From: Gammaproteobacteria bacterium Ga0077554
Lineage (GTDB): Bacteria > Pseudomonadota > Gammaproteobacteria > Ga0077554 > Ga007554
Assembly (NCBI GenBank): GCA_001464585.1
Contig: LNFF01000006.1
Span: 186,001 to 250,000 of the forward strand
Direction: 5' to 3'
Length of the DNA stretch: 64,000 nt
Part shown: positions 1 to 64,000 of the stretch, piece after piece
How positions within the stretch are numbered: the stretch's first letter is position 1
How the letters are laid out: the number at the start of each line of letters is the position of its first letter
Made by a program: the position numbers and the translations under genes
The notes under the pieces: generated by a model
Told to the model about the DNA's origin: nothing
The model's database searches: none
The model's input: only the letters and a program-made list of their open reading frames with translations

Positions 1-1258
1 TTTCTGCCCACATGCGGTTCATCTCGCGGTTCATGGTTTCTGGCAGCGCTTCCACAATTTTTTGCAGCGCCTGTATCTCGCTATCCTCTTGCTGCAGCAA
101 CGGCAGCAGGGCAATGCAGAACATTCTGAAATTTTCCATGGCGGCCATAGGCTGGTTCATAAAAGAAAAGTGCTCTCCGCCGCCTGTCCACATTTGAAAC
201 TTCGGGTCATACGCTTCCATGAAGCCGAAAGGTCCGTAGTCCAGCGTGCGCCCGCCTAATGCGCAATTGTCGCTGTTGAAGTTTCCCTGGCAATATCCCA
301 CCCGTATCCAATGGGCAACCAGGCTAGACAGCCGCACACCAAACTCTTGCGCAACTGCTAATACTTTGTCGGTAAGCGTTGCCTCGGGATGGCAGTGTTG
401 AGCGGCGAGATCAGGGTATTCGCGTGCGAGCGTATGCAAGAAAATAGCTTCGAGCTCGGCAAGGGCTAGTGCGTGCTCTTTTTTTCTGGCGCGCCGGCCA
501 AACAACTCAAGCTGCCCGACTCGCAGGAAAGAGGGCGCGACGCGCGTGGTGATGGCGGACGGTTCGTTCACCATGCGGTCCGGGTCCTGGGTTTTGGCGT
601 TAGGCGAATACCAGGGACGCGAGATGGTTTCGCTGCGGGAGACAAACAGGCAGAGGGCGCGGGTGGTAGGCACACCCAATGCGGCCATCGCTTCCGACGC
701 AAGGAGTTCACGGATGCTGGAGCGCAGCACGGCACGGCCATCACCACCGCGACAATAAGGGGTGGTGCCGCCGCCCTTGAGCTGAAACTCCCAGCGTTGA
801 TCGTCAGACAGCAATACCTCAAGCACAGAAATGGCGCGCCCGTCCCCATAACCATTGCCGTTTTTGAAGGGGCAGTTTTGAACCATTTCTTGCCCGTAGA
901 TGCTCAGGGCATATCCGCTCGCCCAGCCGCCGGCACGAACGCGGGGTGGCTCGGCATCGGTGTTGGCGCTATTCACGGCAAGCGCGAGGTCGCCGGTGAA
1001 AAATTGCATGAAAGATTCTTCTCTCGCGATACTTTCAGGCAAGCCCAGCTCATGGAAAAAACTGCGGCTGTGAATGACGTAGCAAGGACTCGGCAGCGGT
1101 GTCGGGAGCACCTCGACATAGTGACCAGACTTGACTTGCCGTAGCGTTTTGTTGGGGGCGTGGCGTGCCTGCTCAGGATCTGCCGTGAGGGACTGCAGCA
1201 GCGAATAGTCTGCGCGCTGGAGAAAAGCTGTGAAGGAGAGTGAGGAGGAAGAGTCCAT
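1..1258 (-). CDS. selO: SelO/YdiU-family protein adenylyltransferase, N-terminal part
   Basis: The gene is open at the left edge, so about 419 N-terminal codons are visible. SelO proteins are pseudokinases that transfer AMP from ATP to Ser, Thr or Tyr of target proteins. The family signatures are present in order: FQLKGGGTTPYCRGGDGRAV around residues 160-180, followed by LRSSIRE, and later GNFNSDN plus LDYGPFGFMEAYDP near the edge, which match the nucleotide- and metal-binding region of the family. The start is the ATG at 1258; it gives the usual SelO N-terminus. The gene runs leftward out of the window, and an insertion sequence begins about 70 bp upstream of it. Whether it belongs to the core chromosome or to the accessory region cannot be told from here. 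Confidence 0.88.
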   Translation of the reverse strand, partial: MDSSSSLSFTAFLQRADYSLLQSLTADPEQARHAPNKTLRQVKSGHYVEVLPTPLPSPCYVIHSRSFFHELGLPESIAREESFMQFFTGDLALAVNSANTDAEPPRVRAGGWASGYALSIYGQEMVQNCPFKNGNGYGDGRAISVLEVLLSDDQRWEFQLKGGGTTPYCRGGDGRAVLRSSIRELLASEAMAALGVPTTRALCLFVSRSETISRPWYSPNAKTQDPDRMVNEPSAITTRVAPSFLRVGQLELFGRRARKKEHALALAELEAIFLHTLAREYPDLAAQHCHPEATLTDKVLAVAQEFGVRLSSLVAHWIRVGYCQGNFNSDNCALGGRTLDYGPFGFMEAYDPKFQMWTGGGEHFSFMNQPMAAMENFRMFCIALLPLLQQEDSEIQALQKIVEALPETMNREMNRMWAE

Positions 1259-1329
1259 TTTTTTAAGTCCGATCTTCATTACGTGGAAGAGATTTTATAC
1301 ATAGCGACATTAGTCTACTGGCACATTTT

Positions 1330-1361
1330 AAGGGGTCGGAGCCTGAGGTTTCCCCACGAAT
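1330..1361 (+). repeat. Left terminal inverted repeat of the IS
   Basis: This 32-bp sequence, starting AAGGGGTCGGAGCC, pairs with the right end at 31 of 32 positions. Confidence 0.88.
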
Positions 1362-1477
1362 AGTATTTGCAAATCATAAAGTTGACGAGTACTCTTTACG
1401 CAAAAACGAAAGCTGCATAGTCTGCATGACCTGATCTTTTTCCTTGTTAGCCACCCAGCACACAAGGAGAACCGATC

Positions 1478-2689
1478 ATGCAGACTCAAAAGATAGTATC
1501 GCGTTTGTTGCAGTGTTGTGAACCATTAATGCATGCGGCGCGCTGGCAAGCGTTACGTGATGTGGCGTTATCGGCGGTGTGTGGTCGGCCGCTGACACTC
1601 ACGGCACTCGCCTTGGGCACCGTGCGAGCCACTAGTGTGCGGCACCGGGTGAAATGCGTTGATCGGCTACTGGCCAACCGGCACCTGGACAGCGAACGTA
1701 AGGAGGTCTATGGCGCGCTGGCGCATGAGTGGCTCAGCGGATTGCCGCAGCTGTTGATCGTGGTGGACTGGTCGAGCCTCACGGCTGACATGGAATGGCA
1801 TTGGTTGCGTGCCTCCGTGGTGGTAGACGGTCGCAGTATCACGCTCTTTGAGGAAGTGCATGCGCGCCAGCACCTGACCGCCAGGCACGTGCATCGGCAC
1901 TTCGTACAGCGGATCAAAGCCTTGCTGCCAACAACGCAACGCCCGCCCATCGTCATCACCGATGCAGGCTTTCGTACGACGTGGTTTCGCCTGATGGCCG
2001 AACAGGGGTGGTACTGGATTGGCCGCACACGTAATCGCGACCTGGTGCGCCGACAAGACGGCGAATGGTTTGCTGCCAAGCAGCTCTATGCGCAGGCGAC
2101 CGACGTGGCAAACGATTTGGGAGAGTACGAAGCGGTGCGAAATCATCCCTTGACCTGCCGCTTCGCGCTGATCAAGACCAGGGCAACCGGTCGAAAGCAC
2201 ACGTACCCGAGTGGTAAGGTGAAGAGCAACTCCACGGCCAAGAAGGTCGCCCGCTGCGGCCGCGAACCCTGGCTGCTGAGTTATTCACCCGCGCTGGCCT
2301 ATCTGGGCGCTGCCACCATCGTGAAGCTCTATGCCCAGCGCATGCGCAGCGAGCAGCAATTTCGCGACACCAAGAATCTCGCGCTGGGCATGGGTCTGTC
2401 GCAATCCCGGAGTCGCGGTCAACACCGGCTACAAGCCCTGCTGTTGATCGCGCATATCGCACAATTGGCCAAGCGGCTGATCGGCGAGGCGGCCAAGGCG
2501 CAACAACTGACGCTGCAATTGATGAGCAACAACGTGAAGCACCGCAACACGCTGTCGGTGATGACGCTGGCAACACGTGTGATTGAGAGACCGGAACTAC
2601 TACGTAACATCACGGATGCATGGGCACACCTGCAGACCCTGCGACGACAGGCTACCTCGGCAATCAGTCAGGCCATGCAGGGGGGATGA
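1478..2689 (+). CDS. IS4-family transposase (IS10 subgroup)
   Basis: This 403-residue DDE transposase catalyses cut-and-paste movement of its IS. The length equals that of the IS10 transposase (402 residues). Visible matches to that subgroup are VDWSSL (first Asp), LRASVVVDGRSITLFEE, VITDAGF (second Asp), GWYWIGRTR, and the IS4 signature Y-(2)-R-(3)-E-(6)-K read as YAQRMRSEQQFRDTK near residue 290, which carries the catalytic Glu. A good SD (AAGGAG) lies 8 bases before the ATG. The stop codon TGA ends at the first base of the right inverted repeat. The frame is intact, so the element may still be active. Confidence 0.93.
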   Translation: MQTQKIVSRLLQCCEPLMHAARWQALRDVALSAVCGRPLTLTALALGTVRATSVRHRVKCVDRLLANRHLDSERKEVYGALAHEWLSGLPQLLIVVDWSSLTADMEWHWLRASVVVDGRSITLFEEVHARQHLTARHVHRHFVQRIKALLPTTQRPPIVITDAGFRTTWFRLMAEQGWYWIGRTRNRDLVRRQDGEWFAAKQLYAQATDVANDLGEYEAVRNHPLTCRFALIKTRATGRKHTYPSGKVKSNSTAKKVARCGREPWLLSYSPALAYLGAATIVKLYAQRMRSEQQFRDTKNLALGMGLSQSRSRGQHRLQALLLIAHIAQLAKRLIGEAAKAQQLTLQLMSNNVKHRNTLSVMTLATRVIERPELLRNITDAWAHLQTLRRQATSAISQAMQGG

Positions 2690-2720
2690 TTCGTGGGGAA
2701 ACCTCAGGCTCTGACCCCTT
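2689..2720 (-). repeat. Right terminal inverted repeat of the IS
   Basis: This is the inverted copy of 1330-1361 with a single mismatch. It directly overlaps the end of the transposase stop codon. Confidence 0.88.
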
Positions 2721-3230
2721 TCAATTCCCGCCTCGGGCACCGGCCAAGAATCCCGCTTTCTACGAATTCACCGAGTTCGCGTAAGCCACCACCGACCTTG
2801 ATTACCGCCTTCCGCGCGATGATCAACGGCCTCGCTCGGCCTCCTCAACGAAAACGGCTGTTGGCTGCAGACAAAAGCAGCTCTTCGCGCCCCGTTTCTG
2901 TCCAACGAAGCTAAAAAGCACGTCGAGCAACCTACTTGGCCGACCATTCTCGGCGTTTTTTGGCGTTGAGTTTACGGAAAATGGATGTGGATTCTTGGAA
3001 AAAGGCGGTTTATACTTCCTATCCTCCCGTGAACGACAAGCTGCTCTTCCTGCGGCACAAAGGCTGTTCGCGTCCCTGCGAATAAGGGCATGAAGTTCGC
3101 CGGCAATCCAGCGATCCGCGTTTCGCCAGGGATGGTGCCGCCCACCATCAATGATGAATTATGCCTAATTTTTGCGCAAACCCCCGATGAGAGCGATGGC
3201 TTCAATTCATTTGGATTATGCTGGACTTTA
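2721..3230. other. Non-coding stretch between the IS and the defence operon
   Basis: About 500 bases without a convincing gene. Short frames on both strands show no recognisable family, no good ribosome binding site and no periodic codon pattern. It is probably decayed sequence to the right of the IS. Confidence 0.5.
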
Positions 3231-3311
3231 TAGTACATTACAGTACATTTTCAGTAGTATTGAATCCTCCGTTGAGCCAATTTTGGCTGCTATGAATTAG
3301 AATAATTGGCT
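3231..3311 (+). promoter_or_regulatory. Candidate operator region of the SNF2 operon
   Basis: Just upstream of the first defence gene there are two direct copies of AGTACATT (about 3233-3250), a 14-bp palindrome AGCCAATTTTGGCT (3275-3288), and a further half-site TTGGCT (3306-3311) 15 bases before the ATG. The arrangement suggests binding of a dimeric repressor, but no regulator gene is adjacent. It is an inference from symmetry only. Confidence 0.35.
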
Positions 3312-3325
3312 GTGGATTTCAGCAA

Positions 3326-6256
3326 ATGATCACATCCTTCCATGCGAAGTACTTCGCGCATGACCTTACGCGACGGCATGGAGCCAATGATGTAGGTCGC
3401 CTATCACAATCCCTATTTGATGCCAGTGTTGATTTAAATCCTCACCAGATTGAGGCTGCTTTATTTGCATTGAAGTCACCCTTATCGAAGGGCGTCTTGC
3501 TTGCCGATGAGGTGGGCTTGGGAAAGACGATTGAGGCCGGAATTGTCCTGTGTCAATACTGGTCAGAACGCAGGCGTCGGCTGTTGGTTATCTGCCCCGC
3601 TTCATTGCGCAAGCAATGGGCATTGGAGATGGAAGAAAAATTCAATCTACCTGCTGTCGTACTGGACGCCAAAATCTGGCGAGATGCTCTCAAAAAAAGC
3701 CAATCACCTCTCGGTCAAAAAGCCATCGTTATCTTGTCGTATAACTACGCTAACAAGATGCGTGATGAACTGAAAGCCATTTCCTGGGATTTGGTGGTCA
3801 TCGACGAGGCGCACAAACTTCGCAACGCCTACCGGGAAAGTAACAAGATAGGCCAAGGAATACGCTGGGCAACTGAAGACTGCCGTAAGCTGTTGCTGAC
3901 AGCGACACCGCTGCAAAACTCACTGCTGGAGTTGTATGGCCTTTCCACGCTGATCGACGAACATCTGTTTGGTGACGTAAATGCCTTCCGCAGTCAGTAT
4001 GTCTCAGCGGGGGGTGACTTGGAGGGTTTGCGGCAACGTTTATCAGGATTTTGTCGGCGCACCTTGCGCAATCAGGTCACGGAATATATCCGCTATACCG
4101 AACGGCGTGCCATTACCCGACCTTTTCGCCCTACCGATGATGAGCACCAACTCTATGAGGCCGTGAGCGCATTTTTGCTGCGCCCGAATAGCTATGCCAT
4201 TCCGCATCGCCAGCGGCATCTCACAGAACTGATTCTGCGCAAACTACTGGCGTCCTCTTCGCTGGCGATTGCCGGGACGCTTGAGACCATGAAGGTTAGG
4301 CTGGAAGCCTTGCGCGATGAAAAAATACAAGACGACCCTGAGTTCGCTGAACAACTGATTGCCGAGGAAGACATCGAGGAAGACTTGCTCGATGAAATAC
4401 TGGAGATTGATCCACCCGATGAGGATGAAAAGGCACTCCAGACTACTATTGACCGCAAGCAGCTAAAAGAAGAAATTGAATTGTTGGCGCATTTGGCCAA
4501 ATGGGCGCGCAACATCGGCACCGACACTAAAACCCGCAGCCTGTTGAGCGCCCTGGAAATCGGTTTTCAGCAAATGGCCACAACAGGCGCGCAACGCAAG
4601 GCGCTTATCTTCACCGAATCACGCCGCACCCAGGCTTACCTTAATGAGTATCTGCAAGCCAACGGCTATGCGGGTCAGGTGGTTCAATTTAGCGGCACCA
4701 ACAACAGCCCGGAAGCCACTGCCATTTATGAAAGCTGGCTAACTGCTAACCAAAGCACAGGCCGTATTGCAGGCTCCAGAGACATTGACATACGCACCGC
4801 ACTGATTGAGCACTTCCGCGACCAAGCCAGCATCATGATTGCCACCGAAGCGGCTGCTGAAGGCGTCAATATCCAATTCTGTTCGCTGGTCATCAACTAC
4901 GACCTGCCTTGGAATCCCCAACGTGTAGAACAACGAATAGGTCGCTGCCACCGCTATGGGCAACAGCATGACGTGGTGGTAATAAACTTCCTCAATGAAC
5001 GCAACGAAGCCGACCGTCGCGTACTGGAACTGCTGACCGAAAAATTCAACTTGTTCAACGGTGTTTTTGGCGCATCCGATGACGTGTTGGGTAGTATTGA
5101 ATCTGGCGTGGATTTTGAAAAGCGCATCCTGTCCATTTACCAGCAATGCCGCACCCCCACAGAAATTGATGTTGCCTTCAAAACACTGCAAGCGGAAATG
5201 GACGAACGCATCCAAGCACGCATGACCGACACCCGCAAAATGCTGCTCGAAAACTTTGACGAAGATGTGCATGAGCGACTGCGCATCCAGTTGAGCGACG
5301 CAAAAGCCCAGCTTGATCGCTTCAGTAAACGCTTCTGGTCGCTCACTCACTACATGCTGCATGAACGAGCGCAATTCGACGATGCCGCACTGGCCTTTGA
5401 TCTCGCCAAGCCGCCTACACCGGAAATTGCCGTAGGGCGCTATCACCTCATATCCAAATCAACACCAAGCTCAAATAGACCACACACAACAAAAAACGCC
5501 GAAGCCGGAGATACAGCTCAAGAGGCGCGGGCAGAATACGGCGCATTTCTCTATCGCCTCTCACACCCGCTAGGCGAATTTGTCATCAATCATGCCAAAT
5601 CGCTGGACACGCCACCCGCACGCATCGTATTCAATGTCAGTCAACACCCCACACGCCTGCATCTGATAGAGGCACTGCGCGGCAAGCACGGGTATCTAAC
5701 CCTGAACGCGCTTGCGATTGAAAGCTACGAACGCGAAGAGCACCTGCTTTTCTCCGCCATTGATGACCAAGGGCAACCCTTGGAGCAAGAAACCTGTGAA
5801 AAGCTGTTTAACTGCATCGCAGAAAATGCAGGTTCGGCCAACATACCCGATACGATTACCCAAAGGCTCGCTGCTGAGGCACAACGACACACCAAAGCGA
5901 CCATCAGCCAATCTTTGGAAGCCAACAACCAGCACTTCAATGAAGCACGCGAAAAGCTGGAAAAGTGGGCGGATGACCTGGTGCTGGCTGCCGAAAAGGC
6001 ACTGAAAGACACCAAGGAACAAATCAAAATCTTTCAGCGCCAAGCCAGGCTCGCCACCAATCTCGACGAACAGCATGAAATTCAGCAAAAGATACAAAAG
6101 CTGGAAAAACAGCAGCGACGCCAGCGGCAAGAGATTTTTCAGGTCGAAGACAGCATCATCGAAAAGCGCGACACCCTGATCGATGCGCTGGAACGTCGCC
6201 TCACCCAGAAAACTGAATCAGAACGGCTATTCACCATTGAGTGGGCGGTTATTTAA
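3326..6256 (+). CDS. SNF2-family helicase/translocase of an R-M-like operon
   Basis: A 976-residue cytoplasmic superfamily 2 ATPase. Visible motifs: a Q-like LNPHQIEAA, motif I DEVGLGKT (about residue 63), motif II DEAH (about 160), motif III LTATPLQN, and motifs V-VI ATEAAAEGVN and QRIGRCHRYGQ (about 510-550). A long charged, probably coiled-coil C-terminus (about 870-960) follows. SNF2 proteins translocate on duplex DNA. Here the gene opens a four-gene operon with a methyltransferase, a YhcG nuclease and a Res-like protein, so it probably serves DNA restriction. The ATG at 3326 has only a weak ribosome binding site. The methyltransferase gene starts 31 bases after its stop. Confidence 0.86.
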   Translation: MITSFHAKYFAHDLTRRHGANDVGRLSQSLFDASVDLNPHQIEAALFALKSPLSKGVLLADEVGLGKTIEAGIVLCQYWSERRRRLLVICPASLRKQWALEMEEKFNLPAVVLDAKIWRDALKKSQSPLGQKAIVILSYNYANKMRDELKAISWDLVVIDEAHKLRNAYRESNKIGQGIRWATEDCRKLLLTATPLQNSLLELYGLSTLIDEHLFGDVNAFRSQYVSAGGDLEGLRQRLSGFCRRTLRNQVTEYIRYTERRAITRPFRPTDDEHQLYEAVSAFLLRPNSYAIPHRQRHLTELILRKLLASSSLAIAGTLETMKVRLEALRDEKIQDDPEFAEQLIAEEDIEEDLLDEILEIDPPDEDEKALQTTIDRKQLKEEIELLAHLAKWARNIGTDTKTRSLLSALEIGFQQMATTGAQRKALIFTESRRTQAYLNEYLQANGYAGQVVQFSGTNNSPEATAIYESWLTANQSTGRIAGSRDIDIRTALIEHFRDQASIMIATEAAAEGVNIQFCSLVINYDLPWNPQRVEQRIGRCHRYGQQHDVVVINFLNERNEADRRVLELLTEKFNLFNGVFGASDDVLGSIESGVDFEKRILSIYQQCRTPTEIDVAFKTLQAEMDERIQARMTDTRKMLLENFDEDVHERLRIQLSDAKAQLDRFSKRFWSLTHYMLHERAQFDDAALAFDLAKPPTPEIAVGRYHLISKSTPSSNRPHTTKNAEAGDTAQEARAEYGAFLYRLSHPLGEFVINHAKSLDTPPARIVFNVSQHPTRLHLIEALRGKHGYLTLNALAIESYEREEHLLFSAIDDQGQPLEQETCEKLFNCIAENAGSANIPDTITQRLAAEAQRHTKATISQSLEANNQHFNEAREKLEKWADDLVLAAEKALKDTKEQIKIFQRQARLATNLDEQHEIQQKIQKLEKQQRRQRQEIFQVEDSIIEKRDTLIDALERRLTQKTESERLFTIEWAVI

Positions 6257-6287
6257 TGAACCCAATAACACTTATCCGAGATACCCC

Positions 6288-9200
6288 ATGAGCAAATACG
6301 ACGACCTCGTTAAAAAACTAAAAGAAATATTCCAGATTGACCGACCCGAACTGGATTTTGGTGTCTATCGCATCCTCAATGTCCGCTCCGGCGAAATCAA
6401 TGACTATCTGGAAAATCGCCTCAAAGCCAAAGTAGGTGAAAGCCTGGCAGCTTTCGGCGCGGCCAATGTGGAAGGTGTGCACAAGGAACTGAAAGAGAAA
6501 GAAGCGCACTACCGCGCCGATGGCATTGATCCCGATACCGTGCCCAAGGTGCGTGAGCTAAGGCAAAAACTGGCTGAATATGGCGTTGGCACATCCGAGC
6601 AAGAAAACGCCGTGTTCACGCATCTGCTTACTTTCTTTTCGCGCTACTACGACAGCGGCGACTTCATCAGCCAGCGGCGCTACAAGGGCGACACCTATGC
6701 CATCCCCTATGCCGGTGAAGAGGTGGTGCTGCACTGGGCGAACAAAGACCAGTATTACACCAAAAGCGGCGAAAACTTTTCCAACTACGGATTCAAGCTG
6801 GATGATGGGCGCAGTGTGCGTTTCCGTTTGGTCACCGCAGACACGGCCAAGGACAACCGCAAGGACAACGACAAGGAACGCCGTTTTGTCCTGATCGAGC
6901 CGCACACCCGCACCCTCACCGATGATGAAGGTGACGAATACGAAGAAACACTGCTACCCGTGGCGGAAGAACCGGGTACAAATGGGAGCGAACTCGTGCT
7001 GCGCTTTGAATACAAAGCCATGCCCAAAGGCAGCAAGAAGGAGGCGCTGGTACTCGATGCGGTAAAGAGGGTGCTTGATGATGCCAACGTCAAAGCCCGC
7101 TGGCTGGACTTGAGCAAGCGCGAACCCACCGAGAAAAACCCGCAACGCACGCTGCTGGAAAAATGCCTGACCAGCTACACTACCGAGAACACGGAGGACT
7201 ACTTCATCCACAAAAACTTGGGCGGCTTTTTACGCCGTGAACTGGACTTCTACATCAAGAACGAAGTCATGCACCTCGATGATGTGCAGAATGCCGAAAA
7301 ATTTGCCGACATCGAAAAAAACTTGCGCCTGATTCAAACCCTGCGTGCCATCGCGCTGGATTTGATTACCTTCCTGGCGCAACTGGAAGACTTCCAGAAA
7401 AAACTCTGGCTGAAAAAGAAATTTGTTGTCGCAACACACTACTGCATCACCCTCGACCGTGTGCCGGAAAGCCTTTATCCCGCCATTGCCGCCAATCCAC
7501 AGCAATGGGAACAGTGGGACAAACTGGGGATGCTGGATGGCAACAAATCCGACTTGTTCAACCAAGCTAAAGTGGGCAGTGTCGAATACCTGAAGGCGCA
7601 TCCTTTCCTGATGGCGGACACTGCGCTGTTTGATGCGGAATTCAAATACGCCCTGCTGGCAGCGGTGGACAATCTGGATGAAAGCCTCGATGGGCTGCTG
7701 ATACATGGGGACAATTTTCAGGCGCTGAATCTGATACAGGAACGCTATCGGGAAGCAATTGATGTGATTTACATTGACCCTCCGTACAACACAAATGCAT
7801 CAGCCATTTTGTATAAGAATGGCTTCAAGGACTCTTCTTGGCTCTCGTTGATTGAGAATCGTCTAGCAAGAGCTAGATCGCTACTTGTATCAAATGCAGT
7901 TACTTGTGTCGCGATTGATGACACTGAATTTCCAAAATTAAAGATGCTGTTAGAAGAGATACTTGGGGCTGTTCTAGGTGTTGCTACAGTTAGAAGTAAC
8001 CCTGCAGGAAGATCAACACCTAAGGGGTTTGCTGAGGCGCATGAATACGCAATATTTGTGGCCAATGACGAGCAATCTTCAGTCGGGCGACTTCCACGAA
8101 ACGAGCGCCAGATTGCAAGGTATTCCGAAGAAGATAGTATCGGCCAATTTGAGTGGGTGAATTTTCGCAAACACGGTGGTGTTGAAGCAACAAGAGCCGC
8201 ACGCCCGAAAATGTTTTACCCAATCTTTGCGAAAGATGGAAAGGTTCGTTTACCCAAGATTGAATGGGACACGACAACAAACTCTTGGATACTTCTGGAG
8301 TCACCATTAGACGGTGAAGAAGTTATTTGGCCTGTGGCTGATTCAGGTAACGAGCTACGGTGGAAATGGGGAGCTGAGTCATTTTTGGACGATATAGCGC
8401 ATTTTATTTCTCGGCCTGATCAATCGGGGAAAGCTGGTGTCTACATGAAGTCCAGAATGTCTTCCGATGGGATGCTTCCTGTTACATGGTGGGATAGCAA
8501 ACTATATTCAGCGACAGAGTATGGTACGAATCTTCTTACCAAGTTATTTGGAAAAATAGCAGACTTTTCGTTTCCGAAAGCGCTACAGCTTGTTGTTGAT
8601 TCTCTCAGAGCATCCAATTTAAATAAGGACGGTTTGGTTCTGGATTTCTTTGCTGGCTCTGGTACTACTGCGCACGCAGTTATAAAGCTTAATCGGGGTG
8701 ATGGGGGAAAAAGAAAGAGCATCCTGGTTGAACAGGGTCAATACTTTGACACAGTGACCAAGCCCAGAATACAGAAGGTTGTTTATTCTGCCGATTGGAA
8801 AGATGGCCGTGCGACCGCACCGCAGACGGGCATATCTCACGCCTTCAAAGTCGTCAAAATCGAAAGCTACGAAGACACCCTAAACAATCTGCAACTACGC
8901 CGTAACCAAGCGCAGCAAAGCCTACTCGACACCCTACCGCAATCCGTCAAAGAAGATTACCTGCTGCGCTATCTGCTGGACATCGAAAGCCGTGGCTCGC
9001 TGCTGTCGGTGGAACAGTTCAACAAACCGTTTGATTGCAAGCTGAAAGTGGCGGTGGATTCGGCGGGCGCATATCAAGAGCGCACCATTGACCTGGTGGA
9101 AACCTTCAACTACCTGATCGGCCTGCGTGTGAAGCATATCGACATGCAGCGGGATAAAGGCTATGTGTGGGTTTCAGGCTGGCTGCCAACGGGTGAAAAA

Positions 9201-9440
9201 ACACTGGTGTTGTGGCGCGACGTGGAGCAGGTGGATTACGAAACCTTGAACCGCCTGTGCGACAAGCTCGCCATCAATCCGGCGGACAGTGAATTCGAGA
9301 TCGTCTATATCAACGGCGACCACAACATCCTGTCTGTATTCACCAGCACCGAAGCCGAAGGGGGCATTACCAAGACACTCAAAATCCGCCAGATCGAGCC
9401 GGAGTTCCTTAGCCGCATGTTTGCGGTGGAGGGCGTGTAA
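6288..9440 (+). CDS. Site-specific DNA methyltransferase, type III Mod-like
   Basis: A 1050-residue predicted adenine-N6 DNA methyltransferase. Motif IV is DPPYNT (about residue 497) and the SAM-binding motif I is DFFAGSGTT (about 787). Motif IV before motif I is the beta-class order typical of type III Mod subunits; the roughly 240 residues between them would hold the target recognition domain. The long N-terminal half (1-450) has no motif I recognise and may contact the partner proteins. An in-frame ATG exists at 6183, but it lies inside the SNF2 gene; the ATG at 6288 gives a normal N-terminus (MSKYDDLVKK). The stop overlaps the next start as TAATG. The central part is more AT-rich than both ends. 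Confidence 0.87.
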   Translation: MSKYDDLVKKLKEIFQIDRPELDFGVYRILNVRSGEINDYLENRLKAKVGESLAAFGAANVEGVHKELKEKEAHYRADGIDPDTVPKVRELRQKLAEYGVGTSEQENAVFTHLLTFFSRYYDSGDFISQRRYKGDTYAIPYAGEEVVLHWANKDQYYTKSGENFSNYGFKLDDGRSVRFRLVTADTAKDNRKDNDKERRFVLIEPHTRTLTDDEGDEYEETLLPVAEEPGTNGSELVLRFEYKAMPKGSKKEALVLDAVKRVLDDANVKARWLDLSKREPTEKNPQRTLLEKCLTSYTTENTEDYFIHKNLGGFLRRELDFYIKNEVMHLDDVQNAEKFADIEKNLRLIQTLRAIALDLITFLAQLEDFQKKLWLKKKFVVATHYCITLDRVPESLYPAIAANPQQWEQWDKLGMLDGNKSDLFNQAKVGSVEYLKAHPFLMADTALFDAEFKYALLAAVDNLDESLDGLLIHGDNFQALNLIQERYREAIDVIYIDPPYNTNASAILYKNGFKDSSWLSLIENRLARARSLLVSNAVTCVAIDDTEFPKLKMLLEEILGAVLGVATVRSNPAGRSTPKGFAEAHEYAIFVANDEQSSVGRLPRNERQIARYSEEDSIGQFEWVNFRKHGGVEATRAARPKMFYPIFAKDGKVRLPKIEWDTTTNSWILLESPLDGEEVIWPVADSGNELRWKWGAESFLDDIAHFISRPDQSGKAGVYMKSRMSSDGMLPVTWWDSKLYSATEYGTNLLTKLFGKIADFSFPKALQLVVDSLRASNLNKDGLVLDFFAGSGTTAHAVIKLNRGDGGKRKSILVEQGQYFDTVTKPRIQKVVYSADWKDGRATAPQTGISHAFKVVKIESYEDTLNNLQLRRNQAQQSLLDTLPQSVKEDYLLRYLLDIESRGSLLSVEQFNKPFDCKLKVAVDSAGAYQERTIDLVETFNYLIGLRVKHIDMQRDKGYVWVSGWLPTGEKTLVLWRDVEQVDYETLNRLCDKLAINPADSEFEIVYINGDHNILSVFTSTEAEGGITKTLKIRQIEPEFLSRMFAVEGV

Positions 9441-10465
9441 TGGCGGGCGAAATTAGTATTCATTCCGATTATCGGCAAGCACTGGGTGAGATCAAACAGC
9501 GGATTCAAACGACGCAACTGCGAGCAGTGTTGGCAGTTAACCGTGAATTGCTGGGCCTGTATTGGCACATTGGTCAGACGATTACGACCTTGCAGCAGGC
9601 GCAGGGCTGGGGTGGCGCCGTGGTGGAACAAATGGCGGCGGATTTGCAGGCAGAGCACCCTGGCATTCAGGGCTTTTCCCGTACCAGTTTGTTTGCCATG
9701 CGCCAGTTTTACCTGTTTTTCTCGCCTCGTTTTGAAGTTGTCCCACAGTCCGTGGGACAATTGCCCTGGGGGCATATCCGCACAATTCTGGGCAAGATTA
9801 AGGAGGTAGATGCTGCCCTGTTTTACGCGGCGGCATGTACAGAAAATGGCTGGAGCCGTCCGATTCTGGAACTGCAAATTGAGCAAGAATTGCACCTGCG
9901 ACAGGGCATTGCACCCAGCAACTTCCAAGCAGTGTTGCCAGCACCGCAGTCTGAGCTGGCTCAGCAAACACTGAAAGACCCATACATATTTGATTTCCTT
10001 TCCTTGAGTCGGCAAGCCATAGAGCGGGATATTGAAAATCAGTTGGTCGCCAACATCACCCGATTCTTGCTGGAGTTGGGCAAAGGCTTTGCCTTTTTGG
10101 GTCGGCAGTACCCGCTGGAAGTTAATAGCCGCAGCTACTTTCTGGATCTGCTGTTCTATCACACACGCTTGAAATGTTATGTGGTGATCGAGCTGAAAAG
10201 CGGTGAATTCAAACCTGAGTATGTGGGTAAAATGAATTTTTATTTGTCGGCTGTTGATGACCTGCTGCGTGCGGAAGGAGATCAGCCCAGCATTGGCATG
10301 ATCTTGTGCAAAGACAAAGACCGACTGGATGTGGAGTACGCCTTGCGCGATGTCAATAAACCGATAGGCGTGAGTTCATTTATTACCAAGGAAATACCGC
10401 TGGATGTACAGGCACAGTTGCCCACGGTGGCCGAAATTGAACAGCAGTTGGCGGGGAAGTTATGA
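9440..10465 (+). CDS. YhcG/DUF1016-family PD-(D/E)XK nuclease
   Basis: A 341-residue protein with the two YhcG parts: an N-terminal helical DUF1016-type domain (about 1-160, including LYWHIGQTI and FSRTSLFAMRQFY) and a C-terminal PD-(D/E)XK nuclease fold in which FLDLLFYH and VVIELKSGEF supply the Asp and the Glu-x-Lys (about residues 234-255). Members occur widely in restriction and defence loci; the enzymatic role is inferred from the fold. The start codon overlaps the methyltransferase stop by one base, and the stop overlaps the next start by four, so translation is probably coupled and the protein made in proportion to its partners. Confidence 0.87.
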   Translation: MAGEISIHSDYRQALGEIKQRIQTTQLRAVLAVNRELLGLYWHIGQTITTLQQAQGWGGAVVEQMAADLQAEHPGIQGFSRTSLFAMRQFYLFFSPRFEVVPQSVGQLPWGHIRTILGKIKEVDAALFYAAACTENGWSRPILELQIEQELHLRQGIAPSNFQAVLPAPQSELAQQTLKDPYIFDFLSLSRQAIERDIENQLVANITRFLLELGKGFAFLGRQYPLEVNSRSYFLDLLFYHTRLKCYVVIELKSGEFKPEYVGKMNFYLSAVDDLLRAEGDQPSIGMILCKDKDRLDVEYALRDVNKPIGVSSFITKEIPLDVQAQLPTVAEIEQQLAGKL

Positions 10466-13400
10466 GTAGCAGCTTCCACAAACAACTGGTGCTTAACCAG
10501 TGGATGATGGGTTTTTTCAAGGGCGGCACCTTGCATGCCCTGAAAAACCGTCTGGGTGAAGACCGGCACGAGGGCATAGACGAGGATGGTCAAAGCGGGT
10601 TTTTCCACGAGTTGCACCAAAATCTGTTTGAGGTGGATCGCATCAGTGAACAAAATCTGCGCCGTTACGACCTGAACATCGTGCAGCACTGGAATGCCAT
10701 CACCGAACAGCGCAACAAGGTCGAAGGCACCGTGCTCAATATGAAGTACTTCCAGTATCTCTCGCTGCTGTTCACCGAGATTTACCTGGACTGGTATTTC
10801 AACCAGCGACAGCAATTGCTGGATGGCTTGAATGAGGCAATGCAGGCTTACAACGCCGGTTTGGTGGCTAACAATGAGGCTGAGCATTGCTTCCAGCCCT
10901 TTGATGCGGACGGACTGAACAAGCTGGCATTCTGGAACGCCACCGGCAGCGGCAAGACGCTGCTGTTGCACGTCAACATCCGCCAGTATCTGCATTACTT
11001 TCAACACGGCAATAAAAACGCTTATCCCGATAAAATTATTCTGCTCACGCCCAACGAGGGTTTGTCGCGCCAGCATTTAGCGGAATTGCAGCTCTCGGGT
11101 CTTGGCTTCTGCCGCCTGTTCGATAAAAACCGCAGTGGCGTTTTCAAGGGCACGATTGAGATCATCGACATCAACAAGCTGGGCGATGAGATGGGCGACA
11201 AGACAGTCGCGGTAGAAGCCTTCGAGGGCAATAATCTGGTGCTGGTGGATGAAGGGCATCGTGGCACGGGTACGGCAGCCGGAGCCTGGATGAGACGCCG
11301 TGAGTCTCTGGTGCGCGGCGGCTTTGCTTTTGAGTATTCCGCCACCTTTGGGCAAGCAGTGGCGAGGGGCTTGACGGTGCTTAAAGCTGAAGAGGAGTTA
11401 ATTAAGAATAAAGCGAAAGTGCTGTTTGATACCAGAAACCTGAGAAGACTTGATGAGGCTCAAAAGCAGCAGTTGACGCTGACTGGCGAAGACAAGCGTA
11501 GAGCGCGCACGATGGCGACGCGGGAAATTTACGCCAAAAGTATTCTGTTCGACTACTCCTACAAGTTTTTCTACGAGGACGGCTACGGCAAGGAATCGCT
11601 GATCCTCAATCTGAAGGACGAGGATTACGCACAAGAGGATATTAAACGCCTGTACTTCACCGCTTGCTTGCTGAGCTTTTATCAGCAGCAATATCTGTGG
11701 AGCACAAACCGTAGCAAGCTGGCCGACTTTAACATTGAAAAGCCACTATGGGTATTTGTCGGCAATACCGTGGCTGGTGAAGATTCGGATATTCTGGACG
11801 TGCTGAAATTCCTGGCGGGATTTTTGAATGACGAGACAAAAACCAAGCGGTGGCTAAAAGACTTGCTGGCAAATACCGCGCGCTTGCTGGATGCCCAAGG
11901 TCGCAATATTTTTCATGACCGTTTTACCCCGTTGATGCAATTCAGTGCCGATGATGTTTATTCCGGCATTCTCAAGAAGCTATTCAATGCCGAGGCACGG
12001 CAACGGCTGAAGGTGGTTAATCTGAAGAGCAGTAAAGGCGAGCTGGCGCTGCGTGTAGGCGATGCGGAACCGTTTGGGCTGATTAATATCGGTGATGATG
12101 CCGGTTTTTTCAAAGAGGCAGAGAAGACCGATAATTTAGCGTTGTTCGATACCGAAGCGGATGACTTTGGCGGTTCGATGTTTGGCACGCTAAACAGCAA
12201 AGATAGCAAGTTGCATGTACTGATTGGTTCGCGCAAATTTACCGAAGGCTGGAGCAGTTGGCGTGTCTCCACCATGGGTTTGCTCAACATGGGCCAAGGC
12301 GAAGGTTCGCAAATCATCCAGTTATTCGGGCGCGGCGTGCGCTTGAAGGGCAAGGAGTATTCACTCAAACGCAGCACGCCTGGCCAACGACCAAAAGGGG
12401 CGCATCTGGAGCGGCTGGAAACGCTGAATATTTTTGGTGTGAATGCGGGTTATATGGCCACCTTTAAGGAATATCTGAAAGAAGAAGGTGTCACACCGCC
12501 CGATGAAATGATTCAGTTGGATTTTGAAACCCGTCCCAATCTACCCAAGAGCACGCTCAAGACGCTGGCGCTGAAAGACGGCTACAAGGACAACCAGATC
12601 AAAGGATTCAAGCGCACGCACTTTCCATGGCTATACGAAGTGCCCGCCGAGTTTAAAGGCAAGATCAACAATGTGCATATTGATCTCGATTTATATCCAA
12701 AAATAGAAGCCATGAGCACGCAGGATAAAACCAGCACCACAGCAGATGCCAACATCCGCAATAAGGGCAAGATTGCAAGCGATACCATGGCGCTGTTCGA
12801 TTTCGACCGGATTTACCTAGCAGTGCAGGAGTTCAAGCAACTGCGCAGTTGGAGCAACTTGCGGCTGGAGGGTTTGCGTTTGATGGATTTTTGCTTGACG
12901 CGTAATGACTGGTACACGCTCTATATTCCGCAAGCCGAGCTGAATATTCGCAACATCGCCGATATCGGCAAACAGGAAGATATTCTCATCCGTTTACTGC
13001 AGGACTATACCGACCGTTTTTATAAGGCGCTGAAAACGGCTTATGAGGGACAGTTTTATGACATCGTAAACGTGAAGGAAAACGATGACACCCTGCTCAA
13101 GGTATATCACTTCGAGATCGACAACAACGAAGACGGGGAGGCTTACGAGAAGAAAATCAGAGCTCTTCAGTTGCTTGTGACGGCTGGTAAGCTGGGCGAA
13201 GCCAGCCAGTGGAGTGCTGGCCAGATGGTTGCCATTTGTTTTGATCACCATCTGTATTATCCCTTGTTCGCTATTGAAGGTGCAGTGCCTTTAAAGATGC
13301 GCCCGCTGGCATTTGATGCACCCAGCGAAGTGCAGTTTGTGCGTGACCTTGAAGCGTTTTATAAGTCGCCACTTGGGCAGAAAATTATTGGCAAGCGTAG

Positions 13401-13779
13401 CCTTTACCTGCTGCGCAATGCCGATACCAAAGCCAAAGGGCTGGGCTTTGCCTTGGCAGGTAATTTCTACCCGGATTTTTTGCTGTGGTTGGTGGACGAT
13501 GAAACCGGCGAGCAGTGGCTGAATTTTGTTGACCCAAAAGGGTTGCGCCAGATGAGCCTGAACGATCCCAAACTTGGGCTATACAAGGAGGTGAAAGTGC
13601 TCCAGGAAAAACTGGGCGACCCGAAGCTGACGTTGAATGCCTTTATCGTTTCCGGGACGCAGTTTGCAAGTCTGCTGAATGTCTCCTGCAAGCAAGCAGA
13701 CCTGGAAGAGCGGAATGTGTTGTTTATGCCTGACGGTGGGCAAGTTTATTTGCAGAAAATGTTTGAGCGGATTACATAG
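10462..13779 (+). CDS. Type III restriction Res-like helicase-nuclease
   Basis: A 1105-residue superfamily 2 helicase with a C-terminal nuclease. Motif I is ATGSGKT (about residue 160), motif II DEGH (about 258), and motif VI QLFGRGVRLKG (about 618). Near the C-terminus FYPDFLLWLVDD and NFVDPKG (about 1005-1035) fit a PD-(D/E)XK nuclease with D-x-K in place of E-x-K, as in type III Res subunits. It would cut unmethylated DNA together with the Mod-like protein. Its ATG overlaps the upstream stop (ATGA). It is the last gene of the operon; no strong intrinsic terminator follows, but a palindromic MITE-like element begins 54 bases downstream and could end transcription. Confidence 0.87.
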   Translation: MSSSFHKQLVLNQWMMGFFKGGTLHALKNRLGEDRHEGIDEDGQSGFFHELHQNLFEVDRISEQNLRRYDLNIVQHWNAITEQRNKVEGTVLNMKYFQYLSLLFTEIYLDWYFNQRQQLLDGLNEAMQAYNAGLVANNEAEHCFQPFDADGLNKLAFWNATGSGKTLLLHVNIRQYLHYFQHGNKNAYPDKIILLTPNEGLSRQHLAELQLSGLGFCRLFDKNRSGVFKGTIEIIDINKLGDEMGDKTVAVEAFEGNNLVLVDEGHRGTGTAAGAWMRRRESLVRGGFAFEYSATFGQAVARGLTVLKAEEELIKNKAKVLFDTRNLRRLDEAQKQQLTLTGEDKRRARTMATREIYAKSILFDYSYKFFYEDGYGKESLILNLKDEDYAQEDIKRLYFTACLLSFYQQQYLWSTNRSKLADFNIEKPLWVFVGNTVAGEDSDILDVLKFLAGFLNDETKTKRWLKDLLANTARLLDAQGRNIFHDRFTPLMQFSADDVYSGILKKLFNAEARQRLKVVNLKSSKGELALRVGDAEPFGLINIGDDAGFFKEAEKTDNLALFDTEADDFGGSMFGTLNSKDSKLHVLIGSRKFTEGWSSWRVSTMGLLNMGQGEGSQIIQLFGRGVRLKGKEYSLKRSTPGQRPKGAHLERLETLNIFGVNAGYMATFKEYLKEEGVTPPDEMIQLDFETRPNLPKSTLKTLALKDGYKDNQIKGFKRTHFPWLYEVPAEFKGKINNVHIDLDLYPKIEAMSTQDKTSTTADANIRNKGKIASDTMALFDFDRIYLAVQEFKQLRSWSNLRLEGLRLMDFCLTRNDWYTLYIPQAELNIRNIADIGKQEDILIRLLQDYTDRFYKALKTAYEGQFYDIVNVKENDDTLLKVYHFEIDNNEDGEAYEKKIRALQLLVTAGKLGEASQWSAGQMVAICFDHHLYYPLFAIEGAVPLKMRPLAFDAPSEVQFVRDLEAFYKSPLGQKIIGKRSLYLLRNADTKAKGLGFALAGNFYPDFLLWLVDDETGEQWLNFVDPKGLRQMSLNDPKLGLYKEVKVLQEKLGDPKLTLNAFIVSGTQFASLLNVSCKQADLEERNVLFMPDGGQVYLQKMFERIT

Positions 13780-13832
13780 ATCACTACCAAAAACTGGTAC
13801 ACGGGAACCCGCGCCGTTATTGGGTTGTAACA

Positions 13833-14050
13833 CTGTAATTCCATTTCTAATTCAATCAGCGAATAATTTTATCCCCTCGCCCCGCTTGCGGGGAGAGCGA
13901 AGCGAGGGGTCGGGTTAGGGAGAGGGATTGGTTAAATAACATGATTATTTTCATGTTTATTGAACTTACCGCCCACCCTCTCCCCAACCCTCTCCCGCCC
14001 TGCTGGAGAGGGAGTAATAATGCATTTTTGAATTAGAAATGGAATAACAG
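13833..14050. mobile_element. 218-bp MITE-like palindromic element
   Basis: The unit is bounded by 23-bp inverted repeats (13833-13855 and 14028-14050) reading CTGT(A/T)ATTCCATTTCTAATTC with one mismatch. The inside holds two opposed GC-rich blocks of the cccctcgccccgcttgcggg type, each able to fold. It has no gene. Small, non-coding, TIR-bounded and foldable are the marks of a miniature inverted-repeat element; the GC-rich core also resembles REP-like intergenic repeats. No target duplication was recognised with certainty. Confidence 0.65.
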
Positions 14051-14195
14051 ATAAAACGTTGATTTACGGGGGACTGAAACCGCCAAGGCTTTGACCGGCT
14101 ATAAAACGAGACTGCACACTTGCATCATCAAGATCCGCTGGAAGCGGAAGGCGTAAAACGATAGCCGTGCCTTTTGGTGAATCTAACTTCATCCA

Positions 14196-14732
14196 TCAAT
14201 GCAAAATTGTCAGTGGCTCGTCGCCTTCCTTCTTGGGCAGCAGGTGCATAAATCGGCCTCCAACTTCCGTGAAATAACGAAACTCGATAGTCCCAATGGT
14301 TCGTTTCTTCTTGGAAATTCCCTTGGGCTTGATCTGTGGCTGTGCGACCCACACGCCACGCCTCGTTTCCAGCGCAAGGGAGCACACATCGATTGCGTAG
14401 GGTGATGCACCTATGCTGCCATACTTGTCGAGAATTGCGTCCATCTGCGGTATTTTGTTGGGCCGAAGCGACCAGGCTTCCATGATTGAGAACACGAAAT
14501 CAGCATCCAATGCTGACGCCGTTGACTGGATCGTCTGCGCTGACTGATCTTTGTCCTCGCCGCTCCCCGGTTGAATCATCACGGGGATGACTTCCTTGGT
14601 GGTCAGGTTGCCAACGAACGCCATTGCCTGAAGATTTTCTCCGGCCTCCAGAAAGCCCCGCGCTTTGCTGATCAGCATATCAATGATGTCCATGTATGCT
14701 TGTGGTGGCGTGCTAATGGGTGGCTCAATCAT
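14196..14732 (-). CDS. Hypothetical protein, last gene of the TPR/methyltransferase operon
   Basis: 178 residues, no family recognised. It is soluble, with a mixed alpha/beta look and a lysine-rich loop (SKKKR) in the last third. Two starts are possible. The GTG at 14753 gives a 25-base overlap; the ATG at 14732 overlaps the methyltransferase stop as ATGA, and I prefer it. The coupling suggests the product acts with the two upstream proteins, but no function can be assigned. Confidence 0.6.
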   Translation of the reverse strand: MIEPPISTPPQAYMDIIDMLISKARGFLEAGENLQAMAFVGNLTTKEVIPVMIQPGSGEDKDQSAQTIQSTASALDADFVFSIMEAWSLRPNKIPQMDAILDKYGSIGASPYAIDVCSLALETRRGVWVAQPQIKPKGISKKKRTIGTIEFRYFTEVGGRFMHLLPKKEGDEPLTILH

Positions 14733-15388
14733 TTTTTCCTCACTATCTGCCACCGATCGTGCAACCCGGGGAAGGTGCGGTGATGTTCGTTGAGCGCCAG
14801 CGTCTCAGCGTCGAGGTCTTCAAAATCGGTGCTGAGCACGTCGAAAAACTCCTCGGTTGCCGTGTTGCCGCCTTTTTCTTCGCCTTCGAGAAACATAACC
14901 TGTCCTGACTGCATAGCGTGAGCGACCTGTTCGCCGAACGGCGTGCCGAGGTTCGGCCAGACCAGCAGCACCACGTCAAAACCGCCGGGGAGCAATGCAA
15001 CCGCGTCGCCGTGGTGATCAAGGCGAAACACGGATCGCATTGGATAACCGCGCTTCATGTCACGAGGTTGACTATAGTCCGTCCAGTCGGCGGCAGTAAC
15101 TTCAATTCCCTGTTGCGCAAGCTGGTCGGCAAGCCAGCCAGAACCACTACCGGCTTCGAGCACTTTTTTACCTTTGCACAGCGCCGCCAGAGAAGAAATG
15201 CATTCTGCCGTAAATAGGCAGAAGCCGAACTCCCGGTTGTAGCGCTTGCGTTGGTGGTAGAGCACATCGAATTGTTCTGGATCGTCCAACAGGTCGGCAG
15301 AAAAATATGAAGCAGCAGGCAAGCCGGGAAGCAATGCCCCTGCCTGTTCAGCAGCTTCAAGCTCGGCAAGGATGGCGGACTGGGTCAC
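14729..15388 (-). CDS. Class I SAM-dependent methyltransferase-like protein
   Basis: 219 residues. A Rossmann-type SAM motif I is clear: VLEAGSGSGWLADQLAQQG (about residues 76-94), followed by an acidic strand (VTAADW) and a later VVLLVWPN that replaces the usual post-II/motif IV strand. The substrate cannot be guessed; it lacks a DPPY or NPPY motif, so DNA is unlikely. It starts with GTG at 15388, overlapping the TPR-gene stop by four bases, and its own stop overlaps the next gene. It is the middle gene of a three-gene coupled operon. Confidence 0.72.
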   Translation of the reverse strand: MTQSAILAELEAAEQAGALLPGLPAASYFSADLLDDPEQFDVLYHQRKRYNREFGFCLFTAECISSLAALCKGKKVLEAGSGSGWLADQLAQQGIEVTAADWTDYSQPRDMKRGYPMRSVFRLDHHGDAVALLPGGFDVVLLVWPNLGTPFGEQVAHAMQSGQVMFLEGEEKGGNTATEEFFDVLSTDFEDLDAETLALNEHHRTFPGLHDRWQIVRKK

Positions 15389-16444
15389 TTGCCGGTCATA
15401 CCCTTGGCAATCTCGTATTCACGTTGCAACCCGGAGCCGCAATCCACTTTCGGGTCGAATAGCGCCATGCCAACGTGCATATAGCAAAGGAGTTGCAGGC
15501 CAGAAAAATCCCCGTCGAGGTTTGTGAGTGAATAACGCTTCAATGGATTGTTGATTTCTAATCCAGTCTCACCCAGCCGCGCGATCTCCATGGCCACACG
15601 CCCGACTTGTTCACGCGGAATTTCGGCGAACCGCTTCATGGCGCCCATCATGTACTCAACCGCATCCGGGCGATATCCGTCTGCTACAACTTTGCGGAGA
15701 TCGGCCTGTCCTGCCCGATTCAAAATCTGCTTGGCCGTTTCCGCAAACTGCGAATCTGGAAACCGCTTCAGCACGTCTTTGTAGACCTTTAGCGCTTCCT
15801 TTCGGTGCGCATCCATCGAGTCCAGACAGTGCGCCAACCCCATCAGCACCGCTGGGTTATCTGGTGCAAGCGAAGCGGCTTGGCGGAAATACGGCAACGC
15901 CTCAACATACTTTCCAGCCCGAGCCAAGGTCGCAGCGAGGTTCTGCTTGATGAGGGCATTGTCCGGCTGGATTTTCGCTGCCGTCTTGAGCACAAATGCA
16001 GCTTCGTCGTAGCGCTGAAGTTTGGAGAGCGAAACTCCGATGGCGATGGCGGCGTTGTCGTAGCTCGGATCGAGGTTGAGGCACTTGTTTAACGGCACCA
16101 GTGATTCCTCGACGCGGCCAAGCTCCGACAGGGCTAAAGCAAATGTCGGGGTCATCGACCATCCCATACATGGCCTCCAGTCCCGGCAGCGCGTCCTCAA
16201 TATAACCGTGGCTGAGCAGGCCAAACAGATAAGTCTTTGGCTCAACTCCCTGCTGCGGCACCGCGACAACGCGCACCATCCCGTCGTTAACGACCACCGC
16301 CGCAGTCCAGTCCTTCGCAGCGTATTGCATGGTGAACTGAAAAATGACCGCTTCTTCAAACCCCGAATCGGTGATTGGTGGCAGACCGGTCAAATCGAGG
16401 GATGTGAGGGTGCGTTGAAAAATCTCTGGTGCTTGCTTATGCAT
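15385..16444 (-). pseudogene. TPR-repeat protein with a +1 frameshift
   Basis: The N-terminal part (ATG at 16444, starting MHKQAPEIFQRTL) and the C-terminal part lie in different frames. They join cleanly if one base is removed from the four-base G run at 16148-16151: ...YGMVDD then P-TFALALSELGR. The joined product is about 352 residues. The C-terminal part carries several TPR units (for example SYDNAAIAIGVSLSKLQRYD and NALIKQNLAATLARAGKYVE), which serve protein-protein contacts. The gene heads a coupled operon with a methyltransferase and an unknown protein. The shift is either a real inactivation or a homopolymer error in the sequence. Confidence 0.68.
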
Positions 16445-16936
16445 ATTACGATAACTTTCAGTAGTGCGGGACACACACCTTGGAATCCGGCAATAACCCC
16501 ATGAGCGTCCCAGCAGCTTCGGCAAAGCCATTGAAGTCGCTGACAGTCTGGATCGGTGTGGGTTTCGATAATAACCGAAACGTCATCAATTGTATAACAA
16601 TGATCGCCATCCTTTGAAAGGCTGGTGCGCGAACCGGCTCTTAGCTACTGAGAAAAAGGGGCAAGCTTGTTTATTAATGATTTTAGCTGTTCGCGCCATT
16701 TTCTAGCTGGGGCACATATCCTTCTTGATATCGCTTGTGAATCGGCTAATTATACCCGACACGCTCTAATATAATTAAAGCACAGATTTTCCTATTTTCA
16801 TGATTTTCCTATTGTAAAACAGGGGCCTATAGATGCGCACGCTTGCTGCGCGGGATAAAGAAAAAGATTTGCCTACCGATAAATCAGAAGTAGCATTGGG
16901 CTACCCGCCTTAGTGGCACGGTAGGAATATATTCAT
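16445..16936. other. Intergenic stretch left of the intron remnant
   Basis: About 490 bases between a minus-strand operon and a plus-strand gene. No gene is supported. Divergent promoters would be expected here but I cannot place them with confidence. The last 100 bases may belong to the decayed group II intron. Confidence 0.4.
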
Positions 16937-16984
16937 CGAACCGCCGTGTACGTGACCCGTATGCACGGTGGTGCGGGAGGAGGT
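16937..16984 (+). ncRNA. Group IIC intron domain V remnant
   Basis: The stretch around 16939-16973 folds as the 34-nt catalytic domain V of class C group II introns: a lower stem ACCGCCGTG/CACGGTGGT, an upper stem TACG/CGTA, a five-base loop and a two-base TG bulge on the 3' side. The CGC triad expected for class IIC is inside the 5' strand. The following GCGGGAGG matches what usually comes after it. No reverse transcriptase gene lies upstream, so only the 3' end of an intron is left. Confidence 0.6.
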
Positions 16985-16988
16985 TTCA

Positions 16989-17834
16989 GTGGGCATCGTA
17001 ACAGAACTTGATCAAGTTGCAGTGAATATCGCGGAACTTGAGCGCGGAAGATCCGCATCATCATCTGGCGCAAGTGCTGAGGAATATCGCGCACTCATCA
17101 AGCGTGGGACGTGCTTTGTTCCGTATGTGTCCAACGAGGGGATGGCTTTTGCTCCGTCCAGATTCTTGGGGTATATCGGGAACAAACTAACCACACACGC
17201 GAATAATCCAGACCGTGATGGGCGCATAACCAATGCGGCGCTAAACAAAATCTTTGGGTCACAGCCACATGCAGATGCATCTTTGGAGCGTCGGTATTTG
17301 GCATTCTGCGCCCAAGTTGGAGTTCAGCCGTCTCAATCTGGGGCTTTCGGTGTTGCTCGGAAGTACTGGGTTACGTTGGAGTCCATAGATATTCTGGAAG
17401 CGGATGCCACGACAGAAATTACCAGCGATCCTGGAATCACGGCAACTGAGAAGCAGCAACTAGTTAAAGCACGCATCGGGCAAGGCCTGTTTAGAGAGAT
17501 GTCACTTTCGTACTGGGGCAAGTGTTGTCTCACTGGCTGTGAGCTTCAAGGCGTGCTGCGCGCGTCACATATAAAGCCGTGGCGAGATTGTTCCAACTCC
17601 GAACGCCTTGACGTGTACAACGGTCTACTGCTCTCCCCAAACGTGGATGCTCTATTTGACAAGGGTCTGATTTCATTTGAAGACACGGGCGAAATCTTAA
17701 TTTCATCTCAACTATCTGAAGCCGCGCTCAAGGCCCTCGGCTGCAATTCGAAGATGAAGATTGCGCTTAAGCCGGAACACGCAAAGTATCTCTCGTATCA
17801 TCGGGAGAATCAGTTTGTTGGCTCAGCGGCCTAA
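16989..17834 (+). CDS. HNH endonuclease-domain protein
   Basis: 281 residues. The C-terminal half is a clear HNH_2-type nuclease: CCLTGCELQGVLRASHIKPW (about 180-200; the Cys pair and the Asp/Glu-His region), then RLDVYNGLLLSPNVDALFD (Asn and final His replaced by typical NGLLL..nDalFD residues) and LISFED. The N-terminal half is of unknown role and may choose the target. An upstream GTG at 16968 is possible, but GTG at 16989 has a strong SD (GGAGGAGG) at the right distance, formed by the 3' tail of the intron remnant. It is a single-gene unit and could be a defence nuclease, though that is inference. Confidence 0.78.
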   Translation: MGIVTELDQVAVNIAELERGRSASSSGASAEEYRALIKRGTCFVPYVSNEGMAFAPSRFLGYIGNKLTTHANNPDRDGRITNAALNKIFGSQPHADASLERRYLAFCAQVGVQPSQSGAFGVARKYWVTLESIDILEADATTEITSDPGITATEKQQLVKARIGQGLFREMSLSYWGKCCLTGCELQGVLRASHIKPWRDCSNSERLDVYNGLLLSPNVDALFDKGLISFEDTGEILISSQLSEAALKALGCNSKMKIALKPEHAKYLSYHRENQFVGSAA

Positions 17835-17846
17835 CGAATAAAGATA

Positions 17847-17876
17847 AGATCGTGGATCGCTTCGCTCTCACGATCT
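17847..17876 (+). terminator. Hairpin after the HNH gene
   Basis: An 8-bp stem AGATCGTG/CACGATCT with a 14-base loop begins 13 bases after the HNH stop. There is no T run, so it could be a weak terminator or a transcript-end stabiliser. Confidence 0.4.
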
Positions 17877-18322
17877 ATCCTGTGGTTGGATAAGCCCCGA
17901 ATGTGATCTTCCCCCATTTTTGCGCCACCTCAGTGCCTCATCGAAGCCATGACGTTTACTAACAACCCCGCCGACCGAGCCGAAATCTGATGAGCGCTCT
18001 AACGTCCGTTATAACTGAGACCAACGCCAAACGGATTGCCGGGCTATGGCGGTGAAAATACTGCACCAAGCAACCTTTTTCCTTTGACCCCTTGGCCCTT
18101 TGCGACAGCCCTTTGGGGTAGGGCCTTTCCATTAACAGCCCCCTTCCCTTCCAGGCCGTTTCGACCCTTTGCGGCTGTCCATCTTGAATAGCCTTTTACA
18201 ACATTCCCGTGAGATTGCTGGTGCTGGTGATAGCCACGCAGGCTACACTGTGGCATCTCTGTGGCATCATGGCTCATGCTGGCTTCTTATGAGGTGTTAT
18301 TGCCACTACAACCGTTTTTTTT
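17877..18322. other. Intergenic stretch with no gene
   Basis: About 450 bases between convergent genes. It contains several copies of the short string CCCTTT and a pyrimidine-rich block (18060-18175) but no open frame with coding character. Confidence 0.45.
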
Positions 18323-19445
18323 CTATATGTCGAAATCGGCCCAGATGGCGGCATGATCCGAGGCGGCGTCGCTTTTATCTTTGATGGTGTCGTAGTGTGG
18401 AAATAGCGTTCCATTGATTCCACCCCACACTCCCATACGCCAGATGCCGCCCCCTGTCATCGTAGTCATGAGTGCCGGTGAGCATAAAATATAGTCGATC
18501 TTGTTGCTTTTGGTGCCGTTGGCGTATGTGCCAGGTCTTCCACCATCATCAAAATTGAAATTTTCACTGATATCTTTCAGAGGTGAGCCACTACCGCAGA
18601 GAGGTGCTAACGGAACGCTATCGGGTGTGTCATTCAGATCACCGATAACTGCAACAAGTGGATGTGTTTCAACAATTGCGTCATAAATTTCACGAATGCG
18701 TTTGGCTTGCGCTTGCCGCTTTGCATTAGATTCCGCAGCCGAGCCATAGCCTTTACTCTTAAGGTGATTCACCAGCACCCAAAGGGTGTTGCCCTTCGGT
18801 GTTTTGATTTGGTATGTTGCGCAATCGCGCGAAAACAGGGGCTTGCCATTTTTGGCGCGCTCATCCGCATGAGATTGGATAGATTCGATCGGGAATCCCT
18901 CTTTAGTCATAATTGCTACATCAATGCCCCCGTTCGTCATTACCATCAATGAGCATCACATGCCTGTATTCTTCTGCGCCTATCTCAGTCGATGCCAATA
19001 CGAGTTCGTTGAAATGCTTTAATCCAAGGCGGTCTTCAGCCTCTACGACTCCCAGTACGTCCGCGTTAATGTCCTTGATGACACGCGCAGTGTTGGTAAT
19101 CGCTACTGCTTTGACAGGTTCTTGCTTAAGCTCCAACCAGCCAATCCACTCCGCGCGTCCGGTCGCCACGATCTCCGCATCGACAGAGGCCGTTTCTTTT
19201 TTCATTAAGCGCCCGCGATTTTCGCGCAAGACAAAATACGTGGATCCAGGGGCTTTGAGCATCTTATATTTTTCTAAGACACTCAGCATGGCTGCCTTAT
19301 CGGCAGTGCTATAAACGTCTTTGGCAATCAAGGTATTAAACTTGGCATAGTCGGACAATATCGGTTTCCCCTCCGACCAACTGTCGAGATTCATTACTTT
19401 AGCGCGTTCAAACAGGTTTTCTACGTTATAGCTGGCAAGTCTCAT
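18323..19445 (-). pseudogene. Endonuclease/exonuclease/phosphatase-family gene with a +1 frameshift
   Basis: The first frame starts at the ATG at 19445 (MRLASYNVENLFERA) and ends early; the rest continues in another frame. Removing one base from the five-base run at 18927-18931 restores ...NDERGIDVAIMTK, the typical family sequence. The restored product is about 373 residues of the EEP (DNase I-like) fold: N-V-E-N-L-F near the N-terminus, VVEAED, NDERGIDVA, VNHLKSKG, IGDLNDTP and SDHAAIWADF at the end, with the catalytic Glu, Asp, Asn and His residues present. Members cleave phosphodiesters in nucleic acids or lipids. The function would be lost if the shift is real. Confidence 0.82.
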
Positions 19446-20376
19446 GTGATGATCTCCCTTCCTTCTCTAAACCTTCATAAATCCCGCTCATGGCCTGTGT
19501 GGACGCCACATTTTCTTAGTGCTAAACGCGGGCGCATTCGGCGATGTCCTCCTTGCGAGCCTCGGCCACGGCCTGATTGAGGATCTGGCAATATCGTTTG
19601 AAGCTGTTCAAGTCCGCCACACCGCATCTCCGCAGGTTCATGATGCCTCACGTTATGCTGCACAGTGTACGCGCGCACCAGCAAATCACATATCCCCGTC
19701 AGGAGGGTACGTGGTTAGCGTGCCTGGCACGCAGGGCAGCTCCGTCCAGCGTATAGGTGGTGTATATCCAAAGTGACCTCCATGACGAAGAAGAAACCGC
19801 CCGATGTAAGCCTAGCCACCACGCCGAAAACGAACTCCACTGACATCAAGGTTATGCGAAGTTGTCATTGCTGTCATTGCCGAGAAGATCGACCGCATCA
19901 TTGCATTACGCTTGAGTGGACACGGTATCACGGCCACGGCGAAGCTGACCGCGATACCGTGAAAACCAAGTCAAGAGAGTATGGGCGCTTCGTCGGCGCG
20001 CAGAGGCACAGACGTAGGGCTTCGCCTAGAATTACGCCCACTCTACATATTCTGAATGAAACCCGCCAGCCGAGATGCACCAAAGGCACCACTGAAAATT
20101 GTGTGAAAGCGCCACCTGCTGTCCGTGGCTTTGTGAGTGGTCGCTTCTGATCACACGGCAGCCGTTGATCTCGATGCCGTATGACGTGCAGCAATCGACC
20201 CGTTACAGCCAGTCAGGCTGGTCGCATCGAATGTCCGTATCATGCTACGGGTAGACTGGCCCTGCACTTGCAGGAATTGAGTTTGCGGCAGAAACGCTCG
20301 CTTCCTACCCCCCAGCGCTCTACAATGCGAATGAGCTCGCCGGCCAATAACACTATCTGCGTTCAAGGTTTTGCAA
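19446..20376. other. 930-bp stretch without a supported gene
   Basis: The longest gap of the cargo region. A 39-codon minus-strand frame (about 19517-19638, MNLRRCGVADLNSFKRYC) has a fair ribosome binding site and plausible composition but no relative I recognise. A plus-strand frame of 125 codons at 19773 has improbable composition. The region may hold decayed genes. Confidence 0.4.
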
Positions 20377-22674
20377 ATGCCTGTTAGCAAACACAAGTCG
20401 AAAAACAAATCGCACAAACGGAAGGTGAATCAACAAGCCAAGCCGGGCGGTATGGTTTTCATGAAGCATCCCTTTTCTACTTTGCCCCAAGAAGCCGTTC
20501 TTAAAGGGCTGATTGAGATCGGAAAGACTCATCAGGATGAGTTTCCCAATCGGCTTGCTGCAGTCGAAGCTGTTCTGCGGTCTACCGATCCGTTGCTAAC
20601 GATCTCGATGCTCGCGACCTACGGTCTCTTGGGAGGCGTTGATGACAACGGTCATGTCAGTGCCAGTTACAAGGGAGAAGAGTTCAATCAGTCGCATGTC
20701 GAGCTAGTACAGGCACTTTGCCTTCGCATTCCACCCGCCGAGTGCTCGCGAGAATTCCCCAGGCCCGACACCATTCAGCAATTGTTCGATCTGCTACCAG
20801 ATTTGGGTGAAGCCTACTACCAGAGACGTTTTTCTCAACTTCAAGATGAGCGTTCCGACGAAAACAGAGCCGTCATGCTGATCCAGGAGGAATTGCGTCT
20901 TCATACTCAGATCGTTCGCAATTGGGGCTATCTCAGTCGCGTGGTGGGAATTGCGAAGCGCCTCTGCGCACCAATCGACGATGTGTTTCGGGTAGCGGTC
21001 GGCATGCGCGCAACCAGCATGATTGAAATTTTTACCCATTTGATCCAACGACATGATCGGCTGGTCAATAGGCGACTTGGAAGGCTGAGACCGGCATTCA
21101 TTGAAAACACGATTGCCGGGATGCTTGACGCCTACCACAAGGCCAATCCGCATCTGGAGAACTCGACTGCCAAGATGGTCTCCTTCGCAGGCGAACAGGG
21201 AATTACGTTGGAACACATGAAGTTTATGCTCCTGTCCCATTCGGACTTATCCCTTAGTGACACCTATACATTCGATGCTGAAACACTGGCAAAGGAAACC
21301 GGTCTCGAAGTACCGTCGATTACGTCTGCGTTGGATCGCTTGAGCGTTGGCTTTGGCGACCTGACTGACAAGAATCCAGAACACTTCTTTCTTACGAATC
21401 CGGTTTGGACAAAGCCTGTAGTGAAACTTGCGGGCGGTCAGTACTTCTGCGCGATGCCGCAAGTATTCTTCTCCTTCGTGTTCCCAATCCTCGCGGAATT
21501 GCTGGGCAGCAATGGTTCCTCGATGAAAAAGTACGAGAAGCGCAGAGCAGAATTTCTTGAATCTGACATCCGTGAATTGTTCGAGAAGGCATTTCCCGGT
21601 TGCGAGATCAGCACGGGCTACCGTTGGCGAGAAGACACTGACGAGTATGAGAACGATCTGATGGTTCGTGTCGATTCCCATCTCATCCTGGTCGAAGCCA
21701 AGTCCCATTCAATTTCGTGGCCGGCACTGCGTGGAGCGCCAGACCGTGCGCGTCGGCACGTCAAGGAGATACTCCTTGATCCTTCAATTCAATCATTGCG
21801 CCTGGCTACTCGCGTCACGCAAGCACTTGCCGACAAAAACAACAGGGAATCGTTGCTGCCTCACTTCCCGGCGTCCTTGGATCAAGTGCGCACTGTGCTG
21901 CGGTTGTCCGTCACTCTTGAGGATTTCGCCACCCTTCAGACAACACTTCATCATGCCAAGAAGGCGAACTGGATTCCTTCCGATCACCCAATCGCACCGT
22001 GCATTTTGTTGGCCGATCTGGAGGTCGTGTTCGATATCCTCGAATCGACGCCGCACAAGATCCACTACCTGAAACGCCGTGCCGATCTTGAGGCCCATTT
22101 CGACTACAAGGGCGACGAATTAGACCTGTTGGGCTTCTATCTGCAATCAGGCTTCAATGTTGGCGATGCCGAGTATTCCGGGCATCACTTCGCGTTGGTT
22201 TCCATGTCGAAGTCGATTGACCGGTATTACACTGCCCTTGAGGAAGGAATCGTCACTACCAAACCAGCACCGAAGATGACTCGCTGGTGGAAAGACATGT
22301 GTGCCAAGATCGAGGCACGGGATTTTCATCAATGGTCGGATATTGCGAATGTGCTGCTTGGCGTGTCGTTCGAGGATCAGGAAACGATTACCAAGAAATT
22401 CAAGAAAATCGCCAAGAATGTACACAAGAACTGGCGTAAACCCAATCACAACTGCGCGATCATCCTGATTCCGCCGAAAGAACGATCCGATACGCTCGCA
22501 GTTGTCGCGTTTAAAGAGCGCGATAAGGATGATCGCCATACCCGCATGCAGAATGTGGCGGCAGAGGTTTTCGAGAAATCGCATACGGAGCGCTGCTTGG
22601 TAATTGGAATCAACATCGACAAGATGCACTACCCGTATTCGCTGGTTGCTGTGTATTACAGACATCCACAATGA
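20377..22674 (+). CDS. Large PD-(D/E)XK nuclease-like protein of unknown function
   Basis: 765 residues. The N-terminus is lysine-rich (KHKSKNKSHKRK). Around residues 390-440 a nuclease-like core can be seen: FLESDIRELFEKAFPG, then an Asp in YENDLMVRV and Glu-x-Lys in LILVEAKSHS, the order of a PD-(D/E)XK active site. The rest (helical N-terminal half, mixed C-terminal 300 residues) has no motif I know. A TTG at 20371 is possible, but ATG at 20377 is preferred. It stands alone between intergenic regions, next to other nuclease and SOS genes. Its role may be defence or repair; this is not proven by sequence. Confidence 0.68.
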   Translation: MPVSKHKSKNKSHKRKVNQQAKPGGMVFMKHPFSTLPQEAVLKGLIEIGKTHQDEFPNRLAAVEAVLRSTDPLLTISMLATYGLLGGVDDNGHVSASYKGEEFNQSHVELVQALCLRIPPAECSREFPRPDTIQQLFDLLPDLGEAYYQRRFSQLQDERSDENRAVMLIQEELRLHTQIVRNWGYLSRVVGIAKRLCAPIDDVFRVAVGMRATSMIEIFTHLIQRHDRLVNRRLGRLRPAFIENTIAGMLDAYHKANPHLENSTAKMVSFAGEQGITLEHMKFMLLSHSDLSLSDTYTFDAETLAKETGLEVPSITSALDRLSVGFGDLTDKNPEHFFLTNPVWTKPVVKLAGGQYFCAMPQVFFSFVFPILAELLGSNGSSMKKYEKRRAEFLESDIRELFEKAFPGCEISTGYRWREDTDEYENDLMVRVDSHLILVEAKSHSISWPALRGAPDRARRHVKEILLDPSIQSLRLATRVTQALADKNNRESLLPHFPASLDQVRTVLRLSVTLEDFATLQTTLHHAKKANWIPSDHPIAPCILLADLEVVFDILESTPHKIHYLKRRADLEAHFDYKGDELDLLGFYLQSGFNVGDAEYSGHHFALVSMSKSIDRYYTALEEGIVTTKPAPKMTRWWKDMCAKIEARDFHQWSDIANVLLGVSFEDQETITKKFKKIAKNVHKNWRKPNHNCAIILIPPKERSDTLAVVAFKERDKDDRHTRMQNVAAEVFEKSHTERCLVIGINIDKMHYPYSLVAVYYRHPQ

Positions 22675-23008
22675 TCTTGCCTGTAATAGGTGAGCCAGAC
22701 ATAGAAAAAACTGGCTGTTGCCTAATTTCCGGTTTGTCAAAAGCCGACATGTATTGCATGATGATAATTTTACTGGCCAATGGCCGCTTTGGCCGACATC
22801 CGGTCATTCGTAGCAATCACCATGACTGACTGAAACTGGCACACTGCTGCCTGCCAGGCCAATAGCTTGGATACAAATTCTACGACTGCTTCCTGCCTGA
22901 TACCAGACAATCACCTCCATTGGATTTGAGTAATTAATGCGGCGGGTTTGGCGCATAGAACCCACCCCTCGCTGGAAGACAAAAAAAGGCGATAAATTTT
23001 CCTGCCAT
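22675..23008. other. Intergenic stretch between convergent genes
   Basis: About 330 bases with no gene. A foldable segment near 22775-22810 (aatggccgctttggccgaca) resembles short intergenic repeats common in gammaproteobacteria. No clear terminator with a T run. Confidence 0.4.
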
Positions 23009-23419
23009 TTAACCACTCATAATACGCGGCCAGCGATCATGCACCGCATCCTCATGCTCGGGTGTCACCGTCACAATATAGAGGCGTTGTTCATGGCCAT
23101 TCCGGGCGATCAGCCCTTGAAGCCACTGGCCTTTCGTAACATCGTACCAATGCGATTGCCCGGTGATGTCTTTTTCCATAAAGGATTTCACGATGACTTT
23201 GACCGGGCGTGGAAACCATTTGTCCCAGCGTCCCGCGTAGATAGCCTCCAGTCGCGCCCAACCGCCCAGCGGCAAGGCACCGGCCTGTTCCTTGCGTCGC
23301 CCCCAGGGCAGCACGTCAACACGGCCGGATTTAGCGCGCACCGGCAAGGTGGCCTGGGGATTCGGGAAGTACACGCGCACGTCCTGGCCGTTGTGTGCAT
23401 AATACACGCCGCCACACAT
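23009..23419 (-). CDS. Short SRAP-like (YedK/HMCES-related) protein
   Basis: 136 residues. The SRAP family forms a covalent link to abasic sites in single-stranded DNA through Cys2. Here the N-terminus is MCGGVYY, with the Cys at position 2, and the C-terminus has VHDRWPRIMSG, the usual location of the active-site His. The middle GWARLEAIYAGRW matches the family's N-A-R-x-E segment, but with Trp where the key Asn is normally found. It is much shorter than YedK (about 220). It starts 2 bases after the polymerase stop, in a lexA-polymerase-SRAP operon, so it is probably SOS-induced. Whether it is catalytically active is uncertain. Confidence 0.72.
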   Translation of the reverse strand: MCGGVYYAHNGQDVRVYFPNPQATLPVRAKSGRVDVLPWGRRKEQAGALPLGGWARLEAIYAGRWDKWFPRPVKVIVKSFMEKDITGQSHWYDVTKGQWLQGLIARNGHEQRLYIVTVTPEHEDAVHDRWPRIMSG

Positions 23420-23421
23420 GA

Positions 23422-24654
23422 CTATATCGTTTGCCGGTGGCCAAACGGTTTCCATGCGGGGGCAATGACATTTGGCATGGTGGAACGGTGCAGCAACGGC
23501 GCGGGGGCGAGGGTGAATTCGCCGTAGCGTGCGTTGATGCGATCCATGGTGCAATTGAGTGCTTCACGCTTTTGCTGATGGGCGTCCTGAAATAATAAGC
23601 TTTGTTTGTCAGACTGGGGATCCGTGGCGGTGAGTTGCACTTGGTGTATGCCTTCTCCTCTCCAGCATTCGATGAGCATGCGCTGGCACAGCGCCGCGAT
23701 GTCGCGACTGTCTTGTGTCGGCAGTGCGGCGGCATAGGCGCCGCCCAACCAGCCTTGATCAGTGCGCAATCCAATAAAAAACCGCTGTGCCTTGAAGCCG
23801 TGACGGCGCAGGCGTGCACCAACCTTATGCCCCATGTGATGCAGATAGATACGCACCACCTCGGGATCCCGCGTGTTAGGCGGCATGACTTTACCGTGGC
23901 CAATGGATTTGGGGTCAGGCACGACCGTCTCCAACGGGGCGGGATCCAGACCCTGCGCCATTAGCCACATGCGTCTACCGACATTGCCAAAGCGCTGGCT
24001 AAGCGCGCTGATCGGCAGGTTTTTCATGTCACCACAGACGTGTACACCGCGTGCCGCCAGATAACGTCCCACGCCCTCACCAATACCGCACAAGGCGGTG
24101 ACGGGCACATTGCTCAGTCTGGTTTCTGATTCCCAAGGCAATATGACGGTGAGGCCGTCGGGTTTTTCCAGTTTCGCGGCGTACTTGGCGGTAGTTTTAT
24201 CCCCGGACATGCCGACCGAGCACAATAAGCCCGAGGCTTGGAACACGATGCGCTTGATCATGCGCCCGATGTCTTCGACGGAACCATACAGGTGCTGCAC
24301 CGGGGTGATATCGAGAAAGGCCTCGTCCACTGAAAACACTTCTATTACCGGGGTAACCACGGTCAAGGCTTCCATGATGCGGGTAGAGGCTTCGGCATAC
24401 CGTTCTGGATGGGCCGGGCACTGAATAAGGTCCGGACACAGCTGGCGCGCCTGGCGCAGGCGCATGCCGGTTTTGATGCCGTAGGCGCGCGCTTCGTACG
24501 AGCAGGTGATGATGCAGGTGCCTTGAGCACCGTTGGTGATGGCCACCGGTCGGCCCCGCCATTCGGGGTTGTCACGTTGTTCGATGCTGGCAAAAAAAGC
24601 GCTCATGTCGACGAGCGCAATCATGCGCGGCCACGGGGTTATTGGTGAGGTCAT
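23422..24654 (-). CDS. Y-family translesion DNA polymerase
   Basis: 410 residues. Y-family polymerases copy damaged DNA with low fidelity. Motifs: IALVDMSAFFASIEQRDNP (first Asp, steric gate region), CSYEARAYGIKTGMR, VFSVDEAFLDI (the catalytic Asp-Glu pair), GMSGDKTTAKYAAK (loader of the dNTP), and the helix-hairpin CGIGEGVGRYLAARG. Residues about 330-390 form the little-finger part. An ATG at 24660 overlaps the lexA stop (TAATG), but GGAGG is then too close; the ATG at 24654 is better spaced. It is closer to UmuC/DinB-like element-borne enzymes than to chromosomal dinB. Expression is probably controlled by the upstream LexA. Confidence 0.9.
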   Translation of the reverse strand: MTSPITPWPRMIALVDMSAFFASIEQRDNPEWRGRPVAITNGAQGTCIITCSYEARAYGIKTGMRLRQARQLCPDLIQCPAHPERYAEASTRIMEALTVVTPVIEVFSVDEAFLDITPVQHLYGSVEDIGRMIKRIVFQASGLLCSVGMSGDKTTAKYAAKLEKPDGLTVILPWESETRLSNVPVTALCGIGEGVGRYLAARGVHVCGDMKNLPISALSQRFGNVGRRMWLMAQGLDPAPLETVVPDPKSIGHGKVMPPNTRDPEVVRIYLHHMGHKVGARLRRHGFKAQRFFIGLRTDQGWLGGAYAAALPTQDSRDIAALCQRMLIECWRGEGIHQVQLTATDPQSDKQSLLFQDAHQQKREALNCTMDRINARYGEFTLAPAPLLHRSTMPNVIAPAWKPFGHRQTI

Positions 24655-24659
24655 GGCCA

Positions 24660-25256
24660 TTACCTCCTGTATCGACGCAGCAGGGTGGCCAAAACCCCCT
24701 GGATTGTCACCCGCTTGGCGGGGTAGATCATGGCCGCATAGGCCGCGTTGGCGGGTGCCAATTTTATGCGGTCATTAGGGAGGTAGTGGAGGTGTTTGAG
24801 GGTGGCTTCTGTGTTGTCGATGAGCGCCACAACGGTGTCGCCCTCCACAGCGGTATCACCCCGTTCGATGATCGCGTAATCACCATCGAAAATACCGTCG
24901 TCTATCATGGAGTCACCACACACCTTCAGTACAAACCGATGAGGGCTCACCCATTCGGCGAGATCGAGCGTATCTTCACCCGCAATAGCCTCGATGGGTC
25001 GGCCCGCCGCAATGCGCCCCAGTAACGGCAAGGTGGTAGCGCTGGCTATCGGTGCCGGCAGGTAGAGGTGGCGATGCTTGTCCGTCGTGGCGCACAAGAC
25101 ACCTTTGGCAATCAATGCATGTATATAACGATTTACCGTGCCACGTGAGCTGATCTCCAGGGCGGCGCCGATTTCGCTCAGGCTTGGGCTGTGGTCATGG
25201 TGTGTCAGGTAGTCGCCTATAAAGGCCAGCATGCGGCGTTCTAATCGGGTCAGCAT
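24660..25256 (-). CDS. lexA: LexA-like SOS repressor (S24 peptidase)
   Basis: 198 residues, close to E. coli LexA (202). The N-terminal winged helix-turn-helix (about 1-65: PSLSEIGAALEISSRGTVNRYIHAL) binds DNA. Residues about 78-198 are the S24 latent peptidase: GRIAAG is the self-cleavage site (Ala-Gly), KVCGDSMIDDGIFDGDY holds the catalytic Ser, and VVALIDNTEATLKHL the Lys. RecA filaments would trigger self-cleavage and derepress the operon. The frame is open further upstream, but only the ATG at 25256 with SD AGAGGG gives a family-like start. It is followed without a gap by the polymerase gene. Confidence 0.92.
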   Translation of the reverse strand: MLTRLERRMLAFIGDYLTHHDHSPSLSEIGAALEISSRGTVNRYIHALIAKGVLCATTDKHRHLYLPAPIASATTLPLLGRIAAGRPIEAIAGEDTLDLAEWVSPHRFVLKVCGDSMIDDGIFDGDYAIIERGDTAVEGDTVVALIDNTEATLKHLHYLPNDRIKLAPANAAYAAMIYPAKRVTIQGVLATLLRRYRR

Positions 25257-25289
25257 CGGAAGCCCTCTACGGATGGTTGCGAGGGAGGG

Positions 25290-25319
25290 AGTATAAGAGT
25301 ACAAATGGAGTACAGTCAA
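25290..25319 (-). promoter_or_regulatory. lexA promoter with a candidate LexA operator
   Basis: Read on the minus strand: -35 TTGACT (25319-25314), 18-base spacer, -10 TATACT (25295-25290). The spacer contains GTACTC twice, five bases apart, so that GTAC-N7-GTAC forms a symmetric site between the two boxes. It is not the enterobacterial CTGT-N8-ACAG box. It looks more like the GTAC-type boxes I recall for the second LexA of pseudomonads. Autoregulation is inferred. Confidence 0.6.
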
Positions 25320-25505
25320 GCACTCTTTTTGGCTGAGCCAAAGAAAGCGACGTATCAGTGAGTGATGGCGGATGCGCCCCAGTCTTTGTATTAATCTGAA
25401 AAGGTTAATATAAAGCCGCATTACCGGGTAACGTTTAACCGCTCGAAAGAACGACTTCGCTGCCGCGCGAAGGCATATCGAAAACGCTACGGAGCGCGGA
25501 GATAT

Positions 25506-25717
25506 ATGGCCTTCCGCCGTCAGCGCGAAAGCAGTCCCGAGACTACAACACTCCCCGGACCAAAGTGAGCGTTGATCTCGATCATTATGCTCACCTGCGC
25601 CTCGCCTCCTTGGCTGAAGATCTGGGCAAGACGTTCTCCGATACCGTCGTATTGCTGGAAGAGGCCTACTGGAAGACCCGTGACACTGGCATGTTAAAAC
25701 ACCCTCCCCACCCGTAG
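25506..25717 (+). pseudogene. Small ribbon-helix-helix-like protein, probably frameshifted
   Basis: An ATG at 25506 behind GGAG opens MAFRRQRESSPETTT but stops at TGA after 21 codons. The adjacent frame continues with KVSVDLDHYAHLRLASLAED and on through LGKTFSDTVVLLEEAYW, a beta-strand plus two helices as in small CopG-type DNA-binding proteins of mobile elements, ending at 25717. A GTG at 25565 could start a 50-residue version alone. It is divergent from lexA. The family is not certain. Confidence 0.42.
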
Positions 25718-25936
25718 CCAATGACGCGGCGAGCACAGGCGGGGCGTGATGCCTGGCACATCGTTCCTGATGGCGCAACTGGTCTAGGGAGGAGTCCGTT
25801 TCGTTGCCCTACGTGCTCCCGGCACATGGGGCAACCCTCAAATGTGCCATGAAGCGGTCAGTCGATGACGGACTCCATTTTGTGGCACAATGCAATTGTG
25901 TCGCTGCATCCACAACTTACCATGGAGGAAAGCATT

Positions 25937-26983
25937 GTGATTAAAACCAAATCGTATGCTGCAAAAAGTTCATCCAGTCCACTGGCGCCCTTTGAAATTC
26001 ATCGCCGCGCCCCCGGACCCGAAGATGTACAGATTGAAATTCTTTATTGCGGCGTTTGTCATTCTGACCTGCATACGGCCCGCAACGAGTGGAAAAACAC
26101 GATCTACCCTTCCGTGCCGGGCCACGAAATTGTCGGTCGCGTGGTCGCCGTGGGGGAGAAGGTGCGGGGTTTTAAGCTGGGTGATCTTGCAGGTGTGGGT
26201 TGTATGGTCGATAGTTGCGGGCATTGCCATTCTTGCCATGAGGGCGAAGAACAATACTGCGAAAGCGGTTTTACTGGCACCTACAATGGGCCAGTATTTG
26301 GCGGTGAGAATACCTTCGGTGGTTATTCTCAGAGCATAGTTGTCAAAGAGTCCTTTGTACTGCACATTCTGCATGACGAGAAGGAATTGGCGAGCGCCGC
26401 TCCGCTGCTGTGTGCAGGCATCACCACTTACTCGCCTTTGCGTCATTGGCAAGCGGGCCCGGGCAAGAAGGTGGGGATTGTCGGTCTCGGCGGTCTTGGG
26501 CACATGGGAGTAAAAATCGCTCATGCTATGGGGGCTTATGTGGTGCTGTTTACCACCTCTCCAAGCAAGATTGAAGATGGCAAAAGGTTGGGTGCCGACG
26601 AAGTATGTATTTCCACAGACCCCAAACAAATGGCGGCCCATGCCAACCAGCTCGACTTTATCCTGAATACGGTCGCCGCGCCCCACAACCTTGATCCATT
26701 CCTGCAACTGCTCAAACTAGATGGCACCATGACCCTGGTGGGTGCTCCGGCAGAACCTCATCCTTCACCTGGCGTATTTAACCTCATCTTCAAGCGCCGC
26801 CAATTGGCAGGTTCGCTTATTGGTGGGATACGTGAAACGCAGGAGATGCTCGACTTTTGTGCTCAACATAAAATTGTCTCAGATATCGAGGTTATTCCAA
26901 TGGATTACATCAACACCGCCTATGAGCGGATGCTCAAGAGCGATGTTAAGTATCGCTTTGTGATCGATATGGCTAAATTTTAG
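25937..26983 (+). CDS. yahK: NADP-dependent zinc alcohol/aldehyde reductase, YahK type
   Basis: 348 residues (YahK is 349). It reduces a broad range of aldehydes with NADPH. Catalytic zinc ligands are seen in CGVCHSDLH (Cys) and GHEIVG (His-Glu); structural zinc ligands in CGHCHSCHEGEEQYC (four Cys). The Rossmann motif is GLGGLGHMGVK (about residue 175). Further family blocks are LLCAGITTYSPLRHWQAGPG and VAAPHNLD. The frame is open to 25865, but GTG at 25937 with GGAGG eight bases upstream gives a normal N-terminus. It is a single gene; why it sits in this cargo region is unclear. Confidence 0.92.
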   Translation: MIKTKSYAAKSSSSPLAPFEIHRRAPGPEDVQIEILYCGVCHSDLHTARNEWKNTIYPSVPGHEIVGRVVAVGEKVRGFKLGDLAGVGCMVDSCGHCHSCHEGEEQYCESGFTGTYNGPVFGGENTFGGYSQSIVVKESFVLHILHDEKELASAAPLLCAGITTYSPLRHWQAGPGKKVGIVGLGGLGHMGVKIAHAMGAYVVLFTTSPSKIEDGKRLGADEVCISTDPKQMAAHANQLDFILNTVAAPHNLDPFLQLLKLDGTMTLVGAPAEPHPSPGVFNLIFKRRQLAGSLIGGIRETQEMLDFCAQHKIVSDIEVIPMDYINTAYERMLKSDVKYRFVIDMAKF

Positions 26984-27001
26984 AGTTGAAGGTATTTCAA
27001 C

Positions 27002-27319
27002 CTATGAATTGCTCCAGCTGTTGTAGATGCGTTCTGCGTATCCGCTTTTTGCATCACTGAACGCCTGCAACGTGCCAACTCCGGACCGTCGACCACCCAT
27101 GATCGTATGTCCGTTGCAATACTGATAGCCGCCATTCAAGTTTTGATGTTGCTTAAAGGGCTTTGACCCCTTAATCTGTTCAAGTGAGTGGATCGATCCC
27201 TTATGATCTTGCAAACATTCTAAACAAATCTTTACGGCGTTTAACTTGAATTCTTTATCGTGGTTTCTTACTGTACACTGCCGCCAGTGGTGCAAAATTA
27301 ACACTATTCCACGACTCAC
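27002..27319 (-). pseudogene. Possible transposase-orfA-like remnant
   Basis: A 105-codon frame containing NHDKEFKLNAVKICLE, which resembles the N-terminal helix of IS3-type OrfA proteins (KEFK-x-NAV), then unrelated-looking sequence. No inverted repeats or second frame were found. It may be a decayed fragment rather than a gene. Confidence 0.25.
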
Positions 27320-27320
27320 T

Positions 27321-30300
27321 TCAGCCAGCGATTGTCAGTGCCTCTGTCCAGGCAATACCATCTCCTTCAGCAGGATGCCTAGGTTCATCGGTGGGGCGAC
27401 CACCTTCCCGTCTCTGGCATTCCACTTCAGCCAGCAATCTCTTACAGATGGTTGCTGTAAGCCCGTTCCCTCTTGCGCGGATATAGAGCTGACGTCGTAA
27501 ATCGTTGCAGGCTTTGGGGTGTACTTCGTAATGCCCCTCAGCACCAAGCGATACGTGGCGTGTGAACATCCCCTTCAGCATCGAGTATACCGATCTGCGT
27601 GAATCTCCCGCCTTTCCGGCATCCAAGGCAGCTAAACCGTAACGCAGCCGAATAGTGTCACCATCAGGTATCAAAGTGAGTACGGCGCACGCGAATCCAT
27701 CGGCAAGTGGTGAACCGGAGCGTTCACATGCCATCAAGAAGGCGTCCAGACTTGCCAGATCCTTGCCAATGACGCGTATTACACTCGGAGCGATGCGTTC
27801 CAGATTCCAGGCGCTCTGACACCAAACGAACCAGGTTCCGTCGGAGACGATATCGAGGAATTCGGTGAAATGGTCGGGGCTGAGAGCTGCGGCCAGTGCG
27901 GAGGTCAGTTCTTCAGGAGGCCTCCCTTTCGCTGCTGATGTCCTGCCAAGCTCCAGAAGACATCTCCAGGCTTTATTAGATGGAATTATCCCCAAACGCC
28001 GAATGATCTCGTTAATGTGTGCGAAACGCTGCCACTCGACGAGGTAATCGCTTAGCGGTTTGCTCAGAAGGGATGCTGGCCTGACGAAGAACATAAGTTG
28101 GCAGAGTTCTGCCAACGCGTACCGCATCGAGTCATCTAGCCACTGCGTTTTGGCCTCCTCAGCGTACAGGGCCTCAATGCGTGCAATTACCGCAGGATCC
28201 TCGATAAACGCCCCTTGGCGTATCAGCCCTTTCAGTGCACCAACGGCACTAAAGACATCTATGAATCCATTTGTCAGTGCGTGAAAGACTGAAGCAATTA
28301 TCTCTGGGCTCGGTGTATTGGCAACTGCACTCAGTAATCCACGCATACGATAGGCCGCATGTTTGTCACCCCAATTGGCACTACCCGCAGCCTGCTCGGC
28401 CCGCAATTGATGAACCAGCTCCGTCAGTTTCTTACCCAATGCTCTGGCTGCAACGTCAGTCATTTCTTGGTGAGTGTCGTCGGGCTGGCGAAGGACTCGT
28501 CCAGCCAATCGACGCTCCTCCCCGTCTTTGAAATCAATCTCAATAGTTCGGAAATGCACCTCCTCCTTGCTTACCCAAGGCCGACGAACAATGCGTTCAA
28601 CGCTTTTGGGGATAAGCTGATTCGCCTGAGGATGATCGAGCAACTCCAAGAGGCCGGGTAGGGCTCCAAAACCCCAGTTTTCCATGGCGGAGACGAGATA
28701 GTTGCCCAAGCTTGGGTTGCTCGGCCGATCTCCTATCCGGTGCTTGAGCCATTCGTCGCACACCGTATCAAACATCTTCCAGGCGTCAAGGTGTAGGCGG
28801 CATCCATCAAGGAGTAAGTCACCGAACTCGGCCGGCGCGACGTGACTAGCAATGCAGCAGAGAAAGACATGCACTTTATGCTGTGGAGCTTTCTCATCGT
28901 CCGACTTCTCTCCGAAGGTGGCAATGAGAGTACGGACAGCCTCCGACGAAGGTAGCCATTGCGTTGTTTCCGACGACCTGCTGCCATCTCGACCAATGCG
29001 ACCCCGCACCAGATCAAGCAACTCAGACGCCTCGTGATACGAGGCACTCTCGCCGAGCTCCATGACTATGCTCAGCAGGTCGTCACCAGGAGCGTTGGCA
29101 AGCAAGTAGCCCAGATGCCGCTCCCGCTCTCTTTCGGCTTCAGGCAAATCCCTGCGGCGATCCTGGCAGTGATTGAGCCATTTGCGCACGCTACGAAGTG
29201 TTTGCTCACGGTTGGCCAGAGCGCCCACAGCTTGCGCACTTAGATGTTGCGCACCATCACTATGGAGGTTGCCCCACACTGCCTCAAAGACTTCGGCGCG
29301 AGTCTCGGTTGACTCCTGCTGGACAATCTTACATGCCCAGTCAGGAACCACACGTTCAGACAACACCAATTCCCGAGCCAAGGCATTCAGTCGGTCGGGC
29401 GCATGTTCCCGTGCAAGCGCCACCAGAGGCGCATCGTCGCCAGGGTGCTTAATTTCACGCAGTCGAGTCAAGATTACCTCAATAGCGTTCGGACCAACCT
29501 CATCAGGAAAAGCCAGGGCAAGCTTCAGTAGTGACTCGTCGGTTGAGTGTTCACGCGCCAAGCTCCTTAGTTTTTCGCGCACCTCGTCGCTGCCTACCCC
29601 TTGTTCCAGCGCGTACTCGACAACACTAATGACATTGTGTTCCAACTGGACCCCGACGGGGGCTTTCAACCAAGCCTGCAAAGCGGCTTCTGAAGCAGGG
29701 AAATTCCATGTCAGGGCAGCGATGGCTGCGGCACGAATCTCTCTTTCGGCGGCCTCGTTGGCTGTTTGTACCAAGAAATCATAGTTGTCTGGGTTATTAG
29801 CCAGCTCGTGTAGCAGCTCGGTTCGCCGCTCTGGCGACCATGCTGCTATTCGCGTCTCAGCATCCGCGCCGAGTTGCTTCAACGTGATTCCCCCGTTCAT
29901 TGGATACGTGTTGAATCGAATTTGTTCGTCATCGCTCTCTATGAGTGGCCATAGTCGGTTAGCAAAGACAGTGAAGCCGGAGGCGATTAGGCAACCTACC
30001 CCGTAGTTGGCCACCTCCTGCAGCGGTGAATCGCAGAGCAAATTGACCTGAGCAACTAAGTCACGGCACAGGTCGCTGTCATCAGTTTCAGAATGCGCAC
30101 AGGCTCCCGCCAAGTCGCAAGCGAAGCCAAGGTCGACTCTCAGTGCTGCTCTTACCAATCGACTCCTGGCCTGGGTATAGCCATCTGTCCCCTTTAGCTT
30201 GCCAGCAACCAACCGCAGGGCGTCTTCCCAAAATGGCTGGTTGACGGCTTTACTGAGCAATTCAAGGTCGTGCTCACCACCATCGACACAGGCACGAAAC

Positions 30301-31976
30301 AGACACGTCGCGGCGAAGTACTCCTGGAATCTTTGATGCGCGAAGCGAATGGTCTGCCCATCTGCATGGAGGAGGTGGCGATTGCTCAAGGCATCGAGAA
30401 CATCGCTCGGTCGCGTGCTACCAAATTGCCCATCATCTACAAGCTGCTTTGCTGTTGCTGAAATGACAGGCAATATTTCGCGGCATGAAGTGGTCGTTTC
30501 TTGCTTTGATGTTAGGTGAGAAGCCAATGCCTCCAGGAAATGGCGATGCTGGCTGTCTAAAGGCGGTTCCTTAAGTGAAAGTCGACGTTGATCGTCTTCC
30601 TCGAACGCATCGATGACGGCACCGAGTAAGTCGAACACGCTGGATGATGCAACCGCGCCCTTCTTCGCCTGAGCCAGCAAGCCTTTAAGCATGAGTGGGC
30701 TTCTTGCCGCGTGGCGCAACGGCGTATCTCGGGCGAGTAGCTCAATCAGCGCTTTGGCCGAAACCTCGTCCAGCTCGGCGCGAATCACCTTCGACTGGCT
30801 TTGCCAAGTCAAACCACGAACCTGAACATGCTTTGCAGCTTGCAGATTTGTGGCGTCCTTCACTGTTCGGGTAACCAAGACAACGTTCAGTTCTGGTATC
30901 GTCGCGGTCAACTGGCTGAAGCGCTCGAAGCAGCCCAATTTCTGATTGGCTGGTATCTCGTTCCATCCGTTGACTGCGAGGGTCAGACGACCTGTGTCAG
31001 CCAGCTTCACCAATTCACTAACCGTCACTCCATGCCGCTGGGCCGCTGGACTCGCTGCGATGTATTCAAGAACCCCGGTGTTGGTACGTGCCCAGTAGGC
31101 AGCATCGATGTAGAGGGGGATTCGCGGGCATTTCGCGACAAGAAGGGTGCCTGATAGCTCTAAGAGAAAGGTCGTCTTTCCGATGCCGCCTTCGCCGAAG
31201 AGCACGAGATTTGTACCCATGCTTACCGCTTCAGTCAGGGCTGCGATGTTCGTTGGGCGATGCTCATTGCCAGCCTTCTCTTCGTCGGCCTTCTCTTCTT
31301 GAACATCGAGATTTAGCAGAGCAACAAATGGTGGCGTTTTCCAGGTGACTCGTCCTACTTCCAGCAGTGATGCGGCTACTTCCCGCAACCGCTCCAACAC
31401 CGCACTCGCGATCTGAAGCGGAGGGAGTATGTCTTGCAGCCTCGATCGCAATAGCTCCACCGCCAGACGGTCAGCATTGGCGAAGTGAATCCCCGGGTAT
31501 CGCTCGTTCAGTGCCAGAAGCGCCAGATGGGCCTGTTGGTTTGCCCGCTGGCTGTCCACCAACCGGTAGTCCTCGTGCCGGGGGGCTCCATCCTTGGGCG
31601 CGGCAATGAACAGCGGCTTGCGGTGGTACAGGGCTAGCCAGGCTTCCCACTGGGTGTAGGATAAGGCGGGTCCGCCGGGCTTGAGGAAGGGTTCAAGCAC
31701 CGGAAAACGCGCAACAAAATCTGGATAACGTTGCCGAATCACGTCCACCGAGGGCGCTTGGGCAAAGGTGCCGATCATGTCGCCTACAAGGTGGACTACC
31801 GCATTACACCGCAAGATATAGTCATCCAGCTTGTCAAGAGTTTCCTCACCTGTTTCGATGAAGTCCTCCTGCACCTTGACCGTGAGATTAGGGCGGCTCA
31901 AGTCGTGACGGAGGGAGACACGGTAGCAGCGGAACTCTGCGCTGACTGCAGATAGAAAGATATTTACGTGGGTCAA
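27321..31976 (-). CDS. Giant NACHT-domain STAND NTPase (NLR-like), candidate defence sensor
   Basis: 1551 residues. The N-terminal 75 residues (VNIFLSAVSAEF, then LDKLDDYILRCNAVVHLVGD) look like a DUF4062/TIR-like domain, often an effector in such proteins. The NACHT core has Walker A GEGGIGKTT (about 261) and a degenerate Walker B LTLAVNGWNEI (about 336; Asn instead of the usual first Asp), with VTRT as sensor. Residues about 480-570 fit the winged helix (FAHQRFQEYFAA). The last 950 residues are helical HEAT-like repeats, the usual sensor part. The start must be the TTG at 31976: a stop lies three codons upstream and AAGG nine bases before. Bacterial NACHT proteins protect against phages; this role is inferred here. 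Confidence 0.78.
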   Translation of the reverse strand: MTHVNIFLSAVSAEFRCYRVSLRHDLSRPNLTVKVQEDFIETGEETLDKLDDYILRCNAVVHLVGDMIGTFAQAPSVDVIRQRYPDFVARFPVLEPFLKPGGPALSYTQWEAWLALYHRKPLFIAAPKDGAPRHEDYRLVDSQRANQQAHLALLALNERYPGIHFANADRLAVELLRSRLQDILPPLQIASAVLERLREVAASLLEVGRVTWKTPPFVALLNLDVQEEKADEEKAGNEHRPTNIAALTEAVSMGTNLVLFGEGGIGKTTFLLELSGTLLVAKCPRIPLYIDAAYWARTNTGVLEYIAASPAAQRHGVTVSELVKLADTGRLTLAVNGWNEIPANQKLGCFERFSQLTATIPELNVVLVTRTVKDATNLQAAKHVQVRGLTWQSQSKVIRAELDEVSAKALIELLARDTPLRHAARSPLMLKGLLAQAKKGAVASSSVFDLLGAVIDAFEEDDQRRLSLKEPPLDSQHRHFLEALASHLTSKQETTTSCREILPVISATAKQLVDDGQFGSTRPSDVLDALSNRHLLHADGQTIRFAHQRFQEYFAATCLFRACVDGGEHDLELLSKAVNQPFWEDALRLVAGKLKGTDGYTQARSRLVRAALRVDLGFACDLAGACAHSETDDSDLCRDLVAQVNLLCDSPLQEVANYGVGCLIASGFTVFANRLWPLIESDDEQIRFNTYPMNGGITLKQLGADAETRIAAWSPERRTELLHELANNPDNYDFLVQTANEAAEREIRAAAIAALTWNFPASEAALQAWLKAPVGVQLEHNVISVVEYALEQGVGSDEVREKLRSLAREHSTDESLLKLALAFPDEVGPNAIEVILTRLREIKHPGDDAPLVALAREHAPDRLNALARELVLSERVVPDWACKIVQQESTETRAEVFEAVWGNLHSDGAQHLSAQAVGALANREQTLRSVRKWLNHCQDRRRDLPEAERERERHLGYLLANAPGDDLLSIVMELGESASYHEASELLDLVRGRIGRDGSRSSETTQWLPSSEAVRTLIATFGEKSDDEKAPQHKVHVFLCCIASHVAPAEFGDLLLDGCRLHLDAWKMFDTVCDEWLKHRIGDRPSNPSLGNYLVSAMENWGFGALPGLLELLDHPQANQLIPKSVERIVRRPWVSKEEVHFRTIEIDFKDGEERRLAGRVLRQPDDTHQEMTDVAARALGKKLTELVHQLRAEQAAGSANWGDKHAAYRMRGLLSAVANTPSPEIIASVFHALTNGFIDVFSAVGALKGLIRQGAFIEDPAVIARIEALYAEEAKTQWLDDSMRYALAELCQLMFFVRPASLLSKPLSDYLVEWQRFAHINEIIRRLGIIPSNKAWRCLLELGRTSAAKGRPPEELTSALAAALSPDHFTEFLDIVSDGTWFVWCQSAWNLERIAPSVIRVIGKDLASLDAFLMACERSGSPLADGFACAVLTLIPDGDTIRLRYGLAALDAGKAGDSRRSVYSMLKGMFTRHVSLGAEGHYEVHPKACNDLRRQLYIRARGNGLTATICKRLLAEVECQRREGGRPTDEPRHPAEGDGIAWTEALTIAG

Positions 31977-32365
31977 GGGTGGTTACCTTCGTGTTTGCCG
32001 TTCTTCAGATCTGAGTACTACGAGCGTTTAAGGGCCTTGTAGCATTGTCTTTCAAAGACTATGGATTGTCGACCCGTCGCCGCAGCTAAGACGGAAATCG
32101 CCACGCAAGGAGACGGCAAAAGCAAAAATAAAGGGGCTGACACGGTAGCTGAAGATCGGGAATTGTAGCCACCTGTGGGAATACCTGGTCTTTGGGGACA
32201 CTGACTGACTGCTGTTGACTCCCTTCCGGCCAGTCTGAAGTTTGCGGTGAACGTTTACAAAGGGTCGACACTTGCCGTTCAATAATGACACAGATCAAGT
32301 CGAAACTATCACAATTTTGATCTTAGCCGCGAGGGATGGTAGTTGTGTCCATTGCCGGACATCAT
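31977..32365. other. Intergenic stretch between cargo and ICE backbone
   Basis: About 390 bases with no supported gene. It separates the NACHT gene from the end of the element's helicase operon. Short frames on both strands have no coding signs. Confidence 0.45.
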
Positions 32366-32400
32366 TAAAAAACCCCCGGCCCGCAAACGCGGAACCGGGG
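32366..32400 (-). terminator. Intrinsic terminator of the helicase operon
   Basis: On the minus strand a CCCCGG/CCGGGG stem with a GC-rich loop is followed by TTTTTT, 15 bases after the helicase stop codon. Confidence 0.7.
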
Positions 32401-32414
32401 AATACTGCTCTACT

Positions 32415-34754
32415 TTATGCCACCAACTGCTTGGCCAGCGCCACCTCGATGCTGTCACCGTCCTGGTTCAGGACATCAAGGCCGGTGTCGGGCATGTCGC
32501 CCGACGTGGACTGGCTTACCGCGATCTTTCTGGCCATCAGGGTCAGACAGGCAATCTGCGCTGTCCCCGCATAGCCCAGAAAGTACACGTCCACCGGCTG
32601 TTTCTGGCCGATGCGCCAGCTCCGCCGGGACGCCTGTTGCAGCGTGTAGACGTTGTAACCGCTCTGCATGAACACGATGGTCGGGAATTCCAGCAGATCA
32701 AGGCCGGTCTTCACGAGTTCGGGGTTGGTAATCAACACCTCCACCCCTAGATCCACCTGATCCATGATCCAGTCCTCCCGCTTGCTCGTATCCACCGACG
32801 CCCGCAGCACCGCCGCCTTGAAGCCCGCCGCCGCCAGTATCGCCTTGAGACGAGTGGTAGTATCACGGGTGCCGGTGTAGGTGGTGTATACCAACACGCG
32901 CCGCCCTCTTGCCTTCTCCTTTCGGCAGATTGCCAGCAGCCGCTCCTCTTTCGGGCTGGTCTCGCCTTCCCCGAACACCGTGGGGACAAAGGCGAGCAAC
33001 GCCCTGGAGCGCGGATGCTTGACGACTTCCTCGCGGAAACAACAGTCGGGCCACGCCAGCAGCACGTTGAGCACCACGCCCAGCAAGCTCCTGTCGCCCT
33101 TGCGCAGCGCCATCCGCAACTCCTCTTTCAAGCTCCGCTCCAGTCCCTCGTAACGACTGGCCTGGTCGGGTGCCATGCCCACCTCCACGAAATGTTCCTC
33201 ATAGGACGGCAGGACGTTGCCGCCGATCTGCTTGAGCTTGAGGAACGCGGTATACGGCAGCACATGACGGGCAATTCCCTTGGGGCCGAAACCCGGCCCC
33301 TTTTTGGTATGCACTGTCATGCGGGTGCCACGCGCCGTTTTGTGGCTGCCCTCCTCCACTTCCTTGTAGATGTCGATGAGGATGCCATGATCGCGCATGA
33401 ACCCCATCGCCGCCGTGCCCAGGCTGTTGTTGCGGGTGCGGGTGTAGCCGTCCTCAATCATTTCCCGTGGCATGATGCGCCACAGGAGATAAAAGAGATC
33501 GTCGGCATAACCACCCATCAAGGTGCCCGTCAGCAACAGCACCTTGCGGCTCTTGGCGGCCAGCACGCCCATCGCCTGGCCCTGGGCCGATCCCTCGTTT
33601 TTATACTCATGCCCTTCATCCACTACCAGCAGATCAAAATAGCCATCCGGCAGGTAGCGTTTGATGAACTCCGTGGGTTGATAGCCGCCCTGACCGAAGG
33701 CGAACTCCGTGGTACCCAGTGCGCGCTCGATGCGCTGGGCCTGGCGGTCGGAGAACACCAGCTCACCGTCTTCATCCATGAGATTGACGAACTCATGGAT
33801 GTTGTCGACGAGCATCCCCGACAGCAGAGGAGCGCCGAAGCGCTGCACCAGCCGTTGCGCCGTCTTGGGACCAATGGTCGGGATCTGGCACAGCGCCTCT
33901 ACCACTTGCACCGTGCGATCCTTGACCTCGCCCGGACGCATCAGGGTCCACAACCGCTCGCCGCATGGCTGGCAGGCCTTGCGGCTATCTCCCACATGGG
34001 CGTGATAGCCTTCGGTCGTCAGCGGATGACCCTCCGCATCGGTCTGCACCGCACCGCAACGTGGGCAGGCCGCCAGATCCACGGTCTGCACAAATGTCGG
34101 CGAAGCCTCGTTGCCCTCCTCGGTATACCGGCGGCGATGGCACTTGCGTACCGTCACCGCCGGACGCCAGTGGAAGCCCATGCGCATCCGTACCCGCCCC
34201 ATGACGAAGAACTCCTGTCCTTCGCATTGAGTAGAGACATTAAGCATGGCCCGCAACTGCAACAGCTTGCGTAGCGTGTCGGGGCCGTTAAGCACCCACA
34301 CCCTTGCCCCCGGCACGGTTTCCAGGATCTCGCGCCGCCACTTGTAGACCAGGTGGGGCGGAGAGATCACCAGCGTGCGTTTGTAGCCTTCGGCATGCAT
34401 GACGGCGGCGGCACAGATCGCCATCATGGTTTTGCCGGTGCCCATCTCGGCGTTGATGACGGCGGCAGGCGCACCGTGGTCGATCAACAACCGCGTCACG
34501 GCCTGCACAACATCCGCTTGAGCCGGGAACGGCGTGCGTTTAATCCCCAGCATCACCGCCTCACGGCGGGAATTGGGGCACCCGTCGTAGACGGGCGGAT
34601 TTTGACGGCTAACGGCCGCCAGCAGACTCTCGCCGAAGTCGGCGACGAACTGTGACAGCGGAATAATGTTGTCACAGGGGGCGATAAGCTCGCCCTCAGT
34701 GGTAACATCAAGATTATTGAAGTCATCTAATACGGTTTCTGCAACAGCATTCAT
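32415..34754 (-). CDS. ICE-borne SNF2/DEAD-like helicase with zinc-ribbon insert
   Basis: 779 residues. Motif I is AEMGTGKT (about 110), motif II VVDEGHEYKN (about 380), then LLTGTLMGG, and motif VI QQASRRSWRIGQKQP (about 730) as in SNF2-type enzymes. Between motifs I and II is a 200-residue insert with two CxxC pairs (CPRCGA, CQPCGE) that probably binds zinc, and a helix-hairpin-helix-like IPTIGPKTAQRL. Such helicases are a common part of SPI-7/ICEclc-type elements; their role is unknown. A frame extends to 34838, but ATG at 34754 with AAAGGAG is preferred. An attenuator-like hairpin lies just upstream. Confidence 0.8.
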   Translation of the reverse strand: MNAVAETVLDDFNNLDVTTEGELIAPCDNIIPLSQFVADFGESLLAAVSRQNPPVYDGCPNSRREAVMLGIKRTPFPAQADVVQAVTRLLIDHGAPAAVINAEMGTGKTMMAICAAAVMHAEGYKRTLVISPPHLVYKWRREILETVPGARVWVLNGPDTLRKLLQLRAMLNVSTQCEGQEFFVMGRVRMRMGFHWRPAVTVRKCHRRRYTEEGNEASPTFVQTVDLAACPRCGAVQTDAEGHPLTTEGYHAHVGDSRKACQPCGERLWTLMRPGEVKDRTVQVVEALCQIPTIGPKTAQRLVQRFGAPLLSGMLVDNIHEFVNLMDEDGELVFSDRQAQRIERALGTTEFAFGQGGYQPTEFIKRYLPDGYFDLLVVDEGHEYKNEGSAQGQAMGVLAAKSRKVLLLTGTLMGGYADDLFYLLWRIMPREMIEDGYTRTRNNSLGTAAMGFMRDHGILIDIYKEVEEGSHKTARGTRMTVHTKKGPGFGPKGIARHVLPYTAFLKLKQIGGNVLPSYEEHFVEVGMAPDQASRYEGLERSLKEELRMALRKGDRSLLGVVLNVLLAWPDCCFREEVVKHPRSRALLAFVPTVFGEGETSPKEERLLAICRKEKARGRRVLVYTTYTGTRDTTTRLKAILAAAGFKAAVLRASVDTSKREDWIMDQVDLGVEVLITNPELVKTGLDLLEFPTIVFMQSGYNVYTLQQASRRSWRIGQKQPVDVYFLGYAGTAQIACLTLMARKIAVSQSTSGDMPDTGLDVLNQDGDSIEVALAKQLVA

Positions 34755-34787
34755 GGTGTGCTCCTTTTTTTGTGATTGAAAAAACAA

Positions 34788-34828
34788 GGGGCAATCCACG
34801 ACCCCGGAGGGGAGCATGGATCTGCCCC
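34788..34828 (-). promoter_or_regulatory. Leader hairpin L1 (helicase gene)
   Basis: GGGGCA...TGCCCC stem ahead of a T-rich stretch, 30 bases before the helicase ATG. The loop region carries TGCTCC, complementary to GGAGCA of the ribosome binding site. Confidence 0.6.
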
Positions 34829-34859
34829 TGCGGGTCATTAGAAAGTAATGAAAAAGTTC

Positions 34860-35123
34860 CTACTTCAGGATGGTTACTGCATCATCATCCTCTTCAGCGG
34901 TGTCGACGCTATACAGCCGCGTAGGGTCGGTGCAATGACCCAATACCCTATCTGAATAGGCACTGACATGTCCCTCGGGTGAATACACCACATAGAAACA
35001 GGTGGCTGCACTGCCTTTGTCGTGTTGAATGCTTACGGCCTCTTTCGCGGCCTCTAGCGGGGTGTCCGCGTCGATATCTATTTCCCATACGACGCGATAG
35101 GTTTTGCTCATCATACTTTTCAT
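34860..35123 (-). CDS. Small hypothetical ICE protein
   Basis: 87 residues, no family recognised. The N-terminal part (TYRVVWEIDIDADTPLEAA) is the short beta-alpha pattern seen in many small phage and ICE proteins that begin with a conserved W-E-I-x-I-D-A and continue with A-A-x-E-A. The C-terminus is acidic. Start ATG at 35123 behind AAGGAG; an in-frame ATG at 35111 is an alternative. It is the first gene of a two-gene unit with the helicase and lies behind leader hairpin L2 and the structured repeat R-A. Confidence 0.6.
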   Translation of the reverse strand: MKSMMSKTYRVVWEIDIDADTPLEAAKEAVSIQHDKGSAATCFYVVYSPEGHVSAYSDRVLGHCTDPTRLYSVDTAEEDDDAVTILK

Positions 35124-35146
35124 GTTTTCTCCTTAAAGATAAAAAA

Positions 35147-35192
35147 CCGGGGAGAAAGCACAGACTCCACCATGGGGAATGTGATTCCCCGG
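35147..35192 (-). promoter_or_regulatory. Leader hairpin L2
   Basis: CCGGGGA...TCCCCGG with six Ts after it on the minus strand, ending 24 bases before the ATG. The proximal arm can instead form GGGGAAT-CAC-ATTCCCC, excluding the terminator form. The distal arm CTTTCTCC faces GGAGAAAA of the SD. Confidence 0.65.
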
Positions 35193-35206
35193 AGGTAGGT
35201 GGATTG

Positions 35207-35232
35207 AAAAAACCGAACCTTATGACAGGTTC
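35207..35232 (-). terminator. Leader terminator T1 in repeat R-A
   Basis: GAACCT/AGGTTC stem followed by GG and TTTTTT on the minus strand. It lies between the structured repeat and hairpin L2, far from any upstream gene end, so it may act as an attenuator. Confidence 0.6.
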
Positions 35233-35240
35233 AGCAGGGT

Positions 35241-35395
35241 TGAAGAGACAGACCGACAGCGTTACCGCTGTTGTGCCGTTTTCACGGTCCAACGCGCTCG
35301 TGATGAGCGGGTTTAGGCACTGGGCACCAGAAGTAGGTGCCTCTAGGCACGACTTACGAAGTCGTCACGTAAAAACGATTACATTCCACTACTGC
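35241..35395 (-). repeat. Structured leader repeat R-A
   Basis: One of four copies (also 40294-40420, 43715-43815, 45772-45895). On the minus strand it can form an ACGACTT/AAGTCGT hairpin, a CGCTC/GAGCG hairpin, CCGT-GAAA-ACGG and ACAGCG-GTAA-CGCTGT, in part enclosed by GTGCC/GGCAC pairing. This copy has a 20-base insertion near 35329. No tandem gene overlaps it. Confidence 0.7.
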
Positions 35396-35430
35396 TTTTT
35401 CCAAAACCTCCGCTGATGCGGGAGCTTGGG

Positions 35431-35454
35431 AAAAAGGCCCCCGCTTACGCGGGG
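35431..35454 (-). terminator. Intrinsic terminator after the small membrane-protein gene
   Basis: CCCCGC-GTAA-GCGGGG, then CCTTTTT on the minus strand, about 30 bases after the stop at 35483. It closes the operon upstream of repeat R-A. Confidence 0.75.
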
Positions 35455-35482
35455 ACGAGCGTTGTTAAAAAATTTTCATGTG

Positions 35483-35719
35483 TTAGACCGTCGCACCCTT
35501 AGGGAACCAGCGGTAAAGTCCAAGTAGGCTGGTAGCCGTAAATCCTAATTGCATCGTTACCAACCCCCACGACTCCATCGCAATGCCATAGCCCATCCAG
35601 CAGACGTTAGAGGCCAGGAACGCCATGAAACCGTAGCCTGAATACCGGTTGTTGAGCGCCAACAACGTAGCGCCCAGCAAACCGGTCACACAGCCTAGCC
35701 ATTCAAGCAGCAGGGGCAT
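35483..35719 (-). CDS. Small three-helix membrane protein
   Basis: 78 residues, mostly hydrophobic. Three likely membrane segments: about 3-20 (LLLEWLGCVTGLLGATLL), 27-47 (GFMAFLASNVCWMGYGIAM) and 53-70 (LVTMQLGFTATSLLGLYRW). It resembles the small inner-membrane proteins found in phages and ICEs, with no known task. ATG at 35719 follows GGAGGG and overlaps the upstream gene by 17 bases; it therefore needs no leader hairpin of its own. Confidence 0.6.
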   Translation of the reverse strand: MPLLLEWLGCVTGLLGATLLALNNRYSGYGFMAFLASNVCWMGYGIAMESWGLVTMQLGFTATSLLGLYRWFPKGATV

Positions 35720-36278
35720 CGCACTGCCCTCCCGTATCACCGACAATCGTCATCTCCTGCAGCACCCGGTCACGTATCTTAACCACAGCGCCATCCGGTA
35801 TCGAACGGTACCGACCGCGCTGGATCACCGTGAAGCGTGTGCGTGTCACACCGTCAGTGAAACGTATCCCGCCGGGATGCAACAATGTTGCTCCTTTTAC
35901 AATACGTTTTCTCTGCAACAGATTGGCACGGCAGGCCGCACGCCAGGCTAACGCATCGTGATTACTTGTCGGTGTTAACCGATCCAATATCCTCACCGGC
36001 GCGTCACAAGCATAGGGAAACATGGTTTCATCCATATCTTTATAGCCGAAGTTATAAGTGTCGTGAGGTGCATAACCCAGCAAACAGACGACGGCACACA
36101 CTTCATGAATACCCGTTTCCTTGCTCACACATTCCATAGCGATGTAGGCCGTGCGTAACTTGACCACGGCACAATCCAATAATTTACGTGTGTATAACTC
36201 ACCGTCACCGGCCCATCGTTCTTCAAAAAATTCTGCCACTGTCATGCCCTTGGGTTTATATGTATATGTCCAGCCCAT
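35703..36278 (-). CDS. Hypothetical ICE protein (DUF6927-like)
   Basis: 191 residues. The start MGWTYTYKPKGMTVAEFF and the central YNFGYKDMDETMFPYACDAP, followed by ILDRLTP, fit a family of small ICE/plasmid proteins that I recall as DUF6927; this is from memory. The C-terminus is a basic beta-rich part (TRTRFTVIQRGRYR). The function is unknown. The ATG follows GAGGAGG. Hairpin L3 precedes it and the membrane-protein gene overlaps its end. Confidence 0.6.
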   Translation of the reverse strand: MGWTYTYKPKGMTVAEFFEERWAGDGELYTRKLLDCAVVKLRTAYIAMECVSKETGIHEVCAVVCLLGYAPHDTYNFGYKDMDETMFPYACDAPVRILDRLTPTSNHDALAWRAACRANLLQRKRIVKGATLLHPGGIRFTDGVTRTRFTVIQRGRYRSIPDGAVVKIRDRVLQEMTIVGDTGGQCDAPAA

Positions 36279-36314
36279 GATTATTTCCTCCTCGTTGGTT
36301 TCACTTAAAAACCA

Positions 36315-36351
36315 CCGGGAAAGAAAGCCCCACCGGGCGTTTCTTTCCCGG
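36315..36351 (-). promoter_or_regulatory. Leader hairpin L3
   Basis: A perfect 12-bp stem CCGGGAAAGAAA/TTTCTTTCCCGG, then GTGGTTTTT, 20-35 bases before the SD. TTTC of the distal arm matches GGAAAT downstream of the SD only partly. Confidence 0.6.
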
Positions 36352-36400
36352 CAGGGTCGTTTAAATAATAGTTGTGTCCATTAATGCCTGTGTTACCGGG

Positions 36401-36922
36401 CTATAACATGCCCCGCTCCGCAAACGACACGGTGCTTGTCGCACCTATCACAATGTGATCCAGGATGCGGATATCCACCAACCCTAACGCCTCTTTGAGG
36501 CGCTGGGTGAGCGTGATATCTGCTGGACTGGGCTCGGGATCGCCGCTGGGATGGTTGTGCGTGAGCACTACTCCCGAGGCATTAACCGCCAATGCCCGCT
36601 GCACCACCACGCGTGGATACACTGACGCACCGTCAATCGTGCCGTGGAACATCTCTTCAAAACAGATCACCCGATGGCGGGTATCGAGGAACAGGCAGGC
36701 GAATACTTCCGCCTGACGTTCCGCTAAACGCAGCCGCAGGTACGCCTTGGCCTCCACGGGCGAGCCCATGAATGCGCCCGGTTGGTATCTGTATTCCATG
36801 ACCGTGAGCGCCATCGCCACCAGCATCTGCTGCTCCACCGGGTTAAGATCGTTCAACGACCATCCGGCGAAGCGATTGTGTTTTTCATTTTGATCAAATT
36901 GAACAACAACATTTTTTTTCAT
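36401..36922 (-). CDS. radC: RadC-like JAB-domain protein
   Basis: 173 residues. The metal-binding JAMM motif is complete: HNHPSGDPEPSPAD (about 130-143) with the conserved Glu further upstream in FEEMFHGT. ICE and plasmid RadC copies lack the N-terminal helix-hairpin-helix of chromosomal RadC, as here. The name comes from DNA repair, but the real role is unresolved; a peptidase or nuclease activity is possible. ATG at 36922 behind AGGAGGAGA. Leader hairpin L4 lies upstream, and the SD itself pairs with it. Confidence 0.85.
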   Translation of the reverse strand: MKKNVVVQFDQNEKHNRFAGWSLNDLNPVEQQMLVAMALTVMEYRYQPGAFMGSPVEAKAYLRLRLAERQAEVFACLFLDTRHRVICFEEMFHGTIDGASVYPRVVVQRALAVNASGVVLTHNHPSGDPEPSPADITLTQRLKEALGLVDIRILDHIVIGATSTVSFAERGML

Positions 36923-36946
36923 GGGGGTCTCCTCCTAAAAGTAAAA

Positions 36947-36983
36947 CGGGGAGACCGCCCCTGACAGGGAGAGGTTCTCCCCG
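36947..36983 (-). promoter_or_regulatory. Leader hairpin L4 (radC)
   Basis: CGGGGAGA-A-CC/GG-T-CTCCCCG stem followed by TTTTACTTTT. GGTCTCC in the distal arm (36950-36956) is perfectly complementary to GGAGACC at 36926-36932, next to the SD. The sequence differs from L5 or L8 but the pairing is kept. Confidence 0.7.
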
Positions 36984-37010
36984 TAAGTGGGCTACACACA
37001 ACAAACACTA

Positions 37011-38147
37011 TTAACGAATCACCCGCACCTGCCCGAACGTGGGACTGTGAGGTGTGAAGTCCAATGCCCGAATGACGGGCACAAATTTATCCGTGTGGAT
37101 GCGTATTTCTGAAAATCGGCCATTATCCCGCGCCTGGAGCTCGGTTTTAATGGCCTTCTCCTTGAACGTATCGCCCTTGATGACGAATACCCTGCCATCA
37201 CGCGCGGTCACTACACCAGAGACTTGGCCCGCCGCCAGCAGCAAGGCCAGATGCCAGTCTGAAGGTGCCCGAAGCGGTCGTCGTGGTACGGTGGCCGTAC
37301 GCCCGAAACGCAGATCGAACTGACTCCACAGGCACGCATGACGCGCTATTTCCTGAGCCAACTGCCGTGGTTCGACGCGGGTGTACACGAAGGTCGGATC
37401 CCCCGGCGGTGCGGCCGGTACGGTGTAAGGCGCTTCACACCACACCTCCGGCAATACCGTAAGCGGACTTCCTTCACTGATATCCCCCTCGGTGTGCGGG
37501 CGGCGGTCATTAGCCCGCCGTCGCACCCCGAACACCACCACCTGCTTGAACTGTTGCTCGGGAGCCAGAAACACCCGCACCTTGTCAAAGTGACGGGCAA
37601 TCCAGCCGCAGAGTTCCCGGTCCAAACTGTAGTGGGGGATGATAAGCACCATGACCCCACCCAACTGCACCAGCGGCACAGCAAGCTGATAAAACAACTT
37701 CTCCAGCCGCTTGCGGCCCTTGCCCCCTATGTCACCCGTGGCGGCCTTGTCGGCCACTAAATCGCCATAGGGCGGATTGAGCCACAGCAAGCCGAACTGC
37801 CGCTTACCGATGATGCAGTCCTGGACATCGCCGTGAATGCAGCGATCCAGGATCTCTTTAGCATGCCAGGCCCGCTCGGTGTCGTACTCCACGCCGAAGG
37901 CCTCGCACGCGGCGCCCAAGTGGTGTTTACACTCAGCCAGTGCGACACCCTCACCACAGCACGGATCAATGAGACGCATCCCGCCGTGCATGGATGCACA
38001 AGTGTCGCCAGAGGCAGGATGCCGGAAGCGACCGTCCGCCTTGGCCGGCGCCAGGGCGTTTAAGATACGCTGGGTGGTGTCCGAGTCGGTCGGATAATAC
38101 CCATTTTTAATAAAATTGCGCGCAAGGCGCCCAAACATTAAAGCCAT
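37011..38147 (-). CDS. DUF6094 methyltransferase-like ICE protein
   Basis: 378 residues. It has an adenine-N6 DNA methylase look: a SAM-binding motif LIDPCCGEGVAL (about 59-70) and NPPYG (about 130), typical of gamma/alpha-type DNA methyltransferases. The family (DUF6094) is a fixed part of ICEclc/SPI-7-like elements and is believed to protect or modify element DNA, though the target is unknown. The second half has no motif I know. ATG at 38147 with GGAGAAAG; this SD is fully complementary to the hairpin L5 arm. Confidence 0.82.
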   Translation of the reverse strand: MALMFGRLARNFIKNGYYPTDSDTTQRILNALAPAKADGRFRHPASGDTCASMHGGMRLIDPCCGEGVALAECKHHLGAACEAFGVEYDTERAWHAKEILDRCIHGDVQDCIIGKRQFGLLWLNPPYGDLVADKAATGDIGGKGRKRLEKLFYQLAVPLVQLGGVMVLIIPHYSLDRELCGWIARHFDKVRVFLAPEQQFKQVVVFGVRRRANDRRPHTEGDISEGSPLTVLPEVWCEAPYTVPAAPPGDPTFVYTRVEPRQLAQEIARHACLWSQFDLRFGRTATVPRRPLRAPSDWHLALLLAAGQVSGVVTARDGRVFVIKGDTFKEKAIKTELQARDNGRFSEIRIHTDKFVPVIRALDFTPHSPTFGQVRVIR

Positions 38148-38178
38148 GATGCTTTCTCCTTTTTCATTTCAAGTGAAG

Positions 38179-38220
38179 CCGGAGAAAGCGGATGCCCCTG
38201 GCCGGGGATGCTTTCCCCGG
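38179..38220 (-). promoter_or_regulatory. Leader hairpin L5 (DUF6094)
   Basis: An 11-bp stem CCGGGGAAAGC/GCTTTCTCCGG (one G-T). GCTTTCTCC (38181-38189) is also a perfect 9-base complement of GGAGAAAGC at 38151-38159, which is the SD. Confidence 0.75.
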
Positions 38221-38276
38221 CGGGGTGGTTCGCAAGGAGTCATAACCTTGCGAGTAATAAAGTTAAAATATAAATC

Positions 38277-38831
38277 TTAATTCAGCGCGTCGATGCGTGG
38301 GTGTCGATTGACATCAATCACGAACCCAAAACATTGGCGCTGTTTATATTCATCATCTGGAACAAGAAAACTCACGTTATGATCCAGTTCCGATCGACTA
38401 CCGCCGAGACTGGCCGATACATAGACGAATCCTTTCGGCACACCCGACAGCCAGTCACCCCAGGCAGCGATCACGACATAATCGTCACGATGATCCTCCT
38501 GGAACTGACGCTCGTCCTTAACGCGGGACTCACCCGGAAGGATGACAGTGCCTGTCAGGGTCTCGTAAGCATCGGGTAGCCATTGCTTCAATGTCCCCCA
38601 GGCGTGTTTTATACGTTCCTGGGGGAAATGCACACTGAAAACCACGACCACCCGCGCCCAATTTGTGTCTTCCTCGTACCATCCATTCTTGATGCGCAGA
38701 CACTCTGGCATCTCCCGACTGCGTCCAGGAGAAAGATGAATACCGCCGTGACCGGCGGTACTGTATTCCATGATGCCCGGCGCAATGCAGTCGGACGATT
38801 GAGAAGCGCCCCAAGGGGTATAAGTAGGCAT
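38277..38831 (-). CDS. DUF7007-like ICE protein
   Basis: 184 residues. The start TPWGASQSSDCIAPGIMEYS and STAGHGGIHLSP, followed by GWYEEDTNWARV, are the marks of the family I recall as DUF7007, common in ICEs and plasmids. The C-terminal half is beta-rich, with WGDWLSGVPKGFVYVSASLGG. The function is unknown. ATG at 38831 behind GGAGGAAA. Preceded by hairpin L6 and followed by hairpin L5. Confidence 0.68.
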   Translation of the reverse strand: MPTYTPWGASQSSDCIAPGIMEYSTAGHGGIHLSPGRSREMPECLRIKNGWYEEDTNWARVVVVFSVHFPQERIKHAWGTLKQWLPDAYETLTGTVILPGESRVKDERQFQEDHRDDYVVIAAWGDWLSGVPKGFVYVSASLGGSRSELDHNVSFLVPDDEYKQRQCFGFVIDVNRHPRIDALN

Positions 38832-38855
38832 AACATTTCCTCCGAAATAAAAAAG

Positions 38856-38897
38856 CCGGAGAAAGCGGATGCCCCTGACCGGGGATGCTTTCCCCGG
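38856..38897 (-). promoter_or_regulatory. Leader hairpin L6 (DUF7007)
   Basis: Nearly identical to L5 (CCGGGGAAAGC/GCTTTCTCCGG), then CTTTTTTATTT. The match to the SD (GGAGGAAA) is imperfect, needing a one-base bulge. Confidence 0.65.
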
Positions 38898-38910
38898 CGG
38901 GGTGGCTCAC

Positions 38911-38967
38911 AAGCCATTGCTTGCGAGAGATAAGATTTATGTAAAATTACCCGTTATATTTCTATGA
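38911..38967 (+). repeat. Direct repeat copy 1 (leader-like)
   Basis: aagccattgcttgcgaga...taagatttatgt...attacccgtt.tatttctatga recurs, in the same orientation and with a few changes, at 39427-39485. The second copy lies directly before a plus-strand ORF. Confidence 0.6.
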
Positions 38968-38978
38968 CGGTTGAACGG

Positions 38979-39305
38979 CTAGGCGCGGATGAGCGCCAAG
39001 GTGCGCGCGTCACCCACCAACAGTGATTGACCGGACGGAAATGCGGCTTCGAATAGATGGCCAACAGTTCCGTCACGATTCTCCTGCCAGGCCACCAAGG
39101 ATTCTTCGTACAAACGAAGAATCACTCTGACGGCATCCACCATCCAAGCCTGGGTCGGATCAACATCCGCCGCCAACGCCTCGTCACGCAAAATACGACG
39201 GAGCGTTTGGAGGTTGTCGCCGAAATCACAATCGACCATGGCGCCGATAGAGTTGCCGCGAAGGCGGTTCTTTCCGATGACTACCGGTATCTTGATACGT
39301 TGCAT
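38979..39305 (-). CDS. Hypothetical ICE protein
   Basis: 108 residues. A short beta start (RIKIPVVIGKNRL) is followed by a helical part (NLQTLRRILRDEAL, DAVRVILRLYEESLVAWQ) and a beta end (QSLLVGDARTLALIRA). No family known. A frame is open to 39353, but ATG at 39305 with AAGGAG is preferred. It stands alone between leader hairpins L7 and L6. Confidence 0.55.
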   Translation of the reverse strand: MQRIKIPVVIGKNRLRGNSIGAMVDCDFGDNLQTLRRILRDEALAADVDPTQAWMVDAVRVILRLYEESLVAWQENRDGTVGHLFEAAFPSGQSLLVGDARTLALIRA

Positions 39306-39337
39306 GAATTGGTCTCCTTGTGGTTGAGATATGAAAC

Positions 39338-39378
39338 CAACAGGGAGACACACCCCCAGCGGGGATGGCTCCCCGTTG
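39338..39378 (-). promoter_or_regulatory. Leader hairpin L7
   Basis: CAACGGGGAG/CTCCCTGTTG stem (one G-T) with an inner CCCC/GGGG. GTCTCC of the distal arm is complementary to GGAGAC of the SD region. Confidence 0.6.
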
Positions 39379-39426
39379 AGGTTGGTTGTTGTTTAAGCTG
39401 CGTTACACCGTCAGGCAGCATTTCGC

Positions 39427-39485
39427 AAGCCATTCACTTGCGAGTAATAAAGATTTATGTCAAATTACCCGTTGTATTTCTATGA
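39427..39485 (+). repeat. Direct repeat copy 2, before a plus-strand ORF
   Basis: See the copy at 38911-38967. It ends about 14 bases before the plus-strand ATG and could hold its promoter. Confidence 0.6.
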
Positions 39486-39498
39486 ACGATACTATTCC

Positions 39499-39741
39499 AT
39501 GCACTTGATTATCCAGGATCCTGCGACGGGGAAAATCCGCTTGACCCAGACCGCTATCGAACGGTACGGCGAGCGGTTTGCGCGCGCCGGTTATAATGCC
39601 CGGCAGATAACCACTGGTCAGCAATTTCAGGCCGCCGTGGATGCCAGCTTTGCATTGGAAATGCAGCACTTGGCATCCACGGCGCGGGGCACCAACCCCG
39701 AACTGGACAATGCCCTTGCGGGATTGCCCGGCTGGGATTAA
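39499..39741 (+). CDS. Small hypothetical protein on the opposite strand
   Basis: 80 residues (MHLIIQDPATGKIRLTQTAI...). It has a short beta start, an amphipathic middle helix (IERYGERFARAGY) and no family. It is the only probable plus-strand gene in this minus-strand array. The frame is open from 39457 but the ATG at 39499 is chosen because the sequence from there looks protein-like; the ribosome binding site is poor. The last four bases overlap the stop of the convergent small gene. Confidence 0.42.
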   Translation: MHLIIQDPATGKIRLTQTAIERYGERFARAGYNARQITTGQQFQAAVDASFALEMQHLASTARGTNPELDNALAGLPGWD

Positions 39742-39914
39742 TCCTGAAACACCTTTTTTAACTCAATGTATTCCTGCATGAGTTCCAATGCTTTTAATGC
39801 ATTGGTATCTTTAAGTCGGCCTTGCTGGAGCAATACAATCAGCTTGGCCTCGCGTTCCAGCAGCTCATCCAGATCCGCTCGTTCACAGTATTTATGAATC
39901 TTCCAAAGTTCCAT
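39738..39914 (-). CDS. Short coiled-coil-like protein, coupled to the upstream gene
   Basis: 58 residues (MELWKIHKYCERADLDELLE...), charged and helical. The start codon overlaps the upstream stop as TGATG, so translation is probably by reinitiation; there is no leader hairpin. No family recognised. The composition and phase support a real gene in spite of its size. Confidence 0.55.
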   Translation of the reverse strand: MELWKIHKYCERADLDELLEREAKLIVLLQQGRLKDTNALKALELMQEYIELKKVFQD

Positions 39915-40177
39915 CAGATTGATCCAAACAGCCTGGGACGAAACAAACGCGGCCTACGAAAAATCTCGTAGACCGCGTGGGAGGCACCAGCCTGTTGCTC
40001 TGCAGCCTCCCACGCTTCAATCCATGCCATTTGGCGGGCTTGGGCGTGCCGTCTTACCTCAGCTTCAATTGCATTAATACAATCTCGACGACACTGCCAA
40101 TGGGTGTACATCTTTCGGCAGCGACGCCATACTAATGCACTCGTTATTAATAACAACACGAACCATATTGCAGTCAT
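39914..40177 (-). CDS. Small single-pass membrane protein
   Basis: 87 residues. The first 17 residues (MTAIWFVLLLITSALVW) form one N-terminal membrane anchor followed by RRCRKM, so the basic C-terminal helix (about 40-65) would lie in the cytoplasm. Function unknown. ATG at 40177; AGGAGAAAACAC of the SD pairs perfectly with hairpin L8. The gene leads a two-gene unit under repeat R-B. Confidence 0.6.
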   Translation of the reverse strand: MTAIWFVLLLITSALVWRRCRKMYTHWQCRRDCINAIEAEVRRHAQARQMAWIEAWEAAEQQAGASHAVYEIFRRPRLFRPRLFGSI

Positions 40178-40203
40178 AGTGTTTTCTCCTGGGGGTTAAA
40201 AAA

Positions 40204-40247
40204 CCGGGGAGAAAACACAGACCCCCATCGGGAATGTGATTCCCCGG
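40204..40247 (-). promoter_or_regulatory. Leader hairpin L8
   Basis: CCGGGGA/TCCCCGG terminator form with TTTTTT; GGGGAAT-CAC-ATTCCC is the alternative. GTGTTTTCTCC (40208-40218) is an 11-base perfect complement of GGAGAAAACAC (40179-40189), which includes the SD. Confidence 0.8.
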
Positions 40248-40261
40248 AGGTAGGTAGATTG

Positions 40262-40287
40262 AAAAAACCGAACCTTATGACAGGTTC
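40262..40287 (-). terminator. Leader terminator T1 in repeat R-B
   Basis: GAACCT/AGGTTC stem then GG-TTTTTT, identical in design to 35207-35232. Confidence 0.6.
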
Positions 40288-40293
40288 AGCAGG

Positions 40294-40420
40294 GTGAAGA
40301 GACAGATCGACAGCATGACTGCTGTTGTGCCGTTTTCACGATCCAACGCGCTCGTGATGAGCGGGTATAGGCACCGCGACTTTACCGAAGTCGTCACGGG
40401 TAAAAACAATTACGTTCCAC
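40294..40420 (-). repeat. Structured leader repeat R-B
   Basis: Second copy of the R family. Its ACAGCA-GTCA-TGCTGT hairpin replaces ACAGCG-GTAA-CGCTGT of R-A, a paired change G-C to A-T; the CCGT/ACGG stem changes to TCGT/ACGG (still pairing). These changes support folding of the minus-strand RNA. Confidence 0.7.
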
Positions 40421-40458
40421 TGCTTTTTCCAAAACCTCCATCTATGCGGGGGCTTGGG

Positions 40459-40483
40459 AAAAAGGCCCCCGAAAGCCGGGGGC
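40459..40483 (-). terminator. Intrinsic terminator of the upstream operon
   Basis: GCCCCCGG...CCGGGGGC-type hairpin, then CCTTTTT on the minus strand, eight bases after the stop at 40491. Confidence 0.75.
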
Positions 40484-40490
40484 ACTCTAA

Positions 40491-40829
40491 TTAAACAACT
40501 TTCATCCCATCACCTGGCTGAAGCAGCGCCCTGGCTTGCTCAAGCAGTATGTCGCGCTGCTTTTCCAGCTCGGCAATGCGCCACAGATAGTAGCTTGAAC
40601 ACACGATAGTATCTTCTGCAACCGTTAGCCGTGTTCCATCTTCTCCAGGCCGCGTTACATTGACGACCCTGTTTTCTTCGAACCACTCGAAACACGGATC
40701 GTAGATAATGTCGATGTCTTTCCCTGCCAGATCCTTGGCTTTTTCAATCGCCTCTTCATCCGAGGCGGCTTCGATTTCAACATCGGCATAGGCCGGGAGG
40801 GTAATTCCCAAAGTGGCTGCGTATTTCAT
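40491..40829 (-). CDS. Hypothetical ICE protein
   Basis: 112 residues. A beta-alpha start (LPAYADVEIEAASDEEAIEK) like that of the small protein at 34860 suggests the same fold; the middle (VVNVTRPGEDG) and a C-terminal coiled helix (RIAELEKQRDILLEQARALL) follow. ATG at 40829 overlaps the upstream stop as ATGA; no leader hairpin, in keeping with coupled translation. No function known. Confidence 0.58.
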   Translation of the reverse strand: MKYAATLGITLPAYADVEIEAASDEEAIEKAKDLAGKDIDIIYDPCFEWFEENRVVNVTRPGEDGTRLTVAEDTIVCSSYYLWRIAELEKQRDILLEQARALLQPGDGMKVV

Positions 40830-41290
40830 GAAATGCACTCCTGTTCTTCATCACATTTCACATTGCAGCCCCTAATGACTTCGATGAGCTTTTCATCAAC
40901 ATCAATGAAAACTTCATCTTTACCTTCCTGGATAGCCTCCGTTATCGCTTTTGCAAGTTTTCTAAAACTAATTCTGTAGGTTCCCACGCTATGATTCGCG
41001 TGCTTGGGATAACCAATGAACCAAAACCTCTCATCACCACTCTCACCACCAATGGAAAGGTCTTCACAGCCCATTCGATACTCTTCGTTATTATGCCAAC
41101 ATAAATTTACTTCCACCGTAACGTGAGCAAGACTATGCTTCTTCACGATGTCCAGCAACGATTGCGCCCTCTCCAGCCACGCCTGATCGAGATAAAACCA
41201 GGTGTAACGTGGGCCTTCTTCATAATCATTCAAGGTAAAGGCGCTGAGATAGACCGTAATTTTCTTGCCTTCCGGCAATTGCATCTTCAT
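40826..41290 (-). CDS. Hypothetical ICE protein
   Basis: 154 residues, no family recognised. It has a beta-rich start (KKITVYLSAFTL), an aromatic middle (RFWFIGYPKHAN) and an acidic C-terminal end with three Cys (GCNVKCDEEQEC). ATG at 41290 behind AGGAGGAAGCC. Hairpin L9 lies upstream and the SD pairs with it. First gene of a coupled pair. Confidence 0.58.
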   Translation of the reverse strand: MKMQLPEGKKITVYLSAFTLNDYEEGPRYTWFYLDQAWLERAQSLLDIVKKHSLAHVTVEVNLCWHNNEEYRMGCEDLSIGGESGDERFWFIGYPKHANHSVGTYRISFRKLAKAITEAIQEGKDEVFIDVDEKLIEVIRGCNVKCDEEQECIS

Positions 41291-41314
41291 GGCTTCCTCC
41301 TGACAATAAAAAAG

Positions 41315-41360
41315 CCGGGGAAAGCCTCCCCCTTGCCGGGAGAACTCTCCCCGACAAGGG
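41315..41360 (-). promoter_or_regulatory. Leader hairpin L9
   Basis: CGGGGA/TCCCCG with CTTTTTT after it; the alternative is CCTTG-x-CGGGGAGA/TCTCCC-GCAAGG without a T run. GGCTTTCCCC (41317-41326) pairs with GGAGGAAGCC (41291-41300) at nine of ten positions, one of them G-T. Confidence 0.68.
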
Positions 41361-41379
41361 TGGGTTTAAAAAATTACTC

Positions 41380-41685
41380 TTAAGGTATGGGATCCTGCAT
41401 TTCCAAGGCCCACTCATCCACTGATACATCGGTATCGAACCGGGCATAGACACCGCCATCACCTGGAACAGACTCATTCCAGATAAAATGGGCGCATACA
41501 CCTAATGCTTCCCCTTGAAAATCGTCCGAGACTGTAACCACCTCACCACCGCAATAATCGGCAATGATCTGCCCCAGATCGGACACGAACCTGACATAGC
41601 ATGGGCGCTCCGAAATGATGTCTTTACCATCAATGATGATGCGAACGATCTCCAGCAGTTCCGTGTCTTTCAACACCTTGCTCAT
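41380..41685 (-). CDS. Hypothetical ICE protein
   Basis: 101 residues. The N-terminal half (KVLKDTELLEIVRIIIDGKD) is helical; the second half has three short strands and an acidic end. No family. A TTG at 41691 overlaps the DUF6573 stop, but ATG at 41685 behind GGGAGGATTGATC is preferred; it leaves a two-base gap. No leader hairpin, as expected for a gene this close to its neighbour. Confidence 0.55.
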   Translation of the reverse strand: MSKVLKDTELLEIVRIIIDGKDIISERPCYVRFVSDLGQIIADYCGGEVVTVSDDFQGEALGVCAHFIWNESVPGDGGVYARFDTDVSVDEWALEMQDPIP

Positions 41686-41687
41686 GA

Positions 41688-42722
41688 TCAATCCTCCCCT
41701 GGCAACATGATCGTCATCACCATTTCACCCTCATCGCCTGCCCCTGCGTGCAGATGCAGGGTAGTCAACTTGGGTTTGTGGCTTTTCCCATCACAGGGGA
41801 CGCGGTACAGTTGAAACGGCGTGCGCGTCTCGCCCAACTTGGCGGTACGCGCGGCGTTGGCTGCCATCCACACGACATCCCACAGCCGCCCCGGCTCATC
41901 CTGGTATGTCTGTCGCCGACGGTCTTCCTCGCCCCAGGCCACACAGTCGGCGTAAACGCCTTGTGTGAGAGCCACGGCACAACGGAATCCGGCCTCGACC
42001 GCCGTCTCGCTGACATCGACCAGCACACCGTCCGTGATGGCCTGTGCGCGCGTGTAGACGCTGATGATCTGCGCATCCGCAAACGGATCAGCTAAACCAC
42101 TCGCGCCCTGAACAAGGACGGGCGGCATCTTGTCCACCGTGAGATGACCCTGGCGGATCCAGTGCTGTACCGTCTCTTCCACTTGCGCTTCGGGCAAGCT
42201 GACCTGGATGGCATTTAATCCAATACCCTCCAGCCGCTTGATCCAACCGACCGTCTCCATCCCCGCCAGCACCGTTTCACGCCAATGATCCAGCAGGGGT
42301 AGATGGCAGGTGTCTTTAACCAAGGCCCACAGCCGTTCCGTCAACTTTGCGGACTGCTCTTCGCCGGGCCGATAAAACAACAAGGCACGGCGATTAGCGT
42401 AGTCCGGTGACAATGCCAGGCGGTCATATAACCAAAGATGAACAACATCACCGAAGAGGTTGGTCTTCGGCATCCGTCCCGTGTCTTTTTGGAGCCGGTC
42501 AGCGCCACCGACTTGCACATAGGTGGAACCGTCTGCTTCAAAGTCCGCTTCAAGCCGGAAGGCAGCCAGCCCACCTTCCTGCGTCGGCAGACTCAGGCGC
42601 GCCAAAAACTCCTGGATGGCGGTGTCACGTCCCCACAGGGAGAGAAACACCAATGTGGATTGATCTGTAACAATGGCGTCGGCAAACAGCCCAGGCGCCT
42701 CGGTAATCGACATTAAACTCAT
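41688..42722 (-). CDS. DUF6573-containing ICE protein with long N-terminal part
   Basis: 344 residues. The C-terminal 125 residues (FADAQIISVYTRAQAITDGV, then CVAWGEEDRRRQTYQDEPGR, FQLYRVP) form the DUF6573 domain known from conjugative elements. The N-terminal 210 residues have no family I know and make the protein about twice the usual length; they may be a fusion. ATG at 42722 behind AAGGAG; the SD and six following bases pair with hairpin L10. Function unknown. Confidence 0.75.
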   Translation of the reverse strand: MSLMSITEAPGLFADAIVTDQSTLVFLSLWGRDTAIQEFLARLSLPTQEGGLAAFRLEADFEADGSTYVQVGGADRLQKDTGRMPKTNLFGDVVHLWLYDRLALSPDYANRRALLFYRPGEEQSAKLTERLWALVKDTCHLPLLDHWRETVLAGMETVGWIKRLEGIGLNAIQVSLPEAQVEETVQHWIRQGHLTVDKMPPVLVQGASGLADPFADAQIISVYTRAQAITDGVLVDVSETAVEAGFRCAVALTQGVYADCVAWGEEDRRRQTYQDEPGRLWDVVWMAANAARTAKLGETRTPFQLYRVPCDGKSHKPKLTTLHLHAGAGDEGEMVMTIMLPGED

Positions 42723-42748
42723 GGCATACTCCTTACGTTGAAATTAAA

Positions 42749-42790
42749 CCCGGAGCACGCCACCCCCCCACGGGGCAGTGCGCCCCGGGC
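42749..42790 (-). promoter_or_regulatory. Leader hairpin L10 (DUF6573)
   Basis: CCCGG-x-GC-x-CAC/GTGCTCCGGG with TTTAATTT after it; GGGGC-GCACT-GCCCC is the alternative hairpin. GGCGTGCTCC (42752-42761) pairs with GGAGTATGCC (42723-42732) over ten bases with two G-T pairs. Confidence 0.75.
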
Positions 42791-42830
42791 AGGTTGATAA
42801 AACGTGTTACAAAACCCTCGTTAAAAAAAT

Positions 42831-43451
42831 CTAAGCCGCAGCAGAATGCACTTCGCCATTTACTTCACGGGGCATGCCCTTGGCCACCTCCTTGATCCAC
42901 ACCTGTCCGACCGCCTGGAAACGGTAGCCTGAAGACTTTAACCGATCCCGCTGTGAACGGAACCGTGCCCGGTCCACCGTAGGATCGAGCTTGACCTCGC
43001 TGCCTAATGGCCACGACGCGCCAAACAATTCAAGGTCTGAGGTGTGGATATCATCACCGTCTGATGGCTTGAGCGCTTGAGGCAGATCGACTTCCGTCTT
43101 TCCAAGGGTGGTGACAGCGCGCAGCTCCGCAACCACCGGTGTTTCATCCAGTGGATCGGATTCAACGGCGACAGCGTGCTCTTCCTCTGCTGTGAGTTTT
43201 CCAATACCTGCCAGGGCGATCGTTTCGACACATGCCCGGATTTCAACGCGGACACCTCCGGCAGCCGCATACGAAAAAGGATATATTCGGGAGATCCCAA
43301 AGTCCCCTTCGTACTTGCCGGGGTCGTACTGTTCCAGCAACGTGTCTTTGACGGTAAATTCGCCCAGCTCGGTGACGAGTCGGCCGATACTGAATGGGCC
43401 GTTACGGCCGGTGATGGATTTGATGGTCAGCAGACCACTGAGTTTGATCAT
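42831..43451 (-). CDS. DUF3275-family ICE protein
   Basis: 206 residues. The start MIKLSGLLTIKSITGRNGPF with FSIGRLVTELGEFTVKD and YEGDFGISRIYPFSY is typical of DUF3275, a backbone family of SPI-7/ICEclc elements. A variable acidic middle (about 115-150) and a C-terminal basic part (ARFRSQRDRLKSSGYRF) follow. Function unknown, probably DNA-linked. The frame is open to 43574 but ATG at 43451 with AAGGAGGTGC is chosen. The SD is fully complementary to the hairpin L11 arm. Confidence 0.82.
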   Translation of the reverse strand: MIKLSGLLTIKSITGRNGPFSIGRLVTELGEFTVKDTLLEQYDPGKYEGDFGISRIYPFSYAAAGGVRVEIRACVETIALAGIGKLTAEEEHAVAVESDPLDETPVVAELRAVTTLGKTEVDLPQALKPSDGDDIHTSDLELFGASWPLGSEVKLDPTVDRARFRSQRDRLKSSGYRFQAVGQVWIKEVAKGMPREVNGEVHSAAA

Positions 43452-43482
43452 AAGCACCTCCTTCGTTGGATTAATAAAGTCG

Positions 43483-43533
43483 AGGAGGTGCGCCCTGGAG
43501 GGGAGCACGCTCCCCAGTGGGCAAAAAATAAAG
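43483..43533 (-). promoter_or_regulatory. Leader hairpin L11 (DUF3275)
   Basis: CTGGGGAG-CGTG-CTCCCC-T-CCAG within GCCC/GGGC. GCACCTCCT (43483-43491) is a perfect 9-base complement of AGGAGGTGC (43454-43462), which is the SD, across a 20-base loop. Confidence 0.75.
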
Positions 43534-43560
43534 ACGGGAACCTGAAAAATCAGGTTCCCG
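43523..43560 (-). terminator. Leader terminator T1 of the DUF3275 unit
   Basis: CGGGAACCTGA/TCAGGTTCCCG with a TTTT loop, then TCTTTATTTTTT on the minus strand. It occupies the same place as T1 of the R-A and R-B leaders. Confidence 0.7.
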
Positions 43561-43714
43561 CGCTTGAACAACATTACGCTTCGCTGGAACAGCTTTGCAG
43601 GGCGTTGTACAGATCAGCGCAATGTTGCAACCACGGCGTGTGTATCCGTAGCAGAATGGACAATAGAGGAGTGGACCTAGCTTTGCAGGGCGTCATGATC
43701 CATCATCTATTGCA

Positions 43715-43815
43715 AGACCGACAGCGTTACCGCTGTTGTGCCGTTTTCACGGTCCAACGCGCTCGTGATGAGCGGGTTTAGGCACTGGGCACGACTTTAC
43801 CGAAGTCGTCACGGT
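43715..43815 (-). repeat. Structured leader repeat R-C
   Basis: Third copy of the R family, almost identical to R-A from AGACCGACAG to the ACGACTT-x-AAGTCGT hairpin. About 150 bases of unrelated sequence separate it from T1, including a 15-bp direct repeat agctttgcagggcgt (43591 and 43679). Confidence 0.7.
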
Positions 43816-44201
43816 TACAACGCTTTAAATCTAACCTTTACTGTTTTTGCTGTCAATCGGTTTCTCCCAGCGGTCTGGGCGGCCCCAAATCGCTCGGAGA
43901 AACCCCCTCAAAATAAGGAGGCTTCCCATCGTCTGAATAGTACAGCAATGCATGATTATAGCCACGTCTGCCTCTTCACAGACGACCTGGCGTTATTCTA
44001 TCAGCCTAAATCCTGGCCGACTAATCCCATTGCAAGGAACGTATGCTTGGCTTGCCGTGAGCCGCTGCATTCTTCCTTGCCTGGCCCGCCTTTGGGGATC
44101 TTGGGCCAACTACACATAAGGGCGCGACACGCAATCGATGTGCCGCACAAAGGGGCGCTGCCATTTCCCGACGGCAGGCGGCCGGCAGAGTGAAAGTGAA
44201 G
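43816..44201. other. Gene-free stretch upstream of R-C
   Basis: About 390 bases. Frames on both strands are short and of improbable composition. It separates two transcription units. Confidence 0.4.
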
Positions 44202-44264
44202 ACCCCAAGGCCTTCCCTCAGCACCCCCGTTAATCCTGGAAGCAATGAGGGAAGGCCTTGGGGT
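44202..44264. repeat. 19-bp perfect inverted repeat
   Basis: ACCCCAAGGCCTTCCCTCA (44202-44220) and its exact complement (44246-44264) with a 25-base loop. It follows the gene at 44310 and could end transcripts from both sides, though no T run is next to it. Confidence 0.6.
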
Positions 44265-44309
44265 TGCATCACCCCAACCCCACGACCTTCCCTTTACAAA
44301 TAACCCATC

Positions 44310-44675
44310 TCACAAAGCCTGGGTGTGTATTTTTGATGCTCGGGCAGTGTGCGGCGGGATAACATCCGCATGCCACAAGGGGTTTTTCATCGCACGTTCC
44401 AGTTGACCGTGACTCAAAATAAAATATTTCTCAGACATCGCTTCCTCGACGGCATCCAGCTTTGACGGATGCTGTGAGTCACCGTAGAAGCCATGGTCAT
44501 CGAAAAATGACAATTGCCACCACCCGACTCGCTTGGCGCTGGGCACAATAATAACGGCCTGCCATGCACCGCTGTATTGACTCTTTTTCAGAAATTCAAT
44601 CGGTGTATCGGCGCCATGACGGCGGTCATGCCAATGCACCACGGCTTTGACCACAGTAAATTCAAGTACGCTCAT
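44310..44675 (-). CDS. Hypothetical ICE protein
   Basis: 121 residues. Pattern: a beta start (VLEFTVVKAVVHW), a central AVIIVPSAKRVGWWQLSFFD and a helical C-terminal half. No family recognised. The frame runs up to 44714; ATG at 44675 with AAGGAGA is preferred. Behind hairpin L12. Confidence 0.55.
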   Translation of the reverse strand: MSVLEFTVVKAVVHWHDRRHGADTPIEFLKKSQYSGAWQAVIIVPSAKRVGWWQLSFFDDHGFYGDSQHPSKLDAVEEAMSEKYFILSHGQLERAMKNPLWHADVIPPHTARASKIHTQAL

Positions 44676-44700
44676 CGTTCGTCTCCTTGATAAAAGAAAA

Positions 44701-44748
44701 CCAACGGGGCGCACTTCTCCCCCAACGGGAAAAATACTCCCGTTGGGG
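44701..44748 (-). promoter_or_regulatory. Leader hairpin L12 with two exclusive forms
   Basis: On the minus strand CCAACGGG can pair with the near CCCGTTGG (no T run) or with the far CCCCGTTGG, which is followed by TTTTCTTTT. The two forms exclude each other, as antiterminator and terminator do in attenuators. Confidence 0.65.
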
Positions 44749-44830
44749 TTGTTAATGAGGAAGCGGCTAGTGTCCGCTTCCTCGTTTTAAATGTTAAAAA
44801 AACAAACGTAACTATTTTTTAATCTAAGTG

Positions 44831-45067
44831 TTAGTTGGGACTTGTGACCTCTGTCCAGAATTCAGGTACAAGTGGCCACGAATCTCTAATGTCATGATAC
44901 CTATCATTCTGTTGATCGTACTCTGCCCACTCTCCACCTTCTTGCCAATGCGTGTAGAGTCCATACATGGGTGCCGCCCATCCATGTGAATAAAACAACA
45001 CTTTCACTTGGGCGCCCACCTCTGTTGTTGGCGAGCTATCTTTCGTACTAACCCATTGCATCGTCAT
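44831..45067 (-). CDS. Small hypothetical protein (DUF551-like pattern)
   Basis: 78 residues. MQWVSTKDSSPTTEVGAQVK and a C-terminal WPLVPEFW recall small phage-type DUF551 proteins (W-x-S-x-K-D-x-x-P). The middle is aromatic (HGWAAPMYGLYTHW). Function unknown. ATG at 45067 behind GAGGAG; hairpin L13 just upstream. Confidence 0.55.
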   Translation of the reverse strand: MTMQWVSTKDSSPTTEVGAQVKVLFYSHGWAAPMYGLYTHWQEGGEWAEYDQQNDRYHDIRDSWPLVPEFWTEVTSPN

Positions 45068-45092
45068 GATGGTTACTCCTCATAAAAAAACA

Positions 45093-45114
45093 CCGGGGAT
45101 ATCACTATCCCCGG
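45093..45114 (-). promoter_or_regulatory. Leader hairpin L13
   Basis: CCGGGGATA-GTGA-TATCCCCGG, a perfect 9-bp stem, followed by TG and TTTTTTT. It is the shortest of the set and has no clear anti-SD, so it may be a plain terminator. Confidence 0.7.
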
Positions 45115-45134
45115 CACGATTGGAAATGAAAAAT

Positions 45135-45656
45135 TTAGAGAGGATCACTGTCATTGAAGGTGTAGTCCCTTCCACTTTCATCATCAGCAGGAATGTGCTG
45201 TTGATGGCTGGCAGGGACATCCTCATTGGACGTGTCACTTGAAACCGGCAACACATGCATGCCGTCAACTTTCGCCCAATGGATTTTCAGTAACCGGGCT
45301 TTGAGACTGACGCCTGTTTGACCGGCTTTTTCACCTTTGTCATAGACAAAGGTTTCGGTATACAGATCACCGAGCTTGAAGGACACCAACACCTTTTTCT
45401 TGGCCTGAATTTCCGGCATCAGCAGGCGAATAACCTCTTGCGCCTCTTCACCAGAAACACGGCAATCAAAACGGGTGTAGTTAACATCATCACCCGCCTT
45501 ACCGTGTAATGCTGACACTTCAACTGCAAGAAACGGCTGACCGCGTTTTACCTGGACTTCGCGGGCACGGTAGAGATAACCGATGCCTGCGACATGCAGA
45601 TCAAAATACTTCTGATCCTGTGTGGTTTGATTGTTGGCTGGATTGCTATTGGTCAT
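45135..45656 (-). CDS. DUF3577 (STY4534-type) ICE protein
   Basis: 173 residues. YFDLHVAGIGYLYRAREVQ with VKRGQPFLAVEVSALHG and the following YTRFDCRVSG are typical of DUF3577, a conserved SPI-7/ICEclc protein of single-stranded-DNA-binding (OB-like) look. The last 40 residues are acidic, as in many ssDNA-binding proteins. It may take part in element replication; that is inference. The frame opens at 45698 but ATG at 45656 with AAGGAGAAAG is preferred, and this SD pairs with hairpin L14. Confidence 0.82.
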   Translation of the reverse strand: MTNSNPANNQTTQDQKYFDLHVAGIGYLYRAREVQVKRGQPFLAVEVSALHGKAGDDVNYTRFDCRVSGEEAQEVIRLLMPEIQAKKKVLVSFKLGDLYTETFVYDKGEKAGQTGVSLKARLLKIHWAKVDGMHVLPVSSDTSNEDVPASHQQHIPADDESGRDYTFNDSDPL

Positions 45657-45683
45657 GATACTTTCTCCTTGAGGGTTTAAAAA

Positions 45684-45727
45684 CCGGGGAGAAAGCACAG
45701 ATCCCGACCGGGAATGTGATTCCCCGG
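45684..45727 (-). promoter_or_regulatory. Leader hairpin L14 (DUF3577)
   Basis: CCGGGGA/TCCCCGG with TTTTT; GGGGAAT-CAC-ATTCCC is the alternative. GCTTTCTCC (45688-45696) pairs with GGAGAAAGT (45660-45668), one G-T. Confidence 0.72.
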
Positions 45728-45739
45728 ATGGGTGGTTTG

Positions 45740-45765
45740 AAAAAACCGAATCTTAGAAAGATCGG
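45740..45765 (-). terminator. Leader terminator T1 in repeat R-D
   Basis: CCGATCTT/AAGAT-x-CGG stem followed by TTTTTT. The stem sequence differs from R-A and R-B but the fold and the T run are kept. Confidence 0.6.
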
Positions 45766-45771
45766 CAGATT

Positions 45772-45895
45772 TGAAGAGACAGACCGACAGCGTTACCGCT
45801 GGTGTGCCGTTTTCACGATCCAACGCGCTCATGATGAGCGGGTATAGGCACTGGGCACGACTTTACCGAAGTCGTCACGGGTAAAAACAATTGCG
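45772..45895 (-). repeat. Structured leader repeat R-D
   Basis: Fourth copy of the R family. It carries the same series of hairpins as R-A with scattered substitutions in loops. It marks the first transcription unit of the array and follows the lipoprotein gene end. Confidence 0.7.
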
Positions 45896-45963
45896 CAGAA
45901 TAACGAGCCTCTTATACCATTGACGATACTTACTGTCAATGCCTTTGCAACAAAATCAGCACC

Positions 45964-47235
45964 TCAAGGGGTGATGAGGGACCACACGCCGGTTTCATCC
46001 GCCCACACCAGCAGGGGTTTGCCATCCGGGGCAAGTTCGACCAGGGGATTGCTGGTGCGTGGGTCAGTTAATTGCACCGGGGCGCTCCAGGGTTGCGCGC
46101 CGCTAAAGTGCCTGGACCAGATTTCCCCCGCACCCGCCGCCCACACCACCCGCACATCATTGTTGGCATTCATCGCCAGATGCGGCGGGGCGCTGGCCGC
46201 GAGGACGGCGGTGTCCCACACCCCGCCCCGGTAACGTCCCGCATGCGTGCTTCCCCACACCAGTACCGCTGCACCATCACTGCCTACTTCTACCTGTAAC
46301 TCGTTCTGGAACACTACCGCTGAGTCTTCCAGTAACACCGGCGGCTGCCACATCACGCCGTCATAGTACGCTACCCAGACTTGAACGCCCGTCGCCACCT
46401 GCTCCTGCCAAGCCGCGACCGCATGGCCGTTCACACCCACTGCCAGATAAGGGTTCCGGATGCCTGCGACCCTGCCGAATGACTGCACCACGCTCACCGG
46501 CCCCCACACACCCGCCACGCCCCGCACCGCGCGCAGATCAAAGGAGGTCTCGGCAACCACCTGTACTGCACCGCCCGCGTCGATACCGAACGTGATTTGC
46601 CCGAGTGAGCCCGAGGGAGTCCCCGGTAACGCCAGCGGCACCACCGTCGGTACACTCGAGCCACCGGTAACCCGATAACCGCTGCTGCGCACCTCGTCAG
46701 CCACACACCACATCACCTGAGCCACCGTCGCCCCGGAAGGATCGGCGCTTACTTGCGGAACACACACCGGATCGTGATCAAGCACTTGGGGCGACTGCCA
46801 GACACCCGCGACATACGCCGCTGTCTTCAGCGCGGTGGTGATCGGATTGGCAAGATTTTCCATCCAGACGACCACCGCATCGCCATGATTGTCCATGGCC
46901 ACTTCCACAACATAGGGGACAGCAAGCGATTGCACCTTCTGGGCGGCCCCCCATCCCGTCACGGGGTGGTAGACATTCGCCCAGATTTCCGATTCGGTCA
47001 CTCGAATGGGATCGTCGGTAAAGGTGCGCCATACGGCGATCACATCGCCTTGGGCATTAGCCGCCGTTCGCAGGAAATTGTTTGCGCCGACCGCGCCGAT
47101 CTTGACGATGTTGAGTGCGGGCGGCGGGTTGCTGCCGCCTGGAGTGGGGGGCGTCGGCACCGACCCTCCCCCGCCACCACATGACACAAGCAAGACACTC
47201 AAACCAAGTAGTGCTACCCGCTTCATGATCTTCAT
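45964..47235 (-). CDS. Predicted lipoprotein with beta-propeller-like repeats
   Basis: 423 residues. The N-terminus is a lipoprotein signal: MKIMKRVALLGLSVLLVSC with the lipobox Cys at position 19, then a run of Gly and a Pro-rich linker. The rest has about seven repeats that carry D/N-x-x-G-x-A-x-V-x-W (for example AQGDVIAVWRTF, DNHGDAVVVWMEN), which suggests an extracytoplasmic beta-propeller. ATG at 47235 has AAGGAG; the frame is open upstream into the HDOD gene. It is not a usual ICE backbone gene. Confidence 0.72.
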   Translation of the reverse strand: MKIMKRVALLGLSVLLVSCGGGGGSVPTPPTPGGSNPPPALNIVKIGAVGANNFLRTAANAQGDVIAVWRTFTDDPIRVTESEIWANVYHPVTGWGAAQKVQSLAVPYVVEVAMDNHGDAVVVWMENLANPITTALKTAAYVAGVWQSPQVLDHDPVCVPQVSADPSGATVAQVMWCVADEVRSSGYRVTGGSSVPTVVPLALPGTPSGSLGQITFGIDAGGAVQVVAETSFDLRAVRGVAGVWGPVSVVQSFGRVAGIRNPYLAVGVNGHAVAAWQEQVATGVQVWVAYYDGVMWQPPVLLEDSAVVFQNELQVEVGSDGAAVLVWGSTHAGRYRGGVWDTAVLAASAPPHLAMNANNDVRVVWAAGAGEIWSRHFSGAQPWSAPVQLTDPRTSNPLVELAPDGKPLLVWADETGVWSLITP

Positions 47236-47245
47236 GCCATTCTCC

Positions 47246-48109
47246 TTAACGTGTAAAATCAAGAAAGCCAAGTGCCTCTGCAAATTGAATATCTGCACTT
47301 TCTACAATAGCGTTCAACGCCGCATCCATAGACAAACCCGCCATCGCCCACGCACCGGGGTAGGGCTGCGATACCAGCCCTGTTCCCGTTTCGGACGCAC
47401 GGGTTGCCCCGGAAATGCTGGACAACACATCTGCTAAATGTACGATACCCACCGCCCTGAATTCCCGGGTGGCATACTTGCTATCCGCCGCGTGATGATA
47501 CTCGACAGCACATTCCAGGGGGGTGGGCAGATGCCATGCCCGCATCAACTCCCCGCCGACAGCGGCATGATCGAATCCCATCACCTGCTGCTCAGCCACC
47601 TGCAGCGGGAGATTCGATTTCCGGCTGCGATACAGCGCTTCCTGTGCCAGGTCGGGTACGCCGTGATAAATCATCAAACTACCGATATCGTGAAGCAGTC
47701 CTGCCGTGAAATACATCTCTGGGTTATCCGCTCTTACCTGCTGAGCCAAAATTCTCGCAACCACCCCCACGTAAACGCTGTGTCGCCAAAAGCGATCCAT
47801 ATCCATCAATGTCGTCGTGAGGCCACTGAACGCGCTTACCGCCTCGGTCACCAGCACCAAATGCGCAAGCTGCTGTGTTCCCACCACGGTGATGGCGCGT
47901 GACACGGTGTCAATAGGCACCGAAAGCCCGTAAAAAGAGCTGTTGACCAATTTCAGCAGGCGTCCGGTTAATGCAGGGTCGATGGCAATAACCCGCGCAA
48001 GATCATCTGCTGTTGTGCTGGGATCATGGATTAATTCACACAGTCGCATATACACCCGGGGCGGTGAGGCGGGAACGATGTTAATCAAGTCGCGGGGGTT
48101 TATCGCCAC
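47246..48109 (-). CDS. HDOD-domain signalling protein
   Basis: 287 residues. HDOD proteins are inactive relatives of HD phosphohydrolases that act in signal transduction. Visible: PASPPRVYMRLCELIHDPST, AIDPALTGRLLKLVNSSFYG, RAITVVGTQQLAHLVL, and GLLHDIGSLMIYH (an HD pair retained), VGGELMRAWHLP. The position just before a lipoprotein gene (11-base gap) suggests an operon of cargo genes. The target of the signal is not evident. Confidence 0.85.
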   Translation of the reverse strand: MAINPRDLINIVPASPPRVYMRLCELIHDPSTTADDLARVIAIDPALTGRLLKLVNSSFYGLSVPIDTVSRAITVVGTQQLAHLVLVTEAVSAFSGLTTTLMDMDRFWRHSVYVGVVARILAQQVRADNPEMYFTAGLLHDIGSLMIYHGVPDLAQEALYRSRKSNLPLQVAEQQVMGFDHAAVGGELMRAWHLPTPLECAVEYHHAADSKYATREFRAVGIVHLADVLSSISGATRASETGTGLVSQPYPGAWAMAGLSMDAALNAIVESADIQFAEALGFLDFTR

Positions 48110-48197
48110 ACAAGTATCCTTTTTATTATAGCCAGGGAAGATTTCGCATTAAACCAGATCCTTGTGCCAGCGGGTAATGACCATGCCACTTGCTGGC

Positions 48198-48386
48198 TTA
48201 CGGCAGGAACTGGCTAATACGCCGCGTCACCGGTAGCGCCACGAGGAGAAACAGCGTAACAGGTGCGGCCATCATCATCAGCCACATCGGACCTACTGCA
48301 TATCTCACAACAACCTCAGTGCCGGTTAAATACATCACGGCATAGAGGCTACCGACAATCGCATAAACCCAAAGTACAATTTTCAT
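48198..48386 (-). CDS. Small two-helix membrane protein
   Basis: 62 residues with two membrane segments (about 2-19 and 30-53: KIVLWVYAIVGSLYAVMYL and a second rich in Met, Leu and Val). Function unknown. ATG at 48386 with AAGGAAAG; the frame upstream is not needed. Confidence 0.5.
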   Translation of the reverse strand: MKIVLWVYAIVGSLYAVMYLTGTEVVVRYAVGPMWLMMMAAPVTLFLLVALPVTRRISQFLP

Positions 48387-48458
48387 TTCGATTCTTCCTT
48401 TCCTTTTTAGATTCCATGATTGCACGGTGACTTTAGACAGCCGTTCGTATACTTTCCT

Positions 48459-49022
48459 CTATGTTTGAACCGACATACCGGTTAAGGCGTCACGCGCGGC
48501 ATAAGCCTGCACTACCCTCTGCGCTTTTTCCCTCCGCGCCTCAGCCCCGTTCACCCACCGTTCCATCGAATCATATTCTCCGGACACGGGCTGGCGTTTC
48601 TGCTCGACCCATCCCATCTGATACGCTGCCAGCACGGGATCCTGTGCACACCACTGTGCCAGCGCAATATATTTCTCCGGTTGCGCCTTCGCGTCCAGCG
48701 GGCGTAAACGCCCCATATACATGGTCACCCACACGCTTTCTTCTCGATCAGGATAAAACCAATATATAAGAACAAAAGTAGTGAAACCCGCACCAAAGAT
48801 AAGAAGCGACTGGGTAATAGTATCTGTTGTGCGCATCGCCCATACAGTTATCCCCAGCACCACGAACGCGAAAACATTTATAAAAATAGGCATCATAATA
48901 GATAGGCGCACTTGCTCTTTTTTCAGTGCAATGCGCCATTGCGAGATCTCTGCCTCCGTTACTGCGGGTGACTGCAGATCGAAAACGATGTTAGGAATGC
49001 GTGCTTCAAATGGATTATTCAT
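48459..49022 (-). CDS. Membrane protein of unknown function
   Basis: 187 residues. Two neighbouring membrane segments (about 43-62 IMMPIFINVFAFVVLGITVW, and 71-90 SLLIFGAGFTTFVLIYWFYP) follow a soluble N-terminus. The C-terminal 95 residues are soluble and helical. No family recognised. The frame opens at 49169 but ATG at 49022 is chosen. Confidence 0.55.
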   Translation of the reverse strand: MNNPFEARIPNIVFDLQSPAVTEAEISQWRIALKKEQVRLSIMMPIFINVFAFVVLGITVWAMRTTDTITQSLLIFGAGFTTFVLIYWFYPDREESVWVTMYMGRLRPLDAKAQPEKYIALAQWCAQDPVLAAYQMGWVEQKRQPVSGEYDSMERWVNGAEARREKAQRVVQAYAARDALTGMSVQT

Positions 49023-49062
49023 AGCGTGTTCCTTGATCCTGTTTATTAGGTCTGGTGAGGCA

Positions 49063-49602
49063 TCAGCAACCCGCTTCATTTTGCAGGATCTTCGCCAACA
49101 TGCCGATGTACGCGGCGGGCCGCCCGTAATAGAGCTGATAAAGGCCCATAAAGTAGCCCACGATGTCATCGTGAGTCGTGAACACCGTTTTAGGAAGGTG
49201 GTAGGTGAATTCCTGGTCGTAACTGAAGCGTATCTCTTCGCCTGTCATATAGAATCGCAGAAGTGCGTGCATAATCGTGCGCGACTTGTCTGCTGAACAC
49301 GCGGCACCTTCACGCTCCTCGATAAGGCGCTGGAAATGCGACTCGACAAACCGTGAATTCTTGAGCAGAAAGCGGGCCTTAGGGCTGTGCGTTACGTCCG
49401 CAAGGAGGCCGTCCATCACCTGGTCGAGCGGGCAGTGAAGACTGAAGTAGAACTGCTCGTAATCACCTTTCTTGGCGCTCGCCACGGCTTTCGCCACTAT
49501 TTCGTTCGACGACACCGACTGATAAGCTTCCTGGCTCTCCTCGGCGAATGCACCGAGCATGGATTCCAGGACGCGCTTTATATCGTTGGGTAATGTGCTC
49601 AT
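49063..49602 (-). CDS. Hypothetical soluble helical protein
   Basis: 179 residues, strongly helical, acidic and soluble (LPNDIKRVLESMLGAFAEE, RFVESHFQRLIEEREGA). No family known. A weak SD precedes the ATG at 49602. It lies between a membrane-protein gene and an HD-hydrolase gene on the same strand. Confidence 0.55.
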   Translation of the reverse strand: MSTLPNDIKRVLESMLGAFAEESQEAYQSVSSNEIVAKAVASAKKGDYEQFYFSLHCPLDQVMDGLLADVTHSPKARFLLKNSRFVESHFQRLIEEREGAACSADKSRTIMHALLRFYMTGEEIRFSYDQEFTYHLPKTVFTTHDDIVGYFMGLYQLYYGRPAAYIGMLAKILQNEAGC

Positions 49603-49707
49603 TTTGCGGCTCCGAACATAGTCCTATCGCCGTTTTACAATTCGCATGACCTGTGATTCAGCTTCCCAGAATAACAACGGATCACGCCCATCACAACATC
49701 TGGAATC

Positions 49708-50310
49708 TCACGCACACAAAGCCGTAAGCGACCTGCCCGACACCAGCTCGCAGTATGCCTCCATGAATTGTTCATAAGCATGCATCGGCGGCAAGGGCTG
49801 GCTAAACGTGTCAAGCATGAAACGCGGCACGTCTGCCGGGGGCAGTTCCCAATGCGCGCCGCGCGAAGGCTGAAGGTGGTACGCCTCAACAATCGAGGCC
49901 AGTGTATCGGCCTGCTTGATAATGAACATTTCTGCCTCAACAGGACAGGACACATCCAGTGCGACATGAATCACCCTCTGCAGCCGTTCTTCAATAGCCG
50001 TGATCGCCGCGCGAAGACTGTCCATCTGTTTCATGGGTGTTACGATATCGCCGGTATAGGCTTCATGGGCATCATGTAATAGCGCCCTCAATGCCACCGC
50101 CGCGTCCTTATTCCAGAATCGCTGTACGGCCATGGACACCCACACGCAGTGCTGCGCCACTGAATAGGTGAACTCTCCGCCCGTGGCGCCGTTGAAGCGC
50201 GCCGTGCGCGACAGCGACCAGGCGATATCCTCAATGCAGATCTGCTCAGGCTGCGGATCCATCAGATCAACAAACAGTCCTGTGGGACAGGTTTCGATAA
50301 CGTGGTTCAT
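49708..50310 (-). CDS. HD-domain hydrolase, YfbR-like
   Basis: 200 residues. Metal-binding residues of the HD superfamily are visible: YSVAQHCVWVS (His), LLHDAHEAYTGDI (His-Asp), and IKQADTLAS (Asp). The pattern is that of YfbR-type 5'-deoxynucleotidases, which remove phosphate from dNMPs. On a mobile element it may alter nucleotide pools; some relatives act in phage defence. Its start overlaps nothing, but its ATG (50310) overlaps the stop of the upstream wHTH gene. Confidence 0.8.
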   Translation of the reverse strand: MNHVIETCPTGLFVDLMDPQPEQICIEDIAWSLSRTARFNGATGGEFTYSVAQHCVWVSMAVQRFWNKDAAVALRALLHDAHEAYTGDIVTPMKQMDSLRAAITAIEERLQRVIHVALDVSCPVEAEMFIIKQADTLASIVEAYHLQPSRGAHWELPPADVPRFMLDTFSQPLPPMHAYEQFMEAYCELVSGRSLTALCA

Positions 50311-50540
50311 CGTTTCTCCTCTAGCCAGGCAGGAAATTTCATCTCGCGTTGCTTGGTCTTATACAGGTGTTTACGTCGATAACCATCGCCCGGCAGAAAC
50401 TCGACCAGACCGCCCCGTGCGAGCGCCCTCATAACTCTATTCACGTCACGATGACTAATGCGCGTGATGGCTGCGATGTCACAAGCACGATAGATGCAAT
50501 TATCACGCATCGCGTGCAGCATTTGATTGACATGGCTCAT
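50307..50540 (-). CDS. Small winged-helix DNA-binding protein
   Basis: 77 residues. ACDIAAITRISHRDVNRVMRAL is a helix-turn-helix and GGLVEFLPGDGYRRKHLY the wing. It may regulate the adjoining genes. The stop overlaps the HD-hydrolase start by four bases (ATGA), so the two are co-translated. It lies 28 bases downstream of ssb. Confidence 0.65.
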   Translation of the reverse strand: MSHVNQMLHAMRDNCIYRACDIAAITRISHRDVNRVMRALARGGLVEFLPGDGYRRKHLYKTKQREMKFPAWLEEKR

Positions 50541-50568
50541 GGTTGCTACTGCAATGCCCTGCTAACCG

Positions 50569-51006
50569 CTAATATGGAATATCGTCGCCCCTGGGGCCAT
50601 CGTCAAGACCCCCAAAATCCTGATGAGGGATATCATCATCCTGCGGCGCAGACGGCACTTCACTGGCAGGTTTCTTGCCGAGCATCTGTAGCTCACTGCC
50701 AACAATCTCAGTGGTGTAACGGTCGATACCGTCTTTTTTGTCTGTCCATTTGCGTGTCCGCAATTTTCCTTCGATGCCCACCTGCGATCCCTTCTTCAGA
50801 AATTCACCCGCCACCTCAGCCAGTCGGTTGAATAATACGATGCGGTGCCACTCGGTCTTTTCCTTGGGTTCACCCGATTGTTTGTCTTTCCACTTGTCAG
50901 TGGTTGCCAAGCTGAATGTGCATACCGCGTTACCGTTCGGCATATAACGCATTAGCGGGTCAGCGCCCAGATTACCTACTAGAATTGTTTTATTGATGGA
51001 TGCCAT
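50569..51006 (-). CDS. ssb: Single-stranded DNA-binding protein
   Basis: 145 residues. The OB-fold is complete ([67 protein letters not shown]). A short linker leads to the C-terminal tail GDDIPY, in which the last residue is Tyr rather than the usual Phe (DDDIPF) that binds repair proteins. SSB genes are frequent in ICEs of this class and coat the transferred or replicating strand. ATG at 51006. Confidence 0.93.
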
Positions 51007-51073
51007 AGTTGAAATCTCCTCGATTGTTGGTGGTAGATAAACTCATTCCGACGTGTACAGATAACCGCATTTC

Positions 51074-51550
51074 TCAACCCAAATCCAGCGAAAACCCTAC
51101 TTTGGTTCCCACTGTGTTTTTCAGCGCGTGTGCGTAACCCTCCAGAACAACACAGTCGCCCAAATACTGCCGCAATCGCGTCCACTCACTTTGACGCAAG
51201 GCGTGAGCCACATTCAAGTTCAACATCTCCTGCCCATAGCGTACATAAATACGCTGTACCGGCGGCTCCAGCGCCGACAGCAGCGCCTGACCGGCCTCAC
51301 CGGCCAGATCCACGTAATTCTGTTTACCGTTGCGCCCCTGACACCGCCACCTCACGTACACATGGCCACCCGCGATGCGCTGCACCACCGGATGTGCCGG
51401 CCAGGGACGGCGGAAGGCCTGTTGGAATTCCTGTGCCAGCACTTCCATACGCTTCACAAGCCCCACCTTCTCCGCTTCCAGGTCACGGACGCGCTGACGC
51501 ACCCGCCCACGACTCCGCAGGATATCAGTCACGCACGCCTTCCGTTCCAT
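51074..51550 (-). CDS. Hypothetical ICE protein
   Basis: 158 residues. The first 45 are a basic coiled helix (RGRVRQRVRDLEAEKVGLVK), then a beta part (GGHVYVRWRCQGRNGKQNYV) and a helical end. Found next to ssb and no family can be named with confidence. The C-terminal coding sequence (TKVGFSLDLG) recurs in decayed form near 52960-53000. It starts with an ATG at 51550. Confidence 0.58.
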   Translation of the reverse strand: MERKACVTDILRSRGRVRQRVRDLEAEKVGLVKRMEVLAQEFQQAFRRPWPAHPVVQRIAGGHVYVRWRCQGRNGKQNYVDLAGEAGQALLSALEPPVQRIYVRYGQEMLNLNVAHALRQSEWTRLRQYLGDCVVLEGYAHALKNTVGTKVGFSLDLG

Positions 51551-51558
51551 ATTCCATG

Positions 51559-51783
51559 TTAGATTGCAAAATCACGCTTTGAGTATTTCCGTGTAGACAG
51601 GATTATTTTCTGACATTCTTTGCAATTTATTTTTGCTCCAGGCGGCGTATCAGCCGATTCCTGCCGGACTGATTGATGCGGGTCGTCTCCGTCCAGTCCG
51701 CAAAGAGTGGCGCTGAGGCCCGTGGGGTGCTGGGCATGGATCTCAAGCGTTCCCATGCTAATTATTGCCAAATATTTGCTCAC
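51559..51783 (-). CDS. Small protein with Cys pairs
   Basis: About 74 residues. It has one Cys in ATLCGLDGDD and a Cys-x-x-Cys in INCKECQKII, a weak zinc-ribbon pattern. The start is uncertain: TTG at 51813 overlaps the upstream stop, while GTG at 51783 has GAGG upstream and is preferred. Unknown function. Confidence 0.45.
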   Translation of the reverse strand: MSKYLAIISMGTLEIHAQHPTGLSATLCGLDGDDPHQSVRQESADTPPGAKINCKECQKIILSTRKYSKRDFAI

Positions 51784-51809
51784 GTGCACCTCACAATCTA
51801 ACAACCGCT

Positions 51810-52118
51810 TCAACTCGGACGGGGCTGATCGGCCCGCCAGTTAAGCGGGGCGTTCGACACTTCAAATTTAGCCTTTAAGCGTTCATACTCAGCCCGCTCT
51901 TTCACCAGTGCAATTTTTTTGTCTTGTTCAGCCCAATACTCGCGTAGCAAAGTTCCTATTTTCAGGTTTGCGAGCCAGCTTCGATAGCAGACATACTCCA
52001 TCTGGCTTTGTAGCCCCCCCATATTGCGCATTCGCTCTGTGTTGTTAGCGAGCTTCAACCAGCGTTCACGCCAACCACATAGCCGTTCGTATTCTTCCTT
52101 TGCCGCTTGCATGTTCAT
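51810..52118 (-). CDS. Hypothetical helical protein
   Basis: 102 residues, charged and largely helical (KEEYERLCGWRERWLKLANN), with a possible coiled coil near residues 65-90. No family. Of three in-frame starts the ATG at 52118 has the best SD (GGAGG, five bases away); the ATG at 52130 has none with good spacing. Confidence 0.5.
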   Translation of the reverse strand: MNMQAAKEEYERLCGWRERWLKLANNTERMRNMGGLQSQMEYVCYRSWLANLKIGTLLREYWAEQDKKIALVKERAEYERLKAKFEVSNAPLNWRADQPRPS

Positions 52119-52182
52119 CTGTACCTCCATCTCCTCATCGCTGCTGTCGGTTCACGTCTAAATACCGATTTCACTTCCCCAC

Positions 52183-52911
52183 TCAGCGGGCGTCGCCTTG
52201 ATCCCTCTGGTCAGGCAACAACGTCTGCTGCGCGGCGCCGTCGAGTCCACGATCAAGCCGTGCCAAACATCCCGCATCGAAACCCTGCAATAGGTCGCTG
52301 TTATTGATGCGCGGGCTGCCCCCGGTATTCCTGGGCGTTGCTTCGGTCAAATTCGGGTAATATTGCTGCATATAGCGATCGATCAGAACCCGGTTATGAT
52401 CATTCGCGGCAAACTGCTCAACCAACTTGCGCGCCCCGCTGACCCAGCCGATTGAGAAAGCGTCCCCACTGGCGGTTTTAGCCGATGCTTTGCGACGGCG
52501 CGGCTGTTGCTTAATGTACTTGGCACGCGCGGTGGCGCATTGCCGCGACAACACGTCATAGGCATATTTAGCCACCGTGGCGGACGCTCCCGCGCCAATA
52601 AAAATAAACACGCGCTGTTTCACGTAGGTGAACCGTGGTGTCAAGGTGTAACCGGTACTCGTTAAATGGGCACACCCAAAGGTATCGGCGATCAACCCCG
52701 CCAGCGCGCCCTCCCAGACACTCAGCGCCACGCCGCGCGCTTTAACGCTATCCTCGCCGATGTCTGCCAACGCTATTTCGGCGGCATCAATGGCATGGCA
52801 TTCCATAAGCTTCCGCGCCTGTCTGAGGGCGGTAGCAGCCTCATGGACGTTAGCGCTTTTTGAGAGCGCCAGGCATTTCCTGATTTTTTTAATAATTGAT
52901 TCGTTATGCAT
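52183..52911 (-). CDS. DUF2786-domain protein
   Basis: 242 residues. The N-terminal 45 residues (IIKKIRKCLALSKSANVHEA, ATALRQARKLMECHAI) are the DUF2786 domain of phage and ICE proteins. The middle (FGCAHLTSTG, FIFIGAGASATVAKYAYDVL) fits the domain that often follows. It ends with a Gln-Asp-rich tail. Function unknown, perhaps DNA binding. ATG at 52911. Confidence 0.82.
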   Translation of the reverse strand: MHNESIIKKIRKCLALSKSANVHEAATALRQARKLMECHAIDAAEIALADIGEDSVKARGVALSVWEGALAGLIADTFGCAHLTSTGYTLTPRFTYVKQRVFIFIGAGASATVAKYAYDVLSRQCATARAKYIKQQPRRRKASAKTASGDAFSIGWVSGARKLVEQFAANDHNRVLIDRYMQQYYPNLTEATPRNTGGSPRINNSDLLQGFDAGCLARLDRGLDGAAQQTLLPDQRDQGDAR

Positions 52912-53046
52912 ACATCCCTCCCAGGCTGCTCATCAGTGCCCGACAAAGTAACCGCATTTGTAACGTCGCTGTCCAGCGAAAACCCTGTTTCAGTACGACC
53001 GTGGTAATCACCCTCGCCGACAGGCAGGGTTCCCCCAACGATCGCT

Positions 53047-53073
53047 AAGGTGTGGTGATCATGACCACACCTT
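53047..53073. repeat. Palindrome after the antirepressor gene
   Basis: AAGGTGTGGT-7-ACCACACCTT, a perfect 10-bp inverted repeat, nine bases after the antirepressor stop. No T run; it may be an operator or a weak terminator. Confidence 0.5.
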
Positions 53074-53081
53074 CCTGGACA

Positions 53082-53777
53082 TTAGTGGATGACCGCTTGA
53101 CGCGGTGGCTTGTCCAGCGCCTGCCTCAGCCGCCCCACCAGCAGCCGGATCCGTCCAGTCAACCCAGGGTGATCTTTCTCCCACCGCACGATCCCCCAGG
53201 CCTCCAGTGAATTCAGCGCCCGAAAAACACCGGTTCTTGACACCTGCGTCTCGCTGGACAGTTCTCGCACCGTGAATGCATACGACCTGCCATCGGCGCA
53301 GTGTATCGCCAGCCACTCCAACAGGATCGCGGCATTGAGGCTGGCGACGCTCTGACCCAGATGGGCGCGGGCAAGATTCAAGTACGGCCCGATCCCCTGT
53401 CCGGCAGTAGCTTCTGCCTTCCGTGTCCAGTGCCGCCACAAAACATCATCACACTCCCGCTGATAACGGATGATCCGCTCCCGCAACGCCGGCTTGACCT
53501 TGTTGGGCGAAATCGTCATCAGCCAGCCGAACAGGCGGCGTAGCGGCATACACAGCATCTCGCGGTTCTTCCCGTCTCCAGCAACCGTCACGATTTCCGT
53601 GACGGAGAACCTCTCTTTGTCCTCTGTCAACTTGACATGCTGCGACTGCCAAGCCAGCCCCATCCCCTCCACCACTGGCCGCATCGGCACGTAAGGTTCA
53701 CCGTCGTGCGTCACCAGGTACAGCGGGTCGCCATGAAATGCGACCTGCACCAACTCCGTATCCGTTTTTATCTTCAT
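53082..53777 (-). CDS. Phage-antirepressor-like protein with wHTH end
   Basis: 231 residues. The N-terminal 100 residues are a P22 antirepressor-like domain (VAFHGDPLYLVTHDGEPYVP, MRPVVEGMGLAWQSQHVKL, MPLRRLFGWLMTI). The C-terminal part contains a winged helix-turn-helix (FTVRELSSETQVSRTGVFRA, LNSLEAWGIVRW). In phages such proteins inactivate repressors; here it may control element excision or transfer. ATG at 53777. Confidence 0.82.
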   Translation of the reverse strand: MKIKTDTELVQVAFHGDPLYLVTHDGEPYVPMRPVVEGMGLAWQSQHVKLTEDKERFSVTEIVTVAGDGKNREMLCMPLRRLFGWLMTISPNKVKPALRERIIRYQRECDDVLWRHWTRKAEATAGQGIGPYLNLARAHLGQSVASLNAAILLEWLAIHCADGRSYAFTVRELSSETQVSRTGVFRALNSLEAWGIVRWEKDHPGLTGRIRLLVGRLRQALDKPPRQAVIH

Positions 53778-53879
53778 CGCTTCATTCCTCCGCTACACCA
53801 ATTTGCGTGGTGATTTCCAGCTCGGTTCAAATACAGTACTTCCCCTTACCCTTAAAGGCCCTTTACAGGAAGAGTGCGT

Positions 53880-54710
53880 TTATCTACTTTCCCGGTGGGT
53901 CGGTTTATCTACTTTTACACTTTTCATGTCCCGTTCTTCTGTTCCCACTGGGAACATTTCCTCATCCGGTTCATCCATTGTTGTTGCGGCAGTGTCCTGT
54001 TTGCTGGTTTCAGCGGTTGCCGCAGTAATAATCCTTGGCGCAAACTCAGCACGCCGCGTGCCTTCCAACACTTCTTGCGGTACCTCTGCCAACCATTTCA
54101 TCGCCCGGATGGCGCGCTGGTTGTTTTGCCGTATATCCTCGCGGCTGACCGACTGATACGACCATTGCGAGGGCAGTTCCAATACGCGTCGGATATAATG
54201 CTTACCGTCTCTGATACTGTGTGATGCGGCGTCCGCCGCCATGAGCGCCACATGTTTTGCCGTCAACAGTGCCGCAGTTAATCTGTCGTAATCCTCCAGC
54301 AAATAGACTATTTGGTAGATGTAGGGCGAGCCCATGCCGAACGAAAAATCTACCTTCACCGGCGCTGACGATTGCCGCAGGGTCACCACCACATTGCGCT
54401 TGGATGTCAGCAATTGCTCCACCTGCTCCAGCGCCTTGATAATGTGCTCACGCGCCACCCCCACCGCCTCCTCGATCCGTATCAACATCCAATCGGCGGT
54501 TGGATCATCCGCTGCCGCTGCTTGCAACACGACCCTGAGCCTGCGGGAAAACGCTATCAATCCCGTCACTCGCGGAATGCCGCGCGCCACGTTTTCACTT
54601 GACCCTTTGACCAAATCGAGCGCTTGGCGGGTATGCAAAATCAATGAGGCCCCGCCGTGCAATGTTCCAGGGCCATCGGTCAGAGTTCGGTAAATCACTG
54701 GTTCAGTCAT
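53880..54710 (-). CDS. ICE protein, PFL_4669 family
   Basis: 276 residues. GTLHGGASLILHTRQALDLV, GLIAFSRRLRVVLQAAAADD, and ADWMLIRIEEA match the integrating-element protein family known as PFL_4669/TIGR03761. The C-terminal 50 residues are acidic and variable. Role unknown, but it is always near parB and STY4528-type genes in this ICE class. A 15-bp palindrome GTTCCCACTGGGAAC lies in its 3' end (53941-53955). ATG at 54710. Confidence 0.82.
   Translation of the reverse strand: MTEPVIYRTLTDGPGTLHGGASLILHTRQALDLVKGSSENVARGIPRVTGLIAFSRRLRVVLQAAAADDPTADWMLIRIEEAVGVAREHIIKALEQVEQLLTSKRNVVVTLRQSSAPVKVDFSFGMGSPYIYQIVYLLEDYDRLTAALLTAKHVALMAADAASHSIRDGKHYIRRVLELPSQWSYQSVSREDIRQNNQRAIRAMKWLAEVPQEVLEGTRRAEFAPRIITAATAETSKQDTAATTMDEPDEEMFPVGTEERDMKSVKVDKPTHRESR
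53941..53955. repeat. 15-bp palindrome copy A
   Basis: GTTCCCACTGGGAAC, 7-1-7 symmetry, inside the PFL_4669-like coding sequence. The same sequence recurs at 54818-54832. Confidence 0.6.
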
Positions 54711-54751
54711 TATTTTTCTCCTGGTTCATTAAAAAAACTCTCACAAAGCCA

Positions 54752-54862
54752 TTGGCCCACCACTCCAAGTGTCCCAGGCTGGGACAGCGCCCTGCTCATT
54801 GGCCCACCACTCCAAGTGTTCCCACTGGGAACACAAGTTGGGCCACATCAAGTTGGGCCACA
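54752..54862. promoter_or_regulatory. Repeat-rich operator region before PFL_4669
   Basis: Two direct copies of cattggcccaccactccaag (from about 54750 and 54797), each followed by a 15-bp palindrome: GTCCCAGGCTGGGAC (54771-54785) and GTTCCCACTGGGAAC (54818-54832). Then two tandem copies of aagttgggccacatc (54835-54864). The regular layout suggests a cluster of binding sites for one regulator or for the replication protein encoded just upstream. Confidence 0.6.
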
Positions 54863-56260
54863 TCATGTCGTTCGCTTCAACAGTCCGGCCTGCTGCATCT
54901 GTTCCCGCCAGGCAGTGGCTCCCGACCCCGGCTTCTGCGGTTGAGTGGATACGCGCTTGTTTCCACCCGCTTGACCCGCTTCGGCGGTAACACTGTCTTT
55001 GCTGCGAGCCGTTGCTTCTTGACGCATTTCACGCTCCTGGGCAACCTTCACGCCGATACAGGGCACAAACGTGCCGTCCTGAACGTGTTTGCATAAATGG
55101 GCCAGGTAGCTCAGTGGATTGCGAATCGCATCGCCTTTTCTTTTCTTCGCCTGAATCTGTCCTGCAAGTTCATCCAACACGGCTTGCTGATGGGGTGTTT
55201 CAAGCTTGGCAAGCGGGATGCGAGCCAGTGTCTGTTCTGCCTCGGTCAACTGGGCGGGGAAAACCAATCCCGGCAGCGTGCCGTGCGTCTCGCGCGCACG
55301 GGTTGAATCAGTAGTAGTTGTAGTAGTTTTTTTATATATATAACTACTACGTGAGTTATCCACAGGAGCATCGGCATAAAAATTTTTTACTTCTTCGCTA
55401 AGATCTTGATTATTATCACCATCATCTTTTTCATCAACATAGTTAAAATTTTTAACTATGTCAGAGTTATCCACAGGGTCGACATAGTTAAAATTCTTTA
55501 CTAAGTCAGGATCAGAAATTTTTTCCACTTGGTTAAAAATTTTAACTAAGTGAATGGGCTGTTGCAGTTCCTTCAAATGGCGATCGCCGACCGCGAAAAA
55601 CTGGCTTTCATCATGATCTGCGTGTTCCGGTGCCTCGATCATCCTTTGCGCCATGCACCGGGCGCCGGTATGTGCCAGGGTTTGAATGGAGGTCACGTCA
55701 CGCTGTTCCGTGATGTCATCCTGGATGGATGCCAGTATCAGCCCCGCGATGCGACGGGCGTGATTGTGCGGGTGGGCCTGCAAGGTGTATAGAAAGTCGA
55801 TATAGCCGGGATCGAGGTAAAGGGTATCCGCCAGGGGCAGAGGATCATCGTGCAGGGTGTAGAGATTGCCTTTGATCTGGCCCCGGCTGTTTCTTATCTT
55901 GCGCCCCAGCATCGTCAGCCAGCGGGTGGCGCGCAGCATGATCATCACCCGCGCCACCGTGGGTCGTGTCAAATTGGCATGCCGGGCCAGCTGATCATAG
56001 GTCGGGAAGCTGCTGGCCGCCGTCCCTTGACTCAAGGTGCGCAGGATCATGCAAATCCGCACCGCCGCTGCATCGAGGATTGGATCGAAGATCAACAGCC
56101 GGGGGATGGCGTCCTGGCGATTACCGAGAAACAGCAAGCCGTCCTGCGCGTCGCTGATATCAGGACGGGTGCTGAGGTGCTTTACAGCCTCCTCTATGTA
56201 CGCGGCCAGCGCCCGCGTTTTGGGCGTAATGGTATCGCTTGCGTCGGTGACCAACGTCAT
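54863..56260 (-). CDS. STY4528-family replication protein
   Basis: 465 residues. DGLLFLGNRQDAIPRLLIFD, ILDAAAVRICMILRTL and an HTH (YDQLARHANLTRPTVARVMI) are the start of the STY4528 pathogenicity-island replication family. A long low-complexity middle (residues about 260-340) is rich in Asn, Asp and Val-Lys-Asn-Phe repeats (VKNFNYVD twice), followed by a poly-Thr run. Expected to bind DNA and control replication of the excised element. ATG overlaps the DUF2857 stop (ATGA). Confidence 0.85.
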   Translation of the reverse strand: MTLVTDASDTITPKTRALAAYIEEAVKHLSTRPDISDAQDGLLFLGNRQDAIPRLLIFDPILDAAAVRICMILRTLSQGTAASSFPTYDQLARHANLTRPTVARVMIMLRATRWLTMLGRKIRNSRGQIKGNLYTLHDDPLPLADTLYLDPGYIDFLYTLQAHPHNHARRIAGLILASIQDDITEQRDVTSIQTLAHTGARCMAQRMIEAPEHADHDESQFFAVGDRHLKELQQPIHLVKIFNQVEKISDPDLVKNFNYVDPVDNSDIVKNFNYVDEKDDGDNNQDLSEEVKNFYADAPVDNSRSSYIYKKTTTTTTDSTRARETHGTLPGLVFPAQLTEAEQTLARIPLAKLETPHQQAVLDELAGQIQAKKRKGDAIRNPLSYLAHLCKHVQDGTFVPCIGVKVAQEREMRQEATARSKDSVTAEAGQAGGNKRVSTQPQKPGSGATAWREQMQQAGLLKRTT

Positions 56261-56847
56261 TTCTTGGCTGACCCGGATCCGGCAGGACGTACATCCCTCT
56301 CGTTGCCGAATTCATCCTCGGAACGCGCTTGCTGAATGACGGTCCACGCCGAATTAAGGGGAATACCCGCTTGACCCAGCACCAGCCAGCGTTGCCGGCT
56401 TGGCAGTGCCTTATGTTCCTGCCACAGGCGCAGTACACGCAGCTCATCCTCTTCCGAGAGTTTCGGCGGGCGGCCATTGGTATCGATAACCAATTTTCGT
56501 CGCAGCGCTGCATAGTCCGCGCCGCTCATGCCAAACTCTTCTTCCATGAGCGGCAACGAGGCGCCCCATCGAATCAGGTTCTCCTGATCGGCTTGATCCT
56601 GCTGCCGCGCGTCCCACAGCTTTAATACAATATCCACACGCTCCTCAGAGAAAACAAGACGCATGAGGATGTCAATGTCAATCTCGCAAAATTGGTCGAG
56701 TTGCGTGACCGTCATACTGGCCAGGCGATCAAGATGTACCTGGGTTAACCCCCGTATGCCGGATTCTTTTACTGCATTGAATCCGCCACTGGCGTAGAGC
56801 TTTAAAAGCTTGGCGATGATCAAAGGTGTGTAGCTATCCGTGTTCAT
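56257..56847 (-). CDS. DUF2857-family ICE protein
   Basis: 196 residues. Conserved family blocks: LDRLASMTVTQLDQFCEIDI and LPLMEEEFGMSGADYAALRR. A C-terminal helix-turn-helix-like part (PSRQRWLVLGQAGIPLNSAW) suggests DNA binding. In this ICE class it is always coupled to the STY4528-type gene, as here (four-base overlap). ATG at 56847. Confidence 0.84.
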   Translation of the reverse strand: MNTDSYTPLIIAKLLKLYASGGFNAVKESGIRGLTQVHLDRLASMTVTQLDQFCEIDIDILMRLVFSEERVDIVLKLWDARQQDQADQENLIRWGASLPLMEEEFGMSGADYAALRRKLVIDTNGRPPKLSEEDELRVLRLWQEHKALPSRQRWLVLGQAGIPLNSAWTVIQQARSEDEFGNERDVRPAGSGSAKK

Positions 56848-56878
56848 AATACGTTCTCCCTTGCGTTAGTTTAAAAAA

Positions 56879-58366
56879 CTAATCCCATAAAGATGAATCG
56901 TCCTGCTGGCTTCTGAGTCGGCGCGTGTTCTGGATTAACAACATCACGTCGTCAAAATCGGTGTCCCGCGTGTGCGGGCTGCACAAAAAAACGGAGGGCA
57001 TGATCACCCATTTCGGGCGCCCCCCCACCAAGGCATAGATGTCGTCCCAGCGATTCCCCAGGGCCAGAACCCCAAAGCGGTTTTCCGGGGGAACGCGGTC
57101 GGAGTTGACCATCTGCTCCGAGACACTGAGCAGCCACCACCACACCCAATGTGCCTGCTCATCCGTCAGCGCTCCCTGGGGCAAATCCATCAGGTAGCCC
57201 AGACCCGACCGTGGCTGGCTGATGACACACTCGGCCAGGCCATGCCGCTGGGCTAGGCGGAGTGCCAACACATAGCTGCGGCTGCGCAACGAACGCACGT
57301 CCGAGGGGCCGGTGTACTGGTCCTGTGCGGAACCCTTCTCGGGCGCGGGCGGCGTCGCCGATGGGTGAGAGGCCATCTTCGACGCGCCTGGCACTCCAGA
57401 TGTCCCCGGCGGCGACGCAGGTGCGGGCATTTCATCCTCGGCGTCGGGCGGAGTATCCGCGCCTAGCTCAATCCCGGCGCCCAGTGCCGCAATCTCGGCC
57501 TGAATGCTGCGTACGGGACGATCCAGCACCGTAGCCAGATGATCCTCCAGTGCGGGCCGTAATGCGTCCATCACGAAATACGGGCTGTCCTGCGCCGACA
57601 GCACCTCGCCAAACAGGGCATCGAACCCAGCGGATTGCATTTCGGGAGAATCCCCGGTCGGCCCACGCTGCACCCAATAAGATCGATACAAGGCTTCTGT
57701 CTTCTGAATTATCTCGACATGGCTGGAACCCATCCCAGTACGCAATGCCTCGGGAATCAGGGGGTAGAGCAATTGTGCGGCGTACTGCAGGCGGTGCATT
57801 TGCGATTTGGATACCTTCAACCCAATTCCAAATTCCGGGTCACTGAGGCGTCGCACGAACTCGCGTAATCCCAGGGTTTCTCCGGTTTCCTCTTCCAGAC
57901 GCTGGCGCAAGGTCTGTAGCGCCAGGGCCTTCTCGATAAAGGTGTTGTCACCGCGCACTTCATTTTCGGCAATATGCGCCGCCAGCACGTCGCTTTCGCG
58001 GGTCCAGGGGTAATACCGGCAGTTGAGCGCCTGGAAGCGCGCATCACCCGCCTTCCATTGCTCCCGCATGATCTCTAACCGGGTGTTGCCGCCCTTGGCG
58101 ATCATGTAATGGGATTCACCCGGTCGGCGCGTGATAGGGAGTTCGCCTTCCTGCCCGAGGGTCAAGATGCGGTGCGCAAGGTCGTTGTATTTGGGATTGC
58201 GCGCCAGCCGGGTATTATTATCATATGGTTTGATCTGGTCGATCTCGACGCGCATCACCATCACCGTGATCGGGTCACCGGGCGGGGGTAGTTCAGTGCT
58301 GCGGCCAAAATGCCCGACCACTAAGCTGGAACGGAATTCGGCGTCTGACAGGGGTTTTTTGCTCAT
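56879..58366 (-). CDS. parB: ParB-family partition protein of the ICE
   Basis: 495 residues. VEIDQIKPYDNNTRLARNPK begins the ParB/Srx-like domain; GGNTRLEIM (about 92-100) is its phosphate-binding CTPase motif, and ENEVRGDNTF the next. A helical DNA-binding domain follows (about 160-230), then a long Pro-Ala-rich linker (300-350) and an unknown C-terminal domain. ICE ParB proteins help keep the excised element. The ATG at 58366 overlaps the parA stop by one base; AAGGAG lies eight bases upstream. Confidence 0.86.
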   Translation of the reverse strand: MSKKPLSDAEFRSSLVVGHFGRSTELPPPGDPITVMVMRVEIDQIKPYDNNTRLARNPKYNDLAHRILTLGQEGELPITRRPGESHYMIAKGGNTRLEIMREQWKAGDARFQALNCRYYPWTRESDVLAAHIAENEVRGDNTFIEKALALQTLRQRLEEETGETLGLREFVRRLSDPEFGIGLKVSKSQMHRLQYAAQLLYPLIPEALRTGMGSSHVEIIQKTEALYRSYWVQRGPTGDSPEMQSAGFDALFGEVLSAQDSPYFVMDALRPALEDHLATVLDRPVRSIQAEIAALGAGIELGADTPPDAEDEMPAPASPPGTSGVPGASKMASHPSATPPAPEKGSAQDQYTGPSDVRSLRSRSYVLALRLAQRHGLAECVISQPRSGLGYLMDLPQGALTDEQAHWVWWWLLSVSEQMVNSDRVPPENRFGVLALGNRWDDIYALVGGRPKWVIMPSVFLCSPHTRDTDFDDVMLLIQNTRRLRSQQDDSSLWD

Positions 58367-59235
58367 CACATCACTCCTTCTTGGGTCGCTTGGGCCGGTT
58401 TAATCACGCTGATGGCTTGCTTGAAAGGCAACGTGAGATGGGTCAGATGGGGAAACAGTTCATGGACAAGAGTCAACATGGTGTCGCGCGCGCTGGGGGT
58501 CGCGCCCACGCGGCGCGGTTCCCAGCGGTGTACCGGTTGGTGATTCGTGGCTGCTTCGCGGTAGGCCACGGTGTCCGGCACGGCGGTATCGAGGATGGTG
58601 ATGGTGCCCCGTGAAGGTGCGAAGGTCAGGCTGCGCAGCTCCTGAACGATACGCCGGGCATCGGCAGTGCGGCCCTGGCGGTAAATCAGGCCGCGCAAGG
58701 GTGCCGTCGGGCAACCCCAGTGAGCCATCGGGCGCAGCCGATCCAGCATTTCCAGTGTGCCACGGGTAAATTCGCGTGCGGGGAGTATCTCGGAGGGGAT
58801 GGGCGACAGCAACAGGTCGGCGGCGAGCACCGCCGCATCCTGCAGGGGCCCCACGGCACCTTGAGTATCAATCAAAATGAAGTCGTAATGATCGTCCAGT
58901 GCCTTGAGGATGTGCTTGAGGCGCACCCGGCCATCGGGGGTACGCAGAATCCAGTTCTGCAGATCACCTTCAGGATCGTCTGACACCACCAAATCAAGGC
59001 GGTCGATATTAGTGGAGCAGATCGTCCCCGCGATGACAGAGCGCGTGATCAGCGTGGAGAGGCCATACGGCACACGTACGGTGATGGGGTAGTAACTGGA
59101 CAGTGAGGGCTGCACATCGCCATCGATGAGCAACACTTTTTGACCCAGATCGGCGAGCAATGCGCCGAGATTGGCGCTCAGCGTAGTCTTGCCGACCCCG
59201 CCTTTGGTGGATACCACGGTAACTTTGACAGCCAT
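58366..59235 (-). CDS. parA: ParA/Soj-family partition ATPase of the ICE
   Basis: 289 residues. Deviant Walker A KGGVGKTT (residues 11-18), switch I-like DGDVQPSLSS, and Walker B FILIDTQGAVG (about 118-128). In SPI-7/PAPI-1-type ICEs soj is the first gene from the attachment site and is needed to keep the excised circle. Here it starts 68 bases from the tRNA-Thr fragment and reads into the element, which fits. First gene of an operon parA-parB. Confidence 0.9.
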   Translation of the reverse strand: MAVKVTVVSTKGGVGKTTLSANLGALLADLGQKVLLIDGDVQPSLSSYYPITVRVPYGLSTLITRSVIAGTICSTNIDRLDLVVSDDPEGDLQNWILRTPDGRVRLKHILKALDDHYDFILIDTQGAVGPLQDAAVLAADLLLSPIPSEILPAREFTRGTLEMLDRLRPMAHWGCPTAPLRGLIYRQGRTADARRIVQELRSLTFAPSRGTITILDTAVPDTVAYREAATNHQPVHRWEPRRVGATPSARDTMLTLVHELFPHLTHLTLPFKQAISVIKPAQATQEGVM

Positions 59236-59302
59236 GCAGCCTCCTTGTTGAGTGGCTACACGCTAGTGGCGGTAAAATCAGTATGTTTCTTGTACCATGT
59301 TA

Positions 59303-59350
59303 TGATTTGTAATCAGTAGGTCGGGGGTTCGATTCCCTCCGCCGGCACCA
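59303..59350 (+). other. ICE attachment site: 3' end of tRNA-Thr(UGU)
   Basis: Forty-eight bases match the 3' part of a typical tRNA-Thr gene: from the anticodon arm (tgatttgtaatcag, anticodon TGT) through the variable loop, the T arm (GGGGGTTCGATTCCC) and the acceptor end ggcacca. The 5' half is missing, so this is not a working tRNA but the duplicated att copy at the distal end of the element. The intact tRNA should lie at the other end, to the left of this window. Confidence 0.78.
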
Positions 59351-59460
59351 TTTTAAAACGTCGTGATCATGTTTTTTAAGATGATGACGCCCTTGTATGT
59401 AGCGTAAATAATGTTTACGGCCTATTTGATCTTCCTAAACGCCATCATGGATGCAGCCAA

Positions 59461-59709
59461 GTGGTTGAGCGCCAGCAAGCTCTGATACTTGACGCTGCCT
59501 TTCCCCCCACAGTAAAAAGCAAACCCTCACGCCTGCTAATAGTGGCGCTGGGGGGAATCGTGGGGATATTTGTGGCGTTTATACGTGAAGCCATCAGCCG
59601 TCGCGCGGATAATCCCGAACACGCCCAGCAATGGATGCAGCTTAAACAACATTTGCAGATACGCCGCCAGGCTACCGATACGCAGGCGACGACCCCCGCA
59701 GCGACCCAA
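59461..59709 (+). pseudogene. Remnant of a Wzz-type chain-length determinant
   Basis: From about codon 2 the frame reads VERQQALILDAAFPPTVKSK and LLIVALGGIVGIFVAFIREA, the C-terminal membrane segment of Wzz proteins that set O-antigen length. The N-terminal 300 residues are absent. It lies between the att site and ampE and its tail overlaps the convergent ampE end. It was probably cut off when the element or a neighbour was inserted. Confidence 0.62.
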
Positions 59710-60723
59710 TCAAACCAGCCAGCTCATAAGGCTCACCACCAGCAACACCCCCAGGCAAAAAATGAGGGTGCGCCACACCAGTGCTAAAGCATTTCTGACG
59801 TGCGAAATGCTCATGGTTTTTTTTGCGGTGCCCTGCACTACGTCATTCATGCGCAGGGCACCCAGGCCACTGTTCCTCACCACATCTGCATTACCTGATG
59901 AGCGAGTGACAAGTTGACCCACAAGTTGATTGGGAATGCCTTGGCTCCAGCCATCAATGGCATCAACAAAACTACCCATTATTGCATAACTTAATGCGGT
60001 AATACGCGCCGGCAGCCAACCCAGGATAGCATGCAGATGCTGCGCGGCTGCGGCAAAATTATCGGGCGTGCCGGATGCAGCCACCGCAAAGTTATCTGGC
60101 CTCAACTCATCTGCATTATTTTGCAAGAGCGAAGACAAACGATAAAAAACTGCGCCCAGCGGCCCCAATACAACAAACCAGAAAATCACCGCAAACCAGC
60201 GCTCATTCGCCTCTATTAAAATAGCCTCGATAACTGCATGCAACATCTGCGTCGTGGTTAACGGCGTTTTCGACTCAATGTCGGCCCCCTCGTTATTAAT
60301 AATGTCGGCCAGATGATGACACGCTGCCTCTTTACCCGTGTGCGTATAAGCATGTATGAATGCGCGCACCTGGGTGTCGAGATCTTTTGGCCCCAGGCAA
60401 TATAGCAGCACGGCAACATCAAAAATAAAGGCCAATATCAACAGCGATTCACTGAGCAGGTAATGTATCAGTCCAACCGCTGCGGCGGGCACCAGGGTTA
60501 ACAGCAAGACGCGTGCTCGTCCTCCTGTATCTCCTGCTGTACTAGTGGAGGGGATCACTGGTGCATCGTCACTGGTGGGATGGGTGATGCTGACGCTGGC
60601 ATGGCTCCCCCGCGTTTCACTCCAGGCTGCAAAACGCATAAACCAGGTGAAGCGGCGCCATTTTGCCACTGATAACCAGAGTCGTTCGATAGTCAGCGCC
60701 AGCAATACTTCAAGAAATACCAT
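59710..60723 (-). CDS. ampE: AmpE-like inner-membrane protein
   Basis: 337 residues. The start MVFLEVLLALTIERLW is the typical AmpE N-terminus. Blocks VRAFIHAYTHTGKEAACHHL and EANERWFAVIFWFVVLGPLG are conserved in the family. Four membrane segments can be seen (about 55-75, 77-95, 175-200 and 310-335). AmpE acts with AmpD in the signalling of peptidoglycan recycling and beta-lactamase induction. The ATG at 60723 lies 14 bases inside ampD, so the two are coupled. The frame is open further upstream, but not used. Confidence 0.84.
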   Translation of the reverse strand: MVFLEVLLALTIERLWLSVAKWRRFTWFMRFAAWSETRGSHASVSITHPTSDDAPVIPSTSTAGDTGGRARVLLLTLVPAAAVGLIHYLLSESLLILAFIFDVAVLLYCLGPKDLDTQVRAFIHAYTHTGKEAACHHLADIINNEGADIESKTPLTTTQMLHAVIEAILIEANERWFAVIFWFVVLGPLGAVFYRLSSLLQNNADELRPDNFAVAASGTPDNFAAAAQHLHAILGWLPARITALSYAIMGSFVDAIDGWSQGIPNQLVGQLVTRSSGNADVVRNSGLGALRMNDVVQGTAKKTMSISHVRNALALVWRTLIFCLGVLLVVSLMSWLV

Positions 60724-61291
60724 GATCAATCCTGTCCTCCACATCCAATAACACCGCATGCAAATGCTGCCAGACAAAGGCCGATCCCGGATCAGTCTTG
60801 CGACCGGGGGCAATATCGCTATGCCCGACAATACGCGACACGGTAATGGCAGGGTAAGCCGCCATAATGGCGCGTGCCGTTTCGGCAAGCGTGACATATT
60901 GCGCATCTGTATATGGCTGGTCGTCACATCCTTCCAGTTCAATGCCAATCGAAAAATCGTTGCAGCGTTCGCGTCCGTCAAAACACGATTGACCAGCGTG
61001 CCAGGCACGCTGCTGAAACGGCACATATTGCACGATTTCACCGGTACGCCGAATTACGGCATGCGCCGACACGCGCAGGTCTTTAATTTCTTCAAAATAA
61101 GGATGCGCGGTAGCGTCCAGCGTATTGGTAAACAAAGCCTCGATCCACGGCCCGCCAAACTCACCCGGCGGCAAACTGATGCCATGCACCACCAGTAAAT
61201 CAATCACCGCCCCCGCTGGCCGCTCATCGCAATTGGGCGATACTACCCGGCGCACGCCTTGCAGCCAGCCAGTGGTTTGATCAACTTTCAT
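60710..61291 (-). CDS. ampD: 1,6-anhydro-N-acetylmuramyl-L-alanine amidase AmpD
   Basis: 193 residues. It cleaves the anhydromuramyl-L-Ala bond in cytoplasmic peptidoglycan recycling. Zinc ligands: His in LLVVHGISLPPGEFGG, and His and Asp in IVGHSDIAPGRKTDPG; also typical are WHAGQSCFDGRERCNDFSIG and IELEG. It is a normal AmpD length (E. coli 183). Start ATG at 61291. It forms an operon with ampE. Confidence 0.93.
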   Translation of the reverse strand: MKVDQTTGWLQGVRRVVSPNCDERPAGAVIDLLVVHGISLPPGEFGGPWIEALFTNTLDATAHPYFEEIKDLRVSAHAVIRRTGEIVQYVPFQQRAWHAGQSCFDGRERCNDFSIGIELEGCDDQPYTDAQYVTLAETARAIMAAYPAITVSRIVGHSDIAPGRKTDPGSAFVWQHLHAVLLDVEDRIDHGIS

Positions 61292-61507
61292 CAGAGCACC
61301 ATAGCATTGTAATTGTAATCAGGTACGCCATACTATCATTTCCTGTCAAGTGGCTCTGTGGTCAGGCGTCAACACTATTCGCCTTGGGAGTGGATCATGT
61401 TATTTACATTAATCCACGCCATACTGTCATTTCGACCGAAGGGAGAAATCTTAAGATTCCTCGCTGCGCTCGGAATGACACAGTTTATATAACCTGTCCC
61501 AAATTTA
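61292..61507. repeat. Intergenic region with short repeats
   Basis: Two direct copies of cgccatact(a/g)tcatttc (61326-61342 and 61418-61434), and a foldable agattcctcgctgcgctcgga block (about 61455-61475) of a kind common in proteobacterial intergenic DNA. No gene. Confidence 0.45.
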
Positions 61508-62548
61508 TTAAGCGAACAGTCTTGGGTCAGGCGTTATAAACATCGCATCGCCATAACTGAAAAAGCGGTAGTGCTGAGTGATCGCATGCTGATAAGCATT
61601 CATCACCTGCGTATATCCTCCCAGAGCGCACACCAGCATCAATAAAGTCGACTCCGGCAAGTGAAAATTGGTAATCAAGGCGTCGACGCTCACAAAACGG
61701 TAGCCAGGGTAAATAAAAATACGGGTATCCCCTTCAAAGGGCTCAATCACGCCGCTGAGTGAAGCGCTTTCCAGACTGCGTACCGCCGTGGTGCCCACCG
61801 CAATGACACGCCCACCCCGGGCGCGGGTAGCGCGCACCTGCTCGCATACGGCAGCGCTGACGTGCACATATTCAGCATGCATGGCATGATCTTCAATGCA
61901 TTCTACACGCACCGGTTGAAAGGTGCCTGCCCCAACATGCAGCGTAACAAAGGCGCTCTGCACCCCCATGGCGCTGATTTGTTCGAGCAGCGGCTGATCG
62001 AAATGCAACCCCGCCGTGGGGGCGGCGACGGCGCCTGGGTGCCGCGCATAGACGGTTTGATAGCGTTCCTTATCGTCCTGCTGCGGCGCTCGATTAACAT
62101 AAGGGGGCAAGGGTACATGGCCGATCTGTTCTAAAACCTCCAGGAGAGAACGCTCGCCCGCAGAAAAGCACAGCTCAAATAAATCATCATGCCGCCCCAG
62201 CACCTCTGCCTCAACGCCATTAAAAATCAGCCGCCCCCCGGCGCGTGGCGCTTTGCTGGCACGCACTTGCGCTAATACCCGGCGCTGGTCCAGAATCCGC
62301 TCCACCAATACCTCCACCTTGCCGCCAGTGGATTTTACCCCCAAAAGTCGCGCGGGTATTACCCGGGTGTCGTTGAATACCAGCAAATCGCCAGGCATTA
62401 AAAGCGTTGTTAAATCATTGAATTGCAGGTCATGGACGATACTGGCAGGCGAATTGAGGTGTAATAGACGGCTGGCACCGCGCACCGCAGGCGGGTGCTG
62501 GGCGATCAGGTCAGGGGGAAGATCGTAATAAAAATCACGGCGTTGCAT
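61508..62548 (-). CDS. queA: S-adenosylmethionine:tRNA ribosyltransferase-isomerase QueA
   Basis: 346 residues, standard length. It converts 7-aminomethyl-7-deazaguanine in tRNA to epoxyqueuosine using the ribosyl part of SAM. Family blocks: [73 protein letters not shown], and [13 protein letters not shown] single gene on the minus strand next to tRNA-Leu. ATG at 62548. Confidence 0.96.
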
Positions 62549-62657
62549 AGCGCCGCTATAGTACCAGTTTCAAGCCATTGATTCGAGTGACAACCTCACG
62601 TTGCCCTTGCTGATTCAGTAAAATGCTTTATACTGTGCGACTTCATATGTGATGCTG

Positions 62658-62744
62658 GCCGGGATGGCGGAACTGGTAGACGCGCCAGACTCAAAATCTG
62701 GTAACTGTGAGGTTGTGGGAGTTCGATTCTCCCTCCCGGCACCA
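62658..62744 (+). tRNA. tRNA-Leu(CAA)
   Basis: An 87-base gene including CCA. The acceptor stem GCCGGGA/TCCCGGC, the anticodon arm CCAGA-CTCAAAA-TCTGG with anticodon CAA, a long class II variable arm, and the T arm GGGAGTTCGATTCTCCC are all present. It reads UUG codons. Confidence 0.96.
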
Positions 62745-62915
62745 CATCACACAATCAGCACCCCTCTCCTGGCACTATTTTTGCTGCCATTCGCAGTAAG
62801 TACCCATCGGCGTATTCAATTTTGTACCCGCGTGGTTACTTCTGAACTCCACTTTTTTAAGTTATAGTGTCCGTACGCTAATATAAATTCATCCTGCAAT
62901 CTTACTGGAGTCACT

Positions 62916-64000
62916 ATGCCGGGCACACGTTATACGCTGGAAATCCAACCGCATATCCCCCAACGCCTGAATGGCCTGATCGAACTTTCCGATGATCTGC
63001 TCTATAGCTGGGATCGCGAAGTACGCGCGCTGTTTGCTCAACTGGACAACACCCTGTGGGAAGCATCCGGGCATAATCCCAAGCTGTTTCTGCGCCGCGT
63101 TTCGCAACAGCGGCTGGAAGAGGCGGTGCAAGACCGCATCTTCATGGAAAACTACCACCGTGCGATGTCGTCGTATAACAGTTATCACCGCGACGAACAC
63201 AATACCAACCTCAGCCAGTTTCTGGATGCCAAAACCGATCTGGTCGCTTATTTTTGCGCGGAGTTTGGCTTTCATGAAAGCCTGCCGATTTATTCGGGTG
63301 GGTTGGGCATTCTGGCGGGTGATCATTGTAAAGCCGCCAGTGATCTGGGCGTGCCGTTTATTGCGGTAGGGTTACTCTACCGCCAAGGGTATTTTACCCA
63401 GACCATTGACCATCAGGGCGCGCAGATCGCGCACTATACGCCCACTAATTTTGCCAATCTGCCGATTTTGCCTGCCCAGGACAAACAGGGCAACGCTGTT
63501 CATGTGCATGTAGAGTTGCCCGGGCGCAGCGTCAAGCTCAAGGTATGGCAAGCCAAGGCCGGGCATATCACGCTGTATCTGCTTGACTGTGATTTGCCTG
63601 AAAATACCGAACATGACCGCACCATTACTTATCACCTTTACGGTGGCAATACCGAAACCCGCATTCAGCAGGAAATCGTGCTGGGCATCGGCGGTGTACG
63701 CGCGCTGCGTGCCCTGGAGCTACGCCCGACGGTGTGGCACATTAATGAAGGCCATTCGGCATTTCAGATTCTGGAACGCTGCCGCGAACGCGTGCAACGC
63801 GGCTGGGATTTTGACAGCGCGCTGGAATGTATTGCGGCGGGTACGGTATTCACTACGCATACGCCCGTACCCGCCGGACATGATATTTTTGATCATCACA
63901 TGGTTATCAACTATTTCAAGGAATATGTGGAACATATTAAAGTTCCGCTCGATGATTTTCTGCAACTGGGTTCAAGCCCCGGCAGCCAGGGCGGCTTTAA
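62916..64000 (+). CDS. glgP: Alpha-glucan (glycogen) phosphorylase, N-terminal part
   Basis: 361 codons, open at the right edge. The first 110 residues (PQRLNGLIELSDDLLYSWDR, LWEASGHNPKLFLRRVSQQR) are the DUF3417 domain of the long bacterial phosphorylase type. Then YSGGLGILAGDHCKAASDLG, AVGLLYRQGYF and WHINEGHSAFQ are the conserved N-terminal half of the GT35 fold. It releases glucose-1-phosphate from glycogen or maltodextrin. ATG at 62916 with TGGAG. The C-terminal half with the pyridoxal-phosphate lysine lies outside. Confidence 0.92.
   Translation, partial: MPGTRYTLEIQPHIPQRLNGLIELSDDLLYSWDREVRALFAQLDNTLWEASGHNPKLFLRRVSQQRLEEAVQDRIFMENYHRAMSSYNSYHRDEHNTNLSQFLDAKTDLVAYFCAEFGFHESLPIYSGGLGILAGDHCKAASDLGVPFIAVGLLYRQGYFTQTIDHQGAQIAHYTPTNFANLPILPAQDKQGNAVHVHVELPGRSVKLKVWQAKAGHITLYLLDCDLPENTEHDRTITYHLYGGNTETRIQQEIVLGIGGVRALRALELRPTVWHINEGHSAFQILERCRERVQRGWDFDSALECIAAGTVFTTHTPVPAGHDIFDHHMVINYFKEYVEHIKVPLDDFLQLGSSPGSQGGF

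Follow-up and report, generated by a model that had tools for sequence, protein, structure and literature searches.

A family of leader RNAs in an ICE gene block

The accessory and replication gene block of a PFGI-1/SPI-7-type ICE carries a family of leader RNAs, one for each independently translated gene, and each leader is probably a bistable, cis-acting element that gates the gene behind it. The structure of these leaders is well supported by computation. The block lies in the 64,000-nucleotide stretch of DNA that was analysed (termed the window) and includes genes for DUF3577 (STY4534-type), DUF3275, DUF6573, DUF7007, a DUF6094 methyltransferase, RadC, DUF6927 and an SNF2-type helicase. 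PFGI-1 ParB (TIGR03764), STY4528, AcaB and SSB are encoded farther along the same element, and PFGI-1/SPI-7-type ICE markers are present. The STY4534 model scores 158.1 (cut-off 160), and the DUF3577 model scores 165 (cut-off 25).

A covariance model (R1) was built on a single fold (fold I, described below) and contains no pairs between the SD and the leader arm C that can mask it. R1 identifies 14 leaders in the window, one per listed gene that is not translationally coupled. A preliminary inspection of the letters (the sequence-only reading) had proposed 14 leaders before non-coupled cistrons, and every one of them was found; the translationally coupled genes (starts 41685, 40829, 39914 and 35719) have none. 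All leaders are on the minus strand. Predicted pairing of the C arm with the SD was recorded for the leaders of the DUF3577/STY4534-type gene with its start at 45656 (45654-45736; 67.6 bits, −15.9 kcal/mol), the DUF3275 gene starting at 43451 (43449-43525; 28.9 bits, −20.3 kcal/mol), the DUF6573 gene starting at 42722 (42720-42797; 46.3 bits, −21.9 kcal/mol) and the radC gene starting at 36922 (36920-36991; 38.9 bits, −23.3 kcal/mol). Further leaders precede the DUF7007 gene starting at 38831 (38829-38906; 59.2 bits) and the genes starting at 44675 (44673-44752; 48.6 bits), 41290 (41288-41364; 50.5 bits), 39305 (39303-39385; 53.1 bits) and 35123 (35121-35203; 47.5 bits).

Two predicted, competing folds

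The strand order of a leader is a CCC motif (N0), arms A, B, B′ and C, a T-rich stretch, the SD, a spacer and the start codon. Arm A has two alternative partners, B and C; arm B can pair with either A or B′, and arm C with A or with the SD and spacer of its own gene. In predicted fold I, A pairs with C around a B-B′ hairpin and the SD is left free. Together with a T run, this fold has the anatomy of an intrinsic terminator. In predicted fold II, A pairs with B and N0 with B′ in the upstream portion while C pairs with the SD downstream, such that the SD and spacer are hidden and the terminator stem is gone. The fold predicted without the last bases of the leader differs from the fold predicted with them in most leaders. 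Apart from the arms and the short 5′ motif, no strong conserved core is found within the leader of approximately 80 nt.

Both folds are predicted for our type example, the leader of the DUF6094 gene starting at 38147 (38145-38229, minus strand; 62.6 bits). Its N0 is CCCC, followed by arm A (CCGGGGAAAGC, 38210-38220), a sequence that mimics the RBS GGAGAAAGC. Arm B (TCCCCGG, 38202-38208) has A or B′ (GGGG, 38195-38198) as its predicted partner, and arm C (GCTTTCTCCGG, 38179-38189) can pair either with A or with the SD and spacer at 38151-38159. The resemblance of arm A to the RBS follows from their common partner, arm C.

The pairings between distal arm and SD quoted in the sequence-only reading are present in the sequence. 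The leader of gene 40177 (40175-40258; 57.6 bits) has 11 of 11 Watson-Crick pairs between 40208-40218 and 40179-40189. Complementarity is likewise exact for 38181-38189 with 38151-38159 (9 of 9), 43483-43491 with 43454-43462 (9 of 9) and 36950-36956 with 36926-36932 (7 of 7), and 42752-42761 forms eight Watson-Crick and two G-U pairs with 42723-42732. The structure as originally described was correct in its pairings and incomplete in its parts, as it lacked arms B and B′ and also the CCC upstream of them.

Of the C-arm bases with a partner in the SD, a mean of 69% pair with upstream bases in the fold that leaves the SD free, and so the two folds are mutually exclusive, as had been proposed. 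This overlap, coupled with the covariation between A and C, identifies arm A as an anti-anti-SD partner for C.

The view that the distal arm is an anti-SD applies to many leaders and not to all. The leader of gene 45067 (45065-45123; 22.7 bits) is the exception, as it consists of a plain hairpin and T7 without a good SD-pairing arm (−6.6 kcal/mol). Masking is weak in the leaders of the DUF6927 gene starting at 36278 (36276-36360; 46.3 bits) and of the SNF2-type helicase gene starting at 34754 (34752-34841; 49.5 bits), where the calculated gain is only 1.0 and 0.8 kcal/mol respectively. For these leaders, the prediction of fold II is not convincing.

The C arm coevolves with the spacer of its own gene

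In the window, pairing of each C arm with its own SD has a mean energy of −16.2 kcal/mol, compared with −12.3 kcal/mol when leaders are swapped, and none of 100,000 permutations is as good. To exclude a trivial effect of the GGAG core, swaps were also made in which only the spacer after GGAG was exchanged. Foreign spacers pair more weakly in the 14 window leaders (z = −5.0), and for a set of 50 leaders the mean energies are −15.4 kcal/mol with own and −12.2 kcal/mol with foreign spacers (0 of 20,000 as good). R1 gives 95 gene-strand matches in the window and its relatives, 50 of them outside the training set; the spacer swap on new R1 leaders yields z = −6.2, even though the model has no pairs between C and the SD. 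The same swap gives z = −16.0 for 131 independent leaders, z = −20.8 for all 244 leaders and z = −6.9 for 48 non-redundant leaders, the last being the only set that guards against relatedness among leaders.

The C arm therefore coevolves with its own gene's spacer. Had the arm and the SD changed independently in homologous leaders, the sequence-only reading would have failed; instead, swaps inside seven ortholog families give z values from −2.7 to −7.6. Complementarity exceeds that of dinucleotide shuffles; taken one by one, 6 of the 13 leaders examined in the window reach p < 0.05, as do 24 of 39 relatives.

Column-by-column covariation supports the same RNA structure. Arms A and C show 254 double-change cells, compared with 116.5 ± 7.1 after shuffling, and this is by far the best register. 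The corresponding values are 83 versus 50.3 ± 6.0 for A with B, and 73 versus 45.6 ± 5.0 for C with the SD in a fixed register, a count diluted by the variable length of the spacer. The alignments used (A2 and A5) were fitted to fold I, and so the column counts lean towards A-C pairing; the swap tests are independent of these alignments.

One position of arm C illustrates the competition for this strand. Opposite the A of GGAG, arm C has U in 60 rows and a C base in 62 rows of an alignment of 150 leaders. Rows with the C base make up about half of the 150, and their core pairing is mismatched in that register. In these rows, the C base faces a G in arm A but an A in the SD, and so arm C is a compromise between two partners. 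The spacer coevolves in both classes. Between arms A and C, A-C mismatches are depleted (54 observed, 87 expected), which matches RNA of the sense strand. G-U pairs are at expectation (227 observed, 227 expected), and G-U enrichment was accordingly rejected as evidence for the strand, leaving A-C depletion as the informative signal.

Leaders are widespread in related elements

A search of related ICEs with the covariance model, as the sequence-only reading had suggested, recovers hundreds of leaders in PFGI-1/SPI-7-type elements. In 80 named loci there are 271 R1 matches, of which 270 are on the strand of the gene block. As expected from the model, each of the 150 aligned matches has ATG at its end; an ORF of at least 40 amino acids follows in 141 of them. 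Of 274 genomes sampled from the class, 23 have R1 matches at E ≤ 1e-4, and 12 of these carry the SNF2 gene. On contigs that lack the SNF2 gene, several matches were seen by eye to precede ICE-like genes as well, such as those for DUF3577-like proteins.

In pKLC102 of Pseudomonas aeruginosa, the matches end at annotated starts. Leader copies also occur in Pseudomonas, Thiobacillus, Halomonas, Hydrogenophaga, Methylococcales and others, and plasmids of Rhizobium, Paraburkholderia, Vibrio and Shewanella have R1 matches, several of which are weak. That one leader design recurs in related elements from many bacteria suggests an RNA control system not described before. No Rfam 15 family matches the leader in the window or its relatives, and an incomplete coverage of the literature yielded no description of it. 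A candidate motif named 'DUF3577' may represent an earlier description of the leader.

Proposed mechanism of the leaders

We infer the following folding order, termination step and ON/OFF effect. The nascent RNA would form A-B first and then A-C while the SD is still untranscribed. In leaders with a T run, the A-C fold would stop or delay RNA polymerase. Transcripts that pass with C free would be silenced by pairing of C with the SD, and translation would occur when the full-length transcript keeps C on A, such that A and the RBS compete for C. If stray transcripts are either stopped or masked in this manner, then each leader would be a lock against stray read-through on polycistronic mRNA.

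The gap between the upstream stop codon and the leader has a mode of 10-30 nt and a long tail. Because such a gap provides little room for a promoter, the leaders, which are intercistronic, probably act on polycistronic mRNA. Control by the upstream ribosome, as in trp-like systems, was not adopted as an explanation, given the long tail of this distribution.

A T-rich tail, defined as 4 or more T among 8 bases, follows the A-C stem in 64% of the 244 leaders, and the mean is about 4 T in 8; the frequency is 80% for leaders below 50% GC and 45% for those above 63% GC. The sequence-only reading had assigned a T run to every leader, and this did not hold, as the leaders of genes 43451, 42722, 39305 and 38147 have TTT at most. 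Since about a third of the leaders lack the T-rich tail, termination is not their constant feature. Minimum free energy (MFE) folds of the full-length leaders hide the SD core in 94% of the 244, with a median gain of about 8 kcal/mol. These values are only moderately above those of shuffled sequences (94% versus 77% masked; unmasking cost 7.9 versus 5.3 kcal/mol), and MFE alone was therefore rejected as proof of SD masking.

The leaders lacking a T-rich tail, together with the intercistronic location and a coevolution with the SD that persists whichever base arm C has opposite the A of GGAG, could also be explained by purely translational control. C would then mask the RBS for as long as neither arm A nor another factor captures C, and the resemblance to a terminator would be incidental. 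This is a serious possibility, albeit an unlikely one, as T-rich tails are still common, above all in leaders of low GC content.

It is improbable that the leaders serve primarily as sites to which an RNA-binding protein attaches, be it CsrA-like or an unknown product of the element, that reads the N0 motif or the GGGG/CCCC hairpin, with folding serving to display the site. Such sites would agree with the conserved 5′ motif in the alignments and with the sequence YAAYC, which occurs just 5′ of the SD in 54 of 227 leaders compared with 6% in shuffles. Moreover, mobile elements often carry CsrA homologues (PMC7366521). Against this, GGA is mostly in stems in the predicted folds, and no CsrA paralogue was found in the subset of the element's proteins that was scanned; the single CsrA gene of the genome is on another contig. 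A NusG paralogue was likewise not found on the element, and the one NusG gene of the genome is also on another contig.

Plain intrinsic terminators or insulators, whose SD complementarity is a by-product of GGGG/CCCC arms, would account for the stem and T run seen in many leaders. We consider this very improbable, because the coevolution reaches past GGAG into the spacer, a part for which a terminator has no use, and because the leaders lie between co-directional genes with little room for promoters. Although inverted repeats are present at each leader, these can hardly be sites for a DNA-binding protein, as the pairing takes in the SD spacer, the mismatch pattern is that of sense RNA and the strand is fixed relative to the gene block.

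Relationship to known RNA control systems

The bistable, gene-by-gene gating that we favour can be compared with known systems. In transcription attenuators and riboswitch expression platforms, terminator and anti-SD strands compete. The leaders similarly use alternative pairings of one strand, with arm A equivalent to an anti-anti-SD. Unlike those systems, most of the leaders show neither a ligand domain nor a leader peptide, almost every gene of the block has its own copy of the module, and the terminator-like stem is the form in which the SD is open. Among conjugative elements, the tetQ leader of CTnDOT functions by translational attenuation and Tn916 uses transcriptional attenuation. Leader hairpins thus gate genes of conjugative elements at the RNA level in those cases as well, but tetQ and Tn916 have single leaders, whereas here 14 leaders with gene-specific arms are present in one proteobacterial element. 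Attenuators and SD-masking leaders are known; as far as tested, a repeated module with opposed terminator-like and masking folds before almost every gene of a conjugative block is new.

A possible link to the radC RNA

The radC RNA (Rfam RF01754) is a candidate cis-regulatory RNA whose function is not known (PMC2864571). In pKLC102 it is located directly upstream of leaders, with gaps of 8, 27 and 6 nt (radC RNA end to leader start: 12082 to 12091, 13162 to 13190 and 15677 to 15684), and it is found directly 5′ of leaders in further loci. Among 49 named genomes that bear leaders, 23 have a radC RNA above the cut-off, compared with 1 of the 274 sampled class genomes. Both RNAs reside on the same elements, but the radC structure is larger and different and does not match the leaders. 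In the window, the radC RNA model has no match either at the gathering threshold or at E ≤ 5.

A repeat of approximately 130 nt is present in four copies in the window, at the heads of gene groups, where it occupies the place that the radC RNA has in other elements. One copy is at 45781-45880 (minus strand). Despite the similar position, identity of the repeat with the radC RNA was rejected, as the radC model gives no match, and a special fold was also rejected, since the repeat is no more stable than shuffles (z = −0.72).

RNAs that direct processive antitermination include the put RNA of phage HK022 and EAR of the Bacillus eps operon. By analogy, a structured RNA heading a unit with several terminator-like sites would fit the radC RNA or the repeat of the window. 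An additional, element-wide layer of control can thus be imagined, although we regard it as doubtful. A head RNA (the radC RNA or the 130-nt repeat) would alter RNA polymerase such that it reads through the terminator-like A-C folds; only these transcripts would have an open RBS, and stray ones would be either stopped or masked. Two locks would then hold the genes of the element shut until transcription begins at its own promoters. The radC RNA is absent from most leader-bearing genomes of the class, which indicates that a link between this RNA and antitermination is not universal, and such a link was rejected for all elements taken together. Of the questions raised by these findings, the most interesting is whether the radC RNA or the 130-nt repeat determines which state the leaders adopt.

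Implications

Elements of this type carry genes between many proteobacteria, and pKLC102 of P. aeruginosa is among them. Work on their control has so far centred on promoters and DNA-binding regulators. The radC RNA, so far unexplained, may have a partner in the leaders, which also constitute a large natural set of competing RBS and anti-RBS arms for studies of RNA switches. With a leader before nearly every accessory and replication gene, retained through deep divergence even as the leader's own sequence varies, gating at the RNA level may be part of the core biology of these elements.

A repeat at the heads of gene groups

Four copies of a repeat of approximately 130 nt lie on the minus strand of the window (45781-45880, 43715-43814, 40267-40411 and 35212-35385), where each heads a gene group. 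These copies are 87-96% alike, and a further copy is present in L006, a locus from a related element. The repeat occupies the position held in other elements by the radC RNA, and no Rfam match was found for it. Two of the copies are closed by a terminator-like hairpin (40290-40267 and 35235-35212). Directly 5′ of two copies is a long interrupted palindrome, TTTTTCCCAAGC...GGAGGTTTTGGAAAAA (about 40425-40470 and 35395-35445).

Other features of the window and of a related element

A 21-residue stretch encoded by the DUF6094 gene (37011-38147; residues about 37-57) yields short matches to many unrelated sites in the same genome, perhaps because a dispersed DNA repeat lies within this gene. The protein encoded by the minus-strand segment 27321-31976 is 1551 aa long, contains a NACHT C-terminal domain (NCAB2) and may be of a defence type. 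At 61508-62741, a queA-like gene and a tRNA-Leu-like gene adjoin the ICE genes, and this region is probably the end of the element. In a related element, an SNF2-type helicase gene is interrupted by a group II intron (L034:8568-10923, minus strand).

A leader variant with an insertion

The leader at L054:10289-10387, also from a related element, carries an additional small hairpin between segments B′ and C, and the arms that form the A·C and C·SD pairings are unbroken. This insertion amounts to a naturally occurring test of the fold.
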